A stretch of DNA of 64,000 nucleotides from Rhizobium sp. BT04. Lineage in GTDB: Bacteria > Pseudomonadota > Alphaproteobacteria > Rhizobiales > Rhizobiaceae. The notes under the pieces are model-generated. The model ran no database searches. It saw nothing but the letters and a program-made list of their open reading frames with translations, and was not told the origin of the DNA. A program made the position numbers and the translations under genes. Positions 1-64,000 of this stretch are shown one piece after another. Location: the NCBI RefSeq assembly GCF_030053135.1, contig NZ_CP125650.1, positions 248,001 to 312,000 of the forward strand. The letters run 5' to 3'. Numbering within the stretch: the first letter of the stretch is position 1; each line of letters opens with the position of its first letter.

Positions 1-199
1 CGAGGAAACCCAGGCTGACCGCCGGATTGAGATGCGCGCCCGAGACTGGGCCAATCGTGTAGGCCATTGCAACCACGGTCGTCCCGAAGGCTAAAGCGAC
101 ACCCAACAGGCCCACCTCTTGACGCATATAAAGCAATGTGCCGCAGCCGAGGAAGACAAGTGTGAAGGTCCCGAAGAATTCGCAAACATACTTTTTCAT
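1..199 (-). CDS. aqpZ: Aquaporin (AqpZ-like), N-terminal part
   Basis: The minus strand encodes the first 66 residues of a channel protein that runs off the left edge. The start ATG (199-197) follows a GGAG-type ribosome site. The N-terminus ([20 protein letters not shown]) is the usual first transmembrane helix of bacterial aquaporin Z, and the first NPA pore loop is visible ([12 protein letters not shown]). MIP-family channels carry water or small neutral solutes across the inner membrane. The second half, with the second NPA box and the selectivity residues, lies outside, so water and glycerol channels cannot be separated with certainty. Confidence 0.9.
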
Positions 200-895
200 T
201 TTTCACTCCATTGATTTGACCCCACGTACTTTTCGGTGTCATCCTCGTGCCGCCAAGCGTTCCGCATGCACCGAACCAATCATCGTGTCAGGTCCCGAAA
301 ACCTCCGTAGTTGACTTCAATTGCGTCCTTGTCCGACGAGATCGGCATCAGAGCCTATGGTCAACCAGCGTCACCGATCACCAGCAAACGTCGTACCAAA
401 TGAAATATGTTGCGCATCACAGCGATCGCTCTGATGACGTTCGGTCTTAGGTTCGAAAGTGCCGTGAACAGGATAGGCAGGCGAACCGTACCGAGACGTA
501 TGGACCCGAGCTGGGCTACGAACAAATCGCCAAGCAGCCCATCCTCAAATTATCGAAACAACGACCCTCTTCATGGCTCCAAGCGGAAGGTGGTGCAAAG
601 CAGGAACCAGGACAAGGGTTGATAAGACCGCCAGGGACGTTCACGAGAAGTCGAGTAACGCCCCTTAGCCACGAACAGGCACATGATCCTTGGCGCGATT
701 TGAAGTCCGCGTGAATTCCCTTGTCCCCAGCGCAACCGTCGACATTTTTCGCAAATGTCGGGCATTCGCCACTTTTGTCAGATTTGTCGTGACTGGAACG
801 TTTTGTTCGCCGGTCTCTCCGCCAAATACACATCAACCTGCCCTCAACCCGCCCATCGATAAACGAAAATCATCTTCTTGGCGCGTCGGAGCAGT
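200..895. other. Intergenic region without a convincing gene
   Basis: Several short open frames exist here but none has a ribosome site or recognisable protein content. The region separates the divergent aquaporin and phasin genes and probably holds their promoters. I see no other feature. Confidence 0.5.
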
Positions 896-910
896 TGGCA
901 TGGTGTTTGC
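896..910 (+). promoter_or_regulatory. Sigma-54 (-24/-12) promoter upstream of the phasin gene
   Basis: The sequence TGGCATGGTGTTTGC fits the RpoN consensus TGGCAYG-N4-TTGC at all fixed positions, with GG and GC at the required spacing. The phasin ATG lies about 190 bases downstream, leaving a long leader. In rhizobia such promoters are used with NifA or NtrC. I did not find a clear TGT-N10-ACA NifA site nearby. Confidence 0.55.
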
Positions 911-1099
911 TGATCCCTGGTTACAAGCGGCAGAAAGCAGTCTGCATGATGCCGGTTCATGAAACGAACGGAACGGAGGCCACCTGACCGTTCGTCATCG
1001 GATCCGCGTTCTACCAAAGCGGCCATGCATAGTCCGCCGGCGGAAGGGGTCAATCCCGATGTCACAGCTTGCAACCAACTCAAAGAGAAGGAAAATGCA

Positions 1100-1555
1100 A
1101 TGACCAAGATTTCCGAAAGATCCTTTGAAACGATCGAAAACCCGGGGTCATCGTCGCTCAAGGTGCCAGATCAGTTCGGCGCATCCGTTGAAAAGGGGAA
1201 CAAGCAGGTGACAGAGGCTCTTTTGAAATTTGCGTCCGGCGCTGAAGCGACACAGAAAATGCTGCCTCCGATCCTCGAAACGACAAGTCTATTCGGCAAC
1301 GAATTGTGGTGGAAGACGATCGCTGCACTGCAAGCCGACGCCGAGGCCGGCTTCTCACATTTGCAAGCTTTGCTGGGCGCGAATTCGCCGTCGCAGATCC
1401 TCGAACAGCAGTCGACCTTTTTCCGCAAGCGCGTTGAGACAAGTTTGCAGCACGCCAAGGAAGTCCGGGAGCTCTCAAGCAGGGCGGTGGAGGAAATCTC
1501 AAAGCCGGTCAAGGATGCTTTTGACAAGGTCCTGACGAACCCCAAAGCGACGTAA
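1100..1555 (+). CDS. Phasin family protein (PHB granule-associated)
   Basis: A 151-residue protein. The ATG at 1100 follows GAAGGA; an earlier in-frame ATG at 959 has no ribosome site and adds residues without phasin character. The body is helical and Ala/Gln/Glu-rich (for example FASGAEATQKMLPPILETT and GFSHLQALLGANSPSQILEQ), as in Phasin_2 proteins. These coat polyhydroxybutyrate granules and control their size and number, a major carbon store in rhizobia and bacteroids. It stands alone behind a sigma-54-type promoter at 896-910, which would fit expression under nitrogen-fixing conditions. The family call is good; the physiological role is inferred. Confidence 0.85.
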   Translation: MTKISERSFETIENPGSSSLKVPDQFGASVEKGNKQVTEALLKFASGAEATQKMLPPILETTSLFGNELWWKTIAALQADAEAGFSHLQALLGANSPSQILEQQSTFFRKRVETSLQHAKEVRELSSRAVEEISKPVKDAFDKVLTNPKAT

Positions 1556-1591
1556 AGTTGACTCGGCACTAAGATCAGGGCTGGACGAATC

Positions 1592-1760
1592 ATGATCGGA
1601 GCCGCTTTCGAGGAGACAACATTATGCGGCCGACTGATGTTTCATCTGTTCGCGGCGCTGGCGAATTCCGGCGTGATCTGGTCAGAGAGCGGACCCGTGC
1701 CGGCCCGGAGGAACGTGGTAGGCGCGGCGGCGGCCGCCGCAGATAAGCTTGCCAGGGCCT
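1592..1760 (+). pseudogene. Remnant of a serine resolvase/invertase
   Basis: A short piece of a serine recombinase is readable in two frames. The first frame gives GRLMFHLFAALA, and after a shift of frame the second gives EFRRDLVRERTRAGPEERGR. Together these match the helix-E region of Tn3-type resolvases (GRL.FH.FGALAEFERDL.RERT.AG). Nothing of the catalytic N-terminus or the DNA-binding C-terminus is left. It marks an old mobile-element junction just upstream of the 1.8-7.7 kb cluster. Confidence 0.6.
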
Positions 1761-1841
1761 CATCTGGTGGCTGGCCACAAAGTGCGCGAGGCCATCGCAC
1801 CTTACGAGGCTCTTAGATGGTTACATGTGGGGGATAGTAAA

Positions 1842-2396
1842 ATGATTGTAGCTGTTCCAAATAGCGGGGCGTCACGGATTAACCAATCCGGTGTAGAAGC
1901 ATTACGAGAATTTCCTAACTTTCCGATAGGCGGGATCTTGTTCAAGGATATAGCGCCTATGCTGGCTGGTAGAGGTGCATTGGGCGAAGTCGTTTCTACC
2001 GTCGCAAGCCAAGTGTCGGGAACAGAAATCGATGCCATTTTGGCGGTTGATGCGCGTGGTTTCATCTTGGGCGCCTCATTGGCTGATAGGCTCGGTTGCG
2101 GTTTCATCATGGTAAGGAAACCCGGTAAACTGCCGGGGGACGTCCTCTCATTTGAATACAGCTGTGAATACTGCTCCGGAACCCTGGAGGTAACTGCCGG
2201 CCTCATCGGTGACGGCCTGCGATGCCTGATTGCTGATGACCTTCTAGCGACGGGTGGCACTGCTCGGGCGACTGGGAATTTTGTCAAGTCCCAAGGCGGA
2301 GAGATCGCCGGATACGCATTCATACTCGAAATCGAAGTTTTGAAAGGCAGGCGTCAATTGGACGACGCACCAGTGATCAGTGCGATGACGTGCTAG
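1842..2396 (+). CDS. Adenine phosphoribosyltransferase-like protein
   Basis: A 184-residue type I phosphoribosyltransferase. The ATG at 1842 follows a GGGGA ribosome site; upstream in-frame codons lack one. Family hallmarks are FPIGGILFKDIAPML, ARGFILGASLADRLG, VRKPGKLPGD and the PRPP-binding loop LIADDLLATGGTA (about residues 129-141). Known Apt enzymes join adenine and PRPP to give AMP. It opens a same-strand run with a radical SAM enzyme, two small proteins, a nucleotidyltransferase-like protein and a PRPP synthetase homologue, so it is probably a pathway enzyme rather than the housekeeping salvage gene. The base it accepts cannot be read from the sequence. Confidence 0.85.
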   Translation: MIVAVPNSGASRINQSGVEALREFPNFPIGGILFKDIAPMLAGRGALGEVVSTVASQVSGTEIDAILAVDARGFILGASLADRLGCGFIMVRKPGKLPGDVLSFEYSCEYCSGTLEVTAGLIGDGLRCLIADDLLATGGTARATGNFVKSQGGEIAGYAFILEIEVLKGRRQLDDAPVISAMTC

Positions 2397-2427
2397 CGCA
2401 GCAACATAGACGTAAGGAGGCAAGCGC

Positions 2428-3696
2428 ATGAATACCCCTGATTGGCTTTCGACACCGCAGGACGTGCATGTAGCCAGTCAGACGCTACAGGCCCTCGTCA
2501 CAAGTGAACTTTCGAAACGAGTCGTCTCGGAAAACGAAATTAAAACGATCTATCTGTTTCTAACCCGCAAGTGCAATTTGGGATGCCACCACTGTTATAT
2601 CGCAGGCGTCGGGCCCAAGGCCAAGGGCATTGATTTCAACCTGGAGGCGATCCAAGGACTGATCGAGCAAGCACTACCCAATGGGCTGCGCAAGGTTAAG
2701 GTTTCCGGGGGTGAACCGATGGTTCACAAGGAATTCATGGCAGTCATGGAATATCTCGCATCCTGTGGGCTGAAGGAGCTGATTTTCGAGACGAATGGAA
2801 CCCTCTTTGACGAGTTCACGATCGAGCAGCTAAGTAGGCTCCCCAATTTGACGGTCTTCATCAGCCTCGACCATTTCGACCCAGAGGCGCACGACGCTTT
2901 CAGAGCAAAATCGGGTGCGTTCGCCAAGACTGCGATTGTCCTGCAGCGGCTTGGAAAAACTGACATCTCTACGGTGGTAACGACGACTGCCTATCGCAAC
3001 AACTATGACAAGGTGATTTCGATTATAGATTTGGTGCTCGGCTGGGGCATCAAGAAGCATCGGACGCTGCTCAACATACATCCGATGGGCAACGCGCGCA
3101 GCCATGAGGACAATGCGATAAGCTTGGAGGAATGCAAGCTACTGATAGGCGATCTTTTGAAATCTCCCCATTTTGAGAGTGGCGCTGCATACATGACTCT
3201 GCCGCCGGCTCTGATGCCTCTCAAGTATCTGAACGGCGTGCATACTTGCGGTTGGGGCGACAACGTACTGGGCATACTGTCGAACGGACAAGTTTCGATG
3301 TGCAGTGCCTCCTACGATGATCCGGAAATGATCGCCGGCAATGCCTTCGAAATGCCCTTGATGGAAATCTGGCGCAACAGCCCGTTCTTCCATGAGCTAC
3401 GCGAGGTGGTGAGTGGCGAGGTTAAGGGCGTCTGCGGCAACTGCGTGTTTTATCCAGTCTGTCGCGGCGTCTGCAAGATGAGTAGCTGGTCGCACTATGG
3501 TGAAAAGGACGCGCCCTATCCGCTGTGCCAGGAACTTTACAATAACGGAGGTTTTCCGGAGTACGCCCTGGTGGACCCGACGAAAGATTCCACCTACCGC
3601 CGCGGAGTTATAGCGAAAGAGCGTCGGCCCGCCGCCGAAGCTCCTGTCTATAACTTCTCGGAGGAAATCGCGGCTGCTGCGCAACACACTCACTAA
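2428..3696 (+). CDS. Radical SAM/SPASM domain enzyme
   Basis: A 422-residue protein starting at an ATG with a strong AAGGAGG site. The radical SAM cluster motif CNLGCHHC (C49, C53, C56) opens a TIM-barrel half, followed by the GGEP motif near residue 95. The C-terminal SPASM region carries C274, C292, C336, C339, C345, C349 and C367 in the classical seven-cysteine pattern, so two auxiliary iron-sulfur clusters are likely. SPASM enzymes mostly modify ribosomally made peptides or protein side chains (AlbA, PqqE and anSME types). It lies 31 bases after the phosphoribosyltransferase gene and upstream of two small orphan genes that are candidate substrates. The reaction is unknown. Confidence 0.9.
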   Translation: MNTPDWLSTPQDVHVASQTLQALVTSELSKRVVSENEIKTIYLFLTRKCNLGCHHCYIAGVGPKAKGIDFNLEAIQGLIEQALPNGLRKVKVSGGEPMVHKEFMAVMEYLASCGLKELIFETNGTLFDEFTIEQLSRLPNLTVFISLDHFDPEAHDAFRAKSGAFAKTAIVLQRLGKTDISTVVTTTAYRNNYDKVISIIDLVLGWGIKKHRTLLNIHPMGNARSHEDNAISLEECKLLIGDLLKSPHFESGAAYMTLPPALMPLKYLNGVHTCGWGDNVLGILSNGQVSMCSASYDDPEMIAGNAFEMPLMEIWRNSPFFHELREVVSGEVKGVCGNCVFYPVCRGVCKMSSWSHYGEKDAPYPLCQELYNNGGFPEYALVDPTKDSTYRRGVIAKERRPAAEAPVYNFSEEIAAAAQHTH

Positions 3697-3776
3697 CGCA
3701 GGAGGCGCGACGTAATAATTGCTGTGTCGACGACGTAATTTAACCAGGTCAACAAAAATAACGTGGAGGATTGAGG

Positions 3777-4271
3777 ATGAGCAGAGCTTTCCGAGGTGCG
3801 GCGGGTGTGGCGCACACACTTGCGAACAACGCGATACGATCCGGCAACAAAGCAGCCGCCCAGCAAGCCCAGGTGATTTCTCGTCTCGCGGAAGGACTCG
3901 CCCGGCTGCAGGCGGGTTTGGATGACCAAGCTCAGCAATTGACGGCTGGCCTTGTAAAATTAGAGCAATCGCTAAAGGTGTCACGCAGATCGCAACGGTC
4001 GAAATCCGGCTCACTCGCTGCTAACGGCGAACTACAAGACTACTACGTTGATATAACCGCCTCGAAGAAATTTGGCAAAGCCAATTGGCCGCGCGCCGCC
4101 GATTCAGGTCTTGTAGGACGCCGCATTGGGCGAGGACCGGTTAGGATGACTGGTTCCGACACACAATCGGCAAAGGCGGTTACCGCCGCATTCGCCAAAC
4201 TTCTCTCGGCTCAGGCACAATTGCTGCAGATACGCAGTGAAGTGGAAGACCTCAAGAAGGTTCAGAGGTAG
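3777..4271 (+). CDS. Small helical protein of unknown function in the radical SAM cluster
   Basis: 164 residues. The ATG at 3777 sits six bases after GGAGGA; a TTG at 3771 is in frame but overlaps this site. I do not recognise a family. Residues about 20-70 and 135-164 are amphipathic and Gln/Leu/Ala-rich (AQVISRLAEGLARLQAGLDD; LLSAQAQLLQIRSEVEDLKK), suggesting coiled coils. The middle is basic, glycine-rich and less structured (ANWPRAADSGLVGRRIGRG). There are no cysteines, signal peptide or membrane segment. Placed directly after the SPASM enzyme and 5 bases before the next small gene, it could be a modified substrate, a scaffold or a leader-binding partner. Confidence 0.7.
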   Translation: MSRAFRGAAGVAHTLANNAIRSGNKAAAQQAQVISRLAEGLARLQAGLDDQAQQLTAGLVKLEQSLKVSRRSQRSKSGSLAANGELQDYYVDITASKKFGKANWPRAADSGLVGRRIGRGPVRMTGSDTQSAKAVTAAFAKLLSAQAQLLQIRSEVEDLKKVQR

Positions 4272-4276
4272 CGGCA

Positions 4277-4606
4277 ATGGCTAGTTCCCGACTGTTTGGC
4301 TACGCCGTTGACGAAGAGGATGGCAAGCTGGTAATCGTGATTGACGGATTGCTTGCCGAAAGTTGCATCCGGCAAATTCGGGACAGCGCCCAGACGGGCC
4401 GCGGTGGTGAACTCTTGTCGCGATTGCTGCCGGTAAGTTCGGTTTACAAGCTTATGTCTGGACAAGAGGAACGCGCTGAAGAAACGCTCAGCCTTGAACA
4501 GTTGCTTGGACAAAACGTCGACCAGAGTTTCGCTTCCTTCGAACAACAGTTCGCCGACCTGAGGCAGACACTAGCCGAATTCGGCAGCCCGGAAAGTTCG
4601 AAATAA
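4277..4606 (+). CDS. Second small orphan protein in the radical SAM cluster
   Basis: 109 residues, starting 5 bases after the previous gene, with AGAGG upstream of the ATG. No family is recognised. The N-terminal half looks globular (LFGYAVDEEDGKLVIVIDGL) and has one cysteine (SCIRQIRDSAQTGRGGEL). The C-terminal half is a likely helix (LEQLLGQNVDQSFASFEQQF). The size, the conserved-looking spacing and the position between the SPASM enzyme and the nucleotidyltransferase make it a second candidate substrate or carrier. This role is inference only. Confidence 0.65.
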   Translation: MASSRLFGYAVDEEDGKLVIVIDGLLAESCIRQIRDSAQTGRGGELLSRLLPVSSVYKLMSGQEERAEETLSLEQLLGQNVDQSFASFEQQFADLRQTLAEFGSPESSK

Positions 4607-4635
4607 ATCACGCAGCCGTATCAGGAGTCTCCGCG

Positions 4636-5751
4636 ATGCTTCGGTTGTCACCAGAAGACTCTATTTTGCTGATCACCTGCCGGGCCTACCTACGACCCGA
4701 GGATGAAGAGCGTTTGGTCCGTCTCTGCAAGGAGCCTGTCAACTGGCCCTATGTGGTATGGCGCGCCGAGCATAATCGGACGGTGCCGCTGCTTGAGAAT
4801 CACTTGCGCCGCCTCGATTTGTTGACACTATTGCCTACTGAGGCGGCGCATTACGTTCAGTGCTGGACTGTCATGTCAAAGGTCAGGTCCGCACTCGAAT
4901 TTCGCAATCTGCCAGAAATCATGGATGCGCTGGATCGGGCCGGCATCGCCTGGTTCCTGGTGAAGGGACCAGATCTCGCGCTTCTCCACTATCCCGATCC
5001 ACTCCTACGGCCGATGACCGATCTCGACATCATGGTCAAGCCCGCTGACGCGCAGCGCGTGCAGCGGCTCATGTTCGATCTCGGCTACCGGCACGGTATT
5101 TTCGACCCTTCAAATGGCAACTGGCATCCGGAACGAAAGGAACTCGATGACGAAACCTTCCGCGAAAGTTATTCCTTGCCGGTGTTTGTAAGGATAGAAT
5201 CCGTTGAATCTCCGTTCCCTGGTCCCGCGGTGCCACGCCAGCTGCGCTACCGCCACGTAAAGGGATACATCGATTCCGCGAAGAAGCTGCACATGCCCAT
5301 CTTCATTGATATGCATGTAAATCTCTCCGTCGGCATCGATGTCGAAGACATATGGTCAGGCGTGCGTCTTGCAAACGGTCTAGGCCGCATATTGCAGGTC
5401 CAATCCGCGACTGGCGCCGTCTGGTTCCTTTCGGCCAGGCTTTATCACGAGGCCTTCCTTTATAATTCGCTTCGACTATTGATGTTCGGCGATCTTCATG
5501 CGGTTCTACACAAAGAAATGGCGAATATTAGCTGGGCGGAGGTCGCTGCGATAGGTTACAAATACGAGATGAGGCCGGCGTTATATTTCGTCCTGACGCA
5601 GATGAAGCGCATCTGTGGGATAGACATACCGTCCGAGTTCCTAGAGCTCATTCGACCTGATCAAACCGAGGTACCACTTCAACATGATTGGGGCGACGTG
5701 TTGCCCAAACTGCTGTCTATTCCCACTGTTAACGATCTTGAGCTGGCGTAA
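4636..5751 (+). CDS. Nucleotidyltransferase-like protein (NTP_transf_5 type)
   Basis: 371 residues, ATG preceded by AGGAG. The central motif FLVKGPDLALLHYPDP followed by RPMTDLDIMV (K110-G111, D129 and D131) is the signature of the uncharacterised nucleotidyltransferase family PF14907, with the two metal-binding aspartates in the DLD motif. Such proteins are often found in peptide and polysaccharide biosynthetic clusters, where they may transfer a nucleotide or act as a kinase-like modifier. The rest is helical and lacks membrane segments. It is co-directional with the small orphan genes and ends two bases before the PRPP synthetase homologue, so these are almost certainly cotranscribed. Confidence 0.75.
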   Translation: MLRLSPEDSILLITCRAYLRPEDEERLVRLCKEPVNWPYVVWRAEHNRTVPLLENHLRRLDLLTLLPTEAAHYVQCWTVMSKVRSALEFRNLPEIMDALDRAGIAWFLVKGPDLALLHYPDPLLRPMTDLDIMVKPADAQRVQRLMFDLGYRHGIFDPSNGNWHPERKELDDETFRESYSLPVFVRIESVESPFPGPAVPRQLRYRHVKGYIDSAKKLHMPIFIDMHVNLSVGIDVEDIWSGVRLANGLGRILQVQSATGAVWFLSARLYHEAFLYNSLRLLMFGDLHAVLHKEMANISWAEVAAIGYKYEMRPALYFVLTQMKRICGIDIPSEFLELIRPDQTEVPLQHDWGDVLPKLLSIPTVNDLELA

Positions 5752-5753
5752 AT

Positions 5754-6695
5754 ATGGCGCCCGAGTCACCATATCGTACAGATCCTGCGGCGAACGACCT
5801 TCGTATCGCAGCAACCGAAACCTCTGCAAAGTTTGCGTCAACAGTCCATCGGGCCCTCACGCGGTCAGGAATAACGATCCTAAACACGCAGGTGTTCAGC
5901 AATGGCCAGATGGCTGTCACTCCGCGCGACGGCGGGCTTGGCGGAAATGTGGTGGTCGTGCAAACATTTCCTGACAGCGTTCATGATCGTCTTTTCGAGT
6001 TGTTCCTAGCGCTTGGTGCCGTGCGGGCGCGGGGTCCCCGCACGATTACCGCTGTTCTTCCCTACCTCCCATATTCGCGTTCGGATCGCCCTGCCTTCGA
6101 CGGCGGACCTGTACCGGTGCGAATCCTTGCGGGGATTATCGAAACTCTCGGTATAGATCGGCTGATAACTTTCGAACTCCATGTTCCTCAGCTGTGCGCC
6201 GCATTTGCCTGTCCTGTCGTCAATCTTCAGTTCGCTCCCGCCCTAGTTCGCCATCTCGGTTCTGCGGCCGTCGATGGCGACATGGTCGTTTCACCGGATT
6301 TCGGCGGAGCGAAGCGAGCTGAGCACTTGGCGGCCCTGCTCGGCTGCCCATTCGCTGTCATGCGCAAGCACCGCAGAGACGATGATGACTTTCGGGAGAG
6401 CGTCGAGATTCTGGGGGACGTTGCTGGCCGGACGATCATCCTGATTGACGACGAAATCAACAGTGGTCAGACGGCTTTTTCAGCCGCCGCACATCTCAAA
6501 GCGGCAGGCGCTCGCAAGATAACCCTTGCCGCAGCCCATGCCATATTCACGCCGTCGCTGAACGAAAACTGGGGACGGTCTCAGATCGACCGCATCGTTG
6601 TGACCGACAGCGTCGGACGTACCGACAATTTCCCCGACAGTGTCGAAGTAGTCTCGATCGGCAACGAAATTGCAGGCGCGCTGCAGGCACGCTGA
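5754..6695 (+). CDS. Ribose-phosphate pyrophosphokinase (PRPP synthetase) homologue
   Basis: 313 residues, close to the usual 310-320 of the family. Visible motifs are PYLPYSRSDR (103-112), ELHVPQ (141-146), VSPDFGGAKRAE (179-190) and the PRPP loop LIDDEINSGQTA (230-241). The loop differs from the usual DDxIDTGGT. The enzyme should make PRPP from ribose 5-phosphate and ATP. It starts two bases after the preceding stop, so it is translationally linked to the nucleotidyltransferase gene. A dedicated PRPP source in a cluster with a phosphoribosyltransferase suggests that a phosphoribosyl unit is built into the product. Confidence 0.85.
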   Translation: MAPESPYRTDPAANDLRIAATETSAKFASTVHRALTRSGITILNTQVFSNGQMAVTPRDGGLGGNVVVVQTFPDSVHDRLFELFLALGAVRARGPRTITAVLPYLPYSRSDRPAFDGGPVPVRILAGIIETLGIDRLITFELHVPQLCAAFACPVVNLQFAPALVRHLGSAAVDGDMVVSPDFGGAKRAEHLAALLGCPFAVMRKHRRDDDDFRESVEILGDVAGRTIILIDDEINSGQTAFSAAAHLKAAGARKITLAAAHAIFTPSLNENWGRSQIDRIVVTDSVGRTDNFPDSVEVVSIGNEIAGALQAR

Positions 6696-6701
6696 GAAGC
6701 A

Positions 6702-7736
6702 TTACCTGAAATCTAGCATCACGCGATTAACACGTGGATCGAGCGCCTGCTCGAATGCCTCTTGGGCGTTTGACGAGGGCCAAAGATTGACCTGCAGCAC
6801 GTCGAAGCGTGCGGCGTGTTCAACGATGGTTCGGATGGCATTTCTCACGTCGTCCGCGCTTTGGGCTATGGTGCCGATCAGTTCAATTTCCCGGTAATGC
6901 AGAAAGTTAGCGCCTACCGATAACAAATCGGACGTCGGAATCGATTGGTAGAGTACAATCCTGGCACCGCGTGACGCCGCAGCTATGGCCCCCTGAATGC
7001 CTCTGACACCGAAGCGCGTGCAAAAGATGCAGTCGAAGCCCCAGCCATCCGTTAATTTCTCGACGAGTTTCGGATCAGACAGAGAATGAACTGACCCCGT
7101 TGCATGGGCGCCGGTCGACATCACAGGCCCATGCGTTGCCACGTCGTCATCGAAAAGGTAAACGTCGCATCCTTTGGTTGTCAGAAGTATCGAATGGAGA
7201 AGGCCCATCGTGCCTCCGCCGATGACGGCCACAGTGTCTCCAGCCTTTGCACGCGCCCTATTTATGCCGCGTGCCACGCAGGCGACAGGTTCAACTAACG
7301 CGGCACGCTCGGGAGCCAAAAAGGAAGGTACGGAAAAAACCTGATAGGCGGGTACGCCCACAAAATTGGCCAATCCCCCCGGCCCCTGCGGCACCCCTCC
7401 TCTCGCTTTAGGATTTAAATATGCACAGTGGTTGTCCAGTCCGAGGCGGCAGGCACGACATTGGCCGCATCTGCGCATTAAAAGCACCGCAACGCGGTCT
7501 CCTACGCGCAGGCCATCCGGTACATCGTCCGGCAGAGACACGATCGTGCCTGACAACTCGTGCCCGCCCCAATAGGGGTAAGTCGGCTTGGCGCCCCGAT
7601 AAACGCGTTGCTCCGGTGTGCAGAGTCCACACAACTCTATCCGCACACCGACTTCGGACGATACGGCGAGTGGAACCGACAATGTCCATTCTTCAACCTT
7701 GCGGGGGCAAGTAATTACGAGTCCACGAACCTCCAT
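6702..7736 (-). CDS. Zinc-dependent alcohol dehydrogenase-like oxidoreductase (MDR family)
   Basis: 344 residues from the ATG at 7736, which has GAGAGG seven bases upstream; an in-frame ATG at 7811 has no site. Catalytic-zinc residues are in CGLCTPEQRVYRG and the GHE motif, and the structural-zinc loop is CGQCRACRLGLDNHC. The Rossmann fingerprint is VAVIGGGTMGLL. These medium-chain enzymes oxidise alcohols or sugars with NAD(P). It is convergent with the PRPP synthetase gene, with only six bases between the stops, and probably belongs to the same pathway under its own promoter. The substrate is unknown. Confidence 0.85.
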   Translation of the reverse strand: MEVRGLVITCPRKVEEWTLSVPLAVSSEVGVRIELCGLCTPEQRVYRGAKPTYPYWGGHELSGTIVSLPDDVPDGLRVGDRVAVLLMRRCGQCRACRLGLDNHCAYLNPKARGGVPQGPGGLANFVGVPAYQVFSVPSFLAPERAALVEPVACVARGINRARAKAGDTVAVIGGGTMGLLHSILLTTKGCDVYLFDDDVATHGPVMSTGAHATGSVHSLSDPKLVEKLTDGWGFDCIFCTRFGVRGIQGAIAAASRGARIVLYQSIPTSDLLSVGANFLHYREIELIGTIAQSADDVRNAIRTIVEHAARFDVLQVNLWPSSNAQEAFEQALDPRVNRVMLDFR

Positions 7737-7835
7737 ACGAGACCTCTCGCTCCCCGACACACCGACTATCCTAATATGTACACTTACTTGCATCCAGAAT
7801 CTAGCCAACAACCACAGGCGGCAGTCAGAAAGCTG

Positions 7836-7976
7836 ATGAAATCACGTGCCTTGCTGGCGGGCTTGCTTATGTCCTGGGTCTTGACAAGCTTCTCGGAGAT
7901 ATCGTCGGCGCAAACGGCAAAGGACGTTTCAAGCGGCAGAAGTGTTCCCTTGCGCAAGGAGCGACGAAACTATTGA
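7836..7976 (+). CDS. Very short secreted protein or N-terminal remnant
   Basis: A 46-codon frame begins MKSRALLAGLLMSWVLTS and continues to SSAQTAKDVSS, which is a good Sec signal peptide with a cleavage site near AQ. Only about 20 mature residues follow before the stop. It may be the 5' end of a lost periplasmic-protein gene, because the next 170 bases contain no continuation that I recognise. The ribosome site is weak. Confidence 0.35.
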   Translation: MKSRALLAGLLMSWVLTSFSEISSAQTAKDVSSGRSVPLRKERRNY

Positions 7977-8146
7977 AGGTAGAGTGGAGCGCTTGGGCCG
8001 CGTCAATGCCACCAGCCTCAAACACGAGCCGCGGTTTACCAGCCCGTTCTTCGATGCATCCTCATCTCTGCGAAGATGCCATGTCGCCTTCCCTCATCTG
8101 CCCGCGCGAACCCTCCTAAGAGCCTATCGCCACATCGTCCAAAGCT

Positions 8147-8818
8147 TCATCCTTCGTGGCGCACCGGTTCGAACCGAACAGACCAACAATCCGAGTCGCA
8201 CCGAGAAGGATGACGGCAACTAGATCGGTAGTTGGGCGGCCGCAACATCAGAAAGGTCTCAGCGTTTGCTGGACGCGTGCCTGCGATGGCGGTGGTGGCA
8301 ACGATCTTCTCTGGCTGCCCCAAGCGCGGGAGAGGCCATTCGACGCTAGCAAGAGTTCGCTCGAACCTGATATCCGTTACCGCAACGACTTCGCTGAGAC
8401 CACCTCCCAGGCACCATTCTACGATGCCGGCGAACAAGGTCAGCGTTGCCTCGTGAACGGAACCATCTCCCCTCCCCTCCCCTCCACTCTTCGAGGTGTC
8501 GACGCAAAAGCGAGAACTCTAGACCATCAGGGGATTGGCGTTCAGGCGACCCTTCGGGAGCAGAGACGGAAATACGTCTACCAGCATGGTCGGTCCCATC
8601 GCAGACAAATCGCGTGCACATCCTGCAAGTGGTCCAGCCGCGGTGACATCCAGGATGGCAGTCGGGGCGAGAGCGTCAACCCCATCTGCCTCGCACTCGT
8701 CGACTACTTCTACATCCCAAGTGCGAGTGGAAAAGATCCTCGCACGTAGCCTATGATCGTCCTGAAGCAGCTACGCTTCGTAGTAAATTTTTGGTGTCGA
8801 GATCGCGAATACCTGCAT
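8147..8818 (-). pseudogene. traI: Acyl-homoserine-lactone synthase (TraI/LuxI family) with two in-frame amber codons
   Basis: One uninterrupted frame from ATG 8818 to the stop at 8147 reads as a 223-codon LuxI-type protein except for TAG at codon 16 (8773-8771) and codon 100 (8521-8519). Matching segments are HRLRARIFSTRTWDVEVVDE, MGPTMLVDVFPSLLP, SSRFCVDTS (where intact proteins have ESSRFCVDT), LFAGIVEWCLGGGLSEVV and RFERTLASVEWPLPRLGQP. LuxI enzymes make acyl-homoserine lactones from SAM and acyl-ACP. The second TAG replaces the conserved Glu and is one GAG-to-TAG change. Position and divergent orientation relative to repABC match traI of quorum-regulated rhizobial plasmids; no trb genes follow. 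Confidence 0.85.
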
Positions 8819-9143
8819 GAATTTCTCCGCCGCCGTTAGGCGCCGGGAACTCTGCACGAATTGGAATCGGGCGTCCGTTGTCGAATGCTTACGGTTTTGT
8901 GCGAGTGAGTCGCGGCAAGGGGATCACCGACTTTGCCGAGGTCTTCTGCTTTTCGTCTAAATCGCCGGGGCACATTTGTAGGATTCACAATAAAACACAC
9001 CATGACCAATCGGTACCGCGGTCTTGCTAAGCTGCAGGATATAAACGGAAAAATCCATTTACTCTACGTTCCGGGTTTATCCACGTTAGCCTTTCGTTAA
9101 CCTAAAACCCCTTGCTCAAAATGCAGAATCGGCTCTAATAGCT
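8819..9143. other. traI-repA intergenic region
   Basis: This divergent region should hold the repABC and former traI promoters. I looked for an 18-bp tra box dyad and for the GTT-N4-GC-N4-AAC partition site and saw neither. Confidence 0.4.
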
Positions 9144-9184
9144 AGTGGCGGAACTTTAGCGGTTTCGCGAAAAGTTCCGCCACT
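9144..9184. repeat. Perfect 14-bp inverted repeat in front of repA
   Basis: The arms AGTGGCGGAACTTT (9144-9157) and AAAGTTCCGCCACT (9171-9184) are fully complementary, with a 13-base loop. It ends 8-20 bases before the candidate repA ATGs. repABC modules often carry a repA operator dyad here that RepA, with RepB, binds for autorepression. It could also act as an RNA hairpin over the ribosome site. Confidence 0.7.
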
Positions 9185-9204
9185 TGCAGGAAATGGATTT
9201 TGAG

Positions 9205-10419
9205 ATGGCGAAAACCGCAGCAAAAACAGCGCCGGTCGTCGAAGGGTTGACCGCATTGATGGAGCGTCATGCTGACGCTCTCTCCAGCCAACTTCAAGCA
9301 CATCATCTCAAGGTCTTCCCGCCGACGTCCGAAAAGGGCATTCGATCCTTTGCACCGTCAGAAGCCTCAAAATTGCTTGGCATCGGTGAGTCTTATCTTA
9401 GACAAACTGCTTCGGAAATGCCTGAACTGCACGTTAGTATGAGCCCTGGCGGTCGACGCACGTTCACGATCGAAGATATTCATTCAATCCGTAAGCACCT
9501 GGACCTGATTGGCCGCGGGAACCGGCGCTACCTGCCCCATCGTCGCACGGGGGAGCAGCTTCAAGTCGTCTCGGTGATGAATTTCAAAGGCGGCTCGGGC
9601 AAGACGACGACAGCCGCGCATCTGGCACAGTACCTGGCAATGCGTGGCTACCGGATTCTCGCGATTGATCTTGATCCCCAAGCAAGCCTTTCCGCACTCT
9701 TCGGCAGTCAGCCAGAAACTGACGTTGGTCCGAACGAAACACTCTATGGCGCCATCCGGTATGATGACGAGCAGGTCCCAATCGAGCAGGTTGTCCGAGG
9801 AACGTACATCCCGGATCTTCATCTAATTCCTGGCAATCTTGAACTGATGGAGTTTGAGCACGATACCCCGCGCGCGCTTATGAACCGGAAGGAAGGTGAC
9901 ACGCTTTTTTACGGTCGGATCAGTCAGGTCATCGAAGACATCGCGGACAACTACGATGTCGTCGTTATCGATTGCCCTCCCCAACTTGGCTATCTCACGC
10001 TTTCAGCTCTGACCGCCGCAACCTCGATCCTCGTCACCGTCCATCCCCAGATGTTGGATGTAATGTCGATGAACCAGTTTCTGGCGATGACCTCGAATCT
10101 CCTTCGGGAAATCGAGAACGCAGGCGCCCAGTTCAAGTTCAATTGGATGCGCTACCTCGTCACTCGTTTTGAACCGAGCGATGGCCCGCAGAACCAGATG
10201 GTGGGCTATCTGCGTTCGATCTTTGGCGAAAATGTCCTCAATTTTCCGATGCTCAAGACGACCGCCGTTTCGGACGCTGGCCTGACGAATCAAACCCTCT
10301 TTGAGGTTGAGCGCGGACAGTTCACGCGCTCGACCTATGATCGGGCCTTAGAGGCGATGAACGCCGTCAACGACGAGATCGAAACTCTAATCAAAAAAGC
10401 ATGGGGTAGAACCACATGA
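9205..10419 (+). CDS. repA: Plasmid partitioning protein RepA (ParA-type ATPase)
   Basis: About 404 residues from ATG 9205; ATG 9193 and TTG 9184 are in-frame alternatives, and none has an ideal ribosome site. 9205 gives the usual RepA length and avoids the hairpin. The N-terminus carries a MerR-like DNA-binding region (FAPSEASKLLGIGESYLRQ). The ATPase part has the deviant Walker A motif KGGSGKTTTAAHLAQYLA and the Walker B strand VVVIDCPPQLG. RepA drives partition of plasmid copies with RepB and represses the repABC operon. The stop overlaps the repB start (ATGA), so the two genes are translationally coupled. Confidence 0.95.
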   Translation: MAKTAAKTAPVVEGLTALMERHADALSSQLQAHHLKVFPPTSEKGIRSFAPSEASKLLGIGESYLRQTASEMPELHVSMSPGGRRTFTIEDIHSIRKHLDLIGRGNRRYLPHRRTGEQLQVVSVMNFKGGSGKTTTAAHLAQYLAMRGYRILAIDLDPQASLSALFGSQPETDVGPNETLYGAIRYDDEQVPIEQVVRGTYIPDLHLIPGNLELMEFEHDTPRALMNRKEGDTLFYGRISQVIEDIADNYDVVVIDCPPQLGYLTLSALTAATSILVTVHPQMLDVMSMNQFLAMTSNLLREIENAGAQFKFNWMRYLVTRFEPSDGPQNQMVGYLRSIFGENVLNFPMLKTTAVSDAGLTNQTLFEVERGQFTRSTYDRALEAMNAVNDEIETLIKKAWGRTT

Positions 10420-11441
10420 GTCGGAAGCACCTCCTTGACGTCACCACGGACGCGCCCGACAGCTCATCAGCTGCTGAACACAGAGCGGCAAAGACTCGCT
10501 CCATGCCGCTTCTCGGCGTGACCAGAAAAGAACGAGATCCAGCGACGAAGCTGACTGCAAACATCGGTAACGCGTTGCGCGAGCAAAATGATCGTCTTGG
10601 TCGTGCCGAGGAGATCGAGCGGCGTCTCGCCGAAGGTCAGGCCGTGGTTGAACTGAACGCGTCGTCAATCGAGCCGTCCTTCGTTCAGGATCGCATGCAA
10701 GGTGATATCGAAGGACTTCTTGCATCCATCCGCGAGCAAGGACAGCAGGTCCCAATCCTTGTGAGACCTCATCCCGTTAAACCCGCGCACTACCAAGTTG
10801 CCTTTGGACATCGCCGGCTGCGCGCCGTTTCGGAGCTAGGACTGCCGGTCAAGGCGGTTGTTCGAGACTTGACGGACGAGCAGTTGGTTGTCGCACAGGG
10901 TCAGGAAAACAATGAGCGCGAAGACCTCACCTTCATCGAAAAGGCACGTTTCGCACACAAGCTAAACAAGCAGTTTCCACGAGAAATCGTCATCGCGGCT
11001 ATGTCAATCGATAAAAGCAACTTGTCGAAGATGCTCCTGCTTGTTGACGCCCTCCCCTCTGAATTGATCGATGCCATCGGCGCCGCTCCAGGCGTTGGAC
11101 GCCCAAGTTGGCAGCAATTGGCAGAGCTGGTTGAGAAAGCATCGCCTCCGGCAGGCGCTGCGAAATATGCTGCCTCGGAGGAGGTGCAGGCGCTGCCGTC
11201 GTCGGAACGGTTCAAGGCAGTGATCGACCATCTGAAACCGCGTCGGACTGCGCGCGGGTTGCCAGACGTCCTGTCGACCCCCGATGGCGACAGGCTTGCG
11301 CAGGTCACGCAGAGCAAGAGCAAGCTAGAAATTACCATTGACAGGAAAGCCACGCCGGATTTCGCGGCTTTCGTACTCGAGCATTTGCCGGCGCTTTACC
11401 AGGAGCATCGCGCAAAGCATCAACGGAAACAGGGAGTGTAA
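10416..11441 (+). CDS. repB: Plasmid partitioning protein RepB (ParB-type centromere binding)
   Basis: 341 residues, starting in a 4-base overlap with repA. The ParB core is clear: ILVRPHPVKPAHYQVAFGHR, QENNEREDLTFIEKARFA and an HTH around SIDKSNLSKMLLLVDALPSE. The C-terminal part is the dimerisation region. RepB binds parS palindromes, here probably the GTGGTCAGCTGACCAC sites downstream of repC, and loads them onto RepA for segregation. It also acts as co-repressor of the operon. The length is typical for the family. Confidence 0.95.
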   Translation: MSRKHLLDVTTDAPDSSSAAEHRAAKTRSMPLLGVTRKERDPATKLTANIGNALREQNDRLGRAEEIERRLAEGQAVVELNASSIEPSFVQDRMQGDIEGLLASIREQGQQVPILVRPHPVKPAHYQVAFGHRRLRAVSELGLPVKAVVRDLTDEQLVVAQGQENNEREDLTFIEKARFAHKLNKQFPREIVIAAMSIDKSNLSKMLLLVDALPSELIDAIGAAPGVGRPSWQQLAELVEKASPPAGAAKYAASEEVQALPSSERFKAVIDHLKPRRTARGLPDVLSTPDGDRLAQVTQSKSKLEITIDRKATPDFAAFVLEHLPALYQEHRAKHQRKQGV

Positions 11442-11449
11442 CCCGCAAA

Positions 11450-11565
11450 AGAAAAGAGCTCCCTCAACGTCGCCGTCGTGGAAGCCCTTCTGTCTCTGTA
11501 GCAAGAACAGAATCGCATTTCCTCGAATCCTCGTCAAGAGTCTTTGGCGCCGTTTTGGTGAGCGA
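11450..11565 (-). ncRNA. Counter-transcribed RNA region between repB and repC
   Basis: The 155-base repB-repC gap of repABC plasmids encodes a small antisense RNA that lowers RepC synthesis. The sequence TCTTTGGCGCCGTTTTGG (near 11540) resembles the conserved part of this region. On the minus strand, GCTTCC pairs with GGGAGC near 11460-11485 and is followed by TCTTTTCTTTT, a plausible intrinsic terminator. The exact ends and the promoter are not defined by the sequence alone. Confidence 0.6.
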
Positions 11566-11596
11566 ATTTCCTTTGCCTGCTGAAAGGTGAGAGACA

Positions 11597-12805
11597 ATGC
11601 AGTCGGGGAATGTAGCGACGCCGTTCGGGCGGCGGCCAATGACGCTTGCGCTCGTGCGGCGCCAGGCGGCAATGGAAATCAAGCATGGAAAAGCTGCCGA
11701 TAAGTGGAAAGTGTTGAGAGACGCTTCCGCCGCGATGGAACTGCTCAAGATCCAGTCGAACAGTCTGGCTGTTCTTGACGCACTTTTGAGTTTTTATCCT
11801 GACAATGAGTTGCGTCAGGATGCACAATTGATTGTCTTCCCCTCGAATGCCCAACTGGCGCTTCGGGCGCATGCAATGGCGGGCGCAACGTTGCGGCGGC
11901 ATATTGCCATTCTGGTGGAGTCGGGGTTGATCGCCCGTAAGGATAGCGCCAATGGCAAGCGCTTCGCCCGCAAGGGCGACGATGGCCAGATCGAGAATGC
12001 TTTTGGCTTCGACCTGTCGCCCCTCCTGGCGCGATCGGAAGAGTTGGCGATGTTGGCGCAAAGAGTGGCGGCCGAGAGAGCCTCGCTCAGGAAAGCCAAA
12101 GAGAGCCTTACAATTTGCCGGCGGGATGTTCGCAAACTTATTACTGCTGCAATGGTCGAGGGCGCCGACGGCGATTGGAAGACGACCGAGGACATCTACA
12201 TTGCGCTCGCGAGCAGAATTCCGCGCGTTCCGACCCTTGAAGGGGTCACTAGCGTTCTCAATGAAATGGAGATGCTCCGTGAGGAAGTGCTTAATCGTTT
12301 GGAAAACCTCGAGAATGCTGAAAAAATTAGCACCAATGCTGCTCATATCGAGCAGCACATACAGAATTCAAAACCCGAATCCGTAAATGAATCTGAACCA
12401 CGCTCCGAAAAGGAGCAGGGGGCAAAGGCGAGCTTGAGCCATCAGCCGAAGAATGAATCGCAAAGGGCGTTCCCCTTGGGATTGGTGCTCAAGGCGTGCC
12501 CGATGATCAGCGACTATGCACCGCGCGGCGTGGGGAGCTGGCGAGATCTGATGTCTGCCGCTGTGGTGGTTCGATCTATGCTGGGGGTAAGCCCTTCCGC
12601 CTACCAGGATGCCTGCGAGGCGCTAGGACCGGAGAATGCTGCGGTGGCAATTGCGTGCATCCTGGAAAGGGCTAACTTCATCAACTCTCCTGGAGGCTAT
12701 CTGCGGGATCTAACGCGCCGAAGTGAGCGCGGTGAATTCTCGCTTGGCCCGATGATAATGGCGTTGTTGAAGGCCAACGGGCAAGGCGGTTTGAGGGCTG
12801 GGTAA
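11597..12805 (+). CDS. repC: Replication initiator RepC
   Basis: 402 residues with a clear RepC N-terminal half (TPFGRRPMTLALVRRQAAME; VFPSNAQLALRAHAMAGATL; LRRHIAILVESGLIARKDS), which is a winged-helix region. The C-terminus is PRGVGSWRDLMSAAVVVRSM and GYLRDLTRRSERGEFSLGP. RepC is the limiting initiator and acts at an origin inside its own gene. The locally A/T-rich stretch near 12290-12400, around the linker, is the likely origin. Expression is set by the antisense RNA just upstream. Confidence 0.95.
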   Translation: MQSGNVATPFGRRPMTLALVRRQAAMEIKHGKAADKWKVLRDASAAMELLKIQSNSLAVLDALLSFYPDNELRQDAQLIVFPSNAQLALRAHAMAGATLRRHIAILVESGLIARKDSANGKRFARKGDDGQIENAFGFDLSPLLARSEELAMLAQRVAAERASLRKAKESLTICRRDVRKLITAAMVEGADGDWKTTEDIYIALASRIPRVPTLEGVTSVLNEMEMLREEVLNRLENLENAEKISTNAAHIEQHIQNSKPESVNESEPRSEKEQGAKASLSHQPKNESQRAFPLGLVLKACPMISDYAPRGVGSWRDLMSAAVVVRSMLGVSPSAYQDACEALGPENAAVAIACILERANFINSPGGYLRDLTRRSERGEFSLGPMIMALLKANGQGGLRAG

Positions 12806-12845
12806 GTGCGGCTGATCGTTATTCCTGCCGTTGAGGATTTCGGTT

Positions 12846-12861
12846 GTGGTCAGCTGACCAC
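12846..12861. other. parS: parS-like centromere palindrome, copy 1
   Basis: GTGGTCAGCTGACCAC is a perfect 16-bp palindrome centred on GC, 40 bases after repC. It matches the rhizobial parS layout (GTT-N4-GC-N4-AAC) except for the third base of each arm. An identical copy lies at 16359-16374. Several repABC plasmids place parS downstream of repC. RepB binding is inferred. Confidence 0.65.
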
Positions 12862-13255
12862 CAAGCTAACCCCTTGGAAAACACCAACTTTCAAAGGCGG
12901 CTTGTCGCAGGCATTGTGCCGGTTACCGTCTGGCTCCCGAGCCAAATGACGCCTCTTAGGGGAACAGTAGACCGTGATCTCAATACGAACGCGCCCAAGG
13001 TCGCGCACGAACAAGACCAGGAGCGAAGTCTTCGCACGAAATGGCAGCCGCCTTTCATCAATTCATTGGCACCGGCGCGGCAAATCGCAAGGCGGCCGGC
13101 TGTGCCGGCTAATCGCGAGTGGGCGATGGCGCCGCATGGATAGGACGCAATAGGAACAAGTACCTGCTGCCATCCGCAGCGCCGGAATCTACGGGGCTGA
13201 TTCGCGGCGGCACTTCCACAACACTGGGAGAATTCATCAACCGCTATCTTGGGCG
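12862..13255. other. Region between parS copy 1 and the IS nest
   Basis: About 400 bases with no recognisable gene. Open frames here lack ribosome sites and known protein motifs. It is probably part of the original sequence downstream of repC. Confidence 0.4.
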
Positions 13256-13259
13256 AGGT

Positions 13260-13500
13260 GACGCAATGAGCCACTCGACCCTATGGTCTTTTGACCAGGC
13301 AAGAATGGCATTCGAGGTGAGTTTGGTGCCGTTGTCGGAGAGATCATTGCGAGTTTCGAGCGAGGCGACGACCGGAGATCGAGGTGTCCGGGGATCGCCG
13401 CGAGGCATTCTCGCGTCGCGTCATCGACGATGTTGAGCACGCGAAACCCCCTTCCGTAAGCGAACTTGCAGGCGCGCGCGCACCGATCCTGGCCAACGCG
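13260..13500 (-). pseudogene. IS3-family transposase fragment
   Basis: The minus strand reads GFRVLNIVDDATRECLAAIP, then continues in shifted frame through a stretch equivalent to the DNGTEFTSNA region. This matches the DDE core of IS3-family (IS407-like) OrfB. Both ends of the gene are missing, and it abuts the C-terminal end of an IS4-family transposase. A second, longer copy of the same gene type lies in the opposite orientation at 14523-15172. Confidence 0.7.
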
Positions 13501-13544
13501 AAGGCTCTGCCCGCTGGTCGCTGGATTTTGTTCGTGACCAAAAG

Positions 13545-14380
13545 CAAATGATCCAGTGGAACATTTCTCCACCGAACGACTGAGGCATATACCTATCTCG
13601 CAAGGCCCAGCCATCGGCACAGTATTTGAGTCCGTTGAAGAAGGTGATGGGTCCAGGCGGCTTGGAGGAGGCATAGCCGTTCCAGCCGCCGAGTTTGGCG
13701 ATGATCCAAGCGGCCCAGGCGAGCGAAGCTTTGGGATGGGGATTGGATTGCAGCTTGGTCTTGCCCTTGAAGCGGCTTTCGAGGGCGGCGAGCGTGTTGA
13801 TCTCGTGGGGACTGACTGCCAGGCTTGCCGGGTGAGGATCGCCGCCACTGCGGTCCTGCACGAGTTGGAGGACGATTGCCGCGGCCTTGGCGGCGATGGC
13901 GACGAGCTTTTCCAGCCGCGGCGCTAACTGCAATTGGCTGTCCTCGATCTTGAAGCCCTGCGTCTTCATCACCCGGAAGAACTGCTCGATCATCCAGCGC
14001 TGCTTGTACCAAGCGACGATCTGCCAGGCGTCAGTCGCACTGGAGAGCGCATGGGTGGTCAAGAGCAGCCAATGCAAGGGCTCGACACCGTCGGGTGCGT
14101 CCGGTTCGACGACCTCGACCCAACTGAGCCTAACCCCGTCGGGCAGCCCTTCTTCGCGCAGGTTTTGCGGTTGCCTGATCGTCGCCTGGCCGAAGCGCAG
14201 GCACAACGTTGCCTGCCGCGCCGGACGGTCGGCGCGCTCGCGCAGCTCGATCGTTTGGGTGTCGCAGAACCGAACTGTCTCTACGACATCACGCAGTTTA
14301 GAGCCGCCGATGAGTGCATGGTCATGCATGACGCGCGACAAAAGATCGAAGCGTTGGTCGGGCAGGTGCGCCCACATCAT
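13545..14380 (-). pseudogene. IS4-family transposase, C-terminal two thirds
   Basis: The frame contains WYKQRWMIEQFFRVMKTQGF, the Y-(2)-R-(3)-E-(6)-K signature of IS4-family transposases, and the adjoining LEKLVAIAAKAAAIVLQLVQ helix. The N-terminal part, which carries the first catalytic aspartate (VGDRESD), is cut near 14385, next to the heptamer repeat array. The 3' end runs without its own stop into the IS3 fragment. It is therefore inactive. Confidence 0.75.
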
Positions 14381-14430
14381 AAAGAAGTCGCCCTATTGCG
14401 CGACCTCGCCAATGAGCGATGGCGTTTCGG

Positions 14431-14493
14431 CGACCGGCGACCGGCGACCGGCGACCGGCGACCGGCGACCGGCGACCGGCGACCGGCGACCGG
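14431..14493. repeat. Nine tandem copies of the heptamer CGACCGG
   Basis: Nine perfect CGACCGG units fill 63 bases exactly at the junction between the truncated IS4 and IS3 transposase fragments. The unit length of 7 is not a multiple of 3. Likely causes are slippage or a repair scar at the IS junction. No spacers are present, so it is not a CRISPR array. Confidence 0.9.
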
Positions 14494-14522
14494 CGGCTTC
14501 GGCGGGGGGGGAGCGCCGTTGG

Positions 14523-15172
14523 GGTCGACCGCATCTACGGGCTCTATCGCGAAGAAGGACTTTCCGTTCGCAAGCAGAAAAGCCGGGGCGGCACGCTGTC
14601 GGCACGCGTGGCCCGATCCTGGTCGAAGCGAAGGCCAATGCCCGAAGCTCGCTGAATCTCGTTCACGACCAGTTCGCTTGCGGAAGGCGGTTTCGCGTGC
14701 TCAACTTCGTCGAAGACGTGACCCGCGAATGCCTGGCGGCGATCCCGTGCACCTCGATCTTGCGTCGTCGCGTCGCTCGCGAACTGTCGGTCCTCATCGA
14801 ACGGCGCGGCAAACCGGGGATGATCGTCTCCGACAACGGCACGGAATTCACCTCGAATGCCATCCTTGCCAGGTCGAAGGATCATAGTGTCGAGTCGCAC
14901 GGCATCACGCCGGGAAGCCGATGCAAAACGCTAATGTCGAGAGCTTCAACGGCCGGATGCGGGACGAGATGGTCAACCAAAGCCTGTTCCTCGGCTGCGA
15001 TTATGCCCGAAGCGCCATTGCTGGGCCGACGATTACAACCACTTCCGGCCGCACTCATCGCTCGGACCAGACCCGGGCACGTGATGCAGATACCATTGCC
15101 GCAACCGGCTCCAACGCTGCGCGAGATGAAAGCTTCGCGTTTCCGCCACTTGGCGTACTCGGAGCGCGCAGG
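14523..15172 (+). pseudogene. IS3-family (IS407-like) transposase OrfB, frameshifted
   Basis: Readable pieces are RIYGLYREEGLSVRKQKSRG, HDQFACGRRFRVLNFVEDVT, LIERRGKPGMIVSDNGTEFT and, in another frame, the tail DYNHFRPHSSLG-like region. The order is that of an IS3 OrfB with its DDE integrase core. At least three frame changes destroy it, and OrfA is absent. The left end is cut at the heptamer array and the right end at the IS481 element. Confidence 0.8.
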
Positions 15173-15175
15173 CTC

Positions 15176-16232
15176 TAGATGTGAGCTTTCGGGAGGTTGT
15201 CCATTCAAAGCGGATTTAGGAGACTGGAGCTATCACACCTCGAGTCGGAAGGATCGCCGCGAATGAACATTCATAAGAATGCCCGACTGACGCCGTTGCG
15301 CCGGGAACAAATGGCGCTTGCTGTTATCGAAGGGCATCTGACCCAGGCTCAGGCAGCACAGGCCTATGGCGTCGCGGCCAAGATCGTCGCCCGTTGGGTC
15401 GAGCGTTTCAAGGCCGGTGGTCGAGAGGCGATGCTCGATCGTTCCTCCCGACCTCATGCCATGCCCCGGCAGACCAGTCAGGCGCTGGCGGAGCGCATCA
15501 TCACGCTTCGCCGCCAGCGCCTGACTGGCAAGCACATCGCGAAATCGAAACCGGTGTATCTGCAGCGACGGTGAGCCGGGTTCTCAAGCGCGCAGGCCAC
15601 TCCCGCCTCAAGGATATCGAGCCGGCCGAGCCTGTGCGTCGTTATGAACGCCAGGCTCCCGGCGAGATGATTCATATCGACATCAAGAAGCTCGGCCGGT
15701 TTCATGAGGTCGGCCACCGCATCACCGGCGATCGCACTCGCCAGAGTTCGCGCAGAGGCAAGAGTTGGGGCGCCGGTTGGGAATGCGTTCATGTGGCCAT
15801 CGACGATGCCTCTCGCATCGCTTTCTCACAGATATTGCCGGACGAGACGAAAGAAAGCGCCGTGGCCTTCTTGAAGGCGGCATTGGCCTATTATGCCAGC
15901 CTCGGGATCGCGGTCGAGCGCGTCATGACCGACAATGGTCCCTGCTACACATCAAAGCCATTCGGCCAAGCTTGTCGCGACAACGGCCTCAAGCACGTTC
16001 GCACCAGACCATATACGCCTAAAACCAACGGAAAGGCCGAACGCTTCATCCAGACCGCCCTCAGAGAGTGGGCCTACGCCGTCGCCTATCCCAACTCGGA
16101 CATGCGCGCCGCCGAACTGCCACGATGGCTTCATCGCTACAATTGGCACAGGCCTCACGGAAGTCTAAACTCAAAACCACCAATCACTAGGCTCGCTCTT
16201 ACCCAGGACAACCTGTTGAGGCTCCACATCTA
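15176..16232 (+). mobile_element. IS481-family insertion sequence
   Basis: The ends match as an imperfect inverted repeat of about 27 bases: both begin TAGATGTG and share AGGTTGTCC at the same distance from the tip. Both borders show CTAG, in line with the NCTAGN target preference known for IS481 relatives. The 1057-bp length fits the family. It landed in or beside the IS3 remnant and carries one frameshifted transposase gene. Confidence 0.75.
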
Positions 16233-16233
16233 G
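15263..16233 (+). pseudogene. IS481-family transposase with one frameshift
   Basis: The N-terminal part (LTPLRREQMALAVIEGHLTQ, an HTH) and the DDE core (HIDIKKLGRFHEVGHRITGD; VAIDDASRIAFSQILPDETK; VMTDNGPCYTS; RTRPYTPKTNGKAERFIQTA) are complete. The frame changes once near 15540, between LTGKHIA and TGVSAATVSRVLKRAG. Full length would be about 323 residues. The stop overlaps the right end of the element. A single-base error cannot be excluded. Confidence 0.85.
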
Positions 16234-16358
16234 TCGCTGCCGGAGAGGATTGAGTGCTAGGTCAGCGGGTCCACTGATCGAGGTTTTTCGCCAGACTCTG
16301 CTGTCGTGGGCCAGCAAGTCTTTTGGGGTGGGACGCACTGCCAACAGCTGCTTTTCCG

Positions 16359-16374
16359 GTGGTCAGCTGACCAC
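16359..16374. other. parS: parS-like centromere palindrome, copy 2
   Basis: An exact second copy of GTGGTCAGCTGACCAC, 3.5 kb from copy 1 and beyond the IS nest. The two sites probably lay close together before the insertions. RepB binding is inferred from the palindrome layout and the repABC context. Confidence 0.6.
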
Positions 16375-17279
16375 AGCTACAACACTCTGAAAAGAAGCGA
16401 CATTTTCGGGCGCTACTATGGACGGCGCATGACCCGCTCCTCGCGCCACCTCTCACAAGATCGGTTGTGTAGAGATAGGTACCGTCCTGTCGCCGCCATG
16501 GGTCGCGGGGTCTTGGCGGTCATTTTTGATCGTACATGACGTTCTAAGGGCATTGGTCATGGTTGCCCGGGTAGAATGGCCGACAGCCCTTCTATGCGGC
16601 TGGTGTAGTAAGGTCAGTTGATGCACGGAGCCGATTGAGCGGCTTCGTGTTCGAACGAACAATCGCGGTGTTTGTCACGACTGAAAGGAGACATTGCTTT
16701 GTAATCTTAACGGCGGTCTCCGCAGGATGCTTCAGGACGAAGACCTCCCAGGCTTCGAGGACAGTCGAAATTTGCTGGTCGTAAAACGAATGTTTGCAGA
16801 TCTTCGGCCGTAATCATTCTTGTAGGAAATATAGCTGGCGGCGCGGACAAATGGCTCAATCAAATTGTCGAGCATCCTTGAAAGAACGCCGAAACGCGGA
16901 CGGATTGTAAAAGAAACAAATACTGTCTGACTGAGTTCCGGCTCGCGCCCGAATTCGTCGTGCAGCCGAGACGGCTTTTTGGTAGCGAGGGGAGCGGCTG
17001 TCCTCTGCTTTTACCCGCGCCGCCGAGGGTCATGGCCCGCGCGCCTCTGCGGATCATAATCACCGCGGCTGAAGCCTTCAGCACGTTCCGGGGGAGGGGG
17101 CGAGCAGGCGGAGGAAGCCGGCTCCGCGGCGAGGATGTAGGCGCTGAGCTGAAACCGCGGAGCGATAGCGACTAGCGGTCCTGGCGCTACAGATCCCCAA
17201 AGGCCGGACCTGACGGCTATGCAGTCGAATAGCGACAAGAAAAGACTCTCTGCCATCGGGCGTCGGATGAACCATGCCC
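16375..17279. other. 900-base region without a recognised gene
   Basis: On the minus strand near 16640-16790 there is a coherent stretch (STVLEAWEVFVLKHPAETAV) that may be the C-terminus of a lost gene, but I cannot name it. The GC-rich part at 17000-17200 shows no supported gene. Confidence 0.35.
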
Positions 17280-18197
17280 TCAACGGCGAATGAGGCCAAA
17301 TCGGTGGGCTTCGTCCAGCAGGACCCGCACCGAGGACGGTTGCCAGTTCTTGCCGCTGCGCACAGGCCGTTCTCCCATCTGGTCCAGTTGCGCGGCAATG
17401 TCGCGCAGCGACAGGTTGGGATCGGCAATGGCAATTGCCGCCACCAGCTTCATCAGATAGTCTTCGGGAGCCCGGCGAGGGGATCGAGCAAGGAGTTCCT
17501 TCTCCGCGAGCTTTTCGCGTACCATGCGATGAACAGCGCGACGAAGGCGTTCGACGGTCCAGTCGTGGCCACGGCGATTGAGAACCCGCACGACATTGTC
17601 CCAACTGTGCTGCGGCCGGAGTTGACGCACCATCGGCAGCCACGTCTGCGCCGATGCAATGAGTTCATCGAGATAGAGCTTCTCCCGTGCCTGCGAGATT
17701 GCCTTGATCGCCTCCGGCCGTCGTTCTCGCAGACCGGGATTTCCAGGAAGCTTGCCGCGTGCCTTCGCCGCCTTAATGCCGGCTTTGGTACGCTCAGCGA
17801 TTAGCGCCCGCTCGAGCTGCGCGACGGCGCCGAGGACCTGAAGGGAAAACATGCCCTGCGGGGTCGACGTATCGATTGGATCGCGGATCGACCGGAAATG
17901 CACGCCGCGGGCCTCGAGGTCCTCGATCACCGACAAGAGATGACTGACGGATCGGGCCAGTCGATCGAGGCGCACGACAATGAGGACGTCGCCGGCGCTA
18001 AGTTCAGCGAGTAATCGCGTCAGCACCGGTCGAGCCCGCGATGCTCCGGAACCATGCTCCTGATGGATCCGATCGCAGCCGGCTGCACGCAGCTCGTCCA
18101 ACTGGGCATCGTGGACCTGTTCATCCGTCGACACCCGGGCATAACCGATCAGCCGCTTGGGAGATTGTTGGTTGTCAAATGTTTGTGGCTTTGCCAT
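17280..18197 (-). CDS. Serine recombinase (resolvase/invertase family)
   Basis: 305 residues from ATG 18197; an in-frame ATG at 18245 would add 16 residues, and neither has a strong ribosome site. The catalytic serine is in YARVSTDEQ (S23), followed by the active-site arginines in VLIVVRLDRLARSVSHL and the helix-E region AQLERALIAERTKAGIKAAK. About 120 further residues replace the short HTH of classical resolvases. Such enzymes resolve plasmid multimers or transposon cointegrates, or invert DNA. Its place between repABC and the stability module ietAS suggests multimer resolution, but it may be left from a transposon. It appears intact. Confidence 0.85.
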   Translation of the reverse strand: MAKPQTFDNQQSPKRLIGYARVSTDEQVHDAQLDELRAAGCDRIHQEHGSGASRARPVLTRLLAELSAGDVLIVVRLDRLARSVSHLLSVIEDLEARGVHFRSIRDPIDTSTPQGMFSLQVLGAVAQLERALIAERTKAGIKAAKARGKLPGNPGLRERRPEAIKAISQAREKLYLDELIASAQTWLPMVRQLRPQHSWDNVVRVLNRRGHDWTVERLRRAVHRMVREKLAEKELLARSPRRAPEDYLMKLVAAIAIADPNLSLRDIAAQLDQMGERPVRSGKNWQPSSVRVLLDEAHRFGLIRR

Positions 18198-18610
18198 CGC
18201 GCTTGTAACGGCCCTGTCTCGAAGTAGTTTGTACAGATAAGGCATGCGTTAGAAATCGAACAGTTGCAAGCGTGTTTTAGCCATTGAATAGCGGCCCGTC
18301 AGACTCAAAATGCTACCGCGGACGAGCAACGGAGCGTCCGCGGTGGCAAATGCGCGTCAGCGGGCTTCCAGGGCGGAAATGCTGGAAAAACAGCGGCTTT
18401 GGTGATGGCTGCGGGCGGAGAAGCCTGCTGAAGGGCGCCGGCGCTCAATTCCGGAAATGAGGACCGGCCATGTGTGCCGACGGCGGCCGTCGAATTTTGC
18501 GATTGAGAGTCCGGTCATCCCGGGCGAAATTGCCCTAAATGCCCGGATTTCCGGGCGAATCCGCCGATCCAGGACGACCGACATCGCTGATTTGCGGCGT
18601 TATAGCAATC
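18198..18610. other. Upstream region of the resolvase gene
   Basis: No supported gene. The region probably contains the recombinase promoter and its res-type binding sites, but I could not define subsites by eye. Confidence 0.35.
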
Positions 18611-18639
18611 GCTTCCGATAAGCATTACTTATCGGAAGC
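18611..18639. repeat. 12-bp perfect inverted repeat with 5-base spacer
   Basis: GCTTCCGATAAG (18611-18622) and CTTATCGGAAGC (18628-18639) flank CATTA. No T-run follows on either strand, so a terminator is unlikely. Between the recombinase gene and ietA it could be a recombination site, a regulator operator for ietAS or an IS tip. Confidence 0.6.
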
Positions 18640-18911
18640 CAGGTGTGGCCTGGAACATCATTAAGAGTGACGGAATGTACTGCCATATTGGCTTCCGTGA
18701 CAGAAAAGAACATTGCTGGCTCATATGGTTAACGAGATGCAAACGCCGGCAGCTTCCGCCAAATCGGATGCTGCTGAGGATGGGTCGGTAGACTACCGAT
18801 TAATTTTCGGAACGGTATAGTAACGGATTGAATTGTTATCTATTCGGGAATTGCGTTGCAAATTGCGCTGCAGCTGATAGTCCAAAAGCAGAACGAAACG
18901 GCAAATCAACA

Positions 18912-19916
18912 ATGACCACGTCTCGCCACATCGTGACCCTTTTAAAAAGCCACATCGCCGGCGATGAGGAGAGATTCCTGTCGACCGCTCTGCAGTTGGC
19001 TGCCCATGAGGCGCGGCAAGGACATGGCAAGCTGGCGCAGGAAGTCAAGGATCTCGTCGATACAGCGAAGACGCGAGAGCCGAGCATGCGTCGACCGGGT
19101 GGAGCGGTCGCACTCGTGCAGCCGAAAGGTGAGCTCGCCGGTCTACTGAGCGCCCGTTATCCCGACATCCGTCTGGCAGACATGGTCCTTGCCCGCCCGC
19201 TTCGCCTGCGTCTCGATCGTATTTTGGCCGAACAGCGACAGCAGGCAAACCTGCGTAGCCACGGACTCCAGCCGCGACGTAAGATCTTGCTAGTCGGTCC
19301 GCCGGGGGCCGGCAAGACGATGACGGCGAGTGCGTTGGCCGGGGAACTTCACCTTCCCTTATTTACCATCCTCCTGGACGGTCTGATCACCAAGTTCATG
19401 GGCGAGACCGCGTCAAAGTTGCGTCTGGTTTTTGACGCAATGACCGCAACCCGCGGCGTATATCTCTTCGATGAGTTCGATGCGATCGGAGCAAGGAGGG
19501 GGGACAGGCAGGACGTGGGAGAAATCAGACGTGTACTCAATTCCTTCCTACAGTTTGTGGAACAGGATGAAAGCCACGCCTTGATCGTCGCAGCGACCAA
19601 TCATCCTGAACTGTTGGATCGTGCTCTTTTCCGTCGTTTCGACGATGTCATTGAATATGCGCTTCCGGATGTATCGCTCATCGAAGCGATCCTTCGTAAC
19701 AGGCTCGATCGCTTCGCAATGTCCGACATATCATGGACAGAAGTCGCTGCCGCCGCCCAAGGTCTTTCCCCGGCGGAGATTTCTCGTGTGGCTGATGACG
19801 CCGCCAAGTCCGTCATTCTGGACAATACGGACACAATAACCCCTGATAGCATACTTAACGCGATTGCCGAGCGCCGCACCGCCGCCGAAGCCATGGATGC
19901 GAGCAACAGGCCATAA
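18912..19916 (+). CDS. ietA: AAA ATPase IetA (antitoxin-like partner of IetS)
   Basis: 334 residues from ATG 18912; a TTG at 18828 is in frame but unsupported. Walker A is GPPGAGKT (129-136), Walker B is VYLFDEFDA (about 183-191), and sensor regions follow (IVAATNHPELLDRALFRRFD). The stop overlaps the ietS start (TAATG), so the two are coupled. The pair AAA-ATPase plus subtilisin-like protease is the ietAS system, first described on the Agrobacterium Ti plasmid pTiC58 as a stability/incompatibility toxin-antitoxin pair, and later listed among anti-phage systems. IetA is thought to neutralise or control IetS. Location beside repABC fits. Confidence 0.85.
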   Translation: MTTSRHIVTLLKSHIAGDEERFLSTALQLAAHEARQGHGKLAQEVKDLVDTAKTREPSMRRPGGAVALVQPKGELAGLLSARYPDIRLADMVLARPLRLRLDRILAEQRQQANLRSHGLQPRRKILLVGPPGAGKTMTASALAGELHLPLFTILLDGLITKFMGETASKLRLVFDAMTATRGVYLFDEFDAIGARRGDRQDVGEIRRVLNSFLQFVEQDESHALIVAATNHPELLDRALFRRFDDVIEYALPDVSLIEAILRNRLDRFAMSDISWTEVAAAAQGLSPAEISRVADDAAKSVILDNTDTITPDSILNAIAERRTAAEAMDASNRP

Positions 19917-22387
19917 TGGCAATCGGACCACGCAATCGCCCGCATTTTCTGCTTAAAGATAACGGCGCGGTAGAGCCATACCGGCGCCCTAACCGGAAAA
20001 TCGACCCACCGGCGCTACCTCTGCGCAATAGACAGGCCCATGCCCAGGCTTTGGCGCTCGCCGTGGGAGGTGCCGTCGCGGCGGCTGAGCAGCAACTCGC
20101 CGCGCCCGGAGTGACAGCGTTTGAAACGCGTGGATTCTATCTCGAGTTCGATCTCCCTTCTTCCGAGGGGGCGGGAATTGACCAACTCGCAAACAGACAA
20201 CAGAAAATGGAGGTTGTCGCCGTCCGCGAGCTAGAAGGGGAGGGTGGTATTGTCAAGGCTTCGGTGTTTGTCCCGGAGCGCGCAAAAAACTACTTCCTAA
20301 ATAAGATTGAGCAATATCGAACGACGGACACCGACAAAGGACGACCGCGAAATGAGCCTTTGATCTCCAGGATCGAAACTGCTCAGCTGGCATCGGCGCG
20401 TTCCCTCTTCACCGATGAGGAAGCGCTATTTCCGCTCCACGAGGACGTGGCGGTGTGGTGGGAAGTCTGGCTGCGCGAAGGTCGGCGCGAGCGGTTTGAA
20501 GCCATAGCTGCCGCCTTGGAAATACAGATGCGCCAGCATGCCATCCGGTTCCCAGAGCGCGAAGTTGTCTTAGCGCTTGCGAGCTCGGTGACCATGGATC
20601 GTGTGGTCGCACGTAGCGATACGATTGCTGAATTGCGTCGAGCAAAAGATACTCCGGCGTTTTTTATAGGTCTTGGAGGCGCCGAGCAAAGAGCCTGGAA
20701 CGACGATCTCGCTGATCGTGTTCAGGTCGCTGAAACCGCTAATGACGTTGCGATATGTCTATTGGACAGTGGAGTGCGTCGCACGCATCCCCTGATCGAG
20801 CCAGTATTATCGGTCGATGATTGGCACACAATCAATCCCGACTGGGGTGCCGACGACACGACCGCGTGGCAGGGGCATGGCACGCGCATGGCCGGGGTCG
20901 CACTTTACAACGATCTGATCGATCCGCTGGCCGCTCAGGATCCCTTCGATATGCGATATCGGCTGGAGAGTATTAGAATACTGCCGCCCGGCGGCGCAGA
21001 CGAAAATCAGCCTGATCTTTACGGCGCGATTACCGGCGAGGCGATCGCTCGAGCCGAAATTCAGGCGCCGCACAGAAGCCGCGTCATTACGACCGCCATA
21101 ACCAGCACGACCCCGTCGCGTGGACGGGCCTCGTCCTGGTCTTCATCCATCGACCAGCTGTGCTTCGAAACCGATGCGCAGCGGTTGATCCTGATATCGG
21201 CCGGAAACATACGCATCGATCTAACGCCGGCCGATCTGTTTGTTCGCAACGACATCGAGCCGCTAGACGATCCAGCGCAGGCATGGAACGCAATCACCAT
21301 CGGGGCTTTCACCAACAAGGTTGATGTTATCGATGCGGCTTTTGCCGGATACACCCCGATTGCGCCAGCTGGAGAACTCTCACCCGCGAGCAGGACCTCC
21401 GTCAGTTGGGATCGCCAGTGGCCGGTCAAGCCAGATATCGTCATGGAGGGCGGGAACCTGGCGTATGATGGCGTGAATCCGGGTGAGCCGATTGATGATC
21501 TTCGCATCCTGACAACGCATTTCCGTCCAGAAAACCGCTACTTCTCTACGATTGGAGATACGAGCTCCGCGACCGCTCAAGCTGCGAAACTAGCAGCAGA
21601 GATTATGGTGGGTAGGCCGGGGCTCTGGCCAGAGACCGTCCGTGCTTTGCTTGTCCATTCCGCTGAATGGACACCGGCGATGGCCGCCCGCATCACGAAC
21701 TGCCACGGCAACAAAACGCAGTTGCAGGCGCTTCTCCGCCGGTATGGTTATGGGGTGCCTGATCTCGGCCGGGCGCTACTTTCAGCCAACAACGATTTGA
21801 CCTTGATGATCGAGGACGACATTCGACCCTTCCAACGTGAAGGTACCGGATCGGTCAAAATGAGAGATATGAAGCTCCATAAGCTACCTTGGCCAAAGGA
21901 GGACTTGCTGGCTTTGGGCGCTGCGCCTGTCGAGGTCCGTGTCACGCTATCTTATTTCATCGAGCCGAATCCCGGCGAGCGAGGCTGGACGAGACGCCAC
22001 AGATACGCCTCGCACGGATTGCGCTTCCAGATGAAAACGGCAACGGAAACAGTCGGCGAGTTCCGGGCGCGCATCAATCAAGCTGCGCGAAGCGAGGAAG
22101 AAGGTGCGCCCGTCAGCGTCGGCGAAGGCTGGCTGTTGGGAACATTCCGCGACAGCGGGTCGTTGCATTCGGATTTCTGGCGGGGGACGGCGGTCGACCT
22201 TGCGGAGCGTGACGCCATCGGTATCTTTCCAGTCGGCGGCTGGTGGAAGGAAAAACCGTATCTGGATCGATACAACCAGCAGGCGCGCTACTCATTGATC
22301 GTGACTATCCGTGCGGCTAATGCCGCGGTTGATCTCTATGCGGCGGTCGAGACGATTCTGACAACCGAGATCGTCGCAGAGGCATAA
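19916..22387 (+). CDS. ietS: Subtilisin-like serine protease IetS (toxin/effector)
   Basis: 823 residues. The S8 triad is visible: Asp in CLLDSGVRRTHP (D284), His in WQGHGTRMAG (H321) and Ser in GDTSSATAQAAK (about S550), where the usual GTS is DTS. The oxyanion Asn lies in LISAGN (N431). There is no signal peptide, so it acts in the cytoplasm. About 280 N-terminal residues and 250 C-terminal residues flank the protease domain and may hold the contacts with IetA. In the known system the protease is toxic unless its ATPase partner is present, which stabilises the plasmid and may abort phage infection. All key residues are present, so it is probably functional. Confidence 0.85.
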   Translation: MAIGPRNRPHFLLKDNGAVEPYRRPNRKIDPPALPLRNRQAHAQALALAVGGAVAAAEQQLAAPGVTAFETRGFYLEFDLPSSEGAGIDQLANRQQKMEVVAVRELEGEGGIVKASVFVPERAKNYFLNKIEQYRTTDTDKGRPRNEPLISRIETAQLASARSLFTDEEALFPLHEDVAVWWEVWLREGRRERFEAIAAALEIQMRQHAIRFPEREVVLALASSVTMDRVVARSDTIAELRRAKDTPAFFIGLGGAEQRAWNDDLADRVQVAETANDVAICLLDSGVRRTHPLIEPVLSVDDWHTINPDWGADDTTAWQGHGTRMAGVALYNDLIDPLAAQDPFDMRYRLESIRILPPGGADENQPDLYGAITGEAIARAEIQAPHRSRVITTAITSTTPSRGRASSWSSSIDQLCFETDAQRLILISAGNIRIDLTPADLFVRNDIEPLDDPAQAWNAITIGAFTNKVDVIDAAFAGYTPIAPAGELSPASRTSVSWDRQWPVKPDIVMEGGNLAYDGVNPGEPIDDLRILTTHFRPENRYFSTIGDTSSATAQAAKLAAEIMVGRPGLWPETVRALLVHSAEWTPAMAARITNCHGNKTQLQALLRRYGYGVPDLGRALLSANNDLTLMIEDDIRPFQREGTGSVKMRDMKLHKLPWPKEDLLALGAAPVEVRVTLSYFIEPNPGERGWTRRHRYASHGLRFQMKTATETVGEFRARINQAARSEEEGAPVSVGEGWLLGTFRDSGSLHSDFWRGTAVDLAERDAIGIFPVGGWWKEKPYLDRYNQQARYSLIVTIRAANAAVDLYAAVETILTTEIVAEA

Positions 22388-22409
22388 GATCCCGTTAAGT
22401 GATGGGTGG

Positions 22410-22958
22410 TTACATGCCCGCAGCATTTTTGTATTTCAGGCCGGATCCACACTCGCACTTTTCGTTTCTGCCCAATTTTCGCTGTCCGGCGGGCCCTCGC
22501 CCCAGTATCTTTGCCAAGGATCCCGGCGGCGGCACTTGCCGTTCCAGCCTGACCGTTCCGGCGATGACAGCTTCGACATGTTTAGCCCGAGTTTTTAGCA
22601 TCTCGGATTGTGGCCCATCCATTGCGTATTCCCTCAATGCGGCGAGTTCCCGCCGCGCCATGCCGAATTCTCCGCACCAAGCCAAGACGATCGCATACAT
22701 GCTCCGGGTGGGGAGAATCATGTCAGTCAATTGGCTTTCGGCAACCACCGGCAACACATGCTGTTCCATTGTTTTCCTGGCGCCGCCGGGCTGAGCCATG
22801 ATCACCAGGAAGTCGTCGACAGCCTCCAAGCCGGTCGTGACCACTGATCTTGCTGCGTAGGCCAGACCATAGAACTTCAGCGCGGTGAGACGTCGCATCA
22901 GCGGGGGCCGATCCAAAGACACTGCGATGTGGCACCATAGATTTAGACAGTCGGCCAA
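22410..22958 (-). CDS. SEC-C motif protein of unknown function
   Basis: 182 residues, convergent with ietS (22 bases between stops). The C-terminus ends in GRNEKCECGSGLKYKNAAG, a standard SEC-C zinc-binding motif like the tail of SecA. The rest is helical (MARRELAALREYAMDG) and unknown. SEC-C tails occur on many small accessory proteins, including some near defence genes. No clear ribosome site is visible at the ATG, so the start may differ. Confidence 0.65.
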   Translation of the reverse strand: MADCLNLWCHIAVSLDRPPLMRRLTALKFYGLAYAARSVVTTGLEAVDDFLVIMAQPGGARKTMEQHVLPVVAESQLTDMILPTRSMYAIVLAWCGEFGMARRELAALREYAMDGPQSEMLKTRAKHVEAVIAGTVRLERQVPPPGSLAKILGRGPAGQRKLGRNEKCECGSGLKYKNAAGM

Positions 22959-23080
22959 TCTCTTGAGGTCATCGCGGTTCGCAAATCATCGTTCTCGCGG
23001 CGATCAACTGAAGTTCTTTTGTTAAAAGACGTTCTACAATACGATTTTGTTGATGCAGTGATTCTCGTACGGGGCTTTGG

Positions 23081-24151
23081 ATGAGCGATGAACTTGGCGA
23101 AGAAGAAATTGAGGTTTGCGCCACGGCTAACGAGATCCAGTCAACTTATCCACTTGCAACTAATCTGAGCGTAAGCGGCCCTTTCGAAGATGAAGACCAT
23201 GCACGCGGCTTTGGCCACGCGTTCATCGGTTCTCTACAGGTGATCGGGCAACACATCAATCTAACCGATCTTGATGGAGTGACAATTACTGGCACCTATC
23301 ACGAAACGCTACTTCAGATTGATCGGGGTTTGGAGGGACTTCGACCACTCACGGCGTCTACAATAGAGGACGGTGTTATCGGAGTGGCAATGGCCCCCGC
23401 CGTTTTGCGAGATGGATTGCTAAAAACCCATTTGATTTTCGACGTGAACTACGTCTGGCATATCGCAGACCCCGAAAGCGAGTTCTTTGCGTCGGCTGTG
23501 CACACGATTGCCCATGAATGCGGCCACGTTGAAGTGCATACGGCCCTTGATCAGGCCCTACCAGGGCGGATACTGCGCCATCGATATGCCGACTACATTG
23601 AGCAATATAGAGAGGAAGTGATTGATGCCTGCTTCCAGGAGTATGGAGCTACCCGGCTGAGTGCTGGTTTCGGTCTAAATCCGATCGACGGTTACCGCCA
23701 GACGTTCTTGACGGCGCTCGCCGACACTGACGCTGCTGCTAATGGGTTTATTAGCGCATATCGCACGCACGGCGATATTGATCGTGTCCTGTTGGAAGTG
23801 CCTCCGCTTTACGCAAACCTGATAAAATGGGCATCGTACCTAATCGGCACGATGCACGGCTTAGGCATCATGGTCTCAGATCAGCAAGGTCTCGCAGACG
23901 CCCTTTCCGATCATTGGTTTGCTGACTACTTCGCGCGGCTTGAAGCCGCTTATGCCGAGCTGTGGGAACGCCTGGGGCAATGGGAGAGCGCGAGTGAGTT
24001 TGACGGGCTTGGCGACATCGCGATCGAGGTCTTGGAGGCCGGCGGCATGTTCCTTTCCCGAAACGAAGAGGATGGCATTCGGGTCGACATTCCGTTTAGG
24101 GCGAACAATACACCGAACTATGGTCTCCTCAGCCTTCTTAGAGGCATTTAG
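23081..24151 (+). CDS. HEXXH putative zinc metalloprotease, unknown family
   Basis: 356 residues without signal peptide or membrane helices. HTIAHECGHVEVH (H145-E146-x-x-H149) is a typical zinc-protease active site, and an acidic helix 35-45 residues later (YREEVIDACFQEYGATR) could supply the third ligand. The rest is not recognisable to me. It is divergent from the SEC-C gene and lies between ietAS and a large STAND NTPase gene, which suggests a role in defence or stress, but this is context only. M48/M78-type proteins are possible distant relatives. Confidence 0.6.
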   Translation: MSDELGEEEIEVCATANEIQSTYPLATNLSVSGPFEDEDHARGFGHAFIGSLQVIGQHINLTDLDGVTITGTYHETLLQIDRGLEGLRPLTASTIEDGVIGVAMAPAVLRDGLLKTHLIFDVNYVWHIADPESEFFASAVHTIAHECGHVEVHTALDQALPGRILRHRYADYIEQYREEVIDACFQEYGATRLSAGFGLNPIDGYRQTFLTALADTDAAANGFISAYRTHGDIDRVLLEVPPLYANLIKWASYLIGTMHGLGIMVSDQQGLADALSDHWFADYFARLEAAYAELWERLGQWESASEFDGLGDIAIEVLEAGGMFLSRNEEDGIRVDIPFRANNTPNYGLLSLLRGI

Positions 24152-24933
24152 ACGAGCCTAAGTCTCCAACGCTCGCAGAGGTCCGTCGGGTAAATGTGGA
24201 GAATCCTCTATCACGGTCGATGTGTGCTCGCCCTGTGCCGCTGCTCTCCACCTCTACCGGAGGGCAGGGGCGCTAGAACCTTGCGCGGCGGAAAGTCGTC
24301 CTCTTCGAGATCGCCGGTCTCATACACGAGAAGGAGCCTTCTACGGAAACCAGACGACGAATGACGTTGCTGCGGAACGCCGCATCGACGATTTCCGCCT
24401 CAGATATGCCGAGATGGAGGACCGTTCGTTGGCCGCATCATTATGCCCCTCATCACGCAAGTGGTTTTCCAGACGCAAGCGCTTCTGACGTCGCTCCCAA
24501 AGAAAGCGGCCATCAGTCCAGACCGCAACCAGTGCGGCAAGGACCGCTGCGAAGTTGGCGAATATCGAGCATGTTATCCTCCACAGCCCTTACCCTCCTC
24601 GCAGACACGACTGCCCTGCAAGCGATGACTCAACTATAGGCACGCAGGTGTCGGCGTTCTAGCATTGTTTTGGCCCCACGAGGCGCCGAATGCATCAAAG
24701 CAATAATGTGGTGCCATCAGAATCCGGGGTGGTACTGGAGAAGCGCGTTTCCCCGGTCCGAGGGTTCGATTCCGTTCAAGGCGAAGGATAAGGACGAGTG
24801 TCTTAATTGGGGCCGGAAGCAGACCGACAGCTCTTCGCCGGCGGGTTATCGAGAACGGACTTTGGCATCCGCCGTAGTTCATGTGGCCGGTGCGCACTGT
24901 CGATAGCTTGCGCCGGCGCGGAGCCCTTGTGCT
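24152..24933. other. 780-base region without a supported gene
   Basis: Short frames on both strands lack ribosome sites and motifs. A T-arm-like string (GGTTCGATTCC near 24765) occurs, but no tRNA can be folded around it. Confidence 0.4.
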
Positions 24934-27900
24934 TCAATGCGGGGGAGCCACCTGGGGCCAGGGCCGACCACTCTGAATATTAGGATGTCTCGGCTCGTCC
25001 AGGATGGCCCCATCTTCCTGGCGGATCATGTCAATGCGGGTCAAGTAGTCCACCGCGAACGCCGCTTGATCCTTGTCGGGAGAAACGGTCAACGCGAACA
25101 ACTGCCGTCTAACCTCGGAAGCATTGAGCGGCCTAAGCTCGTACGACGTCCCGTCAGGGCTATGCGGCTCTCTGCTATAGATCATGTCCTGTACACCGCG
25201 CGCGCCTTGCCGGCGTATAGTTTGCCGACCCACCGAGGATTGTGCCGCGGCCATCAGACCTTCGACGGAAGAAGTTTTCAGAAGGACCGAGAAAACCAGC
25301 TCCTTTGCTCCGTCGGAGCGGGCCGCGGCTAGTTTTTCGAAGAGATAGGGCATATCGTTGTCCGCCATGGCGTACGCAAGCTGTTCAGGCAGTAGGAAAT
25401 GGCCTGTCCTGAGGTCAAAGCCCTTTCCGAGGTGTCCCTCGACCCCTTCAAGAAGCAGGTCCATCGCGCGGCGGAACCCTAGCTTTTGCACTTGGCCGAA
25501 CCACTCATGCTCCGACAGCATGTCGGGAAACCTGAGGGCAAACTCTCGCAACATGCCCGCTTTGGTTTCGACGCCCAAAAGCCTGAGCTGAGGCAGGATA
25601 TCCCTGATCTGCCACCGCGGAAGGTTCTTTTCAGGAACCAGCGCTAAGGCGTCGAAAACAGACGTCGGGCGGTCGGTGTTCGGAAGTACTTTTAGCCAAC
25701 TGGAGATCGCGTACGACGTCTGGTCGTCCCACCACCTGTTCTCCTTTTCGGCCAAGACCTTGCGGAACTCCTGGAGGACCAGGTCGGCCGAAGGCAGCAG
25801 CCCGCCCACAATCATGCCGTTGAAGAAGTCGAGCTTGGTGTGAGACGTCACCTCCAAGCCGGCAACCTTCGACATCAACTCTGGCCGGACTATATGCGGC
25901 ATGACGACGGCAATTGCGGCCAATGCCACGGCACGTCCGTAGAGCGGTTCGGATGCTGCCAATTCTTCCGCGACGTCGAGTATAATCTCGGCCGCATCAA
26001 GTGACAGGTCGGATTGCTTTGACCTTCTTTCACGTGCAGCCTGAGCGCGATCCAGATCGGGCCAGACATTTGCCCGTTTGTCGAGGAGAGTCGGCATGGC
26101 GATGAGCCGGAGCGCAATCGCCGCGTCATGGCCAAACTCAGGATGACGCAGGAGCGATTTTGCAACTTCATAGGCGTCGTCAGTGCCAATCTCGTAAAGT
26201 GCCTGCCGGTACGAAAGTGCATGACTGGTGCGCCACTCGTTCAGCGCCTCTTGGTTGCGCCCGCCCTTGGCCAACTCTTTAAGTGCATCCCGCTGCTTGA
26301 GGTCTTCTAGCAGGAATTCTGAGACCCACTTCATTTGTGATGAGTCCGGCACGCGCCGCATGGCATCCACAATTTTGGCCATATCGTGGCGTGACGGTGG
26401 GCCCGAACGCATGAGGCAGTCCGCCCAGCCGTTCAGCGCTTCAACGAGCTTGAGGCGGCCCTCAGCTGGAACATCGTCCATTGGCTCATTCGTGCCGTGT
26501 TTGCCGTGGGCGGTGATAAGGTCTGCGAGGGCCTCGATATCGCCGTGGTCTTGTATGGCCGAGAACGACACGACTGCCTCGACGAACACGTCGGGGCGCG
26601 TACCTGATATCTTGTCTCGAAGCAGTCCCAGGGGAGCGTACGTCGCAGACGACGGCATCCCGTTCGCATAAATTTTGGGCTTGAGCTCGAGGAATTCGCT
26701 TATCATCCTCGCAACGATACCGGGTCCTGAGAGGAAGAGTGCGCCGCCGGTCCGCTCATCTATCTCCTGGCTATCAATGACGATGGTCGCGAGTTCTGGC
26801 GCCTCGCTGACTGGCTGGGGCGACAGGTATTCTTGCACCCGGAATGGCAATGGAGAGCCGGTCAAAATACGGTCCGTCATTGCCGCGGCAACGACTTCGG
26901 GAAACGCGCTAGCGACCTGATGGAAGGCAGCGGTCTGGTCCGCCCTTAGGTCCAGTTTTTCGTTGCGCAGGATAGCGTCAAGATCGGCGACCTCCCCCGA
27001 GCTTTGGGCTTTGCGGATAGAGCGAGCGAGGTTACGGGCGGGGCTTGCCATTGCGCCGGTGTCCTCATCCTGCAGCGCTCGCAAACGCGTCAGGGCGGGC
27101 GGGGCGGTCAGTCCGTCGAAATAGTCCCGCTCGGCAACGCGTCGCCAAACTTCATTGTCAGCGCCATATAGCACTGCTGTCGCCTGTCTGGGTGCGCCTC
27201 GGAAAAGGAATGCTTCCACTGCTTTTGACTTCACCTCGACGCTGGGGTCTCGCTTCGCGAGGTCGAACGCGGTTTCGAGAGCTTCAATACCCCCGCCGAA
27301 GATGAGCCCCGAAACAAGCCTCTCCCGGACCCGCTCCTGCAGGTGATCGTAGTCACTTTGCAGGTAGCCCCCGAAAACGCTTGGTCGGATACGATCGCCA
27401 ATGTTGAGAGCTTCGCTTTGGATTTGGTCGCTTGAGTTGGAAACAAGCGGCCAAACCAGGTCGGCAAAGTCACCACGGCCCGTCTTCATCATGAATCCGA
27501 CCGCCAAGTCCACCTGATCGGCTTGGTGCCATGAGCGTGCAAAAGCTTGCACCTCGTGTGAGACCAAGCTCCAAACTGCGTCTCCTGTCCGGTACACAAT
27601 TTCGGCCGCAAGCATCGGTCCGACAGACATAGCGAGTCTCGCCGCTCGGGCGACGATAGCGACACCAGATTCATCCTCTGCAAGGCGTTCACAGGCGAAG
27701 AGAATTGCTTCTTCCCAGAGCCGGTCGTCGAGAAGCTCTTGGGCAAAACTGCTTTCGAGGCCTGCGTCCTTAGGAAGGTCACGCATCATTGCCTCGACAT
27801 GCCCGGCGGCATACCATTCCTGAAATTGCTGATGCTGGAAGGCGTAGGTGTCGCCTTCGCCGTGCACCAACACGTGCGTGGCGACAAGGGTCTCCAAGAC

Positions 27901-29350
27901 GCTTGCAGGTTCCGGGGCGTTCTGGACCAGCCCCTCGGTCAACAATTTTGTGTTGCTTGCTCGTAGGGACTGTCGTGCTGCCGTGTCATCCAGCGCCGTA
28001 GTCCGCGCCTGCATCATGGCGACGGCCAGGTCACCCAGATAACGCCTGTGTTGCCCCAGCATGCTTTGTCGAAGTTGCTCGGCACGTTCGGGAATATCTT
28101 CATGCTGTTTTACCAGCAGCGAGATGGTGCTTTCCTTGGTGGTGGGAAGGGCGCCGGCGTCTCCAACCTGCAGGAGGACTTGGAGGTAAAACGGGATCCG
28201 GGCAAGGTCGCGGACGCCTGACGTTCTGCGCACACGGTCGAGCAAGTCCTGAGCAACACTTCCATGCCGGGATGCCAGGTCTTCCTGCTGCTCGTCGGAG
28301 AGCGACTCGACGTGAACCGTCCGCGCAACAAAGGGCACCGCCGCGGCCTGTGGGCGCGTGGTAATGCAGATGACCAGAAGCGGAAATTCACGCCTGAGCG
28401 CCCGCATGGTCTTGATAAGGGCTAGCCGCGCAACCGGTGTCACCTCGTTCCAGCCGTCCAATAGGAACGCAATTTCACCGTGCGCTGAGAGAAACTTGAG
28501 ATGCTCTGACCGGATGCCTGCAAATGCCTGACGACCAACTACCCATGAAAAGAGGTCGTCCACGCTCTGGCCGACTTCTGCGAGCGGGACCAGCAGCGGT
28601 AAAGGCCCGCTTTCCAAAAGTCTGGCACCGAGCTGCACCAACGTGGTCGACTTTCCCTGACCCGGCTCCGCCACGAGGTCCAGAACGCCACACGACCGGA
28701 GTGCTGCGGCCATTTCGACGTGCGTGAATGACTTTCCCCGCGATGAGGCAGATGTCAGATAGAGCGAAACGGCATGGGCGGGGCCCTGCTGAGCGAATGT
28801 CTCGATGTGGCGCTGAGCTGCCGAGCGCACCTTTTCTAACAGGGCTGGCAAATCTTCGCTCCGTGGAAGGCCAAACTGCTTGCGGAGATATCCAAGCGCA
28901 TCCGCGAGTTCGGTGCCCATAGGCTCCACGCGGGCGCGGCCACCTGTTAGCAGTTGTTCAAACGCCCTTTCTTCCGCGTCCTTCTTCCATTTGTGAAGCA
29001 ATTCGACCGGGAATGCCTTTTCGTCATGGTCGATCTGGTGGGCATGGTCGCTACAAAGCCAGATTCCATTATCCCGGGGCTTTCCGTTCTTCCGGGGTCA
29101 GGCGGGCGTCGTAACGGGCAAAGCCCTCCGAGGCGGCCGTGATGTGCGCCGCCACACCGATGTTCATCGTGCCTGGACCGCCTTTTTGCGGGCCGACAGT
29201 TGGTTTGGTGCATTCCGGGTTGGAGCAGAGCCAACCAACACGCTGGGCCAACAGACGCTTGGTCGGCTCGGTGAAATTGTCGCGCTGGCTCTTGCCGGAG
29301 GACGCAAGTGAGGTGGATGGTGTGGTGCTTACTTCGGGACTGACGCTCAT
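24934..29350 (-). pseudogene. HNH-STAND NTPase, large defence-type protein with one frameshift
   Basis: Two frames join into one protein of about 1470 residues. The N-terminal piece (ATG 29350) has CSNPECTKPT, IGVAAHITAASEGF and RLTPEERKAP; after one extra base in the G-run at 29073-29079 the frame continues NGIWLCSDHAHQIDHD, completing an HNH nuclease-type zinc module. Next is a NACHT/STAND ATPase with Walker A AEPGQGKSTTL and Walker B IAFLLDGWNEV, then about 1000 residues of helical repeat-like sequence. The architecture (nuclease, NTPase, sensor repeats) is that of bacterial NLR-like anti-phage proteins. Removing one base restores the whole frame, so it is either a recent pseudogene or a sequencing error. 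Confidence 0.75.
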
Positions 29351-30270
29351 GATCAGAGCTTAGCGCCGTCCGGACTAACGGCAAAGAACAAAGAACGCAC
29401 CAAACAAAGGCGCAGGCGCTGTCTCAACGCGATTGTAGAAATGGTTAAGTCAAAGTCTGACATCGTCCTTGCAGAATGGTAGTGGGTCGCTCGTCCCAAG
29501 TAGCGACGTCTGGTTTTCCATGGGCAAAAGAAGTCCTCGACCGACCAAGAGACTATCCCAAATGGTACCTTGGCTGACTGCAGGTATGTCTGGTTTCGGA
29601 GACAGGGCTGAAATGCCTGAACGACCGGAATGGGGGCGCAAAGCGGCCACCACGACTTCGCTCTGAGTCTGCTTCGGTGCAGGGTTTCGGATGCCGACCA
29701 TCCACGTGGTGGGTGGCGCCGAGGCGGCCGTCCGAAGCGATCCGTTGTTCAAGGAGCCTCGTGGACGCCGTGTTGCAAGGATGTTCACGGTCTGAGCTAA
29801 AATGATCGCATAATGGATCGAAGGGAACTGGCCCGGCAGGCGAGCAAAGAAAGACAAGGTTGACAGGCGCATTGCTTCTTCGATTGAGGGTTCGGCAGTT
29901 CATGCGTGACGACGGTGGTGCCGATCGATCGGGCCTTCGCCCGTGCGCGCTGGCAACGCCGGCGCTCTGGATGCGCTACATAGACCGCGTCGGGGTTGGC
30001 GGAAAATCTTTTAAAACTCCGGCGATGCACAACAAGGAAGCTCGCCGATAAGTTGCCCACGTGCAACTTTTGAATCAGTACGGTTTGACTTCGTTCAGGG
30101 CCAATGTAGCCTCACCCGTCTCATCCCCCATTCGACTGGCCACGAATTCTGCTCCTGGAAAGGTGAGGTGGACATTTGAGCGTGGCTATAGACGGGCAGT
30201 CCGGTAATCGTTATTTCGGATATACCACCCCATCACCAAATCATCCCGTGAATTTTCAAGGGCTTTTATA
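29351..30270. other. 900-base region without a supported gene
   Basis: It lies between the divergent HNH-STAND and SyrB-like genes. No open frame has a convincing start and protein content. The promoters of both flanking genes should be here. Confidence 0.4.
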
Positions 30271-30945
30271 TTGAAAAAAGTGCAACGCAGTTTTGCCGTC
30301 GAGTACAAAAGCGGCAGACGAAAACTCGATACTAGGTCGAACTCGATCTGGGGCAACGTGGACCTAAAATCCGTCGCTCGCGACCTAGACAAAGAGGCAA
30401 TGCCGTTTCTGTCGGATAGCTCTCAGAGTGGCAAATCCAACAGCGAAATTTCTCTACCAAAACCAGATCAGGCTGAGTCGTTGTTGACACCGCCTCTTGA
30501 GCCGTCGACAACTGCATCAGATACACAGGAGACGAGCATGGCCGACGAGACTGATACTGCAACCAGTGCCGATGTGCCGGCCGTTGTCGAAACGCCAATT
30601 ACGCCGAAGAAACAGCGCAAACCCAGGGCCAAGAAAGCCGCGACACTCGAAACCGCGTCAGCTGACACTACGGCAGAGCCAGCAGCTGCTCTGGCCGGCG
30701 CCGGTGGTGTGAAGAGGAGAGGGCGCAAGACAAAGGTGGTCGAAGCTGCGGCGAGTGCCAAACGCGCACCGGTGCGCCGCGCTCCAAAGGCTGTGCAGCC
30801 GGCGCCTGCCGCGCCGATGACCGCGATCGATGAGATGGCAGACCTATTGCAGTTGGAAGAGGAAAATCAACGGCTGCGCAAGCTTCTGGCTGAAAAACTT
30901 CGCGCTGAAAATGCCGATCTGCGCAAACGGCTGAAGCTCGATTGA
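30271..30945 (+). CDS. SyrB-like transcriptional regulator
   Basis: Up to 224 residues from TTG 30271, or 135 residues from ATG 30538, which has AGGAG seven bases upstream. The part after the internal ATG (MADETDTATSADVPAVVE; PKKQRKPRAKKAA; a Lys/Arg/Ala-rich middle; LLQLEEENQRLRKLLAEKLR) matches SyrB, a rhizobial repressor of syrM and symbiotic polysaccharide genes. The last 40 residues form a leucine-zipper-like coil. The extra N-terminal 89 residues (VEYKSGRRKLDTRSNSIWGN) are in frame and look conserved in rhizobial relatives, so a two-start gene is possible. Targets are unknown. Confidence 0.75.
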   Translation: MKKVQRSFAVEYKSGRRKLDTRSNSIWGNVDLKSVARDLDKEAMPFLSDSSQSGKSNSEISLPKPDQAESLLTPPLEPSTTASDTQETSMADETDTATSADVPAVVETPITPKKQRKPRAKKAATLETASADTTAEPAAALAGAGGVKRRGRKTKVVEAAASAKRAPVRRAPKAVQPAPAAPMTAIDEMADLLQLEEENQRLRKLLAEKLRAENADLRKRLKLD

Positions 30946-31074
30946 TAAAGGCAGCCGGTCAACCGCCGGGCGCATTTCCATGCTTATCAAGATACACATT
31001 TTGGCGGCGGTGGATGCTGTTGCCAGAAGTAAAACACACTGCCTGCTTGCGGGATAACACGCGAGGTCGGATAG

Positions 31075-31628
31075 ATGGCGTCTCCCTGGAAATTCCTTGC
31101 CCGACTGATCTCACCGGGACGCGAACAAAAGCGAAAAAACGGCTCGACCGAGAAGGTTTCGCCGGAGGCGTTGCCTAGTTCTGGTCCGACTGAAACGCCT
31201 GCCGAGGACAGCCTGACCAGCGCTGCTCGACCGGCAAGCGAGGAGCCACCTCGTCACGATGAAGCCGCTGCAATCTCCGCAGTGCCAGTGCAATCCGAAG
31301 AAGCCGAAAACGATGTCCACGACAAGGTCGACGGCGAAGTTGCCGAAATCGTGGAGGTCGCTGATCCCGCTATATCAGGTGGTACTGGTTTCGACGTCAC
31401 CGCTGCGAATGATGCCGCTAGGCTCAAGCGAATTGCCGAGTCGCACCGCGCGAGCAAAGGAGCCGCAGCAAGGAAGCGGTGGCGATTGCAAACGATCCCC
31501 AATTTATCCAAACTGCAAACGGGATGAGCCTCGATGACTAGATCAGGATGCTCAGGGATCAGCTGGCCAGAAAGCTAACGTTGCAAAACGCGCAGTTGAG
31601 AAAAATGCTGGAGCGGTTTGAACCATGA
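31075..31628 (+). pseudogene. Second SyrB-related gene, frameshifted and with an in-frame amber codon
   Basis: The frame from ATG 31075 is acidic and ends at 31527, but a shift near 31480 leads to NDPQFIQTANGMSLDD, then TAG (31539-31541), then IRMLRDQLARKLTLQNAQLR and a stop at 31628. Relatives carry a Glu at the TAG position (DDEI) and end in the same coil as SyrB. It follows the SyrB-like gene in the same direction and is probably a decayed paralogue. Two lesions make loss of function likely. Confidence 0.6.
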
Positions 31629-31719
31629 GCGTGACGCGCTGCCTGCCTTTTAAGCTTGTTGCAGGTGTCCTTTCAAGGCGATAGAGGCGGCATCCTATCT
31701 TGCGACCTATCCTCACGAC

Positions 31720-31750
31720 GGTTATACTGTTTTTGAAAAACAGTATAACC
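31720..31750. promoter_or_regulatory. 31-bp near-perfect palindrome upstream of the nucleotidyltransferase gene
   Basis: Arms of 15 bases, GGTTATACTGTTTTT and AAAAACAGTATAACC, are perfectly complementary around one G. It lies 13 bases before the ATG at 31764, overlapping where promoter or ribosome-site control would act. It looks like an operator for a dimeric repressor. It also resembles a terminator, but the next gene starts immediately. Confidence 0.7.
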
Positions 31751-31763
31751 CTGGAGTCGAGCT

Positions 31764-32858
31764 ATGAAGTCCATCGACCTCATGTATCAGACGATGCTCG
31801 CTGAGCTCGGTCAGCGCTCGCTCGACGCCGCTTGGACGGCCGATTTCCCTCCGGAGGGTCGGTTCACCCCGGCAAACATCAAGGGGCGCAAGTACTGGTA
31901 TTTCGACATCCCGGATGGACATGGTGGTACGAAACGTCGTTACGTCGGTTCCGCTGATGATCCGGTTATCGCACAGCGCGTAGCTGATCATAAGCGGGAC
32001 AAGGACGATCTACGCGCTCGCAGGCGCTTGGTAAATACCCTGACCCGCGAAGGCGGGATGATCGCCCCTGACGCCATGTCGGGCGATATCGTCGAGGCTC
32101 TTGCCGATGGCGGTCTCTTTCGGCTCCGGGGTATTCTCATAGGCACGGTGGCCTTTCAGTGCTATTCAGGACTGCTCGGTGTCCGTCTTCCCATGGCTGC
32201 GATCCTGACCGGCGATGCTGACATCGCCCAGGACTATGCCATCAGTCGGGAGGTCGAAGATAGTCTGCCTTCGATCCTTGAGTTGCTGCAGGGCGTCGAC
32301 GCCAGCTTTCGTCCAGTTCCACATCGATCGGGAGCCGCGGTCTCGTCAGCGTTTCAGAATGCCGACGGCTACAGGGTTGAGTTCCTGACGTCGAACCGTG
32401 GTTCGGATGACTACATCGATCAGCCGGCGAAGATGCCCGCTCTTGGTGGCGCCAGCGCGGATCCACTGCGCTTTCTCGACTTCCTCATAAGGGAACCCGT
32501 CAGGACAATGCTGCTCCACCGAAGCGGTGTTCCGGTCGTCGTCCCTGATCCGTCCCGGTATGCCGTCCACAAGCTAATAGTCGCCAGCCGCCGAAACACG
32601 GACGGGCAGGGGCCGGCGAAGCGTGAGAAGGACATCCGACAAGCTGCGCTGCTCTTCGAAGCGCTGCAGCAGACAAGGCGATCTACTGACTTGGCGCTCG
32701 TCTACAACGAAGCATGGAGGCGCGGGCCTACATGGCGAGAAGGTATTCGAACCGGGGCGGGAATGCTGCCAGCACAAGATGCCGAGCGGCTCAACACGGT
32801 CCTGACCGAGGGCGGAAAAAGAAACGGCGAAGAAATTGAACTTCCGTTTGGAGAATAG
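31764..32858 (+). CDS. Nucleotidyltransferase-fold protein (GSU2403 / NTP_transf_8 type)
   Basis: 364 residues, ATG with GGAG eight bases upstream. The layout agrees with the GSU2403 nucleotidyltransferase-fold family: an N-terminal helical region with YWYFDIPDGHGGTKRRYVG, a central GTVAFQCYSGLLGVRLP and the acidic pair ILTGDADIAQDYAISRE, then a long C-terminal helical part (YAVHKLIVASRRN). Relatives often occur next to small DNA-binding genes in toxin-antitoxin-like or defence loci. Here it is alone behind a striking palindrome, so an unlinked or lost partner may control it. Activity is not established. Confidence 0.7.
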   Translation: MKSIDLMYQTMLAELGQRSLDAAWTADFPPEGRFTPANIKGRKYWYFDIPDGHGGTKRRYVGSADDPVIAQRVADHKRDKDDLRARRRLVNTLTREGGMIAPDAMSGDIVEALADGGLFRLRGILIGTVAFQCYSGLLGVRLPMAAILTGDADIAQDYAISREVEDSLPSILELLQGVDASFRPVPHRSGAAVSSAFQNADGYRVEFLTSNRGSDDYIDQPAKMPALGGASADPLRFLDFLIREPVRTMLLHRSGVPVVVPDPSRYAVHKLIVASRRNTDGQGPAKREKDIRQAALLFEALQQTRRSTDLALVYNEAWRRGPTWREGIRTGAGMLPAQDAERLNTVLTEGGKRNGEEIELPFGE

Positions 32859-32929
32859 GCCGTCTTTCAAGGCTAAGCAGTTGATTTGATTCGAAGTCGT
32901 GAAGACAATGAAGATGAATATGGTCCTGC

Positions 32930-34004
32930 GGGGTCCTGTGCCGAATATCTGCATCGCACGGTCTCAGATCTGGCCCCGGCCAGCGCCGGGCAGGCGAAGC
33001 GCTGATCTACATAGCAAGGGGGTCAATCGAGAAGATCGCGGTCGGCGACGTGCTCCTGATACGCAAGGGCGACGTCGTACCGGCCGACGGGGCTCTCGTC
33101 AGCGAAGTCGCGACGATCGACCAGGCGGTCCTGACCGGAGAGCCCTTAAGGGTGCGCATCGCGAGGGATGGCAACATTTCAAGTGGCGCTACGAACGAGG
33201 GGGACGTGATCGAAATCCGCGTTCTAAGTCGCGCCGAGACAGCACCTATGCCGGAATACCGGAATAGTGAGGCTCGTGGAAGCATCGAGGCGCTCCAAGG
33301 CGAAGCTGATGCGACTGGCCGACCGGTTCTCGGTGTGGTTCTTGTTCGCCACGGTAGCGATTGCAGGCGTCTCGGCGTTCATGTCCGGAGACCTGTCAAG
33401 GATCGTGGCCGTGCTGGTCGTCGCCACGCCCTGTCCGTTGATCCTGGCCGTACCCGTCGCACTTGCGAAGGAGGGCGTTCTGGTGAAGGGTGCGGGACCT
33501 CTCGAGGCACTCGTCCAGGCCACCGTGGCGGTGTTCGACAAGACGGGGACGCTCACCGCGGGACAGCCCGAAGTCGGCCACATCGAGGGATCGGAGCATC
33601 CTAACAGGATCCTGCGGCTGGCCGCCTCGCTGGACCAGGCGTCGGGCCATGTGGTCGGACGCGCGCTGGTGGACGAGGCGCATAGACGTGGGTTGGTAGT
33701 GAGCCGCCCATCGGAGGTGACCGAGACCGCGGGATCCGGAATCGTCGATGGCGTGCGCGTCGGCGTCGGAGGAGACGCCTATTTCGCAGAGGCGCCGCCG
33801 TCCGGGCCTAACGGGTCAGGCAGCGCAATGCGTGTCAAGGTAGTGTTTGACGGCACGCCGGCTGGCACGATCACGCTCGAAGACCGGCTTCAATACCTTC
33901 CGCCAGTCGGCGGGGCATTGCTTCAGGAGGCCATCGACGTCGCGGTCATTCTAACGCCCTTCGCGCCCTCTAATGGGCGAGAAGCACTAGTAGCTCGGCC
34001 TTGA
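32930..34004 (+). pseudogene. Heavy-metal P1B-type ATPase, frameshifted and truncated
   Basis: Pieces in three frames follow the order of a P-type ATPase: VGDVLLIRKGDVVPADGALV, AVLTGEPLRVRI, the transmembrane segment FSVWFLFATVAIAGVSAFMS, the ion-site motif ATPCPLILAVPVALA and the phosphorylation motif VFDKTGTLTAGQPEVGH. The N-terminal metal-binding and first membrane segments and most of the phosphatase domain are missing. A near-match FNR/FixK box (TTGA-N6-TCGA) lies at 32881-32894. The 3' end overlaps the convergent stress-protein gene. Confidence 0.8.
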
Positions 34005-34791
34005 CGAGAAGTTCTCGAGTGACGCCGCCGAGGATGAACTCACGAAGCCGCGAATGGCCAAATCCGCCCGCGACCAGAAGGTCCGCCTTTCGTTCCAGCG
34101 CGGCCGATTGGATGGCGCCTGTCGCGGTCTCGCCGCCTGCCTGGATCGATACGTCATCCACGTCGAGTCCCGAATGCTTCAACGAAGAGATCAGGAGGGC
34201 GCGGTTCGCCTCGTCGATCTCCTTGTCGTCGGTGATCGAGATGACCTGCACCTTGATCGCGCGTTCGATGAAGACCCGTGCGCTGGAAAGGGCGCGCGCT
34301 GCGGTGGCGCTGCCGTCCCAGGCGACGGCGATCGTGTCCACACGAGAGTAGACGCTGGTGGCTGGAAATAGCACGAGCGGACGGCCGCTTCCGAATAGCA
34401 GCGTTTCGGAGAGTTGCCGGGAGAGCTCCGAGGCTTCGACGATGGAAAGGTCGTAGCACTTGGCAATTTCAGAAAAGCGTTCATAGACGAACGGTTCCCT
34501 GACCTCGAATCCGTGGATTCGCACCTCGAAGCCAGTTTCCGAAATAGCGTCGGCGATGTGTCCCCGCAGCGAAGTCCCGCTGTCCCGGCTATACCGTTCT
34601 GCTTGTCCCCGCCATGTCTCGACATCGATAACGGTGGGAAAGGGCGGATGGACCTGGGGGATCCGGACTTGTGGAATACTGGCGACGAGATGGGCGTCAT
34701 TCTGCCTAGCGAGGCCGATAGCATTGTCGATTATGGCGAAGGAACTCGCGTCGGGATAGGTCGACAACGGGAGATGGAACTGCGGCTTCAT
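33970..34791 (-). CDS. Universal stress protein (tandem UspA domains)
   Basis: 273 residues. The first Usp-like half is degenerate (DASSFAIIDNAIGLARQNDA) and the second has the ATP-binding pattern GGFGHSRLREFILGGVTREL near the C-terminus. Two-domain Usp proteins of this kind are typical members of FixK/Nnr-type low-oxygen regulons in rhizobia. The frame is intact, unlike most neighbours. The 3' end overlaps the P-type ATPase remnant by 35 bases, tail to tail. Confidence 0.85.
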   Translation of the reverse strand: MKPQFHLPLSTYPDASSFAIIDNAIGLARQNDAHLVASIPQVRIPQVHPPFPTVIDVETWRGQAERYSRDSGTSLRGHIADAISETGFEVRIHGFEVREPFVYERFSEIAKCYDLSIVEASELSRQLSETLLFGSGRPLVLFPATSVYSRVDTIAVAWDGSATAARALSSARVFIERAIKVQVISITDDKEIDEANRALLISSLKHSGLDVDDVSIQAGGETATGAIQSAALERKADLLVAGGFGHSRLREFILGGVTRELLVKAELLVLLAH

Positions 34792-34847
34792 GCTTGCCTC
34801 CTGAGGTTAAACTTCCGTCATGATGCATGCCGCTGAGAGAGTTCGCA

Positions 34848-34861
34848 TTGCGCTTGGTCAA
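34848..34861. promoter_or_regulatory. Near-match FNR/FixK box
   Basis: TTGC-N6-TCAA, one mismatch from TTGA-N6-TCAA. It lies between the divergent stress-protein and flavin-binding-protein genes, about 60 bases before the latter, and would fit the island-wide pattern. Confidence 0.35.
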
Positions 34862-34920
34862 GGCCGCGGCGCAATGAAGCTCCTATAATCGCGCCTTCAT
34901 CGAAGCTGGAGGATACGGCC

Positions 34921-35376
34921 ATGACGATCAATCTGACGGAGATCAACCCCGGTGAGTGCTACCGCATCCTGGAGAACGAGCGTTTCGGTCATCTGGCATG
35001 CTGCAAGGATGGGCAGCTCTACGTGGCGGCGATCTATTTCGCCTTTTCCAACGGCGTCGCCTATAGCTTCACCATGCCCGGCAAAAAGCTCGACTGGATG
35101 CGGGGAACGACAAGGTCTGCCTACACATCGAGCAGCGTTCGAGCGCCGGCGGGTGGACGAGCATCGTCGTCGAAGGCAGGTTCGAGGAATTTCCTGACAG
35201 CGAGGCGCGACAAAGCGAACGGCTCCACGCGTGGTCTTCTCCAAAAGTATTCGGACTGGTGGGAAATCGGCTCTATGAAGCCCCAGGAGTTCCCCATGCC
35301 CGATGGCTCTCCTCATGTCTTCTACGGCATTGCCGTCACGGCCGTGTCGGGACGCAGTGCAGTCAGAACGGAATGA
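34921..35376 (+). pseudogene. Pyridoxamine-phosphate-oxidase-like flavin-binding protein, two compensating frameshifts
   Basis: The start (MTINLTEINPGECYRILENE; FGHLACCKDGQLYVAAIYFA) and the end (LLQKYSDWWEIGSMKP; VFYGIAVTAVSGRSAV) are in one frame. The middle is correct only in another frame (GNDKVCLHIEQRSSAGGWTS; VVEGRFEEFPDS). The shifts are near 35102 and 35230. Intact relatives are split-barrel FMN-binding proteins found with Usp and CBS genes in low-oxygen regulons. The encoded middle third would be wrong, so it is probably non-functional unless the bases are misread. Confidence 0.7.
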
Positions 35377-35802
35377 CCGTCGATGCTCGAGCCGAACCCG
35401 CATCCCACAATCGGAGCACCACATGCCATATCTACGCGGCCTATATCCAAGCGCCACATCTAATTTCACCTCGCACCCGCGTTTCGCGCGGGCGCTCTGA
35501 TTCAAGACGAGATCTTTGCCGGTCGGCCGCGGTCACTGCGGATTTGACGGCGTCCGCCGCCCGGCGAGGGCTTCGATGCTTTGAATTTCCGACTCGACTT
35601 GCCCGCAGTATCGACCACGGTGATGCGGTCGAGGTTCTTTCGGACTATGTCGAGGGCGAGCTGGAGGAGTATCCTAGAGAGGTGGCGCGACTGTGTGAGG
35701 CCGGGTCACGAACGTTGTCGCACGCCGCCGAAATGTGTCGCGACGTCGCCGCCGGTCAGGCCAACGAGGCTGAAGCGAAGACGGTCGTGTGAAGCCCGCG
35801 GC
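35377..35802. other. Degenerate region, possible unknown gene end
   Basis: A frame ending at 35792 has a coherent acidic C-terminal stretch (VLSDYVEGELEEYPREVARL; LSHAAEMCRDVAAGQ), but I see no supported start and cannot name a family. Confidence 0.3.
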
Positions 35803-36208
35803 TCATCGGATGGTTCGCAAGACGAGCACGGTGCATGGTGCGCGCTGCACGACGTGGTCCACGACCGAGGCGAAGACGCGGTCGAGCACGTCGTCGCGGC
35901 GAGAGGCGATCACGGCGAGATCGGCGGCATCTCCTTTGCGATGGCGACGATGAGCTGCGACGGGTTGCCCGCTCGGACGTGTATAGAAGCAGGAGTCTCG
36001 GTCGACCGCGGGGCTTCCGAAAGCCTGGTCTCGGAGGCTCCCATCACCTCAACCGCCCAATCGTTCGGCGAGGCCGACGAGGGCAGGCCCTCCACCGCGT
36101 GAACGAGGTGGAGGCTTCCGTTGGGCGCGATCTGCGCGTGGGCCGTTTCGACGAGGTGGAGCATGCGTTGCCGGGATCCTCGGCCGATGGCGCCGTGGCG
36201 AACATGTC
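35803..36208 (-). pseudogene. Universal stress protein, frameshifted
   Basis: On the minus strand NGSLHLVHAVEGLPSSAS and HVRAGNPSQLIVAIAK are in one frame, and DAADLAVIASRRDDVLDRVF and VVQRAPCTVLVLR in another, with the shift near 35930. This is the order of a single-domain UspA. The N-terminal strand is poorly preserved. Confidence 0.65.
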
Positions 36209-36506
36209 AGTATATGTCCTTGCCAGACAGGCTAACGAACTCGGTCGTCAGTCCGTCGTCATGCGCTTCCTTGAGAAGCCGATCGGCGCTCATGATGTCG
36301 AGACACATGGTGCCCGTGAAGGATTGCCGCAGGGCGCAGCAGAAGTGATCTCTCGCCCATGCCTGGCCTCGCGGCGTCGCCGCCGTCACTTCCCAGCGAT
36401 CCTCGTCCCGACGTCCGAGAACAAGGTCTGCGGACGTTCGCTCGACGGGAGGAATGGTCGTGGCAGCGTTCGTTTCTGTCTTGCCGGTCTTTTCTTGTTC
36501 GCGCAT
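36207..36506 (-). CDS. Small conserved-looking protein of unknown function
   Basis: 99 residues from ATG 36506, which has a perfect AAAGGAG site. The protein is soluble and has no motif that I know (VLGRRDEDRWEVTAATPRGQ; ADRLLKEAHDDGLTTEFVSL). The two FNR/FixK boxes at 36574 and 36597 lie upstream of it and of the divergent dehydrogenase remnant, so it is probably oxygen-regulated. Confidence 0.6.
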   Translation of the reverse strand: MREQEKTGKTETNAATTIPPVERTSADLVLGRRDEDRWEVTAATPRGQAWARDHFCCALRQSFTGTMCLDIMSADRLLKEAHDDGLTTEFVSLSGKDIY

Positions 36507-36573
36507 GTCCGTCTCCTTTGGATGAGGTCGTGGCGCTGTGTCCAGGAGCCTATCTGTCCCCGGGCGTTTGTCT

Positions 36574-36587
36574 TTGACGAGCATCAA
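36574..36587. promoter_or_regulatory. FNR/FixK-type box (anaerobox)
   Basis: TTGACGAGCATCAA fits TTGA-N6-TCAA. It lies 67 bases before the start of the small minus-strand gene. Confidence 0.6.
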
Positions 36588-36596
36588 TCCGGATGT

Positions 36597-36610
36597 TTGA
36601 CCGGGATCAA
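36597..36610. promoter_or_regulatory. FNR/FixK-type box (anaerobox), second copy
   Basis: TTGACCGGGATCAA fits TTGA-N6-TCAA. The centre is 23 bases from the neighbouring box, about two helical turns. It faces the truncated alcohol dehydrogenase gene. Confidence 0.6.
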
Positions 36611-36629
36611 GCCAAGGTGGGGAAGGTGG

Positions 36630-37526
36630 CGATACGACTGTGGCCTGCGGCGTCTGCCGGACGGACCTTCACGTCTGCGAAGGAGACCTCTCCCAGCCAA
36701 AGCTTCCTCTCGTTCCAGGGCATGAGATTGTCGGAACCGTGATCGCAACGGGCGAGGGCCTTCCTCGTCGCCTTGTCGGTCAAAAAGTCGGGGTACCTTG
36801 GCTGGGCCATACCTGCGGGCACTGCGCATATTGCCGAGAGGGTCGCGAGAACCTGTGCAACGATCCTGGCTTCACGGGTACACAATCGACGGCGGCTTTG
36901 CGGCCCATGCGGCGGCCGAGGCGGGCTACGCGTTCGAACTGCCTGAAGATGCGGACCCGGTGGCGACCGCGCCTCTTCTCTGCGCGGGCCTCATCGGGTG
37001 GCAATCCCTGAAGATGGCGGGCGAGGGGAGGACGATCGGCATCTATGGGTTCGGCGCGGCCGCCCACATTCTCGTGCAGGTGTGCAAGCATCGAGGCCAG
37101 AGCGTCTATGCGTTTGTGCTTCCCGGTGACGAGGCCGGACGGAAGTTCACGCTTGATCTTGGCGCCGTCTGGGCCGGGTTTTCCGGTGAAAAGCCGCCGG
37201 TGCCGCTCGACGCCGCCATCATCTTCGCGCCGGCCGGCGAGCTCGTGCCAATGGCGCTCGACGTGGTGCGGAAGGGCGGAACGGTGGTCTGCGGCGGCAT
37301 CGACATGTCAGACATTCCGAGCATGCCCTATCGTCTGCTCTGGGGCGAGCGGCGGGTCGTCTCGGTGGCGAACCTGACGCGGAGCGACGGGGCGGAATTC
37401 TTCTCGATCGGGAAGGCGGCAGGGGTCAGATGCTTCACCAGCGTCTACCCCCTCGAGCATGCGAACGAGGCTCTCGACGATCTGCGCGCAGGCCGTGTCT
37501 CTGGAGCCGCCGTGATCGGTCCGTAG
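36630..37526 (+). pseudogene. Zinc alcohol dehydrogenase, 5'-truncated and frameshifted
   Basis: The sequence enters at ACGVCRTDLHVCEGDL with the catalytic-zinc Cys, then GHEIVG and the structural-zinc loop CGHCAYCREGRENLC. The frame shifts near 36880 and continues TIDGGFAAHAAAEAGYAFEL, GIYGFGAAAHILVQVCKHRG and the normal C-terminus to 37526. The first 20-30 codons are absent; the anaeroboxes lie almost directly in front, as if a deletion removed the start. Intact enzymes of this type (AdhP-like) oxidise alcohols with NAD. Confidence 0.8.
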
Positions 37527-37538
37527 CCGATGTTCCCC

Positions 37539-37552
37539 TTGACAAGGATCAA
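37539..37552. promoter_or_regulatory. FNR/FixK-type box upstream of the HtrA gene
   Basis: TTGACAAGGATCAA fits TTGA-N6-TCAA. It lies 83 bases before the protease ATG at 37635, a normal activator distance. Confidence 0.65.
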
Positions 37553-37634
37553 TGCGCTTTGCTTGCGCTACACAAAAGCTTCTTCGTCAAGACGTCCGCC
37601 GACAACCGGCGGCGCTTCCGCAAGGAGATCAGAG

Positions 37635-38990
37635 ATGTCGCGTTCGTTGCTCGCCTTGGCGGCGCTCTTCATCGCAGGTGAGAGCCTATTGTCGGCTCCA
37701 GCCGTTGCAGACAGCCTGTCGCTCGCGCCGATGCTCCAGCGTGTCGTGCCGAGCGTCGTCAGCATCTCGGTGCAGGGCAGGGAACTCGACGACGCGGATG
37801 CAACGCTTGCTGATCCCTTCTACAGAAAGTTCTTCGGACTACCTGACGACGCTGCGCCGGCAGAGCACAGCTTCCAATCGGCCGGATCGGGTGTCGTCAT
37901 CGACGAGGTCCACGGCTACATCGTCACCAACCAGCATGTCATAGCAAGCGCCTCAAAAATCGAGGTGGCGCTCTCCGACGGCCGACGCTTCCAAGCGAAA
38001 CTTGTCGGCGCCGATCCCGAGACGGATGTCGCTGTCGTTCAAATTCCACCTGATCATCTTGTTCAAGCCGAGTTTGGAAGCGCGTCCTCGCTTCACGTCG
38101 GCGACGTCGTCGTGGCGATCGGGAATCCCTTCGGCCTGGGCCAGACCGCGACGATGGGCATCGTAAGCGCGCTTGGGCGCCGTGCCGTGGGATCGGAGGG
38201 GTACGAAGGATTCATTCAGACGGACGCGTCGACCAATCCCGGCAATTCGGGCGGCGCGCTTGTAAGCGAGGACGGCGTCGTGGTCGGGATCAATAGCGCG
38301 ATCATCGGCCCCGCCGGAGGAAGCATCGGCATCGGTTTTGCGGTCCCAGCCGAGACTGTCGGCATCGTGATGCGGCAGCTCATCCTGACCGGCAAGTTGG
38401 TACGCGGCGAGGTGGGAATTTTAACGCAGGACCTGACGCCCGGTCTCGCAAAGGCGTTCGGCATCGATGAAGGGGCGGGCGCGCTGGTCAGCGAAGTCCT
38501 TCCGGGTTCACCGGCGGCAAATGCAGGAATTCAGCCGGGCGACGTCATTCGGATGGTCGACGGAAGGACGGTGCGCGGCGCGTCCGACGTTCGAAGGCTT
38601 GTGGGATCGCTACCGTTGCAGTCCAAGCCGTCCTTCCAGATCGACCGCGCGAGCCGAAGGATAGAAGCATTTCCCGTGGTGTCCGACGCACCGGTTGCCG
38701 AACCGGCTGCTCCGCGTACCATTCATATCGGCCGCGGCCCTCTCGCCGACGCCGAGATGGCGAACTCTCCCGATGGTCCCGGCGCCCGCGTCGTCGTCGT
38801 CGCCGAGGGTTCGGTCGCGGCACAGGCCGGCCTGCAGCCGGACGACGTTATCGTCGCTCTCGACCAGCAGCCGGTGACGGACGTCGGGCAACTCCTCTCA
38901 ATACTCGTGAAGGAGCATGCCCGTGCTCTCATCACCGTCGTGAGGAACGGCCACCGCCTCTTCGTGGCCGCTGACGTGCAGACCCAGTAG
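37635..38990 (+). CDS. HtrA/DegP-family periplasmic serine protease
   Basis: 451 residues from ATG 37635, with AAGGAG eight bases upstream. A Sec signal peptide (MSRSLLALAALFIAGESLLS, cleavage near AVA) is followed by the S1C protease domain with H101 (TNQHVI), D131 (ETDVAVV) and S205 (GNSGGAL). Two PDZ domains follow (GALVSEVLPGSPAANAGIQP; VVVVAEGSVAAQAGLQPDDV). HtrA proteases degrade or refold damaged envelope proteins. An FNR/FixK box lies upstream, and the gene belongs to the low-oxygen/stress island. It is one of few fully intact genes there. Confidence 0.9.
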   Translation: MSRSLLALAALFIAGESLLSAPAVADSLSLAPMLQRVVPSVVSISVQGRELDDADATLADPFYRKFFGLPDDAAPAEHSFQSAGSGVVIDEVHGYIVTNQHVIASASKIEVALSDGRRFQAKLVGADPETDVAVVQIPPDHLVQAEFGSASSLHVGDVVVAIGNPFGLGQTATMGIVSALGRRAVGSEGYEGFIQTDASTNPGNSGGALVSEDGVVVGINSAIIGPAGGSIGIGFAVPAETVGIVMRQLILTGKLVRGEVGILTQDLTPGLAKAFGIDEGAGALVSEVLPGSPAANAGIQPGDVIRMVDGRTVRGASDVRRLVGSLPLQSKPSFQIDRASRRIEAFPVVSDAPVAEPAAPRTIHIGRGPLADAEMANSPDGPGARVVVVAEGSVAAQAGLQPDDVIVALDQQPVTDVGQLLSILVKEHARALITVVRNGHRLFVAADVQTQ

Positions 38991-39041
38991 CAGCCCGCAG
39001 ACCGTGTTCTGTCCGCTGAAATTCCAAGGTCGCTCTCGTGC

Positions 39042-39055
39042 TTGATGAAGATCAA
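39042..39055. promoter_or_regulatory. FNR/FixK-type box upstream of the BON-domain gene
   Basis: TTGATGAAGATCAA matches the full FNR consensus TTGAT-N4-ATCAA. It lies 59 bases before the ATG at 39114. Confidence 0.65.
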
Positions 39056-39113
39056 CGACGAAAATCTGCGGCGCTGTCACGATCGGCACGTCGCAAACCT
39101 GAAGGAGGTTGTC

Positions 39114-39761
39114 ATGAACGACATTCAACTCAGACAGAACATTCTCGACGAAATGGAATTCGAGCCCAGTATCGACGCGGCTGATATCGGCGTCGCGGTC
39201 GAAAGCGGGATCGTCACACTGACTGGTCACGCGCGCACCTACGCGGAGAAAGACGCCGCAGAGCGCGTGGTTAGTCGCGTCAAGGGCGTGCGCGGAATAG
39301 CTGCCGATATCGAGGTCCGGATTTTCGGGCCGAAGGAAACAGACGACGACGACATCGCCCGGCGAGCTGTCAAAATGCTCGACTGGAACGTTTCCGTGCC
39401 AAAGGATTCGGTGCAGGTGCGGGTCCTCAAAGGGTGGATCACCTTGCGGGGAGAGGTCGAGTGGCAATATCAAAAGAACGCTGCCTACGACGCCGTGCGG
39501 CATCTCGCCGGCGTAGTAGGGGTGTCCAACCTAGTGGAGCTGAAGCCGCATATTACGGCGGTGGATGTCAAGAAACGCATCGAGGATGCTTTCCAACGCG
39601 ACGCCGCTCTTGAGGCCGATGCAATCAGAATCGACGTCCAAGGCAGAAAGGTAATCCTCTCCGGCAAGGTGAAGACCTGGTCGGAACGGCAGGCGGCGGA
39701 GCGCGCTGCATGGTCCGCTCCAGGGATCAGCACTCTCGACGACCGACTGACGGTCGGGTGA
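39114..39761 (+). CDS. BON-domain protein (three BON repeats)
   Basis: 215 residues from ATG 39114, behind GAAGGAGG. Three repeats of the BON fold are readable: VAVESGIVTLTGHARTYAEK, VRVLKGWITLRGEVEWQYQK and IDVQGRKVILSGKVKTWSER. There is no signal peptide, so it is cytoplasmic. BON domains bind lipids or glycans in envelope proteins, but cytoplasmic multi-BON proteins are common in rhizobial low-oxygen regulons, with unknown function. Intact, and preceded by the best FNR/FixK box of the window. Confidence 0.85.
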   Translation: MNDIQLRQNILDEMEFEPSIDAADIGVAVESGIVTLTGHARTYAEKDAAERVVSRVKGVRGIAADIEVRIFGPKETDDDDIARRAVKMLDWNVSVPKDSVQVRVLKGWITLRGEVEWQYQKNAAYDAVRHLAGVVGVSNLVELKPHITAVDVKKRIEDAFQRDAALEADAIRIDVQGRKVILSGKVKTWSERQAAERAAWSAPGISTLDDRLTVG

Positions 39762-40800
39762 TCGAATATCGGGATTGGCTAGACGTTACTGCTCTGCCCA
39801 CACTCAGCAGCAAGGGCGCCGCTGAGCGCCCTTCGCATAGAGCCCAATTTCCTTGATCGACTTGCGCGCAGATCTCGTCTTCGGAATGAAATTCCGCACC
39901 ACCCGTTGCAGAGCCTCCGTCGCGAGCACAAGGCGACCATTGTTGTTGTTGGAGAGCGACCTTGGGTGGCGACGTAGGCTGGGATCTTCCGCGAAGAAAG
40001 ATATGAGTCCCCGCAACGGCAGCGCGATTGAGGTTCGGGTTTGATTTTTCTAAATTGAAATCCTGCTGTCGAGCAGAATCGCTATTAGGCCTCGCGGCGA
40101 GCAGCAGCCTGAGACGGGTCGACATCTCCGATGCAGTGTACGGCTTCTTCAGCCAGCCGGCGCCCGCTTCGATCTCCTTTTCCGCGGCATGGGGTTCAGA
40201 AAAGCCCGACGTCAGGAGAATTTTCACCCTCGGCCAGCGCTCCCGGACATTCCGGGCCAGTTCGTCGTCGTTCATTCCCGGCATGGCCACATCACTGAAC
40301 AGGAGCGCTACGTCATGCCCCGCCTCCAGCTCCTTCAACGCGTCGATCCCGTTCGTAGCTTCGATCACGAAGTAGGCAAGCGTCTGCAGGCGGCTGACCG
40401 TCACTCGGCGAACTCTCGCGTCGTCCTCGACCACCGGGATAGTTTCCGTGCCCCGAGGCGGGGCTTCCTCAGCCCGCTGCTCGTTCGGATGAGAATCCTT
40501 TCCGGCGTCGGCGCGTGGAAGAAAGAGGCGCACCGTCGTCCCTTCGCCAAGTTCGCTGTAGAGCTGCAGGTGCCCTGCGGATTGCTTTGCGAAACCGTAG
40601 ACCATGCTCAGCCCAAGCCCCGTTCCCGAGCCCGTCGGTTTCGCGGTGAAGAACGGTCGAAAGCCCTCTCCATCACATCGGACGTCATTCCGGTGCCGGT
40701 GTCGGTCACGGAAATGAGGACGTAGCTGCCGGGGCGGATCGCCGGGGTACATCCCGACATAGTCGAAGTCGATCTTGCAACAGAGCCCTTGCAGGCGGGC
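39727..40800 (-). pseudogene. Hybrid histidine kinase, C-terminal part only
   Basis: The kinase ATP-binding region is split over frames: RPGSYVLISVTDTGTGMTSD, then after a shift near 40665 PFFTAKPTGSGTGLGLSMVY (G2 box) and LYSELGEGTTVRLFLPRA. A receiver domain follows with VVEDDARVRR and the phosphoacceptor Asp in LLFSDVAMPGMNDDE, ending near residue KKPYTASEM. The sensor and His-containing parts are missing, so it cannot autophosphorylate. The final 100 residues up to 39727 are unlikely to be original. Confidence 0.75.
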
Positions 40801-41319
40801 ACCTCAAAGCAGACAGGAGCTGCGATGGAGGACAAGGCTTCGCAGGTTCTATCGAGCACGAAATACAGCACTGCTATCAAGCAGTTGGCAGGATCCGTGC
40901 TCTCACAATCCAACAAAAAGCGCTGATGAACGAACAAAAACTTTCGAACCAGTTTCTGTTGTTTTTCCCGGGCTTCTCGTCAACCAGTCTTATTCCGTTT
41001 CCTGCCACCTTAACTCATCATCTTCCGGAAAAGCGGCAGTTGGTTGCGAACATCCAGTGCCTCGGTCGGTGGACTCCGCTGAAGCGCCTATTTGAAGTCA
41101 CTCTGCCCCAGATACGCTTCAATGCAGCTAGGAATGGGAAGCGATGAGCAAAGTGCGTAGGAGATCAAAGTTTCCCACTCCTTGTGGCCTGCCGAGGTCG
41201 GCGATCGATGACAGGCGTAATCGAGAGACACTGGCCTCCGAGACATCAATGCCGCTTGGGGGAGACGTATCTGACAACGTTGGTTGTAAATCCGCTTTTG
41301 TTTGCCGATGCACATTCAG
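40801..41319. other. Region without a supported gene
   Basis: About 500 bases between the kinase remnant and the phosphoketolase tail. Small frames have no support. Confidence 0.35.
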
Positions 41320-41518
41320 TGCCATGGCTGGATCGCATGGTTCAGATACACGCAGATAGACATCGCGACCGATCGCGCGCGTGCCCGGCCTCGCCGAAAA
41401 GGTGCCAGATGTGACGGCAGCCTTGCATGCAAAGCTCGACGAGCACCGGGCGTTCGTGCGGGAGCGTGGAGAAGACTTGCCGGAAATCCAGAATTGGCGC
41501 TGGGCACGCTCCTCCTAG
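41320..41518 (+). pseudogene. Phosphoketolase C-terminal remnant
   Basis: The frame reads VPGLAEKVPDVTAALHAKLD and DEHRAFVRERGEDLPEIQNW then RWARSS and stop. This is the end of D-xylulose-5-phosphate/fructose-6-phosphate phosphoketolase, whose family tail is HGEDMPEIRDWRW. About 90 percent of the gene is missing. Phosphoketolase is a usual member of FixK/Nnr-type low-oxygen regulons. Confidence 0.7.
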
Positions 41519-41738
41519 TGCGACAGAGGACCGGATTGGGTAGCGACTACCACCAGCCATACTGCCGCAGCTACGCCGGCACGCAGGAGAAAGGATTCGA
41601 GTGCGAGGTGGCAACCTCGCCTTCGACTTGGGGTGTCCCACGGCAATCGCAGCCTTTGCAGCGTCAGCTACCTGTTTCGAGTCCTGTTCGTTCTGCAAAC
41701 GATGCGATCTTAAAACGTCCTGGAGAATGATCGCCGGG

Positions 41739-42791
41739 TCATGCTGCAGCCGTCAACGAGAGGCAGCTAAGGGTGAAGCCCGGTCCCATCGCCGTCAGGA
41801 CAGTTCTCCTGGGTAGTCCTTGCGCAAGAAGCTTCTCGAGTACGAACAGCGCGGTTGGCGAGGACATGTTCCCATAGTCCGAGAGAACCTCACGTTCCTG
41901 GTCGAGGGTTCCCTGGCTTAGTTTAAGCGCCGATTCCAAGGCGGTGATAACCTTTGATCCACCGGGGTGGCACGCAAACCGGTCAACGTCGGCAGGAGCA
42001 AGATCTGATCGGGCGAGTATGGACGTTACGCCCTTCAGCACATGAGTTTCGGCGAACGGTGGTATCGCACGATCGAAGATCACGCCCAGACCCTCCGGAT
42101 CGACGCTCCATCCCATGATGTCTAGCGTGTCGGGCCACGTATGCTGGCCTGCAAGTTCGACCTCGGCCAGACCGGTCTCACTAGCACGCACCACGCAGGC
42201 GGCGGCCCCGTCGCCGAAGAGGGCGGTCGCCACGATGTTCGCCTTCGTAAGCTTGTCCATGCGAAATGCCAACGTGCAGGTCTCGACGGCGACCACCAGC
42301 ACGACTGAGCCTGGCCGGGATGCCGCCAGCCGTGACCCGATTGAAAGCCCAGAGACTCCGCCGGCACAGCCGAGGCCAAACACGGGAACCCGTTCGACAT
42401 CGTCCCGGAAGCCCAGTTCTCGGCTTACCCTCGCTTCCAGACTAGGTGTCGCAATACCAGTCGAGGAGACGGTTACGATCGTGTCGACATCGCCTGCTGC
42501 AATGCCCGCCGACACGAGAGCCTTGCTGGCGGCGGCGACGAACATTGCACCCGCGCCCTCGATATGAGCGAGGTTTCGTTCGGGCCATCCCGACGTCTCG
42601 AGATACCACTCGATCGGCCGGACGGCATAGCGGCGCCGAATTCCCGAGGTTTCGAACACCCTTGCCAGCTTTTCGAAATCGCCAAATCGCGATGAGAACG
42701 CGGTGTGCGAGGCTCGCGCCGCGTCACGCTGGTCGATGACATGTGGCGGAACGGCGGTGCCGACGGATACCAGCTTGACGGGTTGCTGCAT
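41739..42791 (-). CDS. Type III polyketide synthase (chalcone synthase-like)
   Basis: 350 residues, ATG five bases after AAGGAG. The catalytic triad is present: C142 in FGLGCAGGVSG, H275 in FACHPGGSK and N308 in DYGNMSSPTALF. The C-terminal GPGF loop is AMGPGFTLS. Such homodimeric enzymes extend acyl-CoA starters with malonyl-CoA to alkylresorcinols, pyrones or related phenolic lipids. No partner methyltransferase or oxidase gene remains next to it. It is intact within a decayed region, so it may still be expressed. The product is unknown. Confidence 0.9.
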   Translation of the reverse strand: MQQPVKLVSVGTAVPPHVIDQRDAARASHTAFSSRFGDFEKLARVFETSGIRRRYAVRPIEWYLETSGWPERNLAHIEGAGAMFVAAASKALVSAGIAAGDVDTIVTVSSTGIATPSLEARVSRELGFRDDVERVPVFGLGCAGGVSGLSIGSRLAASRPGSVVLVVAVETCTLAFRMDKLTKANIVATALFGDGAAACVVRASETGLAEVELAGQHTWPDTLDIMGWSVDPEGLGVIFDRAIPPFAETHVLKGVTSILARSDLAPADVDRFACHPGGSKVITALESALKLSQGTLDQEREVLSDYGNMSSPTALFVLEKLLAQGLPRRTVLTAMGPGFTLSCLSLTAAA

Positions 42792-42966
42792 AAGACTCCT
42801 TGCGACGGCGCGGGAAGAATTTGGTACGCCGCGCGAGGACGAGACCGAACCGTAACGCCTCGATCCTCAATAAGTTGCAATGCGGGCGAGCCTGACGCCG
42901 CACTTCGTCGGAAGGCTTCAGAGACGACGACGCGTGAAGAATGCCTCCCGCGGCTTCGTGTCTGCC

Positions 42967-42980
42967 TTGATCCACGTCAA
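42967..42980. promoter_or_regulatory. FNR/FixK-type box upstream of the CBS-BON gene
   Basis: TTGATCCACGTCAA fits TTGA-N6-TCAA and lies 52 bases before the ATG at 43033. Confidence 0.6.
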
Positions 42981-43032
42981 TGCGCTCAACAAGTTGGCTC
43001 CGTAATTGTCCGATCGAAAAGGAGACAGCGCG

Positions 43033-43683
43033 ATGCTTGCTAGAGACATCATGACGACCCCGTGACGACGCTCGACGAGGGACACAACGTCAGGGAAGCC
43101 GTCGAGATCGTCAACGCCAGCAAGATCGGCGCGGTGCCCGTCATCGATGGCGAAGGGCGGCTCACCGGCATCGTCACCGGGGAGACCTGCTGCGCCGGGT
43201 GGCGTCATCCTGGGCGAGACGGGCGGTACCGCATACGCGCGACCGCGAAGATGCACTGGCGGACTATGTGAAGGCCCGAAGCTGGCGCGTCAAGGACGTG
43301 ATGTCGACGCCCGTCGTCAGCGCCGCCCCGAGCGCAACCGCGAGCCAGCTCGCAGAACTCCTGCAGGCCCACGACATCAAACACCGAACGGCAGACTCGC
43401 CGGCATAATCAGCCGTCACGACTTGATGCGAGCGCTTCTCGATGTTCGACGGCAGTGTACTGCTTCCGGCGACGAGGCCCTAGGGACGGCCGTTCGTGGC
43501 CGCCTGGAAACCGAGTTCGAAATAAGGTTCCCCATCGTCAATGCGACCGTCTCCGACGGGGCAGTGACCCTGAGGGGAGAGGTCGAGACGGAGCTGGAAT
43601 GCTCGGCGGCCAGGGTGGCGGCGGAAAGCATCCGCGGCGTCGGCGGCGTGGTAAACAACATCACCCTGGCTACCGCATGGTGA
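43033..43683 (+). pseudogene. CBS-BON domain protein with several frameshifts
   Basis: Readable in pieces: MLARDIMTTP, then after loss of one base VTTLDEGHNVREAVEIVNAS and KIGAVPVIDGEGRLTGIVTG (first CBS), VKDVMSTPVVSAAPSATASQ (second CBS), RLAGIISRHDLMRALLDV and a C-terminal BON domain (VSDGAVTLRGEVETELECSA). At least three frame changes are needed. Intact homologues are cytoplasmic adenine-nucleotide sensors of the low-oxygen regulon. Confidence 0.75.
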
Positions 43684-43722
43684 GCTCTCTCAAACTATGA
43701 AATCGTCCCTGGAGTTTCCGTC

Positions 43723-43866
43723 ATGTTTGTCAGGGTCATCGCAGACGCCGTCGCGTCGAGGTTTCTCCTCGTCATCCTGATCCTCATGGTGGGGACGGTC
43801 GTGAGCGTCCTACTGGTGAGGCCATCCGACGACTCCCGAACCGGGCGCGTCGAGCGCTCTCTCTGA
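43723..43866 (+). CDS. Small single-pass membrane protein
   Basis: 47 residues, with GGAG nine bases before the ATG. One strong transmembrane helix (FLLVILILMVGTVVSVLLV) follows a short N-terminus, and a hydrophilic tail ends the protein. It sits between the CBS-BON remnant and the ABC-transporter remnant. No family is recognised. Confidence 0.45.
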   Translation: MFVRVIADAVASRFLLVILILMVGTVVSVLLVRPSDDSRTGRVERSL

Positions 43867-43945
43867 CCCGTGAGTGCGCGATGAACATCTGGCCCTCCAG
43901 GATTTAATTGTCCGGCCGCGTCCCGCAAATGGCGCGACGGATTCG

Positions 43946-44466
43946 ATGCTCTCCGAACTATTCGGCTTCATCTGGCTGATGGGAAGGCGTCATCAGGCGT
44001 TGGTCGCAGGGCTGTCCCTGGCTCTTTTCGTTATCGGCGCGGCGCCTCTCGAACTCCAGCGCCGGATCGTCAATGAGGCGACCGAGCAAGCGTCATACCG
44101 GTCTCTTCTCTTTCTCGTCTCCCTCTATCTCGCGGTCGCAGTGTTGAAGGGCGCGATAAATTCACCTCCAACCTCTAAAGAAGCTGGGTGGGCGAAAAAA
44201 GCACGCTTTGGCTCGGGGCGCGCGTTCTGCATCGGGCCGAGACGCCGCCATCGGAATCCACGCTCGAGGGGGTTGAGCTGTCGATCGTCTTTGCGGAAGC
44301 GGAACCGGTGGGCAGTTTCGTTGGGACCAGCATCTCCGAGCCGCTACTCCAGATCGGCATCCTTGTCACCGTGGGCGGTTATCTGATCTATCTCCAGCCG
44401 CTGATGAGGATGGCCGTCGCAGCCACCTTCGCCCCGCAGATTGCGTTCGTCCCGATGTTAGGCTGC
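43946..44466 (+). pseudogene. ABC transporter membrane domain, N-terminal part, interrupted
   Basis: MLSELFGFIWLMGRRHQALV and LSLALFVIGAAPLELQRRIV, then LFLVSLYLAVAVLKGAIN, are the first helices of an exporter-type ABC permease. After a frameshift near 44180 it continues GISEPLLQ-like sequence, [18 protein letters not shown] and [15 protein letters not shown], and is cut at about 44466 by an IS256 transposase fragment. The ATPase domain is absent. Confidence 0.65.
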
Positions 44467-44847
44467 TCACCTGGCTTTTGGAGATGCCGCTCATACCCAT
44501 GGCCTTGACCAAGTCGTCGACAGAACGAGTCGAGATTCCCTGGATATACGCTTCCTGGATAACGGCCGTCAGAGCTTTCTCTGCCATGCGGCGCGGTTCA
44601 AGGAAGCTCGGAAAGTAGCTGCCTTTGCGCAGCTTCGGAATGCGAAGCTCGACGGTGCCAGCCCGCGTCTCCCGATGTCACGGTAGCCATTGCGTTGTGC
44701 GAGCCGCATCGAGTTCTTCACACCGAAGTCTGCACCCGTAGCCGAGCCTACTTCCAGCTCCATCAGCCGCTCGGCAGCAAGACCGATCATCTCACGCAAC
44801 AAATCTGCATCGGCACTCTTCTCAACAAGGGAGCGCACGTTCATCAT
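44466..44847 (-). pseudogene. IS256-family (mutator) transposase, N-terminal part
   Basis: Minus-strand pieces [29 protein letters not shown] and, in another frame, [20 protein letters not shown] and [15 protein letters not shown] match the first third of IS256-type transposases. The catalytic core is missing. It forms the breakpoint that ended the ABC transporter gene. Confidence 0.75.
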
Positions 44848-44995
44848 GTCATTGGTCCTCGGTGATCTTTCCGTCAGGTTGGTCTTGAACAACCCGACCC
44901 TAGCGGAAAAACACTGATGGCCGCCCGCAAAGCCGATCACCCGCTACAGCGCAACGAGAAGCGCGCGGGCGCTCGGCTTTACTCCCTACCGTCAC

Positions 44996-45362
44996 CTACG
45001 CCACGTACTGGGACACGATCCGATAGAACGGCCACCTTTTCCCGCGTGCAAGTGGCCATATGGGGGTGGCGTAATAACCAGGCATACGCGAGGTCGGTAT
45101 GGCAGGTTTGATCTCTCCTTCCAGGTCGCTCGCGTTATAGATCGCGACGACGCCGGGCACCGAGAACGCATCGCCGACATCGATGTTCAGGATTCGGGCA
45201 TGTGGCTGGTCGGAGCGTCGCAATGCGATATGCAACATACCGCGGCGCCATGTCATCGACATACTGACCAACACCCGTCAGCAGACGTGGATCTTCGGTG
45301 CGCTTGTCCCGCTTGCCGACAAGTTTGGGCCGCAGCTCGACGGAATGGTCCTGCTGGCTCAT
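44996..45362 (-). pseudogene. Molybdenum hydroxylase large subunit (CoxL/XdhA-like), N-terminal remnant
   Basis: The ATG at 45362 overlaps the lactonase stop (ATGA). MSQQDHSVELRPKLVGKRDK and TEDPRLLTGVGQYVDDMAPR are in frame; after a shift near 45240 comes GMLHIALRRSDQPHARILNI and VPGVVAIYNASDLEGEIKPA. This is the usual N-terminus of aerobic CO-dehydrogenase/xanthine-dehydrogenase-type catalytic subunits. The molybdopterin-binding 85 percent is gone at the junction with IS256 debris. Confidence 0.75.
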
Positions 45363-46120
45363 TCGTAGAACTCCACACCCTTTCGCAACTCTTGCCATTG
45401 CGCGTCGTCGTGGCCGAAAATGATAGAAGCTCCCCGCTCCCGAAGAGCTTTCAGGCGAGCGAGTGCCTCTGCGGCGAGTTCGATGTTCCAAGTATTTCTC
45501 GGAGCGATACCGGTGTCGACGCTCGCCTGGAGCGGGGCAGCATCTGAAGCGAGTATAAATGAACCATCTTTTTCCAGCTCGACACGGGCGACGGTCATTC
45601 CGGGGGTATGACCCGGCATGGGCAGCAAGACGATGCGCCCGTCGCCAAAGACGTCATGCTCGGCATTGAAGGTCTGGAAACCCTGGGGCTGGTCCCATTC
45701 TCCTCGAAGATAGCCTTGATTTTCTGCACCGCTTGCCGTGGCGGCCTGCGCCTCCGCTTCGTGGCAGAGGATCGTTGCGCGCCGAAAGTACGCGTTGCAG
45801 CCGCAATGATCGGGATGCAGATGTGAACAGATCACAACATCTATGTCCTCGGGATCGAGAGCAAGAGTCTTCAACTGATGAACGACCGTCCGCTCTGGCG
45901 AAAAGATCGGGGTCATAACCTTGCTTAACCCACCCCATCGCGCGCCTGGATCGATGGCGGCCTCTGGATTGCATCCGCTATCGAACAGCGCGTTGCCTTG
46001 GGGATGGCGCATCAGGGTGGCGTGAACCGGCAATTCAATCGCTTCTTCCTTCAGCGCCCCAGGGACGTAGATGGACCGGCGCATACGAAGGCGGCCGGCC
46101 TCGAGAAAATGCATCTTCAT
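45359..46120 (-). CDS. Metallo-beta-lactamase-fold hydrolase, N-acyl homoserine lactonase-like
   Basis: 253 residues. The zinc motif is SHLHPDHCG (H100, H102, D104, H105), with H171 (GHTPGMT), D193 (ASDAAP) and H237 (FGHDDAQW) completing the two-metal site as in AiiA/AttM-type lactonases. It overlaps by ATGA with the Fe-S subunit gene upstream and with the large-subunit gene downstream, so it is embedded in a molybdenum-hydroxylase operon. It may open a lactone made or used by that enzyme, or quench AHL signals. The frame is intact, whereas all three hydroxylase genes are broken. Confidence 0.8.
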   Translation of the reverse strand: MKMHFLEAGRLRMRRSIYVPGALKEEAIELPVHATLMRHPQGNALFDSGCNPEAAIDPGARWGGLSKVMTPIFSPERTVVHQLKTLALDPEDIDVVICSHLHPDHCGCNAYFRRATILCHEAEAQAATASGAENQGYLRGEWDQPQGFQTFNAEHDVFGDGRIVLLPMPGHTPGMTVARVELEKDGSFILASDAAPLQASVDTGIAPRNTWNIELAAEALARLKALRERGASIIFGHDDAQWQELRKGVEFYE

Positions 46121-46591
46121 CTTAAAGGTCCTCTCTTGCTAGCCAGTTCGCGGACGGCGTTGACGATGTTTTCATAGCCCGTACAACGACAGATGTTTCC
46201 TGAGAGCGCTTCCCTGATCTTATCATCGGTTTCCAGCGGATGGTGGCGAAGAAGGTCGATGATCGCCAACGATGAAACTGGGCCTACAAATTCGCATTGC
46301 AGGCCATGATGCTGGCGGAACGCTTCTTGGATTCGTCCGAGTATCGACGCTTCCCTGGCCATGGTTTCGATTTCGCTTCCGTCTGCCTGCACTGCAAGCA
46401 TCAGACAGGAGCGTGCGCTCCTTCCATCGAGAATGACGGTGCAGGCACCGCAAACGCCATGTTCGCACCCGACATGGGTTCCGGTCAGGCAAAGGATCCT
46501 GGCGCAGGAAGTGGCTCAGCAGCGTTCGTGCTTCGATCGTGCGCGTCATATACGCTTCGTTGACGCTGACGGTGATCGTCTTCTCACTCAT
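46117..46591 (-). pseudogene. Molybdenum hydroxylase [2Fe-2S] subunit (CoxS/XdhC-like), frameshifted
   Basis: MSEKTITVSVNEAYMTRTIE starts at 46591, overlapping the FAD-subunit stop. After a shift near 46500 the sequence is CLTGTHVGCEHGVCGACTVI (first cluster) and later ALSGNICRCTGYENIVNAVR (second cluster), so both [2Fe-2S] sites are present. One or two bases repair the frame. The size, about 158 residues, is normal. Confidence 0.8.
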
Positions 46592-47280
46592 CTTGCTTGA
46601 AGCCTTTCGTGGTTCGCGCGGCTCCAGGCGGCGCGACGGGCCCGTTTGGCAAGGACGCCTGAGAGATGCCTGCGGTAATCTGCAGAGGCATGGATATCCG
46701 TGTTGGGCGTGAGGATTCCAGCCAGGCGATCCGCCACCGTATCGAGAGCCGGCTCGGAAACATCCGTCCCCTCGATGATGCCCTCGATCTCTTCAAGCCG
46801 CAGCGGGGTTTCACCAACGCCCATCATGCCAACGCGAACGTCAGACGCCCTGCCATCTACACAATGCAGCGTCGTCGCAAAGCAAGCGAGTGCGAAGTCC
46901 CCGTGGCGTTTTGCAAACTCCTCAAATCCCCATCCGGCATCCGGTCTCATCGCGTCGAGCTCGACGCGAATTACAAACTCGTCCGGTTCCAACGAGTTGA
47001 CCAGCGATCCGACAAAAAAATCGGCTGCAGGTATTTCGCGTCTGCCGCGCTGAGAGGAGGCGATGACCGTCCCACCGAGGAACCGTGTCATCATCGGCAT
47101 CTCGGTCGCTGGATCCGCATGCGCGACGCTGCCGCCGAAGGTGCCGCGGTTGCGCACGCTCATATGGGTGACGTGATGCATCGCCTCATGCACGATCGGC
47201 AAGTGTTGGCGGATGATCGGGTCTGTCGCGGTCAAGTGATGGCGTACCGTCGGCGCCGATTCTCACCCGATCTCCGTGCA
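46588..47280 (-). pseudogene. Molybdenum hydroxylase FAD-binding subunit (CoxM-like), 5' truncated
   Basis: The frame has RNRGTFGGSVAHADPATEMP, the FAD-binding motif of the family, and the C-terminal domain (GMMGVGETPLRLEEIEGIIE). The first 80-90 residues, with the AGGT-type motif, are missing or frameshifted, and IS66 debris joins at about 47300. It is the first gene of the FAD, Fe-S, lactonase, large-subunit operon. Confidence 0.75.
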
Positions 47281-47299
47281 GTTCGATCCGATCTCCATG

Positions 47300-47600
47300 A
47301 ACCGACGTTACTACGCGCGGCGCCCAAAATCCCGCGGCCCTGCTCGGATGGATACGATCTCTCTGAGCAGTTCGAGGTTCTCGCCGGTCATGGTGGCCAC
47401 GTCTTCGATCGTGCAGATATGCATCGAACGAGCCATCAGGCGGCCTTTTGCGCAGTGGAGACCGTCGGAAGCATATTCCACGGCAACAGGTCTTCAAGCC
47501 TATCTACCGGTTAATCTTTGATCTGGGTTAGGACGTCCGTGAGGTAGCTCTCGGGGTTGCGGCCATGCAGTTTGTCCGTTCCAATGATGGTCAAGATATT
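47300..47600 (-). pseudogene. IS66-family transposase C-terminal remnant with small adjoining frame
   Basis: Minus-strand HGRNPESYLTDVLTQIKD, an in-frame TAA, then RLEDLLPWNMLPTVST and a stop near 47436 match the end of IS66 TnpC. The next 130 bases (MHICTIEDVATMTGENLELL) resemble a small frame often seen beside rhizobial IS66 copies. Nothing else of the element remains. Confidence 0.6.
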
Positions 47601-47662
47601 AGCGTTGCGCTATCCCGTTCGTAATTTGCATCGTGTAAGTCTTCACTCCTGATGCTCGTTCT

Positions 47663-47699
47663 CGGGCCGCGCCACGCAACGCGCGGCCCGTCTTTCGGT
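47663..47699 (+). terminator. Strong hairpin, probable intrinsic terminator
   Basis: CGGGCCGCGC pairs perfectly with GCGCGGCCCG over an 8-base loop, followed by TCTTTCGGTTTT. It insulates the rhizavidin gene from upstream transcription. Confidence 0.6.
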
Positions 47700-47804
47700 T
47701 TTCTCAACCCGGGAAATTGCTACTCGGATTGATTGATTATTACGAGTTTATATGCAACCTTCGGTACGATCGCCGACGGTCGGCGCACATCAGGAGGAAA
47801 AACC

Positions 47805-48272
47805 ATGATCCGTACTAATGCAGTTGCAGCACTTGTGTTTGCTGTAGCAACCTCAGCTCTTGCTTTCGATGCAAGCAACTTCAAGGATTTTTCAAGCATC
47901 GCATCGGCTTCCAGCAGTTGGCAGAACCAGTCCGGCTCGACGATGATCATTCAAGTCGACTCGTTCGGAAATGTCTCCGGCCAATATGTAAACAGAGCCC
48001 AGGGCACCGGATGCCAGAACTCGCCCTATCCGCTAACAGGAAGGGTAAACGGGACGTTCATCGCATTTTCGGTCGGCTGGAACAATTCGACGGAGAACTG
48101 CAATTCCGCAACCGGATGGACCGGCTACGCACAGGTCAACGGCAACAACACTGAGATAGTCACGAGCTGGAACCTCGCTTACGAAGGCGGCTCCGGTCCG
48201 GCCATTGAGCAAGGACAAGACACTTTCCAGTACGTGCCGACGACTGAGAACAAAAGCCTCTTGAAGGATTAA
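47805..48272 (+). CDS. Rhizavidin, secreted biotin-binding protein
   Basis: 155 residues from ATG 47805, which sits eight bases after AGGAGG; an in-frame ATG at 47733 adds 24 residues and has no site. The signal peptide is MIRTNAVAALVFAVATSALA, and the mature protein starts FDASNFKDFSSIAS. Avidin-fold features include SSWQNQSGSTMIIQVDS and the biotin-site tryptophans in GWTGYAQVN and TSWNLAYEG. The sequence agrees with my memory of rhizavidin of Rhizobium etli, a dimeric avidin. Its natural role may be biotin scavenging or defence. It lies among IS66 debris, which suggests transfer. Confidence 0.95.
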   Translation: MIRTNAVAALVFAVATSALAFDASNFKDFSSIASASSSWQNQSGSTMIIQVDSFGNVSGQYVNRAQGTGCQNSPYPLTGRVNGTFIAFSVGWNNSTENCNSATGWTGYAQVNGNNTEIVTSWNLAYEGGSGPAIEQGQDTFQYVPTTENKSLLKD

Positions 48273-48375
48273 TCTCCTCTGCCCTGCCGGCGCTGGCCCG
48301 TCAGAGATTGTGGAGCAAGAATTCATCGAATATGGCCAAAGGCTTAGACGAAGCTGCTTTCCCTGCCGAATAAAA

Positions 48376-48401
48376 GCGCCGCGTGCTCGTCCGCGCGGCG
48401 C
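48376..48401. terminator. GC-rich hairpin after rhizavidin
   Basis: GCGCCGCG and CGCGGCGC are complementary around a 10-base loop, 100 bases after the rhizavidin stop, with AATAAAA before and AAATCCTTATTTG after. It could terminate from either side. Confidence 0.45.
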
Positions 48402-48459
48402 AAATCCTTATTTGATGAGTTCAATGCGGCCAAAACGGCAAGCTTTCCGGACAAAAGTA

Positions 48460-48723
48460 AGCATCCGAGGATGCGCCGCCTTGGGGCAAACGCGGCGATC
48501 TGATCAAGGTCGTTTGGCACGATGGCCAGGGGGCCTGCCTGTTCACGAAAAAATTGGAGCGAGGAAGGTTTATCTAGCGTGACGGCCAGGGCGCTTGTCT
48601 GTTCACGAAGAAGCTGGAGCGCGGCCGCTTCATCTGGCCGTCAGCCGCTGACGGCACGGTGGTGATCACACCGGCGCAGCTCGGTTATCTGCTCGAAGGT
48701 CTACAGAAATATCCCTGCTTGTG
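48460..48723 (+). pseudogene. IS66 TnpB remnant, hybrid of two diverged copies
   Basis: WHDGQGACLFTKKLERGRFI is followed by a stop, then the same segment DGQGACLFTKKLERGRFI appears again 58 bases later and continues WPSAADGTVVITPAQLGYLL, the end of TnpB. The two copies differ mostly at third codon positions, so they come from two different IS66 relatives joined together, not from a recent duplication. Confidence 0.75.
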
Positions 48724-49281
48724 AGTCTGACGAATCATCACCGGACAAGATCGAGGTGCTGGATCCGAGCCATCCGTTATTTGGACGCTCCTTTAATGTG
48801 ATGCGTGAGGTGGGACGTAGAGGCGGCAACTTCGCGCCGTCGTATGAGGTTGAACATCGTGGTGGATCGACCTTGCTGATACCCGTGTCTGCGACACAGG
48901 GATATGTCGAAGCCTGAAATACTGACGCGCGAAGGACACCATTCGCCCAATTGTGAGGAGAAGGTTTTGCCAATCACTGTGCAACGCCTCCGCCTTGCAG
49001 CGGGCATCTAGGTAAAGGCACAGCGCAACAGATGGACACACGAACCTAGTTTGCTCAGCGCCGTACAACTTGCCGCCAGGCTCGATATTCCCGTCAATTG
49101 GATTTACGTTCAAATCAGGCGGAAGCGCCTGCTCATCGACCAGCAATCAACCGGAGCATATTTGTTCCAAAATTCCCCAGCGGTCGTCAACGCGGTTCGC
49201 GACCTTCGCAACCGTACCATTCATCAACTCGATCTGAGAATCATTCAGCCTCACCAGGAGGGGCATCAACATGCGTTGTCG
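48720..49281 (+). pseudogene. Fragments of a large serine-recombinase locus
   Basis: SPDKIEVLDPSHPLFGRSFN and STLLIPVSATQGY (to 48917) belong to a small protein that rhizobia often carry next to a recombinase gene. Then ILTREGHHSPNCEE and LAARLDIPVNWIYVQIRRKR with RNRTIHQLDLRIIQPHQEGH resemble the C-terminal tail of that recombinase. Stops and a missing catalytic domain show it is dead. Family assignment is from memory. Confidence 0.45.
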
Positions 49282-49385
49282 CTGGAGGGAATTGACTGGC
49301 GCGCACGGCAGGAAACCTGGCGCCCCAGCCGGGTTTGACTCAATTTTTGCATTGAGATTGTTGAGAAATCTGATTCAATGTCGTT

Positions 49386-50060
49386 ATGACATTGCCGCCG
49401 CTTACCCTGCCATCGGACCTTGCCAGCGCTCATCCGGCGCTGCTGGCCGAACGTGCTGCGCGGCTGCAAGCTGAGGCGGACGCGGCCAACGCGAAGGCGC
49501 GGCTGTCGAGCATTGAGGCGCTCAACGTGCATTTGCAGTTGCTGATCGGCAAGCTGGAGCGCGAGAAGCACGGGCCGCGCCGCGAGCGCACGCAGCGGCT
49601 GATCGATCAGTTGGAATTTGCAGCTCGAAGAGCTCGTGGCGTAGGCCGCCGAGGACGAACTGAGCGTCCAAGAGGCCGCGGCCAGAACGCAGTCCGTGCG
49701 CGCCTTCGCCCGCAAGCGTCCAGTGCGCAAGGCGTCGCCCAAAGACGTCGAGCGCGCACGCATCGTCATCGAAGCGCCGACGGCATGTGCCTGCTGTGGC
49801 GGCTCGCGGCTGTCGAAGCTGGGCGAGGATGTGACGGAAACGCTGGAGGATATCCCGCGCCGATTCAAGGTGATCGAGACGGTGCGCGAGAAATTTACCT
49901 GCCGCGATTGCGAGGCGATCAGTCAGGCTCCCGCACCGTTCCATGCGACGCCCGCGCGGCTTCATCGGCCCTCAGTTGCTGGCGACGATCGTGTTCGACA
50001 AGTTCGGGCAGCACATCCCGCTGAACCGCCAGAGCACGCGGTTCAAATGTGAGGCATCGG
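49386..50060 (+). pseudogene. IS66-family transposase TnpC, N-terminal part
   Basis: The coiled-coil start (ALNVHLQLLIGKLEREKHGP) and, after frame changes, the zinc-finger-like CACCGGSRLSKLGEDVTETL and TCRDCEAISQAPAPFHATPA, then GPQLLATIVFDKFGQHIPLN, are typical of TnpC. It breaks off at about 50060, just short of the 3' end of the multicopper-oxidase operon. The DDE core is absent. Confidence 0.8.
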
Positions 50061-50130
50061 TCCGTCGACCCAGACCCTGGCCGGTGAATGTTGATCCGAA
50101 TGTCTTCGAGCTGCGGCAAATGCTGGAGCA

Positions 50131-50523
50131 TCACTGTCGCACGGCATACCAGGAGGCAACGTAGCCGGCTGCGGCGACCCCATGCGAATGCGGGACGTCG
50201 CGGACGATGCTACCGACAATGGCGTCCCTTTGATCGACGCCATTCGGCCAGTTCGGCACGATGTAGCCGCGATAGCTGTAGATCCAGGTCTCGCCGGCCA
50301 CATCGCCCTTTCCAGTGAATTGCAGCTCGACAGGGTCTCCCGGACGCACCGTACCGGTCAATTCCAGCGACCACCCGGGCCCACCAATGGTTCCGCCGAC
50401 CTTGCGCCGAGCCAACTCGGTCAGCACCAGCGTTCCCTGGCCAAATTCCAGTGCATTGAAATCAACCGATAAATCGGGATTGTTGATCAGGCTGCGATAA
50501 CTCCAAGTGCCAGTGAAGCTCAT
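50131..50523 (-). CDS. Small putative beta-barrel protein downstream of the multicopper oxidase
   Basis: 130 residues from ATG 50523 with GGGAGG nearby. The sequence is rich in beta strands and Gly (GTWSYRSLINNPDLSVDFNA; GGTIGGPGWSLELTGTV; ELQFTGKGDVAGETWIYSYR) and has no signal peptide. The GTW start and strand pattern recall small barrels such as avidins or lipocalin-like proteins, but no family is identified. It is 26 bases after the oxidase gene on the same strand, so they are cotranscribed. Confidence 0.65.
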   Translation of the reverse strand: MSFTGTWSYRSLINNPDLSVDFNALEFGQGTLVLTELARRKVGGTIGGPGWSLELTGTVRPGDPVELQFTGKGDVAGETWIYSYRGYIVPNWPNGVDQRDAIVGSIVRDVPHSHGVAAAGYVASWYAVRQ

Positions 50524-50549
50524 AGTTCCTCCCAATGGCGATCGACGCC

Positions 50550-52493
50550 CTAATGATGGCCGGAAACGGTGCCACCCTGGCCGTCCGGCAGGGTGATCCT
50601 GATGTTCTGCATCATGCCCTGGTCCTCATGATCGAGGATGTGGCAATGCAGAACGAACTCGCCGATATAGCGCTGGTAGTGCGTCCGCACGGTGATCGTG
50701 TAGCGCGCCGACGGATCGGTGCCGGGATTCTTGATCCACAGCGTGTCCTTCCAGACATTTTTCAAGCCTGGATATTGCGGATCGCCGTCGTCATCGGCGC
50801 CAAGCGCGCTGACATCGTTGCCGGCCGCATCGACAATTTTGATGATCTGAAACGGATTGACATGGATATGGAATGGGTGGCTGACGAAATCCGAGCGGAG
50901 CGTCCATTCGTCGACTCCGCTCAGCGGCAACGTCCGGTCGATGCGGTTGGGATCATAAGGTTTGCCGTCAACCTCGAAGAAGGTGGCACCCGGCTGTTTC
51001 ACATCGATGTTAAACACCAGTTGCTGCTCGCCGGTGACCTCGCCCGCGTCGATGTCCGGATGGGGAATAAAGCTTGAGAGCGACATCTCGTTCTTGAGGT
51101 CATCGATAACCTTGCCGGCGACATTCTGTGACATCGTGCGCTCAGCCGCCGAAATCAGCCAATCCTGCAGATAGGTGCCGATCTCGCCATTGACGGCATG
51201 GCCGCCTACTGCAGTGACTATGCCGAGAAGCCGTCGGCTTGGAGCCTCCTGGTTGACGCTGGCCGCTGCCGGTGCGGCGCCATCGATGATGCAGTAGTCA
51301 CCCGCTCCTGGCAACACCACCAGCGCGTCAACGCGGTAGCCCGGTTGCAGGATCGCTTGCTGCCGCATCTGCACCTGCGCCATTGTCAGCCCGTCCTGGG
51401 CCACCACCCCATACGGAATAGTATCCTTGCCGCAATTCTGATCGATCCATCTGTCGGTGTCCGCTGCCGCAAGCGTGCGGAACGCGGTCGTCCCGGTCTT
51501 GCGCCGGATTTCGAAATTGATGGTGTCGCGAACCCCGGCGTGTATCATCCGCCACCGCTCGACCGAGCCAGCCTCCGCTAATGCCAACTGACCAAGCACC
51601 TGGCCGTTGACGCTGGTGAAGCGGCCCGAAGCCGGCCAACTGCCAGGTCCGAACTGATCGTAGCTTTCGATGCCGCCCACCTGTCCTGGCTGGCAATCAT
51701 AAGTGATGTCGCCATTGTTATCGGTGCAAGCATATTGAATCTGCTGTAGCACCAAAACCCGTTCGGCGATATCGGAGCCGCCCGGCTGCTTCAATAGGCG
51801 GTCGATATCGCCAGTCTCGGTCGGTGTCGGCATGCGATCGCCACGGATGATCAACGCCCCGGACATGCCACTCGACACCTGCAATGCGGTTGATCCGTGT
51901 AGGTGTGGGTGATACCAGAAGGTGCCGGCGGGATGCTCAACGGCGATGTTGTATTCATATTGGAACGAAACGCCGGGACGGATTGAGATCAGCACATTAT
52001 CGCCATTGCCAGACGGATTTACCCAGAGACCGTGCGAATGCAGGTTGGTACCGTTGAAGCAATGGGGGGTATTGGCACTGCCACCGCCGATGCCGCAGGT
52101 GGAATCCTGAGGGAACAGGTTGTGAAGCGTTACCCGCACCGTCTGACCGGGCCGTAGATCGATGGTCGGTCCAACCAATGGCGTGTCGGCACCGGATAAG
52201 CCGGTCTGGCGGGCGTCTTGATAGCCGCGCAGTTTAACGTGGTCGTAGCGCGCCGTGGCCGGATTGTAGATCTGTCGGTCGAGATAGGTAGCGTTCATAT
52301 CGAGCAGAACCTCGCCCGGAAATGTCTCCCGGCTTTGTTCGAAGGTTTTCAGCATCCCCTGGGATTTTGTGATAGGTTGCAGCATATAGGCCAGGGGGTT
52401 AGTCACGGCCCTGGCCTCTTGAGCGACTGCGAATAGCGCATGGGTGACCGAAAAAACGCTCGCCATACCGAAGATCGCAATTTTGTCAGACAC
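50550..52493 (-). CDS. Multicopper oxidase (laccase-like)
   Basis: 647 residues from GTG 52493, which has GGAGGG ten bases upstream and gives a Sec signal peptide (AIFGMASVFSVTHALFAVAQ); an ATG at 52559 is an alternative. All four copper motifs are present: LHSHGLW, WYHPHLHGST, HPFHIHVNP and HCHILDHEDQGMM. The last holds the type 1 copper ligands with Met as axial neighbour. Such periplasmic enzymes oxidise phenols or Cu(I)/Mn(II) with reduction of oxygen to water. About 200 residues more than simple CueO-type forms suggest extra surface loops. Substrate unknown. Confidence 0.9.
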   Translation of the reverse strand: MSDKIAIFGMASVFSVTHALFAVAQEARAVTNPLAYMLQPITKSQGMLKTFEQSRETFPGEVLLDMNATYLDRQIYNPATARYDHVKLRGYQDARQTGLSGADTPLVGPTIDLRPGQTVRVTLHNLFPQDSTCGIGGGSANTPHCFNGTNLHSHGLWVNPSGNGDNVLISIRPGVSFQYEYNIAVEHPAGTFWYHPHLHGSTALQVSSGMSGALIIRGDRMPTPTETGDIDRLLKQPGGSDIAERVLVLQQIQYACTDNNGDITYDCQPGQVGGIESYDQFGPGSWPASGRFTSVNGQVLGQLALAEAGSVERWRMIHAGVRDTINFEIRRKTGTTAFRTLAAADTDRWIDQNCGKDTIPYGVVAQDGLTMAQVQMRQQAILQPGYRVDALVVLPGAGDYCIIDGAAPAAASVNQEAPSRRLLGIVTAVGGHAVNGEIGTYLQDWLISAAERTMSQNVAGKVIDDLKNEMSLSSFIPHPDIDAGEVTGEQQLVFNIDVKQPGATFFEVDGKPYDPNRIDRTLPLSGVDEWTLRSDFVSHPFHIHVNPFQIIKIVDAAGNDVSALGADDDGDPQYPGLKNVWKDTLWIKNPGTDPSARYTITVRTHYQRYIGEFVLHCHILDHEDQGMMQNIRITLPDGQGGTVSGHH

Positions 52494-52559
52494 AGACAAA
52501 CAACCCTCCCAAACCTCTGCCCGGAGTTTTGTTCTCCCCGGGTCGAACCGCATCCACAA

Positions 52560-53124
52560 AGTTCTACTGCGTCACCATGCGTTCACCTGCAATTCGACTT
52601 TGACTCGCGCGCTTTCTCGGGAGAAGACAGCTGCCGCCGCGCGACGAGAAAGTTTCAAGACTCATGCCACTCTGGCCGGATCGAGCCTCAGAAGGAATCT
52701 TGTGCCTATGCTTCAAGGACTTCCACGAGAGCGCGGTAGGAAGTCGGGCGGAACAGCACCATGGCGCGCACCTGACAAACCTGACAGCAGGTGTAGTAGG
52801 CCCGACATTTTTGTGGGGAGCATCGTTACGTGCGGCAATACGCGTCTCACCTTGTTTGTTTGTCGAGCTGCACTCGAGCAACGCCTTGACGCTCATATCG
52901 CGGTCACCGCCGCGGGCATTAATGTCGGCGTCACATACCGTTCATCACACCGCCTAATCGGAGAGACACCACGGGCAGACTACGCCAGTTCTTCCGGCTC
53001 TCTGCGCTGCGCGATGATCTCGAAACAAGGTTGCTTGCTCAGGAGTATCGCGCCCTGCTCCTCGACGATCATTTCGACGACGGCAGGAGGGAGCCCTTCC
53101 ACAATCTTCTCCTATGGACGTCTC
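52560..53124. other. Region between the oxidase and RibD-like genes
   Basis: Mostly without supported genes. A plus-strand frame ending at 53186 has a coherent stretch (RQFFRLSALRDDLETRLLAQ; LLLDDHFDDGRREPFHNLLL), possibly the end of a lost gene that I cannot name. Confidence 0.35.
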
Positions 53125-53826
53125 TTATGGACGTCCAACGCGATATCTCAGATGCACGGAGCCGAGGCCAGCGGCTTCGGCGCTGATAAACGTGAGCCTC
53201 GCCCTGCCGGCAAGCCCATCCTCGCCGCCCTCGAATATGGCCGGTGTATTCGACTTGCCTCCGATCGCAGGGAAGATGACCAGGCTGACCTCGTCAACAA
53301 GACCCGCCTTCAAGAAATGGCCATTGGTTTGCGCCCCGCCTTCCAGCATCAAGCGCTTCACACCGAACTCGGTTCCAAGAAGGTCAAGCGCGTTTTTCAG
53401 ATCGACGCCATCTTTCTCCGAGACGATATAGGAAACGCCAGCCTGGGTGAGGCCCGCCAGGTAAGCATCATCCACGTCAGATCCTGTCAGGACCACAAGG
53501 TGAGCTCCCTCAATGTCGCTCTTGTCCCAGCGTAGCCGACCGTCCTTATCCACGATGACAGCGAACTCGCCGGCGTCCGGGTTGGCGATATGGATCGGTC
53601 GCGCGGCTGTGCCGGTTGCTTGATAGGGGCGGTCGACGGCGTCCGCGAACTCTTCTCCCGTCGCTCTTCCCGAAAGCCAGGCGTCGGCACCGATCTTCTC
53701 ATGCAGGCCGTCATAGATCTTCACGAGCTCATCGACCGAATGGCCGGTTGCCTCGGCCCAATCATTGACGATCAATCGGCCATCCAGCGGCGACATCATG
53801 TGACAGATTACATAGGGTCTGGGCAT
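53125..53826 (-). CDS. RibD C-terminal/dihydrofolate-reductase-like oxidoreductase
   Basis: 233 residues from ATG 53826 (GAGGAG upstream; ATG 53850 is less likely). The family pattern includes VICHMMSPLDGRL, DAWLSGRATGEEF, VKRLMLEGGAQTNGHFLKAG and LVDEVSLVIFPAIGGK. These NADPH-binding proteins resemble the reductase half of riboflavin enzyme RibD, but stand-alone forms often reduce unknown substrates. It follows a short-chain dehydrogenase gene by 31 bases on the same strand. Confidence 0.85.
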   Translation of the reverse strand: MPRPYVICHMMSPLDGRLIVNDWAEATGHSVDELVKIYDGLHEKIGADAWLSGRATGEEFADAVDRPYQATGTAARPIHIANPDAGEFAVIVDKDGRLRWDKSDIEGAHLVVLTGSDVDDAYLAGLTQAGVSYIVSEKDGVDLKNALDLLGTEFGVKRLMLEGGAQTNGHFLKAGLVDEVSLVIFPAIGGKSNTPAIFEGGEDGLAGRARLTFISAEAAGLGSVHLRYRVGRP

Positions 53827-53857
53827 TGGATTACTCTCCTCTACAAACATTCCACCG

Positions 53858-54709
53858 TCAGTGACCTGACTTCAACCAGGCTGCGAATTTATCCATCCAG
53901 TCGGGGTGCCAGCGTGAAAGCGCCGGCCGGTTCAGGATCATGTCGTCGGCCGCCCAGCGGATCCTTCTGGCATCGATCGCAGACGTAACCGCGTTATCCG
54001 GACAGATGATGTAAAAATTCTCGTCGAGCAGACGGACCAGGAAGTATTCCACCAGTTGCTCTGCGGTCCATGCCTCATCGGGTTTCGCAATGCCCTGCGG
54101 CTTGAGTGCGATGTTCATGGGTGTCCACGTGTAGCCAGGGACGAGGAGATGAGCCGAAACACGACCTCCCGTCTCCTTCAGAAGCTCGTGCGACAGCTGT
54201 TCGGTCAGGACTTTGACAGCTGCCTTTGCCACCGAATATGCGGCGTTACCTGGAGGAGTCGTAATACCTTCCTTGGAGCCGAGGTTGACAACGGCCGACT
54301 GGCGACCGGCTTCGATCATGTAGGGCACGAAGACGTGTTGCGCGGCCAGAACACCTCCGAAGTTTACATCGATCTGGCGTCGCCACTTTGCAGGATTGTC
54401 CCAAGGGCCGGCTCCTTGCGTTATGCCCGCGTTGTTTACTAGGACGGCCACGTCGCCAAACCGCGAAATCGTTTCGTCCCGCAACCTGGTCAGTGCCGAC
54501 AAATCTGATACGTCGCCGCTCACGATCAGGATGTCCGTGTCGAGTGTCGAAGTAACATCCTCAAGTGCGTCGGCGTCGAGATCCAGCAGCGCGAGCTTCA
54601 TGCCGCGGGCCGCGAGAGCCCTCGCGATTGCCAAGCCGATGCCCTTCGCAGCTCCCGTGATGACCGCAACGCGGCCAGGAGCAACGACGCTGTTCATTCT
54701 CTCGCTCAT
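53858..54709 (-). CDS. Short-chain dehydrogenase/reductase (SDR)
   Basis: 283 residues. Cofactor motif TGAAKGIGLAIARAL, NNAGI, and the active-site Ser/Tyr/Lys in NLGSKEGITT and AAYSVAKAAVKVLTEQLS. The C-terminal 60 residues (DEAWTAEQLVEYFLVRLLDE) are longer than in minimal SDRs. It starts an operon with the RibD-like gene and is divergent from two other SDR genes. Substrate unknown. Confidence 0.85.
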   Translation of the reverse strand: MSERMNSVVAPGRVAVITGAAKGIGLAIARALAARGMKLALLDLDADALEDVTSTLDTDILIVSGDVSDLSALTRLRDETISRFGDVAVLVNNAGITQGAGPWDNPAKWRRQIDVNFGGVLAAQHVFVPYMIEAGRQSAVVNLGSKEGITTPPGNAAYSVAKAAVKVLTEQLSHELLKETGGRVSAHLLVPGYTWTPMNIALKPQGIAKPDEAWTAEQLVEYFLVRLLDENFYIICPDNAVTSAIDARRIRWAADDMILNRPALSRWHPDWMDKFAAWLKSGH

Positions 54710-55176
54710 TTTTTGTCTTTCCCGTCATTGGACCGTCACCGCTGGAAGGTGTGCCGGACAAGCCGTCGCCGTGGAATTTTTCTCCGAGAAGCGTGCCGGC
54801 CGATGGCACCAGCGCAGAGAAGTCCATCAACGCTACTCGGGCGCTTGGGTCGTCGGATCATATCCGCGGGCTGCGAACGACCGTTCGATCGCACTATAAG
54901 AATAGGGTAGCGCGACGGCTACTTGAAGTGAGCGGGATCGCACGCACCGATGAGCCGTGTTCACTCAAGGGCCTTCGTGACGTAGGGAATGCCTGGCCAG
55001 TTCGACCGCGGACGGGACCAAAAAGGTAACGCACTCCTGGTCCCTGCCAGATCGGTGGATGATTTTCACTCGCCGCCCCGATCAATTTTGCTCATGTAAC
55101 CAATCGGCTCCACGGGCATTTGGTCACCAGCGCCTCGAGACGATCGTGGTGCTGACCAAACCAAAGGAGTGAAATC
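54710..55176. promoter_or_regulatory. Divergent promoter region of the SDR clusters
   Basis: 467 bases between the two oppositely directed redox operons. The LysR-type regulator encoded at 57049 is a natural candidate to act here. I could not define a T-N11-A site with confidence. Confidence 0.35.
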
Positions 55177-55959
55177 ATGACAGGGAATAAACCACTCGCA
55201 ATGATCACGGGCGGCTCATCTGGAATAGGCTTCGAGCTTGCCAAACAATTCGCCAAGAATGGATTCGATGTCGCCATTTCAGGCTCAAGCGACAAGGTGA
55301 ACGAGGCCGCCGATGCGCTACGAAGCCTTGATGCCGAAGCATATCCGTTCAAAGCGGATGCCTCGACGTACGATGGCGTCGAGAGGTTCTGGACCTTTAC
55401 GCAGGGGCTGGGGCGCCCCTTGGAAGCCGCGGCTCTGAACGTCGGTATCGGTATTGGCGGCGCCTTTGTCGATAACGATCTCGAGGATGAGCTTCGCCTG
55501 CTTGCGATCAATGTAACCGGGACCGTCCATATGGCCAAACGCGTCGTCCAACATATGGTCAAGAACGGCCGCGGCAGGATTCTCATCACCTCCTCGGTTT
55601 CGGCGACCCTGCCCACGCCATACGAAACCGTTTACGGCCCGTCGAAGGCATTCGGTTACATGTTCGCGGAATCTCTGCGCGAGGAGTTGCGCTCGACCGG
55701 GGTCACGGTGACGGCACTCCTTCCGGGCGCCACCAACAGCGACTTCCACGCGAACGCTGGAATGGGCGGTACGAAGCTCGGTGGCCAACAAAAAAACGAC
55801 AAGACGCTCGTCGCCAAGCAGGGCTTCGAGGCCCTCATGAACGGCATCGACCATATCGTCGGCGGAGATCAGAAAACCAAGCGGCAGGTGTTGGAAAACC
55901 GGACGACCCCCGAGCCCGTCAAAGCCGCGCGGCAAGCCGAATTGACCCAACCGCAGTGA
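55177..55959 (+). CDS. Short-chain dehydrogenase/reductase (SDR)
   Basis: 260 residues, ATG eight bases after AAAGGAG. TGGSSGIGFELAKQFAKNG is the cofactor motif; the usual NNAG is replaced by LNVGIGIGG. The catalytic residues are in ITSSVSATLP and YGPSKAFGYMFAESL (Y-x3-K). The tail (QKTKRQVLENRTTPEPVKAA) is family-typical for oxidoreductases of this branch. The next SDR gene starts 11 bases after its stop. Confidence 0.85.
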   Translation: MTGNKPLAMITGGSSGIGFELAKQFAKNGFDVAISGSSDKVNEAADALRSLDAEAYPFKADASTYDGVERFWTFTQGLGRPLEAAALNVGIGIGGAFVDNDLEDELRLLAINVTGTVHMAKRVVQHMVKNGRGRILITSSVSATLPTPYETVYGPSKAFGYMFAESLREELRSTGVTVTALLPGATNSDFHANAGMGGTKLGGQQKNDKTLVAKQGFEALMNGIDHIVGGDQKTKRQVLENRTTPEPVKAARQAELTQPQ

Positions 55960-55970
55960 AGGAGCACGTC

Positions 55971-56963
55971 ATGTCACATCTGAAAAACAAGGTCGCCATC
56001 GTCACAGGGGCTTCCTCGGGCATTGGAGCGGCGACCGCCAGAGGATTGGCGGAAAAAGGTGCGCGCGTCGTCCTTGCCGGCCGCAATGAGGAACGCCTCA
56101 GTCAGATCGTCGAAGACATCACCGGTTCGGGAGGTATTGCCAGCTACAAGGTTGCTGATGCCACGGATTTTGAGAGTACCAAGGCCCTCGTCGCGTTCGC
56201 CACAACGACGTACGGCCCGGTCGATATATTGGTCAACAATGCCGGCCTCATGCTCTTTTCCTATTGGAAGGATGCCGCCGTCGGCGATTGGAACAAGATG
56301 ATCGATACCAACCTGCGTGGCTATCTGCATGCGATCGCCGCGGTGCTGCCGTCGATGTTGGAGCGCCGGTCCGGCCGCATCCTGAATATGAGCTCTATCG
56401 CCGGCGTTCATGTCGGCGAGGCGGCAGGGGTTTACGGAGCCACGAAGTTCTTCATACGCGGTATTACCGAAAGCCTCAGGAAGGAGGTGGGCGTGGGTAG
56501 CGGGATCCAAGTGTCTATGATCAGCCCTGGCGTGATCGATACCGGCTGGGCCGACAAGGTTCATGACGAGACGGGCAGAAAGATCGCCGGAGAGCTCAAC
56601 AAGCAGGGTATTCCGCCGTCGTCGGTGGCTGAAGCCGTGGTCTATGCACTAGACCAGCCCCCGGAGATCACGATCAACGACATTTCGTCCATCCAACCCG
56701 GCAGGACTGGTAGCCCGCGTTTTCGAGAGCTCAGAACTAGAACCTCCGGGACTGTTAGACCGCCTCGCGGAACCAACCGGTGCCGTCTCTCGTGGCTGTG
56801 GACACGAAGATCTTCATTGCATGACGATCTAATCCCGGACGTTTTCGTTTTTCAGCGACCGGCCATCTCCGCCGTCCTTCGCAGGATCCAACATGGATCA
56901 CTAGGTCAAATTTTTGACTGCTTCCTCGGCCATCACATACCAAATACAGGGCCAGTTAAATAA
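55971..56963 (+). CDS. Short-chain dehydrogenase/reductase with aberrant C-terminal extension
   Basis: ATG 55971 follows GGAGCACGTC. TGASSGIGAATARGL, NNAGL, NMSSIAGVHVGEAAGVYG and YGATKFFIRG are SDR hallmarks (clade with YdfG-like dehydrogenases). The normal end would be near 56716: one missing base just before it turns an expected QDW-stop into TGSPR and extends the frame by 80 unrelated residues. So the 330-residue product is likely a 3' frameshift of a 248-residue enzyme. The catalytic part is untouched. Confidence 0.8.
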   Translation: MSHLKNKVAIVTGASSGIGAATARGLAEKGARVVLAGRNEERLSQIVEDITGSGGIASYKVADATDFESTKALVAFATTTYGPVDILVNNAGLMLFSYWKDAAVGDWNKMIDTNLRGYLHAIAAVLPSMLERRSGRILNMSSIAGVHVGEAAGVYGATKFFIRGITESLRKEVGVGSGIQVSMISPGVIDTGWADKVHDETGRKIAGELNKQGIPPSSVAEAVVYALDQPPEITINDISSIQPGRTGSPRFRELRTRTSGTVRPPRGTNRCRLSWLWTRRSSLHDDLIPDVFVFQRPAISAVLRRIQHGSLGQIFDCFLGHHIPNTGPVK

Positions 56964-57048
56964 GGATTGAAGGTGCCGGCCGGCCTGAAGCAAGGTCGGC
57001 GCCGGCAAGGGCGATCTTTTTCAGTACAAGTGCGAGTATCCATAACTC

Positions 57049-57954
57049 ATGGTATCAACGCGGGCCGATCTGGCCGACCTTGAAACTTTCGTCGCGATCG
57101 CGCGTGCGGGGGGGTTCCGAAAGGCCGCCGCGCTTCGCGGCGTTTCCGGGTCTGCCCTCAGCCACTCGATCAGGGGTTTGGAGGCCCGTCTGGGCGTCCG
57201 TCTGTTTCATCGGACAAGCAGGAGCATCAGTCTCACCGCCGCCGGCGAAGTGCTGCTTGCCGAACTGGAGCCCCGTTTCCTCGGCATTCAAGCTGCGATG
57301 GATCTCCTAGACAGTTTCAGGAGCGGGCCTACGGGCAGAGTGAGAGTGACCACCCTGCGTGACGCCGCCGAGCTGCTGATCGCTCCTCGACTGCACAGTT
57401 TTCGCAAGAGCTACCCAGATGTCGAGGTCGAAGTCAGCGTCGAGGATCGCTTCATCGATATGGTCGCCGAAGGTTTTGACGCGGGCATCCGTTATGGGGG
57501 AACGGTTCCCGAGGGGATGATCGCGTCGCGTCTGACATCCGAACTCGAATGGATCGTAGTCGGTTCTCCGGCCTATCTCAACGAACGAGGGCGGCCCGCG
57601 CGGCCGGAAGATCTCTTGACGCACGAGTGCATCCGGATCCGAACCGGTACGGATCACCTCTGCAAATGGGAACTTGGCGACGGCGATCGCATGGTTTCTC
57701 TCGACGTTCCGGGACTTCTCACGCTCGGAGATTCGGAACTATCTATCCGCATGGCGGAGGAGGGAGGCGGTCTCTTTTATTGCCTGCAGGCCCGGGTCGA
57801 GGACAAACTTGCGGCCGGTTCACTCGAAGTCGTGCTGCCGGACTGGACCTCTACCGGGCCGGGTTTTCATGCATACTACGTTTCGCATCGACAGGTGCCG
57901 TCCGCTCTCCGGACGTTTCTCGACTACCTTAAGGCGCCGGTTGCGGGCGATTGA
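57049..57954 (+). CDS. LysR-family transcriptional regulator
   Basis: 301 residues. The N-terminal HTH is LETFVAIARAGGFRKAAALR and SGSALSHSIRGLEARLGVRL with FHRTSRS, followed by a substrate-binding domain (VRVTTLRDAAELLIAPRLHS; FDAGIRYGGTVPEGMIASRL; HRQVPSALRTFLDYL). It lies at the end of the SDR run and probably controls it in response to a pathway compound. The frame is intact; the insertion of the ISAs1 element starts 32 bases after its stop. Confidence 0.9.
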   Translation: MVSTRADLADLETFVAIARAGGFRKAAALRGVSGSALSHSIRGLEARLGVRLFHRTSRSISLTAAGEVLLAELEPRFLGIQAAMDLLDSFRSGPTGRVRVTTLRDAAELLIAPRLHSFRKSYPDVEVEVSVEDRFIDMVAEGFDAGIRYGGTVPEGMIASRLTSELEWIVVGSPAYLNERGRPARPEDLLTHECIRIRTGTDHLCKWELGDGDRMVSLDVPGLLTLGDSELSIRMAEEGGGLFYCLQARVEDKLAAGSLEVVLPDWTSTGPGFHAYYVSHRQVPSALRTFLDYLKAPVAGD

Positions 57955-57975
57955 AGTGACGGCCAGACGAGACAG

Positions 57976-59122
57976 CTTCACCAGGCAGGAGAATCGCATA
58001 TGGATGGTAAGGAGTTGTTTTGTTGAGGCAAATCGACTCAAGAACTCTCCGATAATTTGGAGGTACGGATGAATCGATTTGCCACCTGTTTTAAAGATCT
58101 GCCCGACCCTCGGGGCGCAACACACGTCATCCGCTGATGTCGATCCTGTTCATTGCCATTGCCGCGATCGTTTGCGGCGCCGAAAGCTGCGCCGACATGG
58201 CCGATCCGGCGTTTCCAAAAAGAAGTGGCTCAAGACGATCGTGCCGCTGCCCTATGGCATCGCCGGCCATGGCACCTTCTCCACCGTTTTCCGCTGCCTC
58301 AATCAGGTTGCCTTCGAAGCCGCTTTACCGAAGCCTTTGCAAAGGGCATGGAAGGCGTGGTGGCGGTCGACGGCAAGGCGGTACGAGGCGACGCCGCTGC
58401 CCCTCGTCAAGGTCTGGGCTGCCGGTTGCGGCCTGGTCATCGGCCAACAGACCGCGCCGGGCCGCAACGAGGTCCAAGGGGCGCTTGATGCGCTTGCGCT
58501 TTTGTCGCTGGAAGGTGCCATCGTCACCGCCGATGCCCTGCATTGCCGCGCCGATACCGCTCATGCCATCCTTTCCGCCGGCGGCGACTATGCCCTGGCG
58601 TTGAAGGCCAATCAGCCCGGCCTCCTGGCACAGACGATTGCTCGTCTGGACGACGTCGAGCCACTCGGCGTCCAGACCGCCGCCGAGAATGACCATGACC
58701 GCTGCGAAAGACGCCGTGCCTGCATCGTCGCCGTCAATGACATCGACTTCCCCGGCCTGCAGGCCATCGGCTCCGTCGAGGCCACAAGCCGTCATGCCGA
58801 TGGCCGTCTGACCAGCCATGTCCGCTACTTCCTGCTCTCCACCGTCATGTCGGCTGCCGCCCTGATCGAGGTAACCAGAACTCATTGGCAGATCGAAAAC
58901 AAACTGCACTGGGTGCTCGACGTCCAGTTCCGCGAGGATGCCGCCAGAAACCGTAAGGATCACGGACCGGCAAACATTGCTCTGTTACGAAAGATTGCCC
59001 TCAACCTCATCCGGGCCCATCCAGATAAGGCCTCCATTCGTCGAAAGATCAAGAAGGCAGGGTGGGACGATCAGTTCCTCATCTCTATCATCGCTCATAT
59101 GCGATAGCCCTGCTTCACCAGG
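57976..59122 (+). mobile_element. ISAs1-family insertion sequence with 10-bp target duplication
   Basis: The element spans 57986-59112 (1127 bp). Its ends are inverted repeats sharing CAGG, three variable bases, then ATCGCATATG. Immediately outside, CTTCACCAGG is repeated directly at 57976-57985 and 59113-59122, a 10-bp target-site duplication. This shows a recent simple insertion. The transposase gene inside is frameshifted, so the copy was probably mobilised by another element or decayed after arrival. Confidence 0.85.
58069..59107 (+). pseudogene. ISAs1-family transposase, frameshifted near the N-terminus
   Basis: Starts MNRFATCFKDLPDPRGA, loses the frame near 58110 and regains it through several pieces: MSILFIAIAAIVCGAESCAD, KWLKTIVPLPYGIAGHGTFS, GMEGVVAVDGKAVRGDAAAP. 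The rest to 59107 is intact, including IVTADALHCRADTAHAILSA, LALKANQPGLL and THWQIENKLHWVLDVQFRED with NRKDHGPANIALLRKIALN. The DDE residues survive, but three or four shifts in the first third block translation. Confidence 0.85.
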
Positions 59123-59432
59123 GGAATTTGAGTGCCGGCAGAAAGCGGTCGCTCGCAGCCAGAAAAATAATTGGCAGCAAGATCGCCTGGCATCCTTTAA
59201 CATGCCGAAAGCGGAAAAAAATACGTGACAGCCTCCGATCCCTCTCTGAGCCGAGGCCATCCATGATGGTAGAGAATCCGCAAGTCTTCGGCTGTCTGAC
59301 ACGACCAGCCGGTACGAATGCGGTACTGCCACGGCTCTCCTCCAGGCGCCCGTTTTTGATCTCTCGATATCTAAATTTGTGCAGACGAGCAGGCAAAGCT
59401 ATAACGGCAGGATCAACGAATACTGGTAGCTC

Positions 59433-59816
59433 TCAGACAATCTGGATCGATATCAACCGGGAATGCCTGCATATGTAGGGAGGATTCAAGCACGGCGTGA
59501 GGGCGATGCAGACGGACGAGGCGGAGACGTCACGGAAACCCGAGAGCACCTGCATCACCTCGCTCGAGGTTTCCAGGCGGCCTTGTAGGAGACCCGCGGC
59601 GTAGTGCCCCGAAAACCCCACCGCGCAAATGCTGATTATGAAAGACAGTACGAAAATGATTACTCTGTAGCCGGAAACGGGACAACAGCCTGTCCATTGT
59701 GGTCGATCCTTGTCCATAGGCGGTGAAGAAACTTCATCAATCGGGATCCGCCTCCGAGGGAAGCATCGAATCATCAATGACGACACGAAAGCTGCGCGAC
59801 CGAGGTTGTCTGTCAA
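59433..59816 (-). CDS. Short membrane protein or chemoreceptor-like fragment
   Basis: Up to 127 residues; a shorter start at MDKDRPQW is possible. One transmembrane helix (VIIFVLSFIISICAVGF) is followed by a helical stretch (LQGRLETSSEVMQVLSGFRD). This resembles the N-terminal membrane region of a chemoreceptor-like protein that is cut shortly afterwards. I give low confidence to the family, and the gene may be a remnant. Confidence 0.35.
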   Translation of the reverse strand: MTDNLGRAAFVSSLMIRCFPRRRIPIDEVSSPPMDKDRPQWTGCCPVSGYRVIIFVLSFIISICAVGFSGHYAAGLLQGRLETSSEVMQVLSGFRDVSASSVCIALTPCLNPPYICRHSRLISIQIV

Positions 59817-60165
59817 CAGATTGTCTGATAAAGCTTGCTAAGGTTCGAACTGTCTCACAAACTTGCGGAGGAATAACTCCGTAACAGAACCGGCGCTGCC
59901 GCAGCCGGCACAACTTTCACTGCTGAAATCGATTGCCGCGATGTTCCTTGTTTTCAATGGAAAGCGGTGACCGCATCTCGGCTATGTGAAGGCTTCGAAC
60001 ATGTCGTCGTCCTCGCGACGGCGGGACGCGACGCCTTGATGAACAAACGGGCGTCCTTTTTATGGATGGACGGCTCCATGGCGCCGAGATCACCAGCTTC
60101 CCCGATATGCATCTTGAGATGTTGATCTGGGACAGGTAAGTATTGAGATTCAAGAAGCAGAGAAG
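59817..60165. other. Upstream region of the beta-glucosidase gene
   Basis: 350 bases with no supported gene. It should contain the promoter of the GH3 gene. Confidence 0.4.
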
Positions 60166-62610
60166 ATGATTGATAAGAAAGCATTGCTCGATAATATGAC
60201 CTTGGCGGAGCAGGTCTCGCTACTTTCCGGCGATACGTTCTGGTCTTTACCGCCCATCGACCGCCTAGGGATAGGGAGATTGCGCTTGACCGACGGCCCC
60301 AACGGCGCCCGCGGGGCGGGGTCTTTTGTCGGAGGTGTGACTGCAGCGGCTTTCCCGGTGGGCATCGCCATCGGAGCGAGTTGGAACCCGGATCTAGCCA
60401 AGGAAATCGGCAGTGCCCTAGGTGACGAGGTTCTTTCAAAAGGTGCCCACGTCTCGTTAGCCCCCACCGTTAACATCCAGCGTAGCGTCACAAACGGCCG
60501 CAACTTTGAGTGCTTCTCTGAGGATCCGATCCTGACGGCGGAACTTGCAGTCGGCTATATCGAAGGTCTGCAGTCCACGAAAGTCGGTGCCACGATAAAA
60601 CATTTCGTCGGCAACGAGTCCGAGATTGAACGTACAACCATCTCTTCAGATATCGATGAACGCACGCTGCGCGAAGTCTACCTGATACCCTTTGAGACGG
60701 CGGTGAAGCGGGCAAAGGTCTGGGCCGTGATGTCTTCGTATAACAAGCTAAACGGTACTTACACGGCGGAAAGCCATTGGCTGTTGAACGAGGTTCTGCG
60801 CGGTGACTGGGGTTTTAACGGCGTGGTGATGTCGGACTGGTTCGGCTCGCGTTCGACCGCACCCACCGTGAATGCCGGGCTGGATCTGGAGATGCCGGGC
60901 CCGACTCGCGATCGCGGCTCCAAGCTACTGGCTGCGGTCGAAGGCGGCGAGGTTAGTGTCGAGACGATCCGCGCCTGTGTGCGCAATATCCTGACTTTGA
61001 TGGAACGCACCGGCGCTATCAACGATCATCGCGAGTTTAAGGAGTACGCCATTGATCAACCGAAACATAGGGCATTGATCAGGCGCGCGGGAGCGGAAAG
61101 CGCAGTTCTGCTACAGAATGACGGGATCCTGCCATTGGCTCAGCAAGGTATGGTCGCCATCATTGGACCCAATGCCAAGGTCGCGCAGGTGATGGGAGGC
61201 GGCTCGGCGCAGTTGAACCCTCACTATGTCATCAGTCCGTGGCAGGGGCTGGTGGACGCGCTGGGTGAGGAGAATCTGTGCTACGCTCAGGGCTGCAACA
61301 ATTATCGGTTTCAGCCGCTAATCGAAAACCCCACAACCTTCGAGTTTTTCCAAGGAAGGGAGCTAGCTGGCGAACCGGTGAAGGTCGTCGAGGAACCGTC
61401 GAGCCTTGGTGTATGGTTGCCCCCCGTGGCCGAGGGCTTTGTCGATCCCCTTCGCTTTTCGGCTAGAATGCGCACCATCTTCACAGCCTCGGAAGCCGGC
61501 GTCTATCGCGTCGGACTAACCTCGGCCGGGCTTGGCCGGGTCTATGTGGACGGCAGACTTGTGGTGGACGCTTGGGCTTCCTGGATACGTGGTACCACAT
61601 TCTTTGAAGAAGGCTGCGAAGAGGTCGTGGGTGAAATCACGCTCGAAGCCGGCCGTACATACGAGGTCGTCGCCGAGTACGCCCGGCACGACCACGTCAA
61701 CCTCTATATCGCCGCAATTCGGGTAGGAATAGGCAGATTTTCGGCCGAAGCGGAGATTGCCGAGGCAGCAGCCGTCGCGGCAAAGGCTGATCATGCGGTA
61801 GTCTTCGTGGGCAGAACGGGCGACTGGGATACCGAGGGCTCCGATCTTCGCGGTATTGCACTTCCCGGTCTGCAGAACCAGCTTGTTGAGGCGGTAATTG
61901 CGGCCAATCCGAACACGATCGTCGTACTACAAACCGGTGGACCGGTGGAAATGCCCTGGCTTTCCGGTGCTCGTGCAGTACTGCAATGCTGGTATCCCGG
62001 ACAGGAGGCTGGCAACGCGATCGCCGATGTGCTCCTCGGCAAGGCCGAGCCCTCGGGCCGACTGGCACAGACCTTCCCCGTGCGCTGGGCTGACAACCCC
62101 ACACATACTGAGGATGACGCGGTCTATCCAGGTAAGGACGGCCATGTGCGATATGACGAAGGTGTGTTCGTCGGTTATCGGCACTACGACCGCCACGGCA
62201 TTAAGCCGCTGTTCCCGTTCGGTCATGGTCTCGGTTATTCAAGCTTTGCGATGTCGGACCTGACGGTAGGGCTACCAGACGCTGCCGGCGCGGTGACAGT
62301 GACACTGGAATTGACCAACATCAGCGAGCGGCCAGGTTCGGCAGTGGTGCAAATCTATGTCGGCGATGTTGAAGCATCTATACCCAGACCGGTTAAAGAG
62401 CTGAAAGCCTTCTCGAAAATTGCCCTGGAACCCGGTGAGAAACGAAGGTTGCGTTTCATACTTGACGCCCGAACATTTGCCTTCTTCGACACGACCGAGC
62501 GGCGTTGGCGGATAGAGGCGGGGGAATTTGCAGTGATGGCTGGGTTCTCGGCCACCGACATCCGTTTGAGTTTAACTGTCACGCAAAAGGGCGCTGTCTT
62601 GGCGCTCTGA
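60166..62610 (+). CDS. Glycoside hydrolase family 3 beta-glucosidase with PA14 domain
   Basis: 814 residues, ATG with AGAGAAG upstream; no signal peptide, so cytoplasmic. The GH3 barrel has LTDGPNGARG, GRNFECFSEDP, KHFVGNESE (K145, H146) and the nucleophile Asp in VVMSDWFGS (D224). The second domain has LLQNDGILPL and GPNAKVAQVMGGGSAQLNP. A PA14 insert covers roughly residues 390-540 (VYRVGLTSAGLGRVYVDGRL). The C-terminal fibronectin-like domain is LELTNISERPGSAVVQIYVG. This is the domain order of Agrobacterium and rhizobial beta-glucosidases that split cellobiose and plant aryl-glucosides. Intact and apparently monocistronic. Confidence 0.92.
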   Translation: MIDKKALLDNMTLAEQVSLLSGDTFWSLPPIDRLGIGRLRLTDGPNGARGAGSFVGGVTAAAFPVGIAIGASWNPDLAKEIGSALGDEVLSKGAHVSLAPTVNIQRSVTNGRNFECFSEDPILTAELAVGYIEGLQSTKVGATIKHFVGNESEIERTTISSDIDERTLREVYLIPFETAVKRAKVWAVMSSYNKLNGTYTAESHWLLNEVLRGDWGFNGVVMSDWFGSRSTAPTVNAGLDLEMPGPTRDRGSKLLAAVEGGEVSVETIRACVRNILTLMERTGAINDHREFKEYAIDQPKHRALIRRAGAESAVLLQNDGILPLAQQGMVAIIGPNAKVAQVMGGGSAQLNPHYVISPWQGLVDALGEENLCYAQGCNNYRFQPLIENPTTFEFFQGRELAGEPVKVVEEPSSLGVWLPPVAEGFVDPLRFSARMRTIFTASEAGVYRVGLTSAGLGRVYVDGRLVVDAWASWIRGTTFFEEGCEEVVGEITLEAGRTYEVVAEYARHDHVNLYIAAIRVGIGRFSAEAEIAEAAAVAAKADHAVVFVGRTGDWDTEGSDLRGIALPGLQNQLVEAVIAANPNTIVVLQTGGPVEMPWLSGARAVLQCWYPGQEAGNAIADVLLGKAEPSGRLAQTFPVRWADNPTHTEDDAVYPGKDGHVRYDEGVFVGYRHYDRHGIKPLFPFGHGLGYSSFAMSDLTVGLPDAAGAVTVTLELTNISERPGSAVVQIYVGDVEASIPRPVKELKAFSKIALEPGEKRRLRFILDARTFAFFDTTERRWRIEAGEFAVMAGFSATDIRLSLTVTQKGAVLAL

Positions 62611-62834
62611 ATGGGCCGCAAATCAATGACCACATTGGGCAGTGGTCGAGTTCCAACGTATGCAGTTTTGGCGGTGAAGCTGGGTGAGTTGAGTGAGAGA
62701 ATGCCTCAAAACCGGTACTTGGTTAATGGCATGGCGAAACACCGCCTGCGCCTCCAAAAACAGGCAATGTTTTCTGAACGATCGTAAGCGCGATTTTCCC
62801 CGCACCTTCTGCAATTGAGTGAGCTTTGGCATGA

Positions 62835-62860
62835 GGTGTCCACCAAAATAGGTGGACACC
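62835..62860. repeat. 10-bp inverted repeat, probable IS end hairpin
   Basis: GGTGTCCACC and GGTGGACACC flank AAAATA. It lies 30 bases from an IS3 transposase tail, so it is probably related to the tip of that element. Confidence 0.5.
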
Positions 62861-62889
62861 AAGGGATGGAAGAAGTGACCTGCCACTGA

Positions 62890-63000
62890 ATTTTCATCCG
62901 GCGGCGATTAGATGTGGAGCCTCGGCCGGGGTCTGGTATCCGAGCGATGAGTGCGGCCGGAAATGGTTGTACAACACGACGACAGAACACCCACGGGACC
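62890..63000 (-). pseudogene. IS3-family transposase tail
   Basis: The minus strand reads YNHFRPHSSLGYQTPAEAPH and ends shortly after, the conserved C-terminus of IS3 OrfB. Only about 30 codons are left. Confidence 0.65.
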
Positions 63001-63422
63001 GAGGTTCGCGAGCTTTTGTATCCGTGGCATCCCTGGTCCGGGCAACCCGTTCACGTGCATGAGGCGGTGTCCAAAGGGAAGCATATTTCCGCTGCAGCCT
63101 TTCTGGTTCTTCTTCTGGTCGACTTCTTGAGGTCCCATCGTGGATGTTCGACCGATCAATGAGTGGTTGTTGGCGCAGCCTGGCGGTTCCGCACGTCGAT
63201 CTCGCAAGCCTGCATTCTTTGGCAAGATTGCTGAAGGACGCTGATGCCTCATCGCAATCTTCGGTAATGGGCGCAGCACTTTGGTCGACTCAGCCTATTC
63301 AACGCCATGGTGAGGCAGCTAAATGCTGACTTCCAAGAGAACCTTGAGCCTGCCCATCGATGCAAAATAGCTAATAGCGCGGCAATCAGGATGAGACGCT
63401 TGCGACAATCTGGATGAGATTC

Positions 63423-64000
63423 TTAGGTCGCGGTCGGGATCAAATTATCATGCTGATTGCCGCTGACAAGTTCTTCGTCGTTTTCTGATTGCCGCTCCGC
63501 GACAGACAGCGTTGATGTCCTGATTGTCGCAAACGAGGCCGGTCGGCCGCGCTGGCGTTTTTCCTCAAGCGCAGTTCTGCGGCGATAGCTTTCGACGTTC
63601 ATCTCGAAGATCGTGGCATGGTGCACGAGCCGGTCGACTGCTGCGAGTGTCATGGCAGGGTCGGGAAAGACCCGGTTCCACTCTCCGAACGGCTGGTTGG
63701 CGGTGATCAGGATCGACCGGTGCTCGTATCGTGCCGAGATCAGCTCGAATAGCACGCTTGTTTCCGCCTGGTCCTTGGTGACGTAGGCGAGGTCATCGAG
63801 GATGAGCAAGTCGTACCTGTTGAGTTTGTCGATGGCAGACTCAAGCTGCAGTTCCCTTCGGGCGACCTGAAGCTTCTGCACAAGATCGGTGGTCCGGGTG
63901 AACAGGACCCGCCATCCGTTCTCGATCAGCGCAAGGCCGATGGCAGCAGCAAGATGGCTCTTTCCTCCGCCGGGCGGACCGAACATGAGGATGTTAGCTC
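63423..64000 (-). CDS. istB: IS21-family helper ATPase IstB, continuing beyond the window
   Basis: The visible 192 codons contain Walker A (MFGPPGGGKSHLAAAIG), Walker B (YDLLILDDLAYV) and the sensor region ILITANQPFGEWNRVFPD, then the arginine-rich VDRLVHHATIFEMNVESYRR. IstB is the AAA+ helper of the IS21 transposase IstA. The frame is open to the right edge (ANILMF precedes the glycine-rich loop), so the N-terminus and istA lie outside. The end at 63423 looks natural. Confidence 0.9.
   Translation of the reverse strand, partial: ANILMFGPPGGGKSHLAAAIGLALIENGWRVLFTRTTDLVQKLQVARRELQLESAIDKLNRYDLLILDDLAYVTKDQAETSVLFELISARYEHRSILITANQPFGEWNRVFPDPAMTLAAVDRLVHHATIFEMNVESYRRRTALEEKRQRGRPASFATIRTSTLSVAERQSENDEELVSGNQHDNLIPTAT

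Follow-up and report, generated by a model that had tools for sequence, protein, structure and literature searches.

Gene Organization

The window, a 64,000-nucleotide stretch of Rhizobium sp. BT04 DNA, carries a seven-gene cluster near its start (Table 1). Six of the genes run head to tail on the forward strand in the order apt, a gene for a radical SAM (rSAM) enzyme with a full SPASM domain, genes for small proteins of 164 and 109 residues, a PF14907 nucleotidyltransferase gene, and prs, with intergenic gaps, read from the sequence, of 31, 80, 5, 29, and 2 nt. The gene for a medium-chain dehydrogenase (MDR) is convergent with prs, and the two stops are 6 nt apart. All seven reading frames were intact when checked in the sequence. 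An earlier note on this DNA had described the same arrangement of five co-directional genes after apt, spaced by 2 to 80 nt, with an MDR gene converging on them at 6 nt, and the families that it had named (phosphoribosyltransferase, SPASM rSAM enzyme, nucleotidyltransferase, PRPP synthetase, and zinc dehydrogenase) were all recovered when the seven cluster proteins were scanned with Pfam and NCBIfam.

Table 1. Features of the cluster, in window positions
Feature	Position	Strand	Assignment and evidence
apt	1842..2396	+	adenine phosphoribosyltransferase family, 184 aa; NF002636 198.8 bits, cut-off 125
rSAM/SPASM enzyme gene	2428..3696	+	422 aa; PF04055, PF13186
164-aa orphan protein gene, candidate substrate	3777..4271	+	no family; AlphaFold2 model, alignment
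conserved motif in 164-aa gene (residues 88-125), candidate modification site	4038..4151	+	conservation, pLDDT
109-aa orphan protein gene, LFGY...LGQN family	4277..4606	+	homologues; adjoins PF14907
NTP_transf_5 (PF14907) nucleotidyltransferase-like gene	4636..5751	+	371 aa; 109.5 bits, cut-off 31.2
prs, ribose-phosphate pyrophosphokinase family	5754..6695	+	313 aa; TIGR01251 216.5 bits, cut-off 113
MDR, zinc-binding medium-chain dehydrogenase gene	6702..7736	-	344 aa; PF08240 (ADH_N)

Distribution and Conservation

The region belongs to the symbiosis plasmid of rhizobia that nodulate bean. Outside Rhizobium, the apt-rSAM-prs-MDR core was found in two cyanobacterial genomes, one of which also has both small proteins and the PF14907 enzyme. 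The other (Petrachloros, locus L008) combines the core with a PaaK-like ligase and tandem precursor-like peptides of 79 and 83 residues that share the C-terminal pattern GFGAPRFG[GT]FR. In all three loci with both rSAM and prs, the small-protein genes, whether the 164/109-residue pair or the tandem peptides, lie between the two. On a Parabacteroides plasmid, the rSAM, MDR, and phosphoribosyltransferase genes lie side by side; neither prs nor a precursor was recognized in this neighborhood, and the neighbors are nucleotide kinases, NadR-kinase-like and CMP-kinase-like, plus an HPRT. The Parabacteroides phosphoribosyltransferase passes the HPRT model TIGR01203 (172.4 bits, cut-off 150), and the CMP-kinase-like protein scores 82 bits against a viperin-kinase model. 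Gene order and orientation differ in the cyanobacterial and Bacteroidota versions.

A scan of genome contigs with the rSAM alignment gave at least 80 loci; among the matches listed, one in R. vallis (L007, 100% identity) and L008 (69%) are close, and the other 78 listed have at most 29% identity, a consequence of the loose search patterns. The scan of the cyanobacterial phylum returned 2 of 386 genomes, the pair already found. No match was found in viral contigs, and a scan run without a positive control, and therefore uninformative, gave 0 of 297 genomes in the phylum around an Acidobacteria MAG. An MDR on an Embleya plasmid (34% identical) was judged unrelated, as the ORF list of the unannotated region, inspected by eye, shows no rSAM or phosphoribosyltransferase.

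Because the gene set also turns up outside Rhizobium, and because 80% or more of window positions 1-9000 is present in 34 of the 40 plasmid records that match, the cluster is a real conserved unit and not a chance grouping. The earlier note had raised the possibilities that the homologues occur unlinked and that the small proteins are missing from related clusters; in fact, the core is linked in both cyanobacterial genomes, and one of these clusters has both small proteins. That metabolic genes of the plasmid simply gathered beside an rSAM operon, with no joint pathway, is very improbable. The Prs and Apt families are common, and an IS element splits the unit in R. etli CFN42 and TAL182, but the same genes stand together in cyanobacteria, and partly in Bacteroidota, in changed order and orientation, and this cross-phylum recurrence largely refutes the idea.

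The Radical SAM Enzyme

The rSAM motif C49xxxC53xxC56 and the SPASM cysteines C274, C292, C336, C339, C345, C349, and C367 are invariant in all 20 aligned sequences, and with PF04055, PF13186, and all of the auxiliary-cluster cysteines, a peptide-modifying type of enzyme is present. Its best NCBIfam match is ScmF (TIGR04251) of the SynChlorMet system, at 168.7 bits and far below the equivalog cut-off of 400; the Parabacteroides relative scores 148.4 bits against the same model. The likeness to SynChlorMet ends there, as no Scm family is among the NCBIfam matches shown for the other six proteins. Against the model of the mycofactocin maturase MftC, the enzyme scores 107.7 bits (cut-off 265). 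Among solved structures, its profile matches SkfB, 5v1q (which we take to be SuiB), PqqE, cytosylglucuronate decarboxylase, and viperins.

Similar to prokaryotic viperins, the rSAM core (residues 41-198) matches the PADLOC pVip models, at 56 bits against a model without a curated cut-off, and the viperin-type kinase match in Parabacteroides extends this likeness to a neighboring gene. The cluster departs from viperin systems in the Prs, Apt, and small proteins that it encodes and in the complete SPASM domain of its rSAM enzyme; to our knowledge, viperins have no SPASM domain. A role in anti-phage defense, for which the pVip and viperin-kinase scores were the basis, was not adopted, and the two matches were kept as a lead toward a nucleoside product.

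The Pfam scan of the cluster found no PqqD-type or RRE domain, and the strain's own genome has no PqqD, a domain present in 12 of the 41 genomes searched. Such recognition domains are not found in every RiPP class. No protease or exporter was recognized in the cluster. A peptidase-domain ABC transporter on p42d, located ∼7.5 kb upstream of apt, was considered as the exporter and excluded from the cluster because nolL, an aquaporin gene, and a NifX-associated gene intervene.

The Small Proteins and the PF14907 Enzyme

Both small proteins had been described in the earlier note as lacking a family, and either was put forward as the substrate. The first statement holds for Pfam but not in the sense of isolation, for both have relatives: the 164-residue query gave 6 listed proteins and the 109-residue query 20, each list including a near-identical rhizobial one. 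NCBIfam and PADLOC likewise hold no family for the 164-residue protein, and NCBIfam gave one chance-level match for the 109-residue protein. As to the second, the two proteins appear to differ in role.

The AlphaFold2 model of the 164-residue protein (mean pLDDT of 61.6) predicts helices at residues 3-22, 25-76, and 127-163 that flank a disordered middle, with pLDDT below 50 across residues 72-132. Within it, the motif of residues 88-125 reads YYV..., then PRAADSGLVGRRIGRGPVRM. The best-conserved of the 144 windows of 21 residues in the alignment begins at residue 106, and in one homologue a 27-residue unit of the motif region is duplicated in frame (76 of 78 nt compared are identical). As the best-conserved residues fall in predicted disorder and the duplication falls there too, the 164-residue protein is the better substrate candidate of the two. 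No homology between it and the cyanobacterial tandem peptides was demonstrated.

The 109-type gene adjoins the PF14907 gene in L095, L102, L103, L116, L133, and L134 and stays beside it even in clusters that have no rSAM. In three clover-Rhizobium plasmids examined, of which one or more have nif genes, this pair lies next to a flavin-type gene, and the PF14907 enzyme is also paired with a kinase-like protein. Because the adjacency persists without the rSAM, the 109-residue protein seems more likely to act with the nucleotidyltransferase than to serve as a substrate; with a poor structure model (pLDDT of 57.8), this assignment is a guess. Its profile is unlike PqqD (hhalign probability of 0.4%, with 2 of the 11 PqqD rows badly cut). 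In R. etli CFN42 and TAL182, the IS element lies between the 109-residue protein gene and the PF14907 gene, and the PF14907 match starts at residue 31 or 28, such that the PF14907 step, the last of the pathway proposed below, may be dispensable in these strains.

A precedent for such an enzyme is PsmN, which we take to be a PF14907 member. As excerpts of a published review describe it, this nucleotidyltransferase homologue is needed for the placement of hexoses on phospho-serine of the lasso peptide pseudomycoidin, and its true activity is called open (PMC9266682). Pseudomycoidin, with its kinase PsmK and PsmN, thus far resembles our cluster in its use of a nucleotidyltransferase-like protein for tailoring a ribosomal peptide, the role proposed here, and resembles the clover-type cluster in pairing that protein with a kinase. 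The bean cluster differs from the system in those excerpts in that lasso B and C proteins were not recognized, no kinase is present, and a 164-residue protein takes the place of a short precursor.

Apt, Prs, and the Dehydrogenase

The cluster Apt falls short of TIGR01090 (165.7 bits vs 185.85) and likewise of the other APRT models listed, and its profile matches APRTs in the PDB. The genome holds second copies of both apt (G000:C6:1666776-1667258) and prs, each 36% identical to its cluster counterpart. The cluster Prs has a deviant sugar-phosphate loop, DDEINSGQT. This loop deviates in all three clusters compared, all of which also have F[SP]NGQ where the second copy has FADQE and keep the K-x-R loop. 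Two Prs signature patterns are absent from all three cluster copies and present in the second copy, a blunt test in which one pattern also fails on the cluster Apt. Given the loop deviation, it is uncertain whether this Prs makes ordinary PRPP.

Zinc-ligand motifs are kept in all four cluster copies of the MDR that were compared, and an MDR was found in each of the four distinct rSAM loci examined. Alcohol and threonine dehydrogenases make up most of its 28 PDB matches, and galactitol-phosphate, arabinitol, and xylitol dehydrogenases are among the remainder. The constant presence of an MDR could mean that the product is a mycofactocin-like, peptide-derived cofactor for the MDR, with a nucleotide part from Apt and the PF14907 enzyme. 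The rSAM relationship to MftC and PqqE, whose systems share the SPASM architecture and a small ribosomal substrate (a candidate here), and the lack of a recognized exporter agree with such a cofactor. Unlike those systems, the enzyme scores far under the maturase cut-offs, the genome has no PqqD-type chaperone, and Pfam and NCBIfam scans recognized no peptidase or glycosyltransferase in the cluster; the MDR moreover resembles an ordinary zinc enzyme. We regard a cofactor as quite improbable.

Salvage of the rSAM by-product 5'-deoxyadenosine would yield adenine or, after deamination, hypoxanthine. Apt or Hpt could recycle these bases with PRPP made by Prs while the MDR handles the sugar, in which case the nucleotide enzymes would merely support a peptide-modifying rSAM. 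The two expected bases fit the models that are passed, NF002636 by Apt and the HPRT model by the Parabacteroides enzyme. Salvage is nonetheless unlikely: no nucleosidase or deaminase was recognized in the cluster by Pfam or NCBIfam, the genome already holds a second prs and apt, a plain salvage Prs is not expected to lose the canonical loop, and we know of no other rSAM cluster that requires such salvage.

Dedicated use of a Prs-like and APRT-like pair has a precedent in angustmycin biosynthesis, which, in excerpts of the published account, employs the pyrophosphokinase AgmC and the adenine phosphoallulosyltransferase AgmE (PMC8599513). Similar to that system, one Prs-family and one APRT-family protein are dedicated to our cluster. 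The six enzymes named in those excerpts include no radical SAM enzyme or small proteins, and equivalents of AgmD, AgmA, AgmB, and AgmF were not recognized here: neither Pfam nor NCBIfam gave a match to an epimerase, phosphoribohydrolase, phosphatase, or SAH-hydrolase-like dehydratase for any of the seven proteins. An angustmycin-like small nucleoside could be made if Prs activated an unusual sugar phosphate produced by the rSAM enzyme and MDR, Apt added adenine, and the PF14907 enzyme or PaaK-like ligase tailored the product, with the small proteins as carriers or assembly proteins. Besides the AgmC/AgmE logic, the Prs deviations with a retained K-x-R loop, the polyol and sugar-phosphate dehydrogenases among the MDR matches (though a minority), the kinase and HPRT neighbors in Parabacteroides, and the rSAM matches to cytosylglucuronate decarboxylase and viperins point this way. 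The absence of matches to the epimerase, phosphoribohydrolase, and phosphatase types that angustmycin uses speaks against it, and it leaves the cyanobacterial tandem peptides and the conserved disordered motif unexplained, so that we consider a small nucleoside doubtful.

Bacteroid Data and Upstream Sites

Excerpts of published R. etli bacteroid data list apt (RHE_RS31115) in Table 1 of one study (PMC9611204) and both apt and the rSAM gene (RHE_RS31120) in another (PMC11387232). A sigma-54-like site with one mismatch lies at 896-911; with 38 occurrences vs a mean of 29.4 in shuffles, the pattern shows no enrichment. No NifA-type TGT-N10-ACA site and no FixK-like box were found near the cluster.

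Proposed Pathway and Significance

No described pathway with this gene set was found in the literature searched, which agrees with the earlier note's failure to match it to one. The best reading, put forward tentatively, is a RiPP-like pathway in which an rSAM-modified 164-residue protein is joined to a dedicated adenine nucleotide. The gene set, conservation, and catalytic motifs were observed, whereas every chemical step, the sequence of the steps, and what each small protein does are inferred. The 164-residue protein would be the ribosomal substrate, its two coiled helices displaying a flexible Gly/Arg/Pro-rich motif that the SPASM rSAM enzyme would modify. Prs would load diphosphate onto a sugar phosphate, either ribose 5-phosphate or, given the deviant loop, a relative; Apt would replace the diphosphate with adenine, and the MDR would oxidize or reduce the sugar. 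Finally, the PF14907 enzyme, held by the 109-residue protein, would move the nucleotide or sugar phosphate onto the modified 164-residue protein, the product being formed in nitrogen-fixing bacteroids.

Counted in favor of this RiPP-like pathway are the recurrence of the core, the constant position of small-protein genes between rSAM and prs, the profile matches to SkfB, 5v1q, and PqqE, the conserved disordered motif with its duplication, the low identity of the second prs and apt, the angustmycin and PsmN precedents, and the bacteroid listings. Counted against it are the cluster's lack of a protease, exporter, or RRE and the genome's lack of PqqD, the Parabacteroides locus with nucleotide kinases and no recognizable precursor or prs, the matches of the rSAM core to viperins, enzymes that act on nucleotides, the undemonstrated homology of the cyanobacterial peptides, the poor 109-residue model, and the IS element in CFN42 and TAL182.

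If the RiPP-like pathway is correct, SPASM rSAM maturation of a ribosomal protein would be joined to a dedicated Prs/phosphoribosyltransferase nucleotide branch, a combination for which no case was found in the literature searched. It may even define a new class, although we think this rather doubtful: a ribosomal product or modified protein made by bean rhizobia in nodules, with a nucleotide from its own PRPP-synthetase-like and phosphoribosyltransferase-like enzymes. The clover-plasmid sister system, in which a flavin enzyme and kinase replace the rSAM branch, would then make a single substrate-plus-PF14907 module with interchangeable chemistry on the symbiosis plasmids of two host groups. 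Because of its symbiosis-plasmid location, the presence of apt and rSAM in bacteroid data, and the related clover-plasmid module, the cluster is a testable candidate for a bacteroid metabolite or modified protein not yet described, and it offers a handle on the uncharacterized PF14907 family.

Gene Content and Plasmid Location of the Cluster

All seven genes that the earlier note had assembled into a biosynthetic cluster were present in an ORF and sequence check, with the coordinates and gaps that it had reported. The adenine phosphoribosyltransferase Apt exceeds the cut-off of one NCBIfam model (table) and falls below that of another, TIGR01090 (165.7 versus 185.85).

Coordinates of the cluster, its flanking genes, and related loci
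Locus	Feature	Coordinates	Assignment
Window	phasin gene, directly upstream of cluster	959–1555 (ORF)	start near 1100 by p42d annotation
Window	apt, adenine phosphoribosyltransferase	1842–2396 (+)	NF002636, 198.8 bits (cut-off 125)
Window	SPASM radical SAM enzyme	2428–3696 (+)	radical SAM and SPASM (Pfam, NCBIfam)
Window	164-aa protein	3777–4271 (+)	no family in Pfam or NCBIfam
Window	109-aa protein	4277–4606 (+)	no family; single chance-level NCBIfam match (E = 0.084)
Window	PF14907, NTP_transf_5	4636–5751 (+)	Pfam
Window	prs, ribose-phosphate diphosphokinase	5754–6695 (+)	TIGR01251, 216.5 bits (cut-off 113)
Window	MDR, zinc-type medium-chain dehydrogenase	6702–7736 (−)	convergent with prs
Window	repA, repB, repC	9184–10419, 10416–11441, 11597–12805 (ORFs)	match to annotated plasmids
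Petrachloros mirabilis	apt	8950–9522	
Petrachloros mirabilis	radical SAM enzyme	9523–10803	followed by HD hydrolase and two small peptide genes
Petrachloros mirabilis	PaaK-like adenylate-forming enzyme	12137–13639	label from NCBIfam below cut-off (best 86.7 bits versus 300) and weak PDB matches
Petrachloros mirabilis	prs	13667–14581	MDR convergent with prs
Clover symbiosis plasmid (L116)	five-gene flavin/kinase cluster with PF14907	9600–13829	beside luxR/luxI

The window belongs to contig C4, and the whole genome measures 6.99 Mb. Positions 1–9000 of the window match 40 plasmid records, all from Rhizobium, with at least 80% of the stretch covered in 34, and the host is Phaseolus vulgaris wherever given among the 30 plasmid records listed. 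In R. etli CFN42 the cluster is on plasmid p42d, with nolL and a NifX-associated gene nearby. The radical SAM enzyme was found at E ≤ 1e-60 in 4 of 397 genomes of the order, all of the same genus and including the source genome. Contig C6 holds a second copy of both prs and apt, each sharing only 36% identity with its cluster counterpart; therefore, these are not simple duplicates.

IS elements split the 109-aa gene from PF14907 in CFN42 p42d (ISRel15, IS66 type; L105, 12604–16254) and in Rhizobium sp. TAL182 (IS3 type; L135, 1618–4035), where the PF14907 match starts at residue 31 or 28; the stretch is uninterrupted in other strains. Before the window start, about 7.5 kb upstream of apt, p42d carries a 126-bp ORF, an HlyD-type adaptor, and a peptidase-domain ABC transporter (L106, 12762–16262; p42d 346761–350261), which look like a bacteriocin export set.

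Proposed Pathway and Cluster Enzymes

By analogy, the most economical model for the cluster would combine two known logics. Angustmycin biosynthesis employs dedicated Prs-like and APRT-like proteins that lead to an unusual adenine nucleotide, a pair serving one product as it would here (PMC8599513). Pseudomycoidin is a ribosomal peptide decorated by a nucleotidyltransferase homologue, whose reaction is described as open in the review (PMC9266682). In the cluster, a motif of the 164-aa protein would be modified by the SPASM enzyme, a nucleotide would be made by the Prs/Apt/MDR branch, and the PF14907 protein, partnered by the 109-aa protein, would couple the nucleotide to the modified 164-aa protein. 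The cluster is best read as RiPP-like, with a real chance of being more than that. A literature search that fell short of most subscription papers returned none on PF14907 and, judged by title, no cluster joining radical SAM or RiPP chemistry with PRPP, phosphoribosyl, nucleotidyltransferase, and precursor peptide.

For the radical SAM enzyme, all 20 aligned sequences retain its three radical SAM cysteines and its seven SPASM cysteines without exception. Among the best 25 NCBIfam models, the enzyme passes no cut-off, the closest being ScmF (168.7 bits versus 400). Its profile matches include SkfB, 5v1q (which we take to be SuiB), cytosylglucuronate decarboxylase, PqqE, MoaA, and viperins. Apt retains Y-S-C-E-Y and DDLLATGGT, and the catalytic and structural zinc motifs of MDR are retained in all four copies. 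Alcohol and threonine dehydrogenases predominate among the 28 PDB matches of MDR at E ≤ 1e-10, which also include galactitol-phosphate, arabinitol, xylitol, and ketose enzymes.

Prs retains K-x-R in its flexible loop. In all three cluster copies, the sugar-phosphate loop is DDE[IV]N[ST]G[QE][TS], versus DDIVDSGGT in the second copy, and two Prs signature patterns match the second copy and none of the three cluster copies. The sequences suggest that the cluster Prs may use another sugar phosphate; failing one of the patterns is weak evidence, because the otherwise ordinary-looking Apt of the window fails it too.

Recurrence Outside Rhizobium

A search for conserved neighbourhoods upheld the earlier note's view of these genes as a unit, with cluster genes linked again in two cyanobacteria and partly on a Parabacteroides plasmid. 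In Petrachloros mirabilis, the radical SAM enzyme is 69% identical to that of the cluster. A second cyanobacterium of the same class (G432) has apt, the radical SAM enzyme, homologues of the 164-aa and 109-aa proteins, PF14907, MDR, and prs, the last two convergent. Among the genomes searched around P. mirabilis (338 and 386), the cluster was found in these two only.

On the Parabacteroides distasonis plasmid, genes for a CMP-kinase-like protein, a radical SAM enzyme (36–39% identical), MDR (34%), and an HPRT are adjacent, and neither prs nor a small-protein homologue was seen at the locus. One main rival to the coupled product is a small nucleoside product, favored by nucleotide kinases and viperin-type matches around this relative; the CMP-kinase-like protein scores 82 bits against a viperin-kinase model. 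The other main rival, salvage of adenine from 5'-deoxyadenosine, is consistent with the HPRT. The genes form a single run (9636–14643) of NadR-kinase-like, CMP-kinase-like, radical SAM, MDR, and HPRT genes following a polysaccharide locus.

In the protein lists, radical SAM and 109-aa matches fall on equal-sized contigs in five cases (2,563,446; 125,815; 33,504; 5,999; and 5,847 bases) and 164-aa and 109-aa matches in three (2,563,446; 42,270; and 2,287 bases), presumably the same contig each time; the counts concern 19 relatives of the 109-aa protein outside the near-identical cluster, 9 of them on contigs below 2.3 kb. Counter to such linkage, Bradyrhizobium sp. 191 has a 109-aa relative, on a contig of 8,312,872 bases, for which no such radical SAM partner is listed at E ≤ 1e-40.

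The Small Proteins

The AlphaFold2 model of the 164-aa protein (8 sequences; mean pLDDT 61.6) contains helices at residues 3–22, 25–76, and 127–163, with pLDDT below 50 across residues 72–132. The most conserved 21-residue window of 144 begins at residue 106, inside this stretch (7 sequences, near-duplicate P0001 excluded). Mean pairwise identity reaches 0.85 across residues 105–125, as opposed to 0.44–0.66 in the helices and values of 0.19 and 0.31 in the two linkers. A conserved stretch that is unfolded in prediction would fit a modification or docking site; alternatively, it could be a folded part left unpredicted by the shallow alignment. The G432 homologue carries an in-frame duplication of a 27-residue unit spanning YYV...GLVG (76 of 78 nt compared identical), which is weak evidence because it is one case in an incomplete genome. 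The two Petrachloros peptides end alike, in GFGAPRFG[GT]FR, and share a G-x-P-R element with the 164-aa system, a likeness that may be chance. The structure model of the 109-aa protein is poor, and its profile bears no resemblance to PqqD.

A Related Module on Clover Plasmids

Among 46 matching plasmid records, distant relatives of the 109-aa protein (28%) occur on 12, each of them from Trifolium; PF14907 relatives occur on 17 of 51, of which 16 are from Trifolium (15 at 38–39% identity, one at 30%) and one is Rhizobium sp. CB3171 (24%). Four Trifolium records were inspected. Three (L116, L133, and L134) share the order 138-aa LFGY protein (the 109-aa-type family), PF14907, NAD(P)-binding protein, hypothetical protein, the genes beyond PF14907 being annotated as shorter or split in L133. 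In strain TpK (L117), PF14907 is present only as pieces, so this copy looks decayed. In L116, an unannotated ORF for a basic 94-aa protein, 5' of the 138-aa gene, is the first gene of the cluster; a flavoprotein-like NAD(P)-binding protein and a thymidylate-kinase-like protein precede luxR/luxI, and nifN and nifE are on the same plasmid. Two genomes from a different genus within the same family carry the five-gene set as well. Such clusters define a module of a small basic or helical protein, an LFGY protein, and PF14907; with a first member of the 94-aa or 164-aa type (homology not implied), it joins either the radical SAM/Prs/Apt/MDR or the flavin/kinase branch.

In CB3171 (L118, 1510–9703), the PF14907 protein (70.4 bits) adjoins a 132-aa orphan, and unannotated ORFs read as an ABC transporter, acetyltransferase-like proteins, and a large radical-SAM-like protein; partly on this reading, the locus would be a further RiPP-like cluster. 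Genes annotated as a RiPP radical SAM epimerase and C-methyltransferase also lie on the clover symbiosis plasmid of L116 (pRL4b1; L120, 30844–34893).

Published Bacteroid Data

RHE_RS31115 of p42d is 100% identical to the cluster Apt. In Table 1 of a proteome paper (PMC9611204), it is a bacteroid entry, and another apt, RHE_RS15525, is a minimal-medium entry. PMC11387232 places nolL, aquaporin, phasin, apt RHE_RS31115, and radical SAM RHE_RS31120 in a bacteroid network group of neighbouring genes. The 164-aa, 109-aa, PF14907, and prs locus tags are absent from the main texts of both papers, and that of MDR from the main text of PMC11387232.

Upstream of the phasin gene (about 1100) is a sigma-54-like site, TGGCATGGTGTTTGCT (window 896–911, one mismatch), of a pattern that is not itself enriched within the window. 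Perfect FixK-like TTGA-N6-TCAA boxes are absent near the cluster, and five occur at window 36574–42980 versus 0.92 expected from shuffles.
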